IMG/VR virus record: IMGVR_UViG_3300006793_000265
Span: 1-24,835 of that record
Direction: 5' to 3' (one strand)
From: a virus
DNA: 24,835 nt
Of this stretch, positions 1 through 24,835 are shown piece by piece (within the stretch, counting starts at the first letter, position 1; the number at the start of each line of letters is the position of its first letter). Position numbers and translations under genes: made by a program. The notes beneath the pieces are model-generated. The model worked only from the letters and a program-made list of their open reading frames with translations, had not been told where the DNA came from and made no database searches.

Positions 1-1
1 A

Positions 2-23
2 AATAGGCCCCGAAGAGCCTATT
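2..23 (-). terminator. Hairpin terminator with UUCG loop
   Basis: Read on the minus strand, the sequence forms a 9-bp stem (AATAGGCTC pairing with GGGCCTATT, one G-U pair) closed by a UUCG tetraloop, the very stable cUUCGg type. It lies 15 bases beyond the stop of the 254-aa gene that ends the minus-strand virion block. The window edge cuts off any longer U tract, so only three U are visible after the stem. Confidence 0.75.
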
Positions 24-38
24 GATTAGTTTAAGGAA

Positions 39-803
39 TCATGCTGGTACGCAGTTGTTGACTCTAACTCCGCCCTTCATCTTAGTTTTAGGGTTTCCAA
101 TCTTCTTACCCTTCCAACATTTTGGATCTAAGCGTTGTTTTTCTGCTACGTAATTTTCATCTTCGTCTGCAGGTTCGTTACCGCATTCAGAACATTTCAT
201 TTTCTTTTTCTTGCCGTACTTGCCTTCTAATGCAGCTTTTAATTCTTCTTTAATACGTGCTTCTAACTCAGATGTTTCACCACTATCGTCTTCTACTGCC
301 ATTGGATTATCGCCACGTTGTGTAGCAGGGTATGCTTTTTTCTTACGATTTAAATCATTACCATCAGGAATATTATCGCTCATATCACCGTATTCTGGAT
401 CTGGTGAATTAGCATATTCTTCTTCAGTTGGTTCATCAGGTTTACCAACTATTAGGTCTCTCATTGTAGCCATGTCCATTTCTTGATCATCGCCGTCTGG
501 ACCAGGTAACATTTTTGGTTCATCTGTAACTGCTGGGCCCATCTGTGTAATGCCAGCTGCATCTTGCATCATTGCAATTAAGTCTGACACATTATCTTTA
601 CCTGATGCTGTAATACTTACTGTTACTGGCTGCTCACCACCTTCTGATGCCATTGGCATTTCTTGTCCTGCCATCATTGGGCTACCGCATTCTTGTATAG
701 ACTCTAAGATAGTTTTCATATCATTAACATCTTTTGTACCAGCGGAAGGTTTATCACCACTTGCTGCTGCATCCATGTTTTCTAAAATATTTTTCATATC
801 CAT
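39..803 (-). CDS. Acidic phage protein with Cys-containing C-terminus
   Basis: Unrecognised 254-aa protein, last gene of the minus-strand virion block. The first 150 residues are acidic and rich in Met, Asp, Glu and Gly, with low-complexity stretches that look disordered, and two similar short segments near the N-terminus (MKNILENMD and MKTILESIQ). A helical, Lys/Glu-rich stretch follows, then a CSECG motif and a C-terminal tail with DPKCWKGKK and RVNNCVP. From memory, this type of Cys-Trp-Lys tail ending in VxNCVP recurs in marine phage proteins, but I know no assigned function. A GGGAG ribosome binding site lies 8 bases before the ATG, and the gene starts 3 bases after the stop of the previous gene, so the two are surely co-transcribed. 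A structural or core/scaffold-like role is possible from context only. Confidence 0.8.
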   Translation of the reverse strand: MDMKNILENMDAAASGDKPSAGTKDVNDMKTILESIQECGSPMMAGQEMPMASEGGEQPVTVSITASGKDNVSDLIAMMQDAAGITQMGPAVTDEPKMLPGPDGDDQEMDMATMRDLIVGKPDEPTEEEYANSPDPEYGDMSDNIPDGNDLNRKKKAYPATQRGDNPMAVEDDSGETSELEARIKEELKAALEGKYGKKKKMKCSECGNEPADEDENYVAEKQRLDPKCWKGKKIGNPKTKMKGGVRVNNCVPA

Positions 804-806
804 TTT

Positions 807-1364
807 TTAACTCCCTACAGTGCTGGCACTGTTTTCCTTGTTGTCAATATCTTTGCTATCGCCTACATGCACACCTTCAGTAGGTTCATGACCTCGCTCT
901 TTACGGGCAGTTTCTAATTCTTTTAGTAATCCCATTATGCGTTCTCCTGCTACTTCTTTTTGTGCAGATTCGCCACCCATATCTTCTTGTGTTAATAACA
1001 CATCGTATGTAGTTTCTTCTGGAGCGTCTTGATATTCTTCTCTAGGATCATTCATATTGCGCACAATAATATATGCTTGATCAACGCCGCAACACTTGCC
1101 CAAATATTCTTGTAATACTTGTGGTGTAGTTGGGTAGTTAACTTCTGCTTCAAAATACGTTACTTCTGTATTTTGTAATTGTGGAAAATCTAATGGACGT
1201 TCTTGAATTGGTGTTTTTTTGCCTGCTGTTATATTTACAACATCATATTTTTCAAGTGCCATTTTCATTTGTTGCACACATTCATCTGGACAATCGCCAG
1301 CAATGCCTACTTTAAACTCGTATGTTTTTTTTGCTTCTGTAAGAATTTCATTAAATTTGCGCAT
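807..1364 (-). CDS. Conserved-looking phage protein of unknown function
   Basis: 185-aa protein that I cannot name. It begins MRKFNEILTEAKK, the short amphipathic start (M-x-x-F-x-x-x-L-x-E-A) that is common among virion-associated proteins of T4-like marine phages. Residues 15-105 look like a compact alpha/beta domain (alternating hydrophobic strands, CPDEC and CCGVDQ cysteine pairs). Residues 125-185 are charged and probably disordered. It follows the small terminase gene and has its own late promoter box overlapping that gene's stop codon. An AGGA ribosome site precedes the ATG. A virion or packaging-related role is an inference from position. Confidence 0.8.
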   Translation of the reverse strand: MRKFNEILTEAKKTYEFKVGIAGDCPDECVQQMKMALEKYDVVNITAGKKTPIQERPLDFPQLQNTEVTYFEAEVNYPTTPQVLQEYLGKCCGVDQAYIIVRNMNDPREEYQDAPEETTYDVLLTQEDMGGESAQKEVAGERIMGLLKELETARKERGHEPTEGVHVGDSKDIDNKENSASTVGS

Positions 1365-1384
1365 ATTATGTTTCCTATTATATG

Positions 1385-1888
1385 TTATTTATCATTATCT
1401 AGTCCTTTTAGACGTTCTAATAGACTATTCCTGTCAGTAACAACATAACCTTCACCGTTAACAAAATCATCGCCTTTGGCTCCTTTGTCACTATCTAATT
1501 TTTCTTTCTTTAATTGTAACTCGACCATCTTTAGTTTTTTATCTAACTTTGCTACTTTAGCATCTAAATTAGTTTTTAGCATATTACCTGCAACTTCAAA
1601 TACTCTGCCACTATAACGTGCTTCCACGTTCATGCCTAAGTCCATTAAATCTTCATATGCTTGCATTGCTTTATCTGACACTTCGCTTAGTTCTTTATCA
1701 GCTAAATCTCCAAGTCCTTTTACTTGCGGTAATGCACTTGATATCTTATCAAATTCTGCAATGTCTCTCATTGTCTCTTGTTGTTGCTCAAGATGATAAG
1801 ACTGTTGTTCAGTCTCTTGCATTTCTGCATCTTTTATAATTTCTTTGCTCTCAGGCAAATTTAGTAAGTCTTCTAGTTTCTTGGTCAT
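1385..1888 (-). CDS. 16: Small terminase subunit, gp16-like
   Basis: 167-aa, almost wholly helical protein that fits the T4 gp16 small terminase family (T4 gp16 is about 164 aa). It would bind or recognise concatemeric phage DNA and stimulate the large terminase gp17 during packaging. The visible support is an acidic N-terminal segment (LEDLLNLPES), a Gln/Glu-rich helix, and a central long helical hairpin (residues about 75-130, with RYSGRVFEVAGNMLKTNLD and then a Lys/Leu heptad run) like the gp16 oligomerisation core, followed by a polar tail. It sits directly after the gp4-like gene, and an AGGAC site lies before the ATG. gp17 is not in this window, so the usual 16-17 adjacency is broken here. 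The call rests on overall resemblance and size rather than a catalytic motif. Confidence 0.65.
   Translation of the reverse strand: MTKKLEDLLNLPESKEIIKDAEMQETEQQSYHLEQQQETMRDIAEFDKISSALPQVKGLGDLADKELSEVSDKAMQAYEDLMDLGMNVEARYSGRVFEVAGNMLKTNLDAKVAKLDKKLKMVELQLKKEKLDSDKGAKGDDFVNGEGYVVTDRNSLLERLKGLDNDK
1386..1393 (-). promoter_or_regulatory. T4-like late promoter box for 185-aa gene
   Basis: GATAAATA on the minus strand, differing by one base from the T4 late consensus TATAAATA. It overlaps the TAA stop codon of the small terminase gene. With T4 spacing the transcript would begin near 1380, leaving a 16-base leader with an AGGA site before the ATG at 1364. Confidence 0.65.
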
Positions 1889-1915
1889 GTGTCCTATACC
1901 ATTATATGCTAGTTT

Positions 1916-1923
1916 TATTTATC
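1916..1923 (-). promoter_or_regulatory. T4-like late promoter box for gp16
   Basis: GATAAATA on the minus strand, with its internal TAA serving as the stop codon of the upstream gp4-like gene. The expected start near 1910 gives a 22-base leader carrying AGGAC before the ATG at 1888. Confidence 0.65.
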
Positions 1924-2356
1924 TTCTTTTGCCTTGGTGGAACATATCTTGTTCATTTATAATTCTAAAGAAAATATTTTTTTGACTGCACCATGCTCTT
2001 GCAGCTTGCCACTTAGCTTGATTTATTACATAATGTGCTTGATTGTGTTTACTACGTCCAACCTTTTCTCGTAGAGTTTGATTAGCTGGTTTAACTTCTA
2101 TTAACTCGACTCGCTTTTTACCAACTTTGTCGCCATATACTATAAAAAAGTCAGGCACGTATATTGTGTTCTTTCCTGTTAATGGATTTCTATACGGAAT
2201 CTTTATTGCTTCACTTGCCCATTGTTGAACACTAGTATGCTCGTCACAGAATCGCATAAAGGCAAACTCCCAACTACTTCGATATGTTGGGGTTTTATTT
2301 CCGACATACTTTTCAGGAAATTTTAAAGTATATTTCCCTTGGGCAAATTTAGCCAT
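1919..2356 (-). CDS. 4: Head completion protein, gp4-like (nuclease fold)
   Basis: 145-aa protein resembling T4 gp4 (also called gp50/gp4), a small protein needed to complete the DNA-filled head before tail joining. The sequence carries a TnsA/restriction-endonuclease-like core: YRSSWE with Glu30, VPDFFI with Asp69, then ELIEVKP with Glu87 and Lys89, the E...D...ExK set of this fold. Residues 23-36 (the TYRSSWEFAFMRFCD region) and the IPYRNP segment are typical of the family in marine T4-like phages. The ATG overlaps the stop codon of the previous gene by one base (TAATG), so translation is probably coupled. Whether it cuts DNA or only trims ends is not known from the sequence. Confidence 0.75.
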   Translation of the reverse strand: MAKFAQGKYTLKFPEKYVGNKTPTYRSSWEFAFMRFCDEHTSVQQWASEAIKIPYRNPLTGKNTIYVPDFFIVYGDKVGKKRVELIEVKPANQTLREKVGRSKHNQAHYVINQAKWQAARAWCSQKNIFFRIINEQDMFHQGKRR

Positions 2357-2730
2357 TAGGAACCTTCAAGTATATTTCTTGTTTCGATTGTTGTTGTAGT
2401 TTTTAGTTTTCGAAATCCAACAACACTTGTTCTTTTTCGATTGTAATTAAGTATTTCAGCAACAATAGAACTTAATCGTTTACCGTCAAGTGTTTTTAGT
2501 GTATCTAATAATTCAAATACTTTAATACTTTCATTCTTTGCTTGTCTTAATAAAAGAGTACTAACAGCTATTGCCGCTGTTTTGTCAAATCCTGCATCTT
2601 CAAAAAATGCAATTACTACACTCAGTTCGTTATCTGATAAATTAATTTGTGTATTATAATAAGTGTCAAAAAATAATTGCACTCCTTTATCAGATCTTTT
2701 TGATATGTTTGGAATTGGTAAACTACTCAT
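2356..2730 (-). CDS. Small unknown phage protein in virion block
   Basis: 124-aa protein that I do not recognise by function. It is mostly helical by composition, with a middle segment LSVVIAFFEDAGFDKTAAIAVSTLLL that is hydrophobic but carries Asp, Glu and Lys, so it is more likely a buried helical bundle than a membrane segment. The C-terminus is basic and Thr-rich. It is translationally coupled at both ends: its ATG overlaps the stop of the tube-like gene and its stop overlaps the gp4 ATG, each as TAATG. This tight coupling suggests a virion-assembly role, but nothing in the sequence proves it. Confidence 0.75.
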   Translation of the reverse strand: MSSLPIPNISKRSDKGVQLFFDTYYNTQINLSDNELSVVIAFFEDAGFDKTAAIAVSTLLLRQAKNESIKVFELLDTLKTLDGKRLSSIVAEILNYNRKRTSVVGFRKLKTTTTIETRNILEGS

Positions 2731-3962
2731 TATTCAGCTTCCTCTAAAATTTGTTTCTTATAAGATTCTCTTCGTGTAATTGGCAATGATGCCCAAGCAG
2801 CAGCTAACCCATTAATACCAGCTCCGCCTTCACTTAAAAAGTCTGCCAAGAATAGTAACTTAGCTAATGAGTCTAATGCTTCTGGATTGTTATTTAAATC
2901 TTCTACACTTAGACTAGAATTAGTATTAGTTCTAGATGTAATATTACTACTTGAAGATCTTGTTACACTTTGTTCTCCGCCTGCACCTCGTGTTTTTGGT
3001 ATATTAATATCAGCTATTCCGCCTATGTCGTCAACGTTTGTTACTTGTGATATGCTAGTATAAAGATCATTAAACGCATCAGTCAAGTATGTTAAAGGTC
3101 CGTTATCATAATCAATATTAGGATCATTATTTCTATATTGTTGAAGATTTGTATTTACAGTTAAGTCAACATCTTCTTGTGTAGCATTAGGTACAGCTAA
3201 TGGACTTGGCTGTGTATCATAATGCACTGATCCAAATCCAACTGGATTACCATCGTCACCTACTTCTACAGTTCCTCTACTATAATGAACAGCTTCGTAT
3301 TGAAGCGTAATAGTATTCTGCATGAAGGTTCCGTTGTCTGAACTTTCAACTTGATCATGTTCCCAATTTGTAATTATTGGATTTACTAATGTGTATGTTG
3401 TAAACTGTGATCTTGATAATTGAGATATTTGTATATTTCTAAAAAACGGAACAGATAGATTATTATCTAATCCATATCTAAATTGGTTACGTTCTCTACC
3501 TTTGTACGTAGCGTCACCGTCACCAGCTTTGTTAAATGCTCCTGCATCATTCCCGTACCAGGCATCAGCATAGTAGTATCTATAATATGCTTCAAGTAAT
3601 GCTGTTGTTACACCATGATTGTCGTCATGAAATGTAATAGTAACAGGCTGATATTGGATTGCTGTCTGCATATTTTTTGTACGATTATATTTCTTACGTG
3701 TTTCAACAGTAGCTTGATATTTAGGTAAGTCTGCTGCTTTAACAAGCATACCAATTTCAACACTGTATTTTTCAATTAGTGCTGGTATAGTATTAGCTAC
3801 GTTTGGATCAATTGAAAAAAACGTATGAAACAGATATTTGGTTTTTGGTGTAAACTTTAAATTGTTGCTAAGGAATAGTCGTGAAGCATGATTGTAATCA
3901 GCTAGATTACCTTTAGGCCCATTATAGGAATTTAGGTTATTTGAATATGCATTAGTTGTCAT
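2730..3962 (-). CDS. Tail-tube-fold protein, perhaps baseplate gp54/gp48-like
   Basis: 410-aa probable structural protein. Residues about 35-230 look like the tail-tube fold shared by T4 gp19, gp48 and gp54: a YQPVTITFHDDN strand (compare WQPITLNLRED in the gp19 of this phage), an aromatic helix LEAYYRYYYADA, and a late strand pair NPIITNWEHD ... NTITLQYEAVHYSRG parallel to gp19's CFITNANY ... TVTLEMQYDNA. The C-terminal 150 residues are Asn/Ser-rich and then end in a helical segment. Position directly after gp19 fits a tube initiator or cap at the baseplate (gp54 or gp48), but I cannot decide between them; a second tube protein is also possible. There is no ribosome binding site before the ATG, and the late promoter box predicts a transcript starting at the ATG itself. 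Confidence 0.55.
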   Translation of the reverse strand: MTTNAYSNNLNSYNGPKGNLADYNHASRLFLSNNLKFTPKTKYLFHTFFSIDPNVANTIPALIEKYSVEIGMLVKAADLPKYQATVETRKKYNRTKNMQTAIQYQPVTITFHDDNHGVTTALLEAYYRYYYADAWYGNDAGAFNKAGDGDATYKGRERNQFRYGLDNNLSVPFFRNIQISQLSRSQFTTYTLVNPIITNWEHDQVESSDNGTFMQNTITLQYEAVHYSRGTVEVGDDGNPVGFGSVHYDTQPSPLAVPNATQEDVDLTVNTNLQQYRNNDPNIDYDNGPLTYLTDAFNDLYTSISQVTNVDDIGGIADINIPKTRGAGGEQSVTRSSSSNITSRTNTNSSLSVEDLNNNPEALDSLAKLLFLADFLSEGGAGINGLAAAWASLPITRRESYKKQILEEAE

Positions 3963-3967
3963 ACTAA

Positions 3968-3975
3968 TATTTATC
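3968..3975 (-). promoter_or_regulatory. T4-like late promoter box, predicts leaderless mRNA
   Basis: GATAAATA on the minus strand, ending 5 bases before the ATG at 3962. In T4 the late box spans -13 to -6, so +1 falls on the A of the ATG. No Shine-Dalgarno sequence is visible, which agrees with a leaderless message. Confidence 0.65.
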
Positions 3976-4000
3976 TATATCTTTTATGTGCGTAGATAAT

Positions 4001-4026
4001 AAAAAAGGGGCATAAAGCCCCCTTTT
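4001..4026 (-). terminator. Rho-independent terminator after gp19
   Basis: On the minus strand, an A-rich flank, a GC stem (GGGGGC pairing with GCCCC, with one extra G), a short TTTAT loop and a run of six T follow the gp19 stop codon by about 20 bases. It separates gp19 from the downstream tube-like gene, which has its own late promoter. The hairpin is nearly symmetric and could work on both strands. Confidence 0.85.
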
Positions 4027-4045
4027 ACTGTTATGTTTAAGTAAC

Positions 4046-4672
4046 TTACGAACCGCCGCCTGTTATCAACGAACCGTTCTGTCTTGGTACACTTACACCA
4101 ATACCACCATCTGCATCTGTTTGGATTGCATTGTCGTACTGCATTTCTAGTGTTACTGTTACTGGCTCATTGTTTTGATATGCTAATGAGTTATAGTTTG
4201 CGTTAGTAATAAAGCAACCATATAATTCAAAAGTTTCAAGAACGTTTGGCGTGTACACACCGTTACCACCGTCTAAGATCTCAATACGTGTTGTAAATTT
4301 GTAATCTTGACCTGATACTGGACTTGACTGTTCCATAAAATCAAATTGCTTCTGTAACTGTTCGCCTACAAGTTTCTGTACAGCATTGTTTACATCTTCA
4401 CGTAAGTTCAGTGTAATTGGTTGCCATGTGTGCTTGCCTGCTAAGTATGCTTTTGAGTTGTATGCATGTATTTCCATTGGCTCAAATGCTACTGTTGGTC
4501 TAGTTACGTCAATAACTTGTTTTGTTAGTTCTGTTGTCGGCGTTGAAACACCAAAGTTTTCCAGCGACACTCTAAAGCGGTACTGGAGCTTTGGCATCAA
4601 CAAGCCCTGGCTTGCAGCTGAGTCGCCACTTGCTAACGGAACTGTGATTTTCGATAATGATGAGATTGCCAT
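4046..4672 (-). CDS. 19: Tail tube protein gp19
   Basis: 208-aa major tail tube protein, matching T4 gp19 in size (163 aa in T4; marine relatives are about 200). It polymerises into hexameric rings that form the inner tube through which DNA passes. Family features include the MPKLQYRFRVSLENFG entry strand, PTVAFEPMEIHAYNSKAYLAGKHTWQPITLNLRED in the middle, and FELYGCFITNANYNSLAY followed by VTVTLEMQYDNA near the end. It lies directly after the sheath gene gp18, the normal T4 order. An AGGAG site stands 9 bases before the ATG, and a late promoter box sits in the 37-base gap. A terminator follows, so gp19 can be made as a separate abundant message, as fits its high copy number. Confidence 0.93.
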   Translation of the reverse strand: MAISSLSKITVPLASGDSAASQGLLMPKLQYRFRVSLENFGVSTPTTELTKQVIDVTRPTVAFEPMEIHAYNSKAYLAGKHTWQPITLNLREDVNNAVQKLVGEQLQKQFDFMEQSSPVSGQDYKFTTRIEILDGGNGVYTPNVLETFELYGCFITNANYNSLAYQNNEPVTVTLEMQYDNAIQTDADGGIGVSVPRQNGSLITGGGS

Positions 4673-4698
4673 TTAATTTGCTCCTAATTGCTTAATAT

Positions 4699-4706
4699 TA
4701 TTTATC
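4699..4706 (-). promoter_or_regulatory. T4-like late promoter box for gp19
   Basis: GATAAATA on the minus strand in the gap between gp18 and gp19. The expected transcript start near 4693 leaves a 21-base leader with AGGAG before the gp19 ATG. Confidence 0.7.
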
Positions 4707-4709
4707 ATC

Positions 4710-7700
4710 TTATAAGCCTGATATTTCACCAGTGTTTTTCAATCTCAACGGAATGTATATAAATTCAATTGACTTAACTGGTTCAATTGCAATATCAACA
4801 TATAATTCGTTGCGATCTACTCTTGCTGGAGTGTTGTTTGTTTCGTCACACACAACTAAGTAGTCGTACAATGCTCTTTGTCCTACTAGCTCAAGAAGTA
4901 AACTTTCAACTTGCTGTTTCATTTCATCTCTAGTAATTTTATCATTTGGTTCAAAGATATACGGTTTAGCAAGTGTGTTTAGTTGTGAACGTAAGTACAC
5001 TACTAGTCTTGCAACGTTAATTCTATCTAACGAGCTTGCACCTCTTGCACGAGTCTTCTGTCCAAAGTTAACAAGTCCTGCACCAGTAATAAACGTAATT
5101 GGGTTAACGCCTTGTGCATACAATGTATCACGCTGTCCTTCGTTTAATGATGTTGAAACAAATTCGCCTTCGTTACTAAGATAGCCTGTTGAACTTGCAT
5201 TGCTTATTCCGCCACGTCTTGTACCTGCTGGTGCAAACCATGGATAGCTAACTTGGTCACTTAGTGCAATAGTACGCATCATCATATGACTTGGTGGAAC
5301 AACTACGTTATTTCCAAAGTTATCGCTTGTAAAGCCCCATGGATAAAATACACCTAAGTATTCATCGTTAGTAACAAGTCCGTCGTCGTTATCTTCAACA
5401 GCTGCACGAACGTTTGTTCCCCATTCATTAAGTGAAGTTGCATCTGGTGTTAGTCTTGCTGGACTATCACCAACAACAAATGCTGTTAAGCCTCTGTCAC
5501 TGTTTAGTGTAGTTAACTCGCCAATTAGTTCCGGATATCCAGGAGCTGCAATTAAGTTAAATCTACGTGCGTCTTCATTTCTAATATCATCGTTACTGTT
5601 AACTACTGCTTGTAGTTTTTGTACAACAACTTTACGCTGTGCTTTACGTCCAAAGCTACCTGATCCATCTTCGTTGTTTGCTGATTCAGTTACCCAGCGA
5701 TCTGCTGCATAGCTTGTCATTACTTCGTCATTAAAGCGTTTGTTAAGAGCTGTTTTGTCAACATATGCAACTTCATAACGCTTAACATTAAATCCACTTC
5801 TACGTGTATTAAACAATAATGTACCTTTTGGATATAATGCTGGATCTGGACAATCTGGATCTACAAAGTTTTTAGTTAACAATGATTTAATTGTTGCTGC
5901 TGTATTTCCTTTTGCTCCACTTTCGCCGTAACGTGCATCAGCGAAAACTATACCGTTTTCAGTTGTTTGGTCACCGTTATCTACTAAGTCCCAGCGATCA
6001 AGCAATGGTCCTTTGTAGCGATTTATTGTTGGATAGTTTTCAATGTCACTAGTATCAATCCAAAGATCACCTGCTACTAATGCACTTGTACCGTCTGACT
6101 GTTTAGTTGGTTTTGTAGCTGAAACAATTGGTCCGTTTGCGTCAGTACCACTAACTGCATTATAGACTGGACTTGTTGAATCTTTATAGCCTACCCAAAC
6201 ACTACCGTTGTTAACCATAATGTCAACTTCGTCAATAGTTGAGTTGTACCATAATTGTCCTTGACTTGCTGTGTTTGACGGAGCACTGTTGCTAGGAGTA
6301 TAACTTAATACTTCCCAGTTACTTACTCTGTACTCAATTGGTGCAACGTTGTTGTCAGCACCTGGTTCGTCTGCAACAAAGCGTGTTCCTGCACCTGTAA
6401 CAATATTGTAAGGTGAAATACCTAACTGTGTTAATGCTGGTGCAAAACTTGCTACATCATCTTTAAGTTTCATTTCGCCGCCTGTGCTGTGTGTTATAAC
6501 TACACGATCATTATCAACACTTGCACTAACATTTGGAATATTAGCACTTGTAATAGCAGTTGCAAGATTAGTTGCTGTATCTGTACCTTGTGCAGCTGCA
6601 TTCCATACTATAGAATGTGCTGAGAATGTATTTGCTCCTGGTGAAGTTGCACTAATTTCTAGTCTATATGCTTCTCCATCTGTAAAGCTGGCTGGCGTTA
6701 TTACATTTGTTGTTACTGTAGTTGCGCCAACTGCTGCACGTTTAAATATTTTAAAAGTAGCAAGTGGACTAGTGTCGCCTGCAACATTAGTTTGAACAAA
6801 CAAGTTACCAATTGTTAAGTTTGCGCCGCCGCCTGTTAAATCTAAATCTACAATTGCATCTTGTGCAGTTGGATATAACGGAGCTGAAACTGAATCCCAA
6901 ATCTTAGTTGCATCGTTCCACTGTTTTACTCTCCAACGAGCACCTTGATTAGGTGTAGTTGTTTTAATCCAAATACTGCCACTTGGGCGACCATTATAGT
7001 TTGTGCCTGATTTAAATGTATCTGGAATTTCAGTGTGCTTACTAATTTGCACTGCTGGAATTAAATATTGTGTTGCTGATAGTCCTAACCAAGTTAGTAC
7101 TGATGCATTGTCATTTGCACCTAATGCAAACGTAATTCTATCAGTTGATGCGCCTGTGTTATATAATGCTAATTCGCCACTAACTTCTTTTGCTGTAATG
7201 CCTGGAATAGCAAATCCGTTAATTGCTGCTACTACTGTTGCTATCGAATCGCCTGTAGTTACTGTCACTGTTGTGCCATTTAACAAGAACACTTCTGAAC
7301 CGCTTTCGGAAGAATCTTCACCATATGTAGTACTTGCTTTTGCACTAGTTACAGTTGGAACAGAACCAATCCACTGCGATGAACCTACTTTAAGCCAGCC
7401 ACTAGTACTTCTATACCAAATTGTATTAAGTGTAGTTACTGAAACAATAGCGTAATCGCCAATTGCCCCAATTGAACCTAATGGTGTATAGTCTGCATTA
7501 TCAAAGTCAACTACCTGTGCCTGCTCTGTAATAGCAAGTGGTACTTTATTAGTAAATGTTTGTCCACCTGTTACTGACTCACTAGCATTATTCCACTGTT
7601 GAATTCCGTATACAGATGATGCTGTATCTAACCAATATGTGCCTGCGTCTGGAGCACTTACTGGTACTGTTGATGTTGGAGTAAGTTCGCCTAAATCTAC

Positions 7701-8039
7701 ATCTGCTCTTACTACCCACGCTCTGTTACTTACGCCTAAATATGAATATGCAGCTTGTAAGCCGTATTCGTTAAGTTCACTTCCGTGAACTGGATTATTA
7801 CTTGCATCTGTTTGGAAAACAGGATCTCCAAATGTTTCAGCTAAGTCACGTTGTGATGTTAGCAAGTACGGCTTACCAGCATTTACTGCTAGTGTTCCGA
7901 TTGCTGTGCCCGATGCTGAAGCATTTAGTTTATTCTCTTGCGATGCAACAAAAATTACTGGTACTGTACCTGGTTCAGCGGGTGTGTAGAAACTTTCATC
8001 TATTACGCTTACCTGTACACCTGGTGATGTCAATGCCAT
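4710..8039 (-). CDS. 18: Tail sheath protein gp18, enlarged
   Basis: 1109-aa contractile tail sheath protein (T4 gp18 is 659 aa). The N-terminus (MALTSPGVQVSVIDESFYTPAEPGTV) and the C-terminal domain (residues about 770-1109, with the FNLIAAPGYPELIG, VVPPSHMMMRTIALSD and INVARLVVYLRSQL segments and the final IEFIYIPLRL strand) are typical of the family. The core is interrupted between residues about 125 and 765 by a large surface region. This holds repeated short modules of the form G-x-x-W-x-x-T followed by a strand and a second Trp (near 133-153, 194-219, 354-384, 594-618, 657-686, and a degenerate one at 739-760) and two Ala/Thr-rich beta domains (about 230-325 and 400-545). These are probably exterior decorations. 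AGGAG precedes the ATG. Confidence 0.95.
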   Translation of the reverse strand: MALTSPGVQVSVIDESFYTPAEPGTVPVIFVASQENKLNASASGTAIGTLAVNAGKPYLLTSQRDLAETFGDPVFQTDASNNPVHGSELNEYGLQAAYSYLGVSNRAWVVRADVDLGELTPTSTVPVSAPDAGTYWLDTASSVYGIQQWNNASESVTGGQTFTNKVPLAITEQAQVVDFDNADYTPLGSIGAIGDYAIVSVTTLNTIWYRSTSGWLKVGSSQWIGSVPTVTSAKASTTYGEDSSESGSEVFLLNGTTVTVTTGDSIATVVAAINGFAIPGITAKEVSGELALYNTGASTDRITFALGANDNASVLTWLGLSATQYLIPAVQISKHTEIPDTFKSGTNYNGRPSGSIWIKTTTPNQGARWRVKQWNDATKIWDSVSAPLYPTAQDAIVDLDLTGGGANLTIGNLFVQTNVAGDTSPLATFKIFKRAAVGATTVTTNVITPASFTDGEAYRLEISATSPGANTFSAHSIVWNAAAQGTDTATNLATAITSANIPNVSASVDNDRVVITHSTGGEMKLKDDVASFAPALTQLGISPYNIVTGAGTRFVADEPGADNNVAPIEYRVSNWEVLSYTPSNSAPSNTASQGQLWYNSTIDEVDIMVNNGSVWVGYKDSTSPVYNAVSGTDANGPIVSATKPTKQSDGTSALVAGDLWIDTSDIENYPTINRYKGPLLDRWDLVDNGDQTTENGIVFADARYGESGAKGNTAATIKSLLTKNFVDPDCPDPALYPKGTLLFNTRRSGFNVKRYEVAYVDKTALNKRFNDEVMTSYAADRWVTESANNEDGSGSFGRKAQRKVVVQKLQAVVNSNDDIRNEDARRFNLIAAPGYPELIGELTTLNSDRGLTAFVVGDSPARLTPDATSLNEWGTNVRAAVEDNDDGLVTNDEYLGVFYPWGFTSDNFGNNVVVPPSHMMMRTIALSDQVSYPWFAPAGTRRGGISNASSTGYLSNEGEFVSTSLNEGQRDTLYAQGVNPITFITGAGLVNFGQKTRARGASSLDRINVARLVVYLRSQLNTLAKPYIFEPNDKITRDEMKQQVESLLLELVGQRALYDYLVVCDETNNTPARVDRNELYVDIAIEPVKSIEFIYIPLRLKNTGEISGL

Positions 8040-8080
8040 TTTTTATTCTCCTATTGGAACTGTGTTCTGTTTATTAATTG

Positions 8081-8088
8081 TATTTACC
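8081..8088 (-). promoter_or_regulatory. Weak T4-like late promoter box for gp18
   Basis: GGTAAATA on the minus strand, two bases off TATAAATA, placed so that a transcript would begin near 8075 with a 36-base leader ending in AGGAG before the gp18 ATG. It is the only candidate seen upstream of this highly expressed gene. Confidence 0.45.
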
Positions 8089-8155
8089 ATTTTAAATAAA
8101 AAAGCCTGTGCAAACACCATAGAAAAAGGTACCGAAAAGGTGAGCTAAATACAGT

Positions 8156-8491
8156 ATGAGACCATTATGCAAGTGCGGAGAGCGTCCTGCCGCAATAAAT
8201 TATAAAAAAGGTAAGAAAACATATTATCGTAAGCTGTGTGAAACTTGTTTACGTAACGGTTTAGGACATGGTATACCTAAGTGGAAACAAAAAGGATATG
8301 TTAAAAAAGATACTTGTGAAAAATGTAATTTTAAATCTAAACATCCTGAGCAGTTTAATGTATATCACATCGATGGCGATTTGGAAAATTGCCGCCCTGC
8401 TAACTTAAAAACTATATGTGCTAACTGCCAACGGATTATTCAAAAAGATGGAGTTGTTTGGAAGCAGGGAGATCTTGTTCCTGATTTTTAA
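8156..8491 (+). CDS. Small HNH endonuclease-like protein
   Basis: 111-aa protein with two zinc-finger-like sites and an HNH signature. The first half has CxC (5, 7) and CxxC (28, 31). The second has CxxC (54, 57), then the HNH core VYHIDGD (His71, Asp73), Asn83 in PANL, and CxxC (88, 91). This is the arrangement of small stand-alone HNH nucleases common in T4-like marine phages, many of them homing endonucleases. It is the only plus-strand gene in the first 10 kb. It lies in the sheath/dNMP kinase junction and runs head-on into the kinase gene, overlapping its 3' end by 56 bases. An AGGTGAG site lies about 11 bases before the ATG, and a loose late-like box (GCTAAATA, 8144-8151) is nearby. Its own selfish mobility or a packaging-nuclease role cannot be told apart. 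Confidence 0.75.
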   Translation: MRPLCKCGERPAAINYKKGKKTYYRKLCETCLRNGLGHGIPKWKQKGYVKKDTCEKCNFKSKHPEQFNVYHIDGDLENCRPANLKTICANCQRIIQKDGVVWKQGDLVPDF

Positions 8492-8984
8492 TAAGAATAG
8501 TTCGCATTAAGATATCTACATTTAATTTTAATCTTTCTAAATCACTATTATTATCAATCGTATAATTACACATCCATTGTTCAATACTCATTGAACTAGG
8601 ATCTTCTGTAGGCAAATGATCACTTCTGTCTACCCATATAGCATAGTCAAACAGTTCTTCATTTTGCATTGCAAAGAATTCACGCTTGTTACGTAGTCCA
8701 CAATAGATATCATGTTTAGCAAATAAGTTACGTCCTAGCTTTGCCAAGTCATCTTTACAATAATCGTGTATCATGTTGTACCATTCAGTACGGTGATTAT
8801 GGCGGTCAACGTAGCACTCATCTTCATTAGCGTATCCGTATTGATCCTTTAGATCATTATAGATAAAAAGTTCTGAACAAAACTTACTTGATGATTGAAA
8901 TGTATATCCGTATGCTTCTAACATCTCGCATACAGTATCCTTGCCATGACGACCATGACCTACTACTAATAACTTAGGTAACAC
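8436..8984 (-). CDS. 1: Deoxynucleoside monophosphate kinase, gp1-like
   Basis: 182-aa P-loop kinase resembling T4 gp1, which phosphorylates dNMPs (including the modified nucleotide in T4) to dNDPs for phage DNA synthesis. The Walker A loop is GHGRHGKDT (residues 9-17). The LAKLGRNLFAKHDIYCGLRNKREFFAM segment carries the basic LID-like residues, and YAIWVDRSDHLPTEDPSS is the typical following strand and turn. The start is GTG at 8984, chosen because a strong AAGGAG lies 5 bases upstream and the reading frame begins there. It has its own sigma70-type promoter, unlike the neighbouring virion genes, as expected of an early metabolic gene. Its last 56 bases overlap the convergent HNH gene. Confidence 0.85.
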   Translation of the reverse strand: MLPKLLVVGHGRHGKDTVCEMLEAYGYTFQSSSKFCSELFIYNDLKDQYGYANEDECYVDRHNHRTEWYNMIHDYCKDDLAKLGRNLFAKHDIYCGLRNKREFFAMQNEELFDYAIWVDRSDHLPTEDPSSMSIEQWMCNYTIDNNSDLERLKLNVDILMRTILIKNQEQDLPASKQLHLFE

Positions 8985-9002
8985 ACTATCTCCTTATTTA
9001 AT

Positions 9003-9018
9003 TATACTTTAAAGTATA
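9003..9018. promoter_or_regulatory. 16-bp perfect palindrome, possible operator
   Basis: TATACTTTAAAGTATA is a perfect 16-base palindrome that covers the -10 box and the start region of the dNMP kinase promoter. Such placement is usual for a repressor or activator site, but the sequence is AT-rich and no binding protein is known, so this is a candidate only. Confidence 0.4.
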
Positions 9019-9041
9019 CACTACATAAGCAAGTATGTCAA
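9013..9041 (-). promoter_or_regulatory. Sigma70-type promoter for dNMP kinase
   Basis: On the minus strand TTGACA (9041-9036) and TATACT (9018-9013) stand exactly 17 bases apart, a near-perfect bacterial housekeeping promoter. It points to the kinase start at 8984, with AAGGAG in the leader. This suggests early transcription by unmodified host polymerase. Confidence 0.8.
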
Positions 9042-9043
9042 CC

Positions 9044-9289
9044 TTAATCGTACCCTAAGTTAGCTACTGATTCCATTTCTTCAGCTAATATTTCAGCTTC
9101 ACGAGCTTTGTATGCGGCTTCAAAACCTACAGCACCGTATTCCATTCTCTCGTTATTACCCCAAAGTCTTTTAAAATATGAATCGTAAGTTTTTTCAACT
9201 GCTTCATCGCTCCAGGATCTATCAATAAGTTTACCTTTGATTAACCAGTTGAGTCGGTTGGCTTCTTTACGTACAAATGGTGAGCACAT
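9044..9289 (-). CDS. Small unknown phage protein
   Basis: 81-aa helical, charged protein that I do not recognise. It begins MCSPFVRKEANRLNWLIKGK, has several aromatic residues in the middle (YDSYFKRLWGNN), and ends in an acidic helix (AREAEILAEEMESVANLGYD). There is no signal peptide or membrane segment. An unusually strong AAGGAGGT ribosome site lies 7 bases before the ATG, and a late-like box is upstream, which supports a real, well-translated gene. It sits between gp13 and the dNMP kinase on the same strand. Confidence 0.7.
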   Translation of the reverse strand: MCSPFVRKEANRLNWLIKGKLIDRSWSDEAVEKTYDSYFKRLWGNNERMEYGAVGFEAAYKAREAEILAEEMESVANLGYD

Positions 9290-9312
9290 TGTGGGACCTC
9301 CTTGTTGTATTG

Positions 9313-9320
9313 TATTTACA
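9313..9320 (-). promoter_or_regulatory. Weak T4-like late promoter box for 81-aa gene
   Basis: TGTAAATA on the minus strand, two bases off TATAAATA, with a predicted start near 9307 and the AAGGAGGT site in the leader. Confidence 0.4.
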
Positions 9321-9355
9321 AGGATTTAGGATGTTGGCGCTAACGTGGTAGTATT

Positions 9356-10330
9356 TTAACCTATTGTAAATCCATACCCAACGCCGCCGCTGACTTGTTG
9401 AATTACTTCTTGGTCTAATCTTTCCATTTCTTGCATTGCTTCATTTTTAAGATCGTTACCATTAAGTGTAGATCCGCCTTGTGGACCAGCAATAGTTGCA
9501 AACTTACTACGTGCTTCACCTAACATATATTTACAACTAGCAAGTGTATAATCTTTAATCCACTGTTGTGCTAGATAGTCTGACAATAATTGTTCATCTG
9601 GACGATAGTTGTATGCATACAGCATTATAGTTTCTACTGCTCGAGGACGTTGTAGTAATGTTAATTTTTTAGTTGTTGAATTCCATTTAAATTCAATGAA
9701 ACTACCAAACATTCTGCCTACTAGTTCTTGATATTGGCTAAACATATCATATGTTGCTAATCCGCCCATATTAGAACTTGACAATAGATACGCATTTGTA
9801 TATGCTAAACTAAACGGATCAAATAAACTGCCACCGCCATTTTTTCCGTTTTCGTAAAGTTTAATACTAACGACATCATTTGCAGTTAGCCCTGAATTAA
9901 AAGTAATAGTTCTTGCATCATTATCAATACCATAACTAGTTGTTGTTGTACCGTTTATAGTTACTACAACTGTTGCTATAGTTGCAAGATTATAGTTTAC
10001 ATCGAACACTTGTTGGGAAGCAGATGCTATTATTGTAGTTGAGTATATTGGTCCTCCGGATGCCGAAGTTCCGGGACGTGAGCCAATGCTTCTGCGAAAC
10101 ATTTTTCTAACCTCCATAACCTCACTTGGAAGAGTGTACTCGTTAACGTCTATAATAGTATCTAGAAACAAATACGATTCTTCAACTGCATTATCACTAC
10201 GTTGTCTAAAGCGATTTAATGCTTTATTCAATGCAGTTTCATAATGAATTGGGTCTAATTCAACATCAATCATTCCGCCGCCGAGCATAGCGTTAACATA
10301 ATCAAATACTTCTTGTTTTTTAGTGGCCAT
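9356..10330 (-). CDS. 13: Neck protein gp13
   Basis: 324-aa neck/head-completion protein of the T4 gp13 family, which forms the connector ring between portal and tail. The N-terminal helical part (VELDPIHYETALNKALNRFRQRSD followed by the SYLFLDTIIDVNEYTLPSEVMEVRKMFRR strand region) and the C-terminus (WIKDYTLASCKYMLGEARSKF ... GGSTLNGNDLKNEAMQEMERLDQE ... GYGFTIG) parallel T4 gp13 (WVKDYATALAKELNGQIL ... PFGILVG). A beta-rich insertion (residues about 95-165) is present. I chose the ATG at 10330 over the TTG two codons upstream because GGAG lies 10 bases before the ATG and an ATG is preferred. The gene is divergent from gp14, whereas in T4 genes 13 and 14 are co-directional. Confidence 0.85.
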   Translation of the reverse strand: MATKKQEVFDYVNAMLGGGMIDVELDPIHYETALNKALNRFRQRSDNAVEESYLFLDTIIDVNEYTLPSEVMEVRKMFRRSIGSRPGTSASGGPIYSTTIIASASQQVFDVNYNLATIATVVVTINGTTTTSYGIDNDARTITFNSGLTANDVVSIKLYENGKNGGGSLFDPFSLAYTNAYLLSSSNMGGLATYDMFSQYQELVGRMFGSFIEFKWNSTTKKLTLLQRPRAVETIMLYAYNYRPDEQLLSDYLAQQWIKDYTLASCKYMLGEARSKFATIAGPQGGSTLNGNDLKNEAMQEMERLDQEVIQQVSGGVGYGFTIG

Positions 10331-10351
10331 ATACAAAGTTCTCCGTACAAG

Positions 10352-10359
10352 TATTTATC
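10352..10359 (-). promoter_or_regulatory. T4-like late promoter box for gp13
   Basis: GATAAATA on the minus strand, giving a start near 10346 and a 16-base leader with GGAG before the gp13 ATG. It is the left half of an inverted pair with the gp14 promoter, four bases apart. Confidence 0.7.
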
Positions 10360-10363
10360 TCGC

Positions 10364-10371
10364 GATAAATA
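10364..10371 (+). promoter_or_regulatory. T4-like late promoter box for gp14, leaderless
   Basis: GATAAATA on the plus strand. Using T4 spacing, +1 is 10377, exactly the A of the ATG that opens MPRLSLYKP. No ribosome binding site is seen, so the gp14-gp15 message is probably leaderless. Confidence 0.7.
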
Positions 10372-10376
10372 TGTAT

Positions 10377-11480
10377 ATGCCAAGACTTAGTTTATATAAA
10401 CCCGAACGCGGCGCTGATTTTGAATTTCTAGATAAACAGATTCTAGAGATGCTTACTATTGGCGGGACTGATATCCATGTATACAAATACATCGGTACAG
10501 ATGACGGGACAACCGCAAAAGATCATACACAAATACAAGATATGCTATTTTTAGAAAATAGAGATCGTAAGTATGATAAAGATATTTACAGAATTAGAGG
10601 AATCTATAGTGTACAGGATAATGATTTTGACCTAAGTCAATTTGGTTTATTCTTAAGCAATGATACATTGTTTATGTCTGTACATATAAGAGGTACAGTT
10701 GAAACAATGGGAAGAAAGATTATGCCCGGCGATGTATTTGAACTTCCTCATTTAATAGACGAATATGCAGAAAACGATGCATCTGTGGCATTAAAAAGAT
10801 TTTACGTTGTTGAAGATATTAATCGTTCAGCTGAAGGATTTAGCCAAACTTGGTATCCACACTTATATCGTATAAAATTAAAACAAATATACGATGGACA
10901 AGAATACAAAGACATACTTGACTTACCTGCTGTTGAAGAAGACCCAGGTGGAGACAATCTTAGAGATATTTTATCTACATACGAAAAAGAAATGCAAATT
11001 GCACAAGCAGTGGTCAGTGAAGCAACTACTAACGTAGAAAAATCAGGGTATGATATTAGTCATTACTTTTCACTTGCTGTTGATGATGACGGTATTGTTG
11101 AGCTAACTGAAACTAAAGATGCTGATGGCTTGTCTCAAATGGCACCACCAGATAGAGCAGGATATAGAGGATATATTATTGGCGATGCTATATCTCCTAA
11201 TGGTGAAGCGTTTGGGTTTGGAGTATCATTTCCTGGAGATCCGCAAACTAACGATTATTTTTTAAGAACAGACTTTTTACCTAACCGATTATTTCAATAT
11301 AAAAATAATAAATGGAACAAAGTTTATGATGTTAAACGTGCATTTGTTTATGGTGACGATAATACAAATACACAAAAAGGCGACTTTATTAATAATACTG
11401 GTACAAACAACATTGCAGGTGAACAAGTTCCTGAGAGACAAAGTTTATCTAAAGCACTTAGACCAAAGGCGGATAACTAA
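10377..11480 (+). CDS. 14: Neck protein gp14
   Basis: 367-aa neck protein of the T4 gp14 family, which works with gp13 to close the head and seat the tail. The start MPRLSLYKPERGADFEFLDKQI is the typical opening in marine T4-like phages, and the following GGTDIHVYKYIG, DMLFLENRDRKYDKDIYRIRGIY and PGDVFELPHLIDEY segments fit the family. GTG at 10323 and ATG at 10371 are in frame, but the ATG at 10377 is preferred because it begins the family sequence and coincides with the predicted late start. The C-terminal part (residues about 292-318) has a NDYFLRTDFLPNRLFQYK module with a following Trp that resembles the decorations in gp18. The stop overlaps the gp15 ATG (TAATG). Confidence 0.85.
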   Translation: MPRLSLYKPERGADFEFLDKQILEMLTIGGTDIHVYKYIGTDDGTTAKDHTQIQDMLFLENRDRKYDKDIYRIRGIYSVQDNDFDLSQFGLFLSNDTLFMSVHIRGTVETMGRKIMPGDVFELPHLIDEYAENDASVALKRFYVVEDINRSAEGFSQTWYPHLYRIKLKQIYDGQEYKDILDLPAVEEDPGGDNLRDILSTYEKEMQIAQAVVSEATTNVEKSGYDISHYFSLAVDDDGIVELTETKDADGLSQMAPPDRAGYRGYIIGDAISPNGEAFGFGVSFPGDPQTNDYFLRTDFLPNRLFQYKNNKWNKVYDVKRAFVYGDDNTNTQKGDFINNTGTNNIAGEQVPERQSLSKALRPKADN

Positions 11481-12904
11481 TGCAACATTTTTATGACGGA
11501 CAAATAAGAAGGTATTTAACACAGATTATACGTCTGTTTGGGCAATTTAGTTATAAAGATGGTCAAGATAGATTAGTACAAGTACCAGTTATGTACGGAG
11601 ATTTAACTAGACAAGTTGGAAGTATTTTACGTGACAATAGCGAAAACAAAATACCTAGTGCGCCACGTATGGCTGTGTATATTACTAATTTAGAAATGGA
11701 TACTGCAAGATTAGCCGATAGCAGTTATGTAAACAAACTAAACATACGAGAACGTGCATATGATAGTGCAGGACAAGAATATTTAAATTCTTCAGGAAAA
11801 AATTACACAGTTGAACGCTTAATGCCTACTCCGTATACTCTTACTGTTAATATTGATATTTGGAGTACAAATACAGACCAAAAATTACAAATACTTGAAC
11901 AAATTTTTATGTTATTTAATCCTAGTTTAGAAATACAAACTACAGACAACTACATTGATTGGACTAGTCTAAGTGTCTTGAATATGGATAATATTAATTT
12001 TAGTTCAAGATCAATTCCAACTGGTACTGAAAACGAAATTGACGTAGCTACTATAACATTAACTACACCAATTTTTATCAGTCCTCCAGCTAAGGTCAAG
12101 AAACTTGGTGTTATTACTAAAATTATTACAGCTATATTTGCAGACAACGGACTAGAAGTAAATATAGACGAAGATGCATATACACAAAGTTTAGTCGAAC
12201 AAAAAATTAAAGAAAATGAAGAAACTGAAAAAATTAGAAACGGGCAAGCATTAACTAATGAAGATGCGTTAGTTGTTACTACATATCAAGATTATGACAT
12301 TGTGTTTATTGACGGGGTTGCTAAACTAATAAAGAACGGAATTGTTGGATCAACTTCATGGACAGCCTGGATGATTGCACAGCCGTTTATTTACGAAGCA
12401 GGTGTAACACAACTTAGATTACAACGAAGTACAGGATTAGAGATTGTTGGAACTGTTCAAATTAATACGTTAGACGAAACAGAATTACAAATTGTTTCAC
12501 TTGATGAAGATTCATTACCTTCAGATAGTGACATTGCTGGACCTAATGGTACTAGAGGAAGTATAGAATATATAATTGATCCTACACGTTTTGATCCAAG
12601 ACAAGTTCAAGATAGTTCAACAAATACTCGATTATTATTACTAGGTAGCATTGGTGATACATCAAATGTCGACGGAGCAATTGCTTGGAAAAATGAAGAT
12701 AATAGTAATTTTGTTGCAAGCGAAAATGACATTATCGAATGGGACGGATTAAATTGGCACATAGTCTTTGATGCTAGTTCTGAATCTAACGAAACTTTTA
12801 TTACTAATCTTAATACACAAACTCAATACAAATGGACTGGCGAAAATTGGATATTGTCATATGAAGGTGAATATCCAAACGGCACATGGAGAATGACATA
12901 CTAG
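11480..12904 (+). CDS. 15: Tail sheath stabiliser gp15, with long extension
   Basis: 474-aa protein. Residues 1-205 match the T4 gp15 tail completion/sheath stabiliser family (T4 gp15 is 272 aa): HFYDGQIRRYLTQIIRLFGQF, then RLVQVPVMYGD (compare T4 FIRVPITYAS), the MPTPYTLTVNIDIWSTNTDQKLQILEQI region, and TPIFISPPAKVKKLG at the end of the core. It caps the tail tube and sheath at the head-proximal end. Beyond the core come a charged linker (225-255) and a 220-residue extension with two Trp modules near 415-432 and 441-463 (for example QYKWTGENWILSY), ending in NGTWRMTY. It is coupled to gp14, as in the T4 order 13-14-15. Confidence 0.85.
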   Translation: MQHFYDGQIRRYLTQIIRLFGQFSYKDGQDRLVQVPVMYGDLTRQVGSILRDNSENKIPSAPRMAVYITNLEMDTARLADSSYVNKLNIRERAYDSAGQEYLNSSGKNYTVERLMPTPYTLTVNIDIWSTNTDQKLQILEQIFMLFNPSLEIQTTDNYIDWTSLSVLNMDNINFSSRSIPTGTENEIDVATITLTTPIFISPPAKVKKLGVITKIITAIFADNGLEVNIDEDAYTQSLVEQKIKENEETEKIRNGQALTNEDALVVTTYQDYDIVFIDGVAKLIKNGIVGSTSWTAWMIAQPFIYEAGVTQLRLQRSTGLEIVGTVQINTLDETELQIVSLDEDSLPSDSDIAGPNGTRGSIEYIIDPTRFDPRQVQDSSTNTRLLLLGSIGDTSNVDGAIAWKNEDNSNFVASENDIIEWDGLNWHIVFDASSESNETFITNLNTQTQYKWTGENWILSYEGEYPNGTWRMTY

Positions 12905-12917
12905 CATAATTATTAGT

Positions 12918-13349
12918 ATGAAAGACATCGTTTGTAGTGGCGCATTAATTTATTCTTTAGAATCAAATAGATTCCTATTTTTGCATAGAGCAAACGGGAA
13001 ACGTAATAATCTGTGGGGACTTGCAGGAGGCGGCAATGAAGAGGGCGAAAGTCCTTTTGAAGGTCTACGACGCGAGATTGAAGAAGAAATTGGCGTAATA
13101 GATATTAAGAAAACAATACCATTAGAAACTTTTATTTCTAACGACTCTAAATTTCACTTCCATACATATCTATGTGTTATTGAAAAAGATTTTTTACCAA
13201 AATTAAATAGTGAACATGACGGATTTGCGTGGGTTAGCTTTGGAAAATGGCCAAAGCCTTTGCACTCCGGATTAATGAATACATTACAAAGAAAAAGTAA
13301 TATTACAAAGTTAAAAACTGTTATCGATGTAATAAAATTACTTGACTAA
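12918..13349 (+). CDS. Nudix hydrolase
   Basis: 143-aa Nudix-family pyrophosphohydrolase with a complete Nudix box: G-x5-E-x7-R-E-hydrophobic-x-E-E-x-G-hydrophobic (GGNEEGE ... RREIEEEIGV, residues about 36-58). The family hydrolyses nucleoside diphosphates linked to another group, such as nucleotide sugars, dNTPs, Ap4A or NADH. The substrate cannot be read from the sequence. A C-terminal KWPKPLHSGL segment is shared with other small phage Nudix proteins as I remember them. It starts 13 bases after gp15 with no visible ribosome site (a weak CATAAT box lies at 12905-12910) and is the first gene of the sugar locus. It might remove damaged nucleotides or recycle a nucleotide sugar such as ADP-heptose, but that is inference. 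Confidence 0.85.
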   Translation: MKDIVCSGALIYSLESNRFLFLHRANGKRNNLWGLAGGGNEEGESPFEGLRREIEEEIGVIDIKKTIPLETFISNDSKFHFHTYLCVIEKDFLPKLNSEHDGFAWVSFGKWPKPLHSGLMNTLQRKSNITKLKTVIDVIKLLD

Positions 13350-13370
13350 CCTAACGGAGTATAGTATAAT
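13342..13370 (+). promoter_or_regulatory. Sigma70-type promoter for heptose genes
   Basis: TTGACT (13342-13347) and TATAAT (13365-13370) are separated by exactly 17 bases. The -35 box overlaps the Nudix stop codon. The expected start, six to seven bases past the -10, falls at or next to the A of the HldE ATG at 13377, and no ribosome site is suitably placed (GGAG is 16 bases away), so the message may be leaderless. Confidence 0.75.
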
Positions 13371-13376
13371 ATAGAT

Positions 13377-14537
13377 ATGCAAGTATTAATTATTGGCGAT
13401 ATTATTATCGATAGATATATTCATGGAACTACTACTAGATTAAATCCTGAAGCACCTGTTCCTGTTGTAAATGTAACCAACGAATACGATTCGTACGGTG
13501 GTGCATCTTTAGTATTTAAAAACTTAGAATCACTTGGTGTACATGTAACACAACTTCATTACGATGATGAAAAATCAATAAAGACAAGAGTACTAAGTGA
13601 TAATCATTATATTACACGTATTGATCAAGATGTTATTGCAAACGGAGACGGTATTGCAGATGATATTGAAGAGTTGGATTTGTCAAACTTTGAATACGTA
13701 ATTCTTAGTGATTACAATAAAGGTGTGCTTGATGCTGCACCACGGATAATTAAGCATTGCAATAAGTTTGGTTGCAAAGTTATTGTCGACCCAAAGCGAC
13801 ATGCAGATCATTATAAAGGTGCTTGGTTAGTTAAGCCTAATGCTAAAGAATTTATTGACCTTGGATTTAATAACTGGGATGGTAATATAATTATTACTGG
13901 CGGCGGTAATACATGTACTGCTGAATTTGAAAAAATTAGATATACCTCTACACCTAATAAAGTTGAAGTATCTGATGTAACAGGCGCAGGTGATTGTTTT
14001 CTTGCCTCTTTTGTTTATGGATTAACAAACGGAATGAAGTTTCAAGAATGTCTTGACATTGCTGTTTTTGGTTCAACCGAAAGTGTAAAGCATTATGGAA
14101 CGTATGTACTGATGCCTAAAGATATTAGGAAAAAAACAGTATTTACAAACGGATGTTTTGATATATTGCACACTGGACACTTAACACTTCTTAAAGAAGC
14201 TAAAGCTCAAGGTGATTATTTGATTGTAGGATTAAATTCAGATGATTCTATACAAAACTTAAAAGGCAACGATCGTCCTTATAATAATTTTGCTATACGT
14301 AGACAACAACTTGAATTAATTCCGTATGTAGATGAAATTATTGAATTTAGTGAAGAGACTCCTTATAATTTAATTAAAGATATAAAACCTAATTTAATTG
14401 TTAAAGGTGGTGACTATACAATAGAAGAAGTAGTAGGTCACGATTTAGCACCTGTACATATTGTGCCTACAGTTAAAGGACACAGTACAACAGATATTTT
14501 AAAGGCAAGAGATGAAAATACTAATAACAGGTCATAA
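13377..14537 (+). CDS. hldE: Bifunctional heptose kinase/nucleotidyltransferase, HldE-like
   Basis: 386-aa two-domain protein of the HldE/RfaE type (E. coli HldE is 477 aa). Residues 1-245 are a PfkB/ribokinase domain: GDIIIDRYIHGTTTRLNPEAPVP opening, GGASLVFKNLESLG, and DVTGAGDCF with catalytic Asp206. Residues 252-380 are a cytidylyltransferase-like domain: TNGCFDILHTGH (HxGH at 265-268), LNSDDSIQNLKGNDRPYN, and LIVKGGDYT. In the known pathway the kinase makes heptose 1,7-bisphosphate and the second domain joins heptose 1-phosphate to AMP, giving ADP-heptose. The kinase half is shorter than in E. coli, but its key motifs are present. It overlaps HldD by 26 bases and follows a host-like promoter. 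Confidence 0.9.
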   Translation: MQVLIIGDIIIDRYIHGTTTRLNPEAPVPVVNVTNEYDSYGGASLVFKNLESLGVHVTQLHYDDEKSIKTRVLSDNHYITRIDQDVIANGDGIADDIEELDLSNFEYVILSDYNKGVLDAAPRIIKHCNKFGCKVIVDPKRHADHYKGAWLVKPNAKEFIDLGFNNWDGNIIITGGGNTCTAEFEKIRYTSTPNKVEVSDVTGAGDCFLASFVYGLTNGMKFQECLDIAVFGSTESVKHYGTYVLMPKDIRKKTVFTNGCFDILHTGHLTLLKEAKAQGDYLIVGLNSDDSIQNLKGNDRPYNNFAIRRQQLELIPYVDEIIEFSEETPYNLIKDIKPNLIVKGGDYTIEEVVGHDLAPVHIVPTVKGHSTTDILKARDENTNNRS

Positions 14538-15333
14538 AGGATTTATAGGACAAAATTTAACATTCTATTTACAAGATAATTTTGAGTTATCAGGATACGA
14601 ATGGCAGGATGATTTTTTGCCTGAGGTAGAAGGTTTTGATTGGGTTATACACCTTGGAGCAATCTCTGCTACTACAGAAACAGATGTAGACAAAGTTATG
14701 TTACAAAACTATGAGTTTTCTAAATGGCTTTATCATCAATGTAATACTAAAGGCGTAAACTTTCAATATGCTAGTAGTGCTAGTGTATACGGCACTAACA
14801 CAGACTTCAACGAAGACGCTCCTAAGCAACCACAGAGCCCATATGCATATAGTAAATATCTATTTGATAGATGGGTGTGGCAACAGCAAAAACATAATAT
14901 TGTAGTTCAAGGATTGCGTTACTTTAATGTATTTGGTCCGTTTGAAGATCATAAAATTGATATGATGAGTCCTGTAAGTAAGTTTATTAAACAAGCTAAA
15001 GAAACTGGAACTATTACATTATTTGAAAATAGTAATAATTATAAAAGAGACTTTGTGTCTGTTAAAGATATTTGCGAAATACATTTACAATTATTAAGTA
15101 ATAAAAAACCAGGTTTGTTTAACGCAGGTACTGGGGGGACAACAAGTTTTCAAACAGTAGCAGAAGTAATTGCTAAAAAATACAATGCAAAAATAAACTA
15201 TGTAGCAATGCCTAATAAATTAAAAGGACAATATCAAGAATACACTTGCGCTGATATAAAAAAATTAAGTACAGTAACAAGTGGAATTAAATTTGAAACA
15301 GTAGAGGAATACATCAATGAACGAACCGACTAG
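14512..15333 (+). CDS. hldD: ADP-heptose 6-epimerase, HldD-like
   Basis: 273-aa short-chain dehydrogenase-type epimerase resembling HldD (RfaD, GmhD; about 310 aa in E. coli), which converts ADP-D-glycero-D-manno-heptose to the L-glycero form using bound NADP. The NAD(P) loop is GHKGFIG (7-13). The catalytic set is SSASVYG (88-94) and Tyr111-x3-Lys115. HldD-like signatures are LRYFNVFGPFEDHK, KRDFVSVKDI and a C-terminal YQEYTCADIKKL. The start lies inside the end of the HldE gene and the stop lies inside the cupin gene, so the three are translated from one message. Overall resemblance is stronger to HldD than to other epimerases because of the FGPFEDHK and YQxYTxADIxKL motifs, but the exact sugar is inferred. 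Confidence 0.85.
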   Translation: MKILITGHKGFIGQNLTFYLQDNFELSGYEWQDDFLPEVEGFDWVIHLGAISATTETDVDKVMLQNYEFSKWLYHQCNTKGVNFQYASSASVYGTNTDFNEDAPKQPQSPYAYSKYLFDRWVWQQQKHNIVVQGLRYFNVFGPFEDHKIDMMSPVSKFIKQAKETGTITLFENSNNYKRDFVSVKDICEIHLQLLSNKKPGLFNAGTGGTTSFQTVAEVIAKKYNAKINYVAMPNKLKGQYQEYTCADIKKLSTVTSGIKFETVEEYINERTD

Positions 15334-15703
15334 ATTAACAGGTGTAGTAGAAAAAGGCTGGGGCTACGAAATGATATGGGCTACCAATGAACACTACTGC
15401 GGTAAAATAATGGTATTTAATAGAGAAGGTGCTAAAACAAGTATGCACTTTCATAAAGAAAAAGACGAAACTTGGTTTGTAAATAGCGGAACATTTAAAG
15501 TTGCGTATATTGATACTAATAATTCTACGTTATATGAAAAAGAATTAGCTGAAGGCGCAACATGGCATAATCCTCCGTTACAACCACATCAGCTAATTTG
15601 TGTTAGTAAAGAAGGAAGTGTAACTGAAGTTAGCACTGCTGATAGTGTTGAGGACAATTATAGAATTGGTCCTGGCGATAGTCAAAAAATAGAAAGTAAG
15701 TAA
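15317..15703 (+). CDS. Single-domain cupin, sugar-related
   Basis: 128-aa cupin. The first motif is MHFHKEKDETWFVNSG with metal ligands His44, His46 and Glu51, and the second contains PHQL with His91. The opening EKGWGYEMIWA is like the mannose-6-phosphate isomerase/GDP-mannose pyrophosphorylase cupin domains and sugar-phosphate cupins, which open with WG-x-E. Related stand-alone proteins isomerise or bind phosphorylated sugars. It overlaps HldD by 17 bases, has a good AGAGGA site, and ends immediately before the first 2OG oxygenase. A role in sugar phosphate conversion is plausible. It could conceivably stand in for the missing sedoheptulose 7-phosphate isomerase GmhA, but there is no direct evidence and GmhA has an unrelated SIS fold. 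Confidence 0.75.
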   Translation: MNEPTRLTGVVEKGWGYEMIWATNEHYCGKIMVFNREGAKTSMHFHKEKDETWFVNSGTFKVAYIDTNNSTLYEKELAEGATWHNPPLQPHQLICVSKEGSVTEVSTADSVEDNYRIGPGDSQKIESK

Positions 15704-16315
15704 ATGGAAATAAAAGAATTATTCCCAGTAGCTATACTACAGCATCATATAGATAAAGATATGGCAGATACAATAGAAGATAAAATTGTACCATTGTTAG
15801 ATAACCTAGATCGTAATACACCTATATTGGACTCTGTTGGCGACGAGTATATATCTGTTGATACTATGTACACAGATTTTTGGGAAAACAAAATTCCAGT
15901 GCATGAAATTGTTCCTGACTTTTGGAACGTAGTAAGAGCAGCTGCATACGAGTATGCTGATCAAACAAGCTATTTTATTAATCCTAATTTTAAAGTCCGT
16001 TACTGGACACAAAATTATGTAAAACAAGATAGACACGATATACATCAACACGGTATAAATGGTGTAAGTGGAACTTACTTTATTAGAGCAAATGAAAATG
16101 CAGGACCAATACGTTTTTATAATCCTAATAACACAGCCGAGTATGTTCGCGCAGGCAATCCTTTAAATAAATTTGTACAAGGACATCACGACATATGGCC
16201 TGAAAAAGGCTTATTGTTATTATTCCCTTCGTATATAAAACATGCTGTAGAATCTGGCAGAAATGATGATGTTGTTAGAACTTCAATATCATTTGACTGT
16301 TGTCCTGGAGTTTAA
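15704..16315 (+). CDS. 2OG-Fe(II) oxygenase-like protein, copy 1
   Basis: 203-aa protein of the TIGR02466-like 2-oxoglutarate/Fe(II) oxygenase group common in T4-like marine phages. The visible core is HDIHQHGINGVSGTYFIRA (probable iron ligands around His114/His116), GPIRFYNP, KGLLLLFPSYIKHAV (distal His180), and VRTSISFD with Arg192 as the likely 2-oxoglutarate anchor. Such enzymes hydroxylate proteins, sugars or small molecules; the substrate here is unknown. It is closely related to the next gene (shared TDFWE-x-x-IPVHE-x-VPDF and KxGxxLLFPSYxKH), a tandem duplication. The ATG abuts the cupin stop codon with only a weak ribosome site, so it may be translated by coupling. Confidence 0.75.
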   Translation: MEIKELFPVAILQHHIDKDMADTIEDKIVPLLDNLDRNTPILDSVGDEYISVDTMYTDFWENKIPVHEIVPDFWNVVRAAAYEYADQTSYFINPNFKVRYWTQNYVKQDRHDIHQHGINGVSGTYFIRANENAGPIRFYNPNNTAEYVRAGNPLNKFVQGHHDIWPEKGLLLLFPSYIKHAVESGRNDDVVRTSISFDCCPGV

Positions 16316-16882
16316 ATGTTTACAAACTTATTTCCAATACCTATCTTACGTATAAAACTTAGTGATGAAATTGCAGATACAATGGAAGAAAAAATAGTTC
16401 CATTACTAGATAGTCTTAGTAGAGAAAACGATTCAGTATCTACAGATTTTTGGGAAAAGCAAATTCCAGTACACGAACTAGTACCAGACTTTTTCCAACA
16501 AGCAATTGAAGCTGCTCTTGAATTCCAAGAACATACAGGTATTGAAATAGATCCTGAAATACGTATTAAATATTGGACTCAAGATTATTTGCCAAATGAT
16601 AGCCATCAAATACATCATCACGGAATACACGGTATTAGTGGTACATACTGGGTTAGAGCAAATGAAGATGCTGGATCATTTAGATTGTTTAGTACAAACC
16701 CACATAGTGATTTAGTTTTAAATAATAAACAGACTGAATACACTGTAGCGTACGAAGACATATGGCCCGAGAAAGGTATGATGTTATTATTCCCTTCATA
16801 CATGAAACATTGTGTAATGCAAAGTGGTAAAAATGCAATTCGTACTTCTGTTTCATTTAACTTTGGATGTTCTAATGTATAA
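16316..16882 (+). CDS. 2OG-Fe(II) oxygenase-like protein, copy 2
   Basis: 188-aa paralogue of the previous gene, shortened by loss of about 12 residues near position 40 and a few elsewhere. The core is SHQIHHHGIHGISGTYWVRA (likely ligands His100/His102), KGMMLLFPSYMKH (His165) and IRTSVSFNF (Arg176). All catalytic positions seen in copy 1 are kept, so both copies may be active, perhaps on different substrates. GGAG lies 6 bases before the ATG, which directly follows the copy 1 stop. Its 3' end overlaps the start of the phosphatase gene by 8 bases. Confidence 0.75.
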   Translation: MFTNLFPIPILRIKLSDEIADTMEEKIVPLLDSLSRENDSVSTDFWEKQIPVHELVPDFFQQAIEAALEFQEHTGIEIDPEIRIKYWTQDYLPNDSHQIHHHGIHGISGTYWVRANEDAGSFRLFSTNPHSDLVLNNKQTEYTVAYEDIWPEKGMMLLFPSYMKHCVMQSGKNAIRTSVSFNFGCSNV

Positions 16883-17567
16883 AATAGACTGGAGTACAGA
16901 CAAATCTAAAACAACAGAAACGTCTACAAAAAAGAGTAATATACGCTACAGTACTGACGACCCAATACCTTATTACAATAGTACAGACAACATTGCACCT
17001 AAAGTTGTTGTAGGATTAGATCGAGACGGTGTTATTAATGTTGATCGAGGCGAGTATACATATAAAGTTAAAGATTTTGAACCAATTGAAGGTAGTCTAG
17101 AAGCTGTTGCTAAAATAAGACGCTTAGGACATAAAATTGCTATTATTACTAACCAAGGCGGAATTGCTAAAGGAATATTTTCTGAATCTGATGTAGATAA
17201 AGTACACGACTATATGTTTGAGTTACTTGGCGAAGCGGGTTGTTTAAGTGTTGATGCATTATATTATAGTGCATCGAGTTTACGTAATGATATGTATGCT
17301 AAACCCAATGTTGGCATGTTTAAAAGATGTGAAGAAGAAAATTCATTTATTAAATTTAAGAAAGGATATTTTGTTGGAGATAAAATATCTGATCTAAAAG
17401 CTGCATTTAAAATTGGTGCAACTCCGATACTAGTTAAAACAGGTTACGGTTTAGAAACTATAAAAGAATTAAATAAATTTTCCAATCAGAAGATAAAAAA
17501 GAAAACTATTATATTTGATGATTTAATGTCTGTTGCTAATTGGCTGGAAAATCGAGACCAAAGTTAG
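16875..17567 (+). CDS. gmhB: HAD phosphatase, GmhB-like
   Basis: 230-aa HAD-IIIA phosphatase resembling GmhB, which removes the 7-phosphate from heptose 1,7-bisphosphate between the two HldE reactions. Motif I is GLDRDGVIN (Asp49, Asp51), motif II is IITNQGGIAKG, and motif IV is VGDKISDLKAA. The KPNVGM segment matches the GmhB KPxPGM turn. Two oddities are visible: an N-terminal polar extension of about 42 residues (many Thr/Ser/Lys), and absence of the Cys-rich zinc loop normal in GmhB, replaced by YYSASSLRND. I chose the ATG at 16875 over one at 16824 because the earlier start would lie deep in the upstream oxygenase gene and adds a non-family stretch. The 3' end overlaps the convergent oxygenase by 32 bases. 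Confidence 0.8.
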   Translation: MYKIDWSTDKSKTTETSTKKSNIRYSTDDPIPYYNSTDNIAPKVVVGLDRDGVINVDRGEYTYKVKDFEPIEGSLEAVAKIRRLGHKIAIITNQGGIAKGIFSESDVDKVHDYMFELLGEAGCLSVDALYYSASSLRNDMYAKPNVGMFKRCEEENSFIKFKKGYFVGDKISDLKAAFKIGATPILVKTGYGLETIKELNKFSNQKIKKKTIIFDDLMSVANWLENRDQS

Positions 17568-18153
17568 CACTAATAGATACACGTATTTCTTCTGTTTTAT
17601 TATACGTTACATAATGATCCAAGTTACTTGGAAAAAATACAATATCGCCTTCTTCCATTAAAGGATTAAACAATTTACCGTTATTTCCAGGGCCATAAAA
17701 TCTTTCAGTTAAGTGAGTCGGAAACCAATTCAATGCACTATTGTAAAACATAAACTGTCCACTGTCAGGATTATTGTCTGGTAAGTCAAGTACATATGCA
17801 CAACTAACTAAATTATTTCCGCCGCCGTGCGAATGTACGTCTTGATGTTGATGTTGACTATATTTGTTTGCCCATGCTGTTCCTGATAAATTTTTAAGAT
17901 CATCTGGAGCCATACCTAAGTAATTAAGGTATGCTTGTAACGGTGCCTGTACATTTTTATAAAATATATCCCACGGTAATTGATTATTTTCTTCATGCGA
18001 ATTATGTGTAGTTTCGCAATTACATTCCCAATGCGAACTACTATGTTGAAATGCAGTACTGTCTTTAATAAAAGATGAAAATTGTTCTTTTATTTCTTTA
18101 TGATCAGGCATTTCACATTTAAGTATTGGAGCACCAAATATACTATCTATCAT
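17536..18153 (-). CDS. 2OG-Fe(II) oxygenase-like protein, copy 3
   Basis: 205-aa protein, more distant from the two plus-strand copies but with the same core: HQDVHSHGGGNNLVSCAYVL (His107/His109), SGQFMFYN, EEGDIVFFPSNLDHYV (His180) and EEIRVSISANF (Arg191). It is the third gene of the minus-strand transfer arm; its ATG lies 11 bases inside the carbamoyltransferase gene and no clear ribosome site is seen, so coupled translation is likely. The N-terminal region has a His/Cys-rich patch (SSSHWECNCETTHNSHEE). The substrate is unknown; hydroxylation of a sugar or of a virion protein are both possible. Confidence 0.75.
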   Translation of the reverse strand: MIDSIFGAPILKCEMPDHKEIKEQFSSFIKDSTAFQHSSSHWECNCETTHNSHEENNQLPWDIFYKNVQAPLQAYLNYLGMAPDDLKNLSGTAWANKYSQHQHQDVHSHGGGNNLVSCAYVLDLPDNNPDSGQFMFYNSALNWFPTHLTERFYGPGNNGKLFNPLMEEGDIVFFPSNLDHYVTYNKTEEIRVSISANFGLDFPAN

Positions 18154-19945
18154 TTTTAATAGCTACTTTCACATTATGCTCAGGCAGGTACAAATATTCA
18201 ATCCCACTATTAGCAAGTGTTCTAAATGCATCATCTAGCGTTTCTACTAATGGCTCACCGCCTAGGTTAAATGATGTATTAAATATAATTGGAACTCCTG
18301 TTTGTTTATAAAACTCGTTAATTAAATCATAATAAACTTCATTCTGTTCTCTAGTTACTGTTTGTATACGACATGTGCCGTCAACATGTATAATACTTGG
18401 AATCTTTTCTGCTACACCTTCTTGACAATTCATAGCATACATCATATGTGGTGAATCTTTCATTCCACGCATATCAAACCATTCTTCTGCATGTTCAGCT
18501 AGTATAGTACCAGCAAATGGACGGAAGTATTCTCTACGTTTAATTCTATTAACATGATCTTTGCCATTTGGATCAGTTGGATCATAAAGTATACTTCTGT
18601 TACCTAATGCACGTGGCCCTGATTCTGATCGTCCTTGAAATAATGATACAATATTCTTTTCAGTAATTAATTTAATAATATCTTCATTTGTTGCTTCAGT
18701 AACATCAGCGTTGTATTGTAACGCTAACATTTCAATTTCGTCTCTTGAATATGTATTCTCAGGACCTAAGTATAAACTTTCACCAAAAGGCCGTTGTGTA
18801 GTACTTTTAGTAAGTGAATGATATCCCATCATTGCTGCACCAATAGCAGTACCAGCATCACTAGAAATAGGTTCAACATATAAATTAATACCTTCGTCTT
18901 TTAGTTCGTTTAAGTACCAATAATTTGCAACACAGTTTAAACCATACCCGCCACTAAGTACAACATTCTTATGTCCTGTTGTTTCCACAGCCTTACGTAT
19001 TAAACGCAATACTTCTGCTTGGCTTTCTGTTTGCACAGCATACGCAAGATCTCTTCTACTCTGTAGTTTAGTTAAGTCGTCATTTTTTTCAGGTGTAGTT
19101 AATTCATTAAACCGTCCTTCATTAACTAACGCACCATTTGGATATGTAGGAATAATAAGGTTTCTATCTGACGATCTCCAATCACCACCAGCATCAGTAT
19201 ACAACGGAGGAATATTATCATTAGGTTTTCCATATGGAAATAACCCCATTGTTTTACCTGCTTCAATTGATTGAAATCCGCAATACTGTGTTACTGCTTC
19301 GTATGTTTTAACAATACCAGCAGTGTCATCAATAATAGCTTCGTGTGTTTCCTTGTCTTCCATAAACCATTCACTTGTCATAGCCGGATCTCGCATTGAT
19401 ATATACGGTCCATTACCACCTAAATGTTTGTATACTGTATGAAAGTTATCTGGGTACGCACACGTAAAGATTGACTCTAATTCCCAAACTGTAGTATCAG
19501 TGCCGCCAATACTCATTGGAATAAATGTGCCAGCGCCGTCTACAATAACACTTACTGCCTTGTCAAATCCACTACGATAAAATGCACAGCCTGCATGTAA
19601 TTTATGATGTATTCTTGATAAGTCAATAACCTGAGGATGTTCCCAATTGTTTACATCTGGACCTCGTTCAATCAAGCCTAGTTTACGTGCTAGACCTGTA
19701 TACACATTGTCGCCTGTAAAATCAACTGTTGCCGCTGATTCTTCTAAACTTTGTGTATGTGCAATGAATATATAATCTAATTTATCGGTGTATTCGAGTA
19801 TCTTAATCATACTTGCATATGGACCGCCGTCATACTTTTGACGACTTAGTCTTTCTTCTTCTATAGCAAATACAATTTCACCGTCTTTAAGCAAACACAC
19901 ACCGCCATTATGACCGCGTGTTATTCCTGCTATCCACTGACTCAT
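18143..19945 (-). CDS. NodU/CmcH-type O-carbamoyltransferase
   Basis: 600-aa full-length carbamoyltransferase of the NodU/CmcH family, which moves a carbamoyl group from carbamoyl phosphate, through carbamoyl-AMP, to a hydroxyl of a sugar or other metabolite. The N-terminal Kae1/YgjD-like domain has GITRGHNGGVCLLKDGEI and FAIEEERLSRQKYDGG, then HHKLHAG (His113, His114, His117) and VDGAGTF. LSGGYGLNCVANYW and SSDAGTAIGAA follow. The C-terminal domain has FQGRSESGPRALGNRSIL, RPFAGTIL and GVPIIFNTSFNLGGEPLV. An ideal AGGAGG lies 6 bases before the ATG, and the ATG overlaps the stop of the GT9 gene as ATGA. Close coupling to a heptosyltransferase-like gene suggests a sugar substrate. All expected family motifs appear intact. 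Confidence 0.9.
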   Translation of the reverse strand: MSQWIAGITRGHNGGVCLLKDGEIVFAIEEERLSRQKYDGGPYASMIKILEYTDKLDYIFIAHTQSLEESAATVDFTGDNVYTGLARKLGLIERGPDVNNWEHPQVIDLSRIHHKLHAGCAFYRSGFDKAVSVIVDGAGTFIPMSIGGTDTTVWELESIFTCAYPDNFHTVYKHLGGNGPYISMRDPAMTSEWFMEDKETHEAIIDDTAGIVKTYEAVTQYCGFQSIEAGKTMGLFPYGKPNDNIPPLYTDAGGDWRSSDRNLIIPTYPNGALVNEGRFNELTTPEKNDDLTKLQSRRDLAYAVQTESQAEVLRLIRKAVETTGHKNVVLSGGYGLNCVANYWYLNELKDEGINLYVEPISSDAGTAIGAAMMGYHSLTKSTTQRPFGESLYLGPENTYSRDEIEMLALQYNADVTEATNEDIIKLITEKNIVSLFQGRSESGPRALGNRSILYDPTDPNGKDHVNRIKRREYFRPFAGTILAEHAEEWFDMRGMKDSPHMMYAMNCQEGVAEKIPSIIHVDGTCRIQTVTREQNEVYYDLINEFYKQTGVPIIFNTSFNLGGEPLVETLDDAFRTLANSGIEYLYLPEHNVKVAIKNDR

Positions 19946-20907
19946 TTACTGCCTCCTACACTTAATAATGTTTTATTAGGTTTTCCTAATTTTTTTCTAA
20001 TTGAATCAACAATATCTTTAGTTTGTGCTTTAGATAAATCCATGCATTTGTCGTTTACTCTATCAGGTTCTTCTTCATTTGTAATTCTAATTGGGCTATA
20101 CACACGCATGTCTTTGCCAATATCAAAAATCGTAACACCTTTATCATCTACGTATGATGTGTTTATAGGATATGTACTTCCAATAACTACTGTTGTCTGT
20201 GTATCAAGTGCTTTAGCAATGTGTTGTCCTACACTATCACAACCTAAGAAATGATCTGCGGCATCGATAACTCCAGCCCATACACGTATGTCTGGTATTT
20301 GTGGTTGAGCTATAGGTATATTATCATCTTTTGTATTTTTCATATTTAATTGTATTTCGCTCATTAATATAACTGCAAAATCTTTTTTCAGTTCATTAGC
20401 AATATCAAGCATATCTTCAGCTCTAAAACTTCTTGACGTAACATCAATTAAATCTTCTTCAGTTGTTCGTCCAAACGGTTGTATTACAATTACTTTATCT
20501 TTGCCAGTTGTTTCTTTAACTTCTTTAACTACATTTTCGCCTTGTGCTTTTTCAATTTTATTAAGATACACTGACGGAATAATAACGTCACGTAAGCCTT
20601 TGTTATTAATTTCTATATCAAACGCTTGTGCTAAACTACATTCTTGATTATAATATTCCCAAACTCTATACGGTTCTGGCGAAACACAATTTCTTTCTTT
20701 AATAAAAGATTCAAACAATCCCTTATGCCATGTGTCGTATGCTCGCTTGTGAAGTGTTGGATGACCTTTATAAAAATCCGTTCCTGCTTCACAAACAATA
20801 ATAAAATCGTCGTTTGGATTTTCTTTTTCATACGCTTCAAATGCAGGTATTGAAGTTATAACACGGCCAGCGCCGCCATTGATAAAGAAAGCTGTTGATC
20901 TTGTCAT
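19942..20907 (-). CDS. GT9 (heptosyltransferase-like) glycosyltransferase
   Basis: 321-aa GT-B type protein resembling glycosyltransferase family 9, whose best-known members (WaaC, WaaF) transfer heptose from ADP-heptose to lipopolysaccharide. The N-terminal loop is INGGAGRVITSIPAFEAYE (9-27), like the GDxxxxTP...L start of GT9. VIQPFGR begins the C-terminal domain, and FLGCDSVGQHIAKALDTQTTVVIGST (220-245) is the donor-site motif (usual form D-S-G-x-x-H-x-A-x-A-x-x-x-P-x-V). The ATG at 20907 is preferred to GTG at 20919 because AGAGG lies 11 bases before it. The perfect late box upstream predicts late expression. The family match is moderate; related non-heptose GT9 proteins exist, so the donor is inferred from the neighbouring heptose genes. 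Confidence 0.75.
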   Translation of the reverse strand: MTRSTAFFINGGAGRVITSIPAFEAYEKENPNDDFIIVCEAGTDFYKGHPTLHKRAYDTWHKGLFESFIKERNCVSPEPYRVWEYYNQECSLAQAFDIEINNKGLRDVIIPSVYLNKIEKAQGENVVKEVKETTGKDKVIVIQPFGRTTEEDLIDVTSRSFRAEDMLDIANELKKDFAVILMSEIQLNMKNTKDDNIPIAQPQIPDIRVWAGVIDAADHFLGCDSVGQHIAKALDTQTTVVIGSTYPINTSYVDDKGVTIFDIGKDMRVYSPIRITNEEEPDRVNDKCMDLSKAQTKDIVDSIRKKLGKPNKTLLSVGGSK

Positions 20908-20940
20908 AGAATAATACACCTCTTAGTAAATTTACTAAAA

Positions 20941-20948
20941 TATTTATA
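20941..20948 (-). promoter_or_regulatory. Perfect T4 late promoter box for GT9 operon
   Basis: TATAAATA on the minus strand, an exact match to the T4 late consensus and the best in the window. The predicted start near 20935 leaves a 28-base leader with AGAGG before the GT9 ATG at 20907. Confidence 0.75.
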
Positions 20949-20983
20949 GGTTAGTCAGATATGTAATATAAGATCTGGCTGAT

Positions 20984-21014
20984 AAAAAAAGGCTGTATAA
21001 ACATACAGCCTTTT
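20984..21014 (-). terminator. Strong rho-independent terminator after fibre operon
   Basis: A perfect 12-bp stem (AAAAGGCTGTAT with ATACAGCCTTTT) closed by a 4-base loop. On the minus strand it is followed by seven T, and it lies 24 bases after the stop of the tail-fibre-assembly-like gene. It separates the fibre operon from the GT9 operon and, being symmetric, may also stop plus-strand transcripts. Confidence 0.9.
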
Positions 21015-21037
21015 AGTTTTATTTGTTAATTAGGTGT

Positions 21038-21850
21038 TTATTCTAATACATCTGTGCGAGGCCAAGATGAATCTACAAATATTGTAGGAACATTTGCTTC
21101 TTGCATTGCTGCCGGAAAATCACGTAGTAATTGTCTATACACAACAAGTTTGTCCCACTTTGCTTTGTCAATGTCTTTTAGAATTAAAAATAATGTGTCA
21201 GTATTAGAAAGTCTCTCGTCTCGTTCTATACGTATGTCTTCCCAAGTGTTAGCTGCGCCAATTATATCTTCATTTGTATGCTTATACAAATCTAATTCAT
21301 TAGTTTCAAAATTCCATACACTAAGTTTTTCGTCATACAACTCATCTGGATGAATTGGATACTCATATTCAAATGCAATATATCCTTCAGGTACTGGTAT
21401 AGTTTTAGTACCCGGAGTTTCTATCCATTCTTCTTTGTCTTTATAGTTATCATGATGATCGGACATAACTTCTGCATCTAACGGATGTTCTCTAGCATCT
21501 AACTTAACAATTACCATTTCCTCAGGATCTGGCATATATTGCCAGTTATCTGTTGACTCTAATACTTCAAACTCTCGTTGTATGTGACGAATAAGATTTG
21601 TTTCTTTTTCTACCCAAAGATACAAAAATTTAGGACCTTTATATACTGTATCAATAGTTTCAGTTTCTTCGCCATCCATATAATTGTCTATTGGACATTC
21701 ATAAGAATAGTTTACTTCAACCCATTCAGTTCCGTGTTCGTCAGTCATCACAATGTCTCTATAGTCAATTACTTCACTATCTAGCTCGTCTCGATTGTCA
21801 TCGATATTTGGATTTCCTTCGTCAATTATGTTTTCTTCTTCACTCATCAT
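21038..21850 (-). CDS. Tail-fibre-assembly-like protein
   Basis: 270-aa acidic protein, last of the fibre operon. Residues 1-60 are strongly acidic and rich in Asn/Glu. The middle is beta-rich with many Trp and Tyr. The C-terminal 80 residues resemble phage tail fibre assembly chaperones: WEDIRIERDERLSNTDTLFLI, then a WDKLVVYRQLLRDFP segment (family form W-x-x-x-R-x-x-R-x-x-x-L-x-x-x-D ... W-x-x-Y-R-Q-x-L-R-D-x-P). Such proteins help fibre trimers fold or attach. The whole protein could also be a virion component that only carries this C-terminal domain. It starts directly after the stop of the Cys-rich gene (TAA then ATGATG), with GGAG 4 bases upstream of the first ATG. Confidence 0.75.
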   Translation of the reverse strand: MMSEEENIIDEGNPNIDDNRDELDSEVIDYRDIVMTDEHGTEWVEVNYSYECPIDNYMDGEETETIDTVYKGPKFLYLWVEKETNLIRHIQREFEVLESTDNWQYMPDPEEMVIVKLDAREHPLDAEVMSDHHDNYKDKEEWIETPGTKTIPVPEGYIAFEYEYPIHPDELYDEKLSVWNFETNELDLYKHTNEDIIGAANTWEDIRIERDERLSNTDTLFLILKDIDKAKWDKLVVYRQLLRDFPAAMQEANVPTIFVDSSWPRTDVLE

Positions 21851-22714
21851 TTAACTCCAAGTTATTCTCATCATACCAGGTTTACCAGGAGTACCTCTAC
21901 AATAACAAAGACCGCCTCCACAAGCTGATTTCATTGAATTTGATCCGCCGCCGGATACTTGTCTAAATCCTCTACAACAGTTAGTACAACCACAGTATTG
22001 AACACAGTTTTCAATATGATAAGTGTGTCCGTTACTAATTCCCCAAGATGCTGAAACTGTCGTGTGTCGTCCAACACAGTCACAGTTTCCTCTGTACTTA
22101 ATAAATGCTGGTTCGTCACCTAAGTCTACCCAGTCAAACTTTTGACAGAAACATAATCCGTTAGCACACATGCCGTCTGTTCTGTTACCTTGGTTATTAC
22201 ATCTACAACTACAGTAAAGGTTATATCCACCTCTGCCGCCTGTCATACATGTACAACATAAGCATCTTCCACTAAATCGTGTCATACATCCTCTTGGTGC
22301 ATCACAACATGCTGTAAAACAGCCACAACCGTTGTTAACTGTTCCGTTGCCACCTGCGCCAATACACCAGCAGTAAATACATCCTGGTGCAAAGCATCCG
22401 CTCTGTCTAAATAGTGTTCTACGACCGTAGTAGCCACTCATTGATCCACAGCTAACCATGTCACACCAGCAACCTTTACAACAGTGTCCTGCGCCTGAGC
22501 CGCCTCCGCTCCACATTTCAAATTGTACTGTTTGCGCACAATCAGGTACTGTCCAAGTACCTGTTCGCTGACAGTGTGATCTACATCTGTGTGGACCACA
22601 ACATACTAAACAAGTGTTAAAGCAGGTACATGTACCACCTGGGGATCTACCAGCAGTTCGCTGACAAGTCCCGTCTGGGTATTTCATACCCGTGCTAATC
22701 ATCTCAGTTGCCAT
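21851..22714 (-). CDS. Extremely cysteine-rich tail-associated protein
   Basis: 287-aa protein with 43 cysteines by my count (about 15 percent), plus abundant Gly, Arg and Thr and no lysine-rich or membrane segments. Cysteines come in CC, CxC and CxxC clusters all along the chain, for example TCTCFNTCLVCC near residues 28-39, HCCKGCWC, CLCCTC and CSCRC. Gly-rich turns (MWSGGGSGAG, IGAGGNG, VSGGGSNS) resemble the GGxGG loops of phage fibre tips and the C-terminus (RGTPGKPGMMRITWS) resembles fibre proteins that end in a strand. It sits between a fibre with an S74 chaperone and a fibre-assembly-like gene, so it is probably a fibre tip or adhesin. The Cys could form disulfides outside the cell or bind metal. 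A GGGAG site is 9 bases before the ATG. It does not match any family I can name. Confidence 0.8.
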   Translation of the reverse strand: MATEMISTGMKYPDGTCQRTAGRSPGGTCTCFNTCLVCCGPHRCRSHCQRTGTWTVPDCAQTVQFEMWSGGGSGAGHCCKGCWCDMVSCGSMSGYYGRRTLFRQSGCFAPGCIYCWCIGAGGNGTVNNGCGCFTACCDAPRGCMTRFSGRCLCCTCMTGGRGGYNLYCSCRCNNQGNRTDGMCANGLCFCQKFDWVDLGDEPAFIKYRGNCDCVGRHTTVSASWGISNGHTYHIENCVQYCGCTNCCRGFRQVSGGGSNSMKSACGGGLCYCRGTPGKPGMMRITWS

Positions 22715-22715
22715 A

Positions 22716-24835
22716 TTATGCGTCTCCCTTTAATGTATTTATTTCTTGTTTTAATTCTTTAATTGCTTCAACTAATAGCGGTATAATTCTTTCGTATTGT
22801 ACAGTCATATAGTTCTCACCTGACGCACTATACTCTTCGAATATACCTGCTTCTTTGTCTTCATTTTGTGCAATGTCAAATGGTGCAGGTAACACTACTT
22901 CTGGTAGTACTGCTTTTACTTCTTGTGCAAGTAATCCTGCTTGTAATTCATCACCTTCAAATCCGTTTTCTTTAGCAAGCTCGTTTACTTTGTAAATTAC
23001 GCCATTTAAACTACAAACTTTTTCTAGTGCGTTTTCGATATTACCTTGAACATCCTTTAAACGTGCATCTGAATAGTTTGAAACAATATTGCCTGTTGCA
23101 CGTATTTGTCCAGCACTGTTTGGATCTGCTGTGTTAACACCTATACAACGTACACTTGTCATATTCTTAGATGCGTCAATAAGCTCACTGCCGCCCATTT
23201 GGAACGATCCAACGTTTACGTTAACACCTGTATCATCTAAAATTTGGAACCAAACTTTATTGTTGTCTTCTGGCTCTCTAAAGTCAATACCTTCAGGCGT
23301 TGCTCTAATTTCAAAATCAACACCTGCGTCACTTGATCCGTTAAATGTAATACTTGGATTAGCAGTACCGTATAAGTTAATAAGGCCTCGGTTAACATTT
23401 AATGTACCATTCATAGTATGCGTATCACTTGTAGCATTACCTAATGTGCCGTTACCGTTATAACTAAATGTTCCACTTGCACTTAAATTTGTAAATGAGC
23501 CAGAAGATCCTGATATTGACATGTTACTAATTGTACCACTGCCCGGAGATAGTGTTAACGATCCAGCCGGTGAAATTGTAACTGTACCTGTACCAGTTGG
23601 CGATAGTGTAACATTTTTATTAGCTGGACTTAGTGTAACTGTGTTGTTAGCATCTAATGATGTAAACTGTCCTGAACTTCTTGATACGTTACCAATTGCT
23701 CCTACAAAGCCGCCGCCACTATATATTCTTTTAGCAATACTTGCTCCGCCTTCGCAACGTAGCTGTCCTGTATCGCCTGAAGCATTTGTTGCATCACCTG
23801 TACCTGTAATATCAACTACGCCACTTGCATTTATACTTGTAAATGTACCTGTATTACTCGATACATTACCAATTGGTCCTTGGAAACTTCCTGCATAAAT
23901 TGCACCGCTTGCACCAATACCACCTGTTACTACTAGTGTACCCGATGTAGTATTAGTTGATGCTGTATTTTTTGTAAGTGTTACTGCATCGCTTGCAGTT
24001 AGTGTAGTAAATCCACCACTACTTTTTGTTGCTGCACCAATTGGAGTATTATCTATTGCACCAGCAAATATTGATCCGCCGACTCCTAGTCCGCCTGTTA
24101 CAACAACTGCTCCACTTCCGCTTCCGGAACTAGCAGTTGATGAACTAAATGTTGTATTACCACTTGCAGCAAGTGTAGTAAATCTACCTGTTCCTGCTGT
24201 AGTAGCACCAATGTTGATGCCGTCCATAGTACCAGCTGTATCAGAAGTAATAGTTACTGTGTCGCCTGATCCAATTACTACTGGTCCACCTGGATCAATA
24301 GTTACTGAACTGGTTGGACCTGTTGGTGATATATTAATTGTTTGTGCAGCTGCTGTAAAGTCTAAATTACCTGGAAATGCTGTTGGCTTTCCTGCTTCAC
24401 CAAGTGTAATTGTTCCTGTTGTAGATGCTAAAGTTAAATCACCTGCTGGTCTAATAGTAGCTTGCCCGCCTGGCTGAACTGAAACGGAAGATTGCGGACT
24501 AATGTCTACTGTGCCTGTGCCTGTTGGTTTGATTTGTACATTTGCATCTGCTGGATTTAGTTCTACTGGACCATCTGCATTTAATAAATCATTTGTTGTT
24601 AACGGTAATTCAAATATTGTAGTACCAGCTAACGCACTTGTTAGCACGTAGTTTGCACCATCTGACGTTAATTGGTATGTTGAGTTAGTTGGAATATCTA
24701 CTGACGATCCTAGTGTAACACCGTTACCTGTAATTTGTCCTGCTGCCGTACTAATAGTAATCATGTCAGCAGTTGCATTATAGAACGTTTGTCTACTACC
24801 TGGAAAAAACACTGGACTTACCATTGTTACTTCGT
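22716..24835 (-). CDS. Tail fibre with S74 chaperone domain (partial)
   Basis: At least 702 residues of a long trimeric tail fibre or spike, probably lacking its N-terminus. An ATG at 24824 is in frame but has no ribosome site and the frame stays open to the window edge, while its first residues read like the middle of a fibre. Repeats of VVTGGLGVGGSIFAGAI, VVTGGIGASGAIYAGSF and a diverged third copy, each followed by GxIGxxxxxxGxFTSL-type segments, and Pro/Thr repeats (KPTGTGTVDISP, SPTGTGTVTISP) indicate a beta-helical shaft. The last 118 residues form an intramolecular chaperone of the endosialidase (Peptidase S74) type: SDARLK with the Ser-Asp start at residue 585, GLLAQEVKAVLPEVV, YERIIPLLVEAIKEL. 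By analogy it cleaves before that Ser after trimer folding. Confidence 0.88.
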   Translation of the reverse strand, partial: EVTMVSPVFFPGSRQTFYNATADMITISTAAGQITGNGVTLGSSVDIPTNSTYQLTSDGANYVLTSALAGTTIFELPLTTNDLLNADGPVELNPADANVQIKPTGTGTVDISPQSSVSVQPGGQATIRPAGDLTLASTTGTITLGEAGKPTAFPGNLDFTAAAQTINISPTGPTSSVTIDPGGPVVIGSGDTVTITSDTAGTMDGINIGATTAGTGRFTTLAASGNTTFSSSTASSGSGSGAVVVTGGLGVGGSIFAGAIDNTPIGAATKSSGGFTTLTASDAVTLTKNTASTNTTSGTLVVTGGIGASGAIYAGSFQGPIGNVSSNTGTFTSINASGVVDITGTGDATNASGDTGQLRCEGGASIAKRIYSGGGFVGAIGNVSRSSGQFTSLDANNTVTLSPANKNVTLSPTGTGTVTISPAGSLTLSPGSGTISNMSISGSSGSFTNLSASGTFSYNGNGTLGNATSDTHTMNGTLNVNRGLINLYGTANPSITFNGSSDAGVDFEIRATPEGIDFREPEDNNKVWFQILDDTGVNVNVGSFQMGGSELIDASKNMTSVRCIGVNTADPNSAGQIRATGNIVSNYSDARLKDVQGNIENALEKVCSLNGVIYKVNELAKENGFEGDELQAGLLAQEVKAVLPEVVLPAPFDIAQNEDKEAGIFEEYSASGENYMTVQYERIIPLLVEAIKELKQEINTLKGDA
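22736..22743 (-). promoter_or_regulatory. Possible late promoter box for Cys-rich gene
   Basis: AATAAATA on the minus strand inside the last codons of the fibre gene. With T4 spacing the start is near 22730, giving a 16-base leader with GGGAG. The first base departs from consensus. Confidence 0.45.

Follow-up and report, generated by a model that had tools for sequence, protein, structure and literature searches.

The window analysed here is the whole 24,835-nucleotide stretch of the viral IMG/VR record IMGVR_UViG_3300006793_000265, and its minus strand carries an open reading frame that encodes a putative tail-fibre tip protein, hereafter the tip. The frame runs from an ATG at 22714 to a stop codon at 21851 and encodes 287 residues, 43 of which (15%) are cysteine; both the bounds and the count are exactly those given in an earlier, sequence-only reading of this DNA. 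That reading had also called the protein tail-associated, and the gene order agrees: the gene starts 1 nt downstream of a tail-fibre gene and directly precedes a gene of the Phage_tail_APC type, which begins at the base right after the tip's stop codon (Table 1). The start of the tail-fibre frame is placed at 24824 in one listing, and in the other the frame stays open as far as 24833, in the direction of the record's end.

Table 1. Genes, segments and residues discussed in the text, by position in the window.
Feature	Position	Strand	Description
Tail sheath	4710-8039	-	Very large, 1109 aa
Small ORF with CxxC pairs	8156-8491	+	Strand opposite to its neighbours
HldE-like kinase/adenylyltransferase	13377-14537	+	
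HldD-like epimerase	14512-15333	+	
Cupin	15317-15703	+	
2OG-Fe(II) oxygenase	15704-16315	+	2OG-FeII_Oxy_5
2OG-Fe(II) oxygenase	16316-16882	+	2OG-FeII_Oxy_5
GmhB-like phosphatase	16824-17567	+	
2OG-Fe(II) oxygenase	17536-18153	-	2OG-FeII_Oxy_5
NodU/Nol-like carbamoyltransferase	18143..19945	-	Next gene of the conserved cassette
PHROG_8954 protein	19942..20919	-	Weak similarity to heptosyltransferases (GT9); associated with the tip cassette
Tail-fibre assembly chaperone-type protein	21038..21850	-	PHROG_9740 / PF16778, 270 aa, 1 Cys
Cys-rich tail-fibre tip protein (putative)	21851..22714	-	287 aa, 43 Cys; PHROG_4205 member, Gly_rich_2-like
Tip residues 51-287	21854..22564	-	Predicted TNF-like beta-sandwich with Gly/Cys-rich loops, 35 Cys; from AF2, Foldseek to 7ypx and conserved columns
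Cys270	21905..21907	-	Changes with Cys237; in another branch with residue 57
Cys237	22004..22006	-	Gained together with Cys270 in the lineage of the window and L001
Framework motif W54-G76	22487..22555	-	WTVP...FEMWSGGGSGAG; common to the family; weak Gly_rich_2 match in the window
N-terminal segment, residues 1-50	22565..22714	-	8 Cys; from alignments and pLDDT
Tail fibre	22716..24833	-	C-terminal Peptidase_S74 chaperone, long-tail-fibre PHROGs

Because the remaining genes of the window hold only 54 cysteines in 7460 residues (0.72%), chance is excluded as the cause of the cysteine content of the tip; at this background the binomial probability of at least 43 cysteines in 287 residues is 5e-42. 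The cysteines form 5 CC, 12 CxC and 6 CxxC motifs. Their spread had been described as even, which is roughly correct, but none occurs in the first 16 residues or in several of the loops. Four relatives in IMG/VR (L001-L004) are 91-98% identical to the window protein and keep the frame open throughout. The dN/dS ratio is 0.11-0.20 against these near relatives and 0.19-0.23 against the wider subfamily, and synonymous TGT/TGC variation is found at 25 of the 34 Cys codons that are invariant among 11 sequences. The tip gene is under purifying selection. More specifically, the low dN/dS and the synonymous variation at invariant Cys codons indicate that the cysteines themselves are selected at the protein level, and they rule out a chance or antisense open reading frame. 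The earlier reading had named an untranslated frame as one finding that would count against it; as far as sequence can tell, the open frame in the four relatives and the overall dN/dS range of 0.11-0.23 support coding.

No family known to the author of the earlier reading had seemed to fit the protein. The HMM search proposed there provides one: residues 37-287 align with positions 34-285 of the 287 in the PHROG_4205 profile (E 2.2e-5). PHROG_4205 is a divergent group within the Gly_rich_2 / Pam3-gp24-like tip proteins that has no functional name in PHROGs, and the window protein is a remote member of it with an extreme cysteine content. All 68 members scanned match PHROG_4205, 50 match PHROG_35878, and a few also match tail-fibre PHROGs. 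Gly_rich_2 (PF21722) is matched at E<=0.1 by 44 of the 68. The window protein scores 10.1 bits against this model, below the gathering cut-off of 24.3, and is therefore not a formal member; judged by the profiles, kinship at the superfamily level holds because its relatives reach an E value of 2.8e-11. Searches with the single tip sequence (PDB; tblastn against phages) gave no matches, likely because of composition or filtering, since the profiles worked.

Two DNA patterns were used to collect family members in IMG/VR, yielding at least 283 member ORFs from at least 148 loci, nearly all on viral contigs and with S-SSM7, P-SSM2 and the window included in the count. The 218 distinct full-length members contain 17-43 cysteines, only one of which was demanded by the search pattern (NFCA), the cysteine content being otherwise unselected. 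The mean composition of the family is 17.6% Gly and 9.4-9.5% Cys. Through the PHROG_4205 profile, three tandem Cys-rich genes were recognised in S-SSM7 (SSSM7_114-116) and two in P-SSM2 (PSSM2_304 and 306), all annotated as hypothetical; further members occur in Sf-FS3, S-CAM3 and S-SSM6a/P-SSM5. Of 24 cases from bacterial and archaeal genomes, one proved real: a contig assigned to a Rhodobacteraceae MAG, on which three Cys-rich tips and the chaperone stand together (L345 2841-6142, minus strand); it is probably a phage contig inside the MAG bin. With a single such case, a cellular origin of the family is unsupported, and the family, a large one of marine phage proteins, is restricted to phages as far as it was searched. 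A photosystem gene, taken as a host marker, is present in the P-SSM2 and S-SSM7 controls and in none of eight metagenomic contigs, all of which are fragments. On a further contig (L120), two more Cys-rich proteins of 454 and 436 aa with 8-9% Cys (719-2083 and 2083-3393, plus strand) are encoded just upstream of a family member and are unmatched by the family profile.

An AF2 model of the tip, built from 68 sequences, has a pLDDT of 69.5 and a pTM of 0.72, with low confidence over residues 1-29. A structure search had been suggested earlier as a check, and the top PDB match found by Foldseek is the Pam3 fibre, 7ypx_A (E 1.4e-5, probability 1.0, 270 columns), with TM scores of 0.46/0.52 for a model of moderate confidence. 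The next PDB matches are Bxb1 tail-tip chains and the glycine-rich domain of ALK, and the top matches in BFVD are members from S-CAM3 and P-SSM2, followed by many phage proteins named 'glycine-rich domain-containing'. The ALK match agrees with the published naming of ALK as a structural relative of Pam3 gp24 (PMC9608196). ALK/LTK share the TNF-like and Gly-rich architecture in their extracellular domain; however, they are animal receptors and their Foldseek scores are weak (E 0.03 or worse). A sequence search of the PDB with either the tip protein or the family profile found no match, Pam3 gp24 included. On the strength of the model, the tip is predicted to share its overall fold, a TNF-like domain with a Gly-rich tip, with the Pam3-gp24-like fibre. 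Fold, family and gene order together lend good support to the original suggestion of a Cys- and Gly-rich adhesin at a tail-fibre tip. The segment that differs most among subfamilies in the alignments is residues 1-50, which presumably serves for attachment.

In Pam3 (gp24/gp25; 7ypx; PMC9608196), as predicted for the tip, Gly-rich loops are placed on a beta-sandwich, and a single tip gene is followed by a dedicated chaperone-type gene. The Gly-rich domain of Pam3 is 39% Gly, and neither cysteine nor disulphide is mentioned for it (PMC9608196), whereas the window protein over its whole length is 17% Gly and 15% Cys. In S16 the fibre tip is likewise a protein of its own, gp38 (PDB 6F45), which has Gly-rich motifs and, distally, variable loops (PMC6851490), but it consists of more than 50% Gly in a polyglycine II lattice stabilised by hydrogen bonds of the main chain, and it is absent among the best 50 Foldseek matches of the tip model.

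The genes of the cassette follow a fixed order, namely tail fibre, one to three Cys-rich tips, chaperone-type gene, GT9-like transferase and carbamoyltransferase. The chaperone family is located directly downstream of the last tip in 114 of 127 loci and accounts for 51 of the 52 genes found between tips. Representative chaperones match PF16778 (Phage_tail_APC) and tail-fibre-assembly PHROGs, and an adjacent assembly chaperone gene is thus a trait held in common with Pam3. The chaperone model (pLDDT 87) has no significant match in the PDB, so the structural tie to Pam3 gp25 was not recovered. A chaperone motif search blind to cysteine returned 17 strong matches. Of these, 15 (long chaperones) have an upstream gene, and it was Cys-rich (9-12% Cys) in 15 of 15; as the loci behind the chaperone profile had themselves been located by way of the tips, this figure shows tight linkage, not independence. 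The weaker matches are generic short chaperones with an upstream gene of 0-2.2% Cys. The chaperones and fibres contain 0.8% and 0.6% Cys, respectively. In the subfamily of one contig (L025), the upstream fibre gene (2373-5963, plus strand) is unrelated to the tail fibre of the window by BLAST clustering and includes a weak cupredoxin-like stretch.

This arrangement bears on whether the protein belongs to the virion at all. It could instead be a cytoplasmic store of metal or redox equivalents during infection, a view with which the annotation of the isolate genes as hypothetical and the lack of any peptide report in the literature are compatible. It also counts against the fibre-tip reading that no virion proteomics was found in the literature for a phage known to carry the tip gene; the proteomics in PMC3037559 covers S-SM1, S-PM2 and Syn9, and PHROG_4205 was not found in the latter two. 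The predicted fold, the kinship with Gly_rich_2, the occurrence of tandem copies next to a tail-fibre gene and the presence of a chaperone dedicated to them all point the other way, and a non-virion role is the least probable of the readings considered, to the point of being barely credible.

The downstream part of the cassette raises a different possibility, that the tip is glycosylated by the GT9-like transferase with a carbamoylated heptose made by the phage and attached, perhaps, to Ser or Cys; the sugar genes would then serve the tip and not the host LPS. PHROG_8954, which weakly matches heptosyltransferases, occurs in 94 of the 148 tip loci and is in many loci the gene after the chaperone; together with the NodU-like carbamoyltransferase it recurs in cyanophages and in the window, which also contains HldE-, HldD- and GmhB-like genes. 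Such phage genes are, however, usually interpreted as LPS modification (their role is left open in PMC3037559), the transferase is missing from some loci, and the PHROG_8954 protein is without a convincing PDB relative. Glycosylation of the tip is accordingly regarded as highly improbable.

Several other features of the window may be recorded. A near-complete ADP-heptose pathway occupies 13377-17567 on the plus strand, and the substrate of the PHROG_8954 protein might be either the tip or the LPS of the host. Three 2OG-Fe(II) oxygenase genes neighbour one another (Table 1), and in Sf-FS3 a gene annotated as of the prolyl-4-hydroxylase type (L310 9905-10537) is found directly 3' of the chaperone. 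Jumbo phages, among them Atu_ph07 and PA5oct, carry the best annotated relatives of the tail sheath (~42% identity). The small ORF with CxxC pairs resembles, by eye, an HNH-type homing endonuclease.

Cysteine is the most conserved residue in six of the eight subfamilies. Over the eight subfamily trees, fewer branches than expected carry exactly one Cys change (47 against 77.7 expected, z -4.4), which was seen for none of 10 other residues tested. The cysteines thus change in a coupled way; in part this reflects more clustering in general, since there is also an excess of branches with five or more changes. In the subfamily of the window, cysteines of the pairs 39+115, 53+113, 57+270 and 237+270 change with the same sign, and Cys237 and Cys270 set the window and L001 apart from L002-L004. 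This coupling favours bonding partners. The Cys totals of the 218 distinct full-length members divide equally into 109 odd and 109 even, and in the subfamily trees a net gain or loss of a single Cys is common; not every cysteine can therefore be paired within its chain. The odd/even balance speaks against strict intra-chain pairing, and strict disulphide pairing was dropped as a proof because exactly half of the totals are odd.

The main rival to disulphides is metal, in which case the fibre tip would be held together by Cys-ligated Zn, Cu or Fe, possibly already in the cytoplasm. Shared metal sites would also give coupled change and would tolerate odd and even totals equally, CxC is frequent in the window protein, and a tip can be a lattice of many weak bonds, as seen in S16 gp38 and Pam3. 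The usual ligand spacing of Zn and Fe-S sites is CxxC. Relative to shuffled sequences, CC is enriched 1.93-fold and CxC 1.23-fold, but CxxC only 1.13-fold (533 against 470 expected), which speaks against Zn-ribbon or Fe-S sites and rules out CxxC-type metal sites as the main design. No metal-site family was matched in Pfam, PHROGs or NCBIfam, and the tip has neither the recurrent spacing nor a profile match that would mark it as Zn-ribbon, Fe-S or metallothionein-like. Histidine is neither abundant nor conserved, and 34-43 ligands would require about ten metal ions per chain. Metal ligation is on these grounds rather unlikely. The redox chemistry of the cysteines might alternatively be the point, with free thiols or labile disulphides exchanging with thiols of the host surface, or a redox change switching binding on. 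With odd totals, half of the members would have thiols without a partner, and several single-Cys gains and losses are seen; yet the CxxC exchange motif is not specially enriched, and one or two reactive cysteines would suffice where many are conserved across the whole domain, so that a redox-active adhesin appears very unlikely. The data are best fitted by a cross-linked network in which disulphides would predominate and some thiols would be free or inter-chain.

Thus, the tip is probably a receptor-binding tail-fibre tip with the TNF-like and Gly-rich fold of Pam3 gp24, cross-linked through its cysteines. It would sit at the end of the fibre as a trimer and is carried as one to three tandem copies between the tail fibre and the dedicated chaperone, which may hold it during folding in the reducing cytoplasm. 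After lysis, oxygenated seawater would turn its thiols into cross-links, mostly disulphides and perhaps some between chains of the trimer. A DsbA-type oxidase was seen in none of 10 contigs or genomes, which is weak evidence but fits oxidation outside the cell; no Erv/Evr1 oxidase was found in 10 contigs, by a search that had no working positive control. The cross-links would lend rigidity to a tip whose glycine content is about half that of a polyglycine lattice, and would in part replace that lattice. Across the family, Cys and Gly contents show a weak anticorrelation (rho -0.21, without correction for kinship). The host surface would be bound by the variable loops that lie between the fixed cysteines. 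A wider proposal, which is conceivable but somewhat less likely true than false, is that marine phages have evolved covalently cross-linked tips cured by seawater, in which a conserved Cys scaffold takes the place of the polyglycine lattice and allows the loops to diversify, much as in conotoxins or antibodies, the chaperone keeps tens of thiols reduced until lysis, and tandem copies provide several tips per virion.

The fold and the role of the tip are of a known kind. The extreme Cys scaffold, the linkage to a specialised chaperone and the spread among phages were not found described in the literature searched, most subscription papers lying outside the search. Adhesins determine the host range of phages, and little is known of those of ocean cyanophages and their relatives. 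The present analysis ties a widespread family that had no known function, together with its gene cassette, to the fibre tip, and the isolated cyanophages that carry members make this reading testable. If the tips are indeed cross-linked after lysis, they would represent an unusual route from a reducing cytoplasm to a tough and evolvable binding surface, and may offer a new scaffold for binder design.
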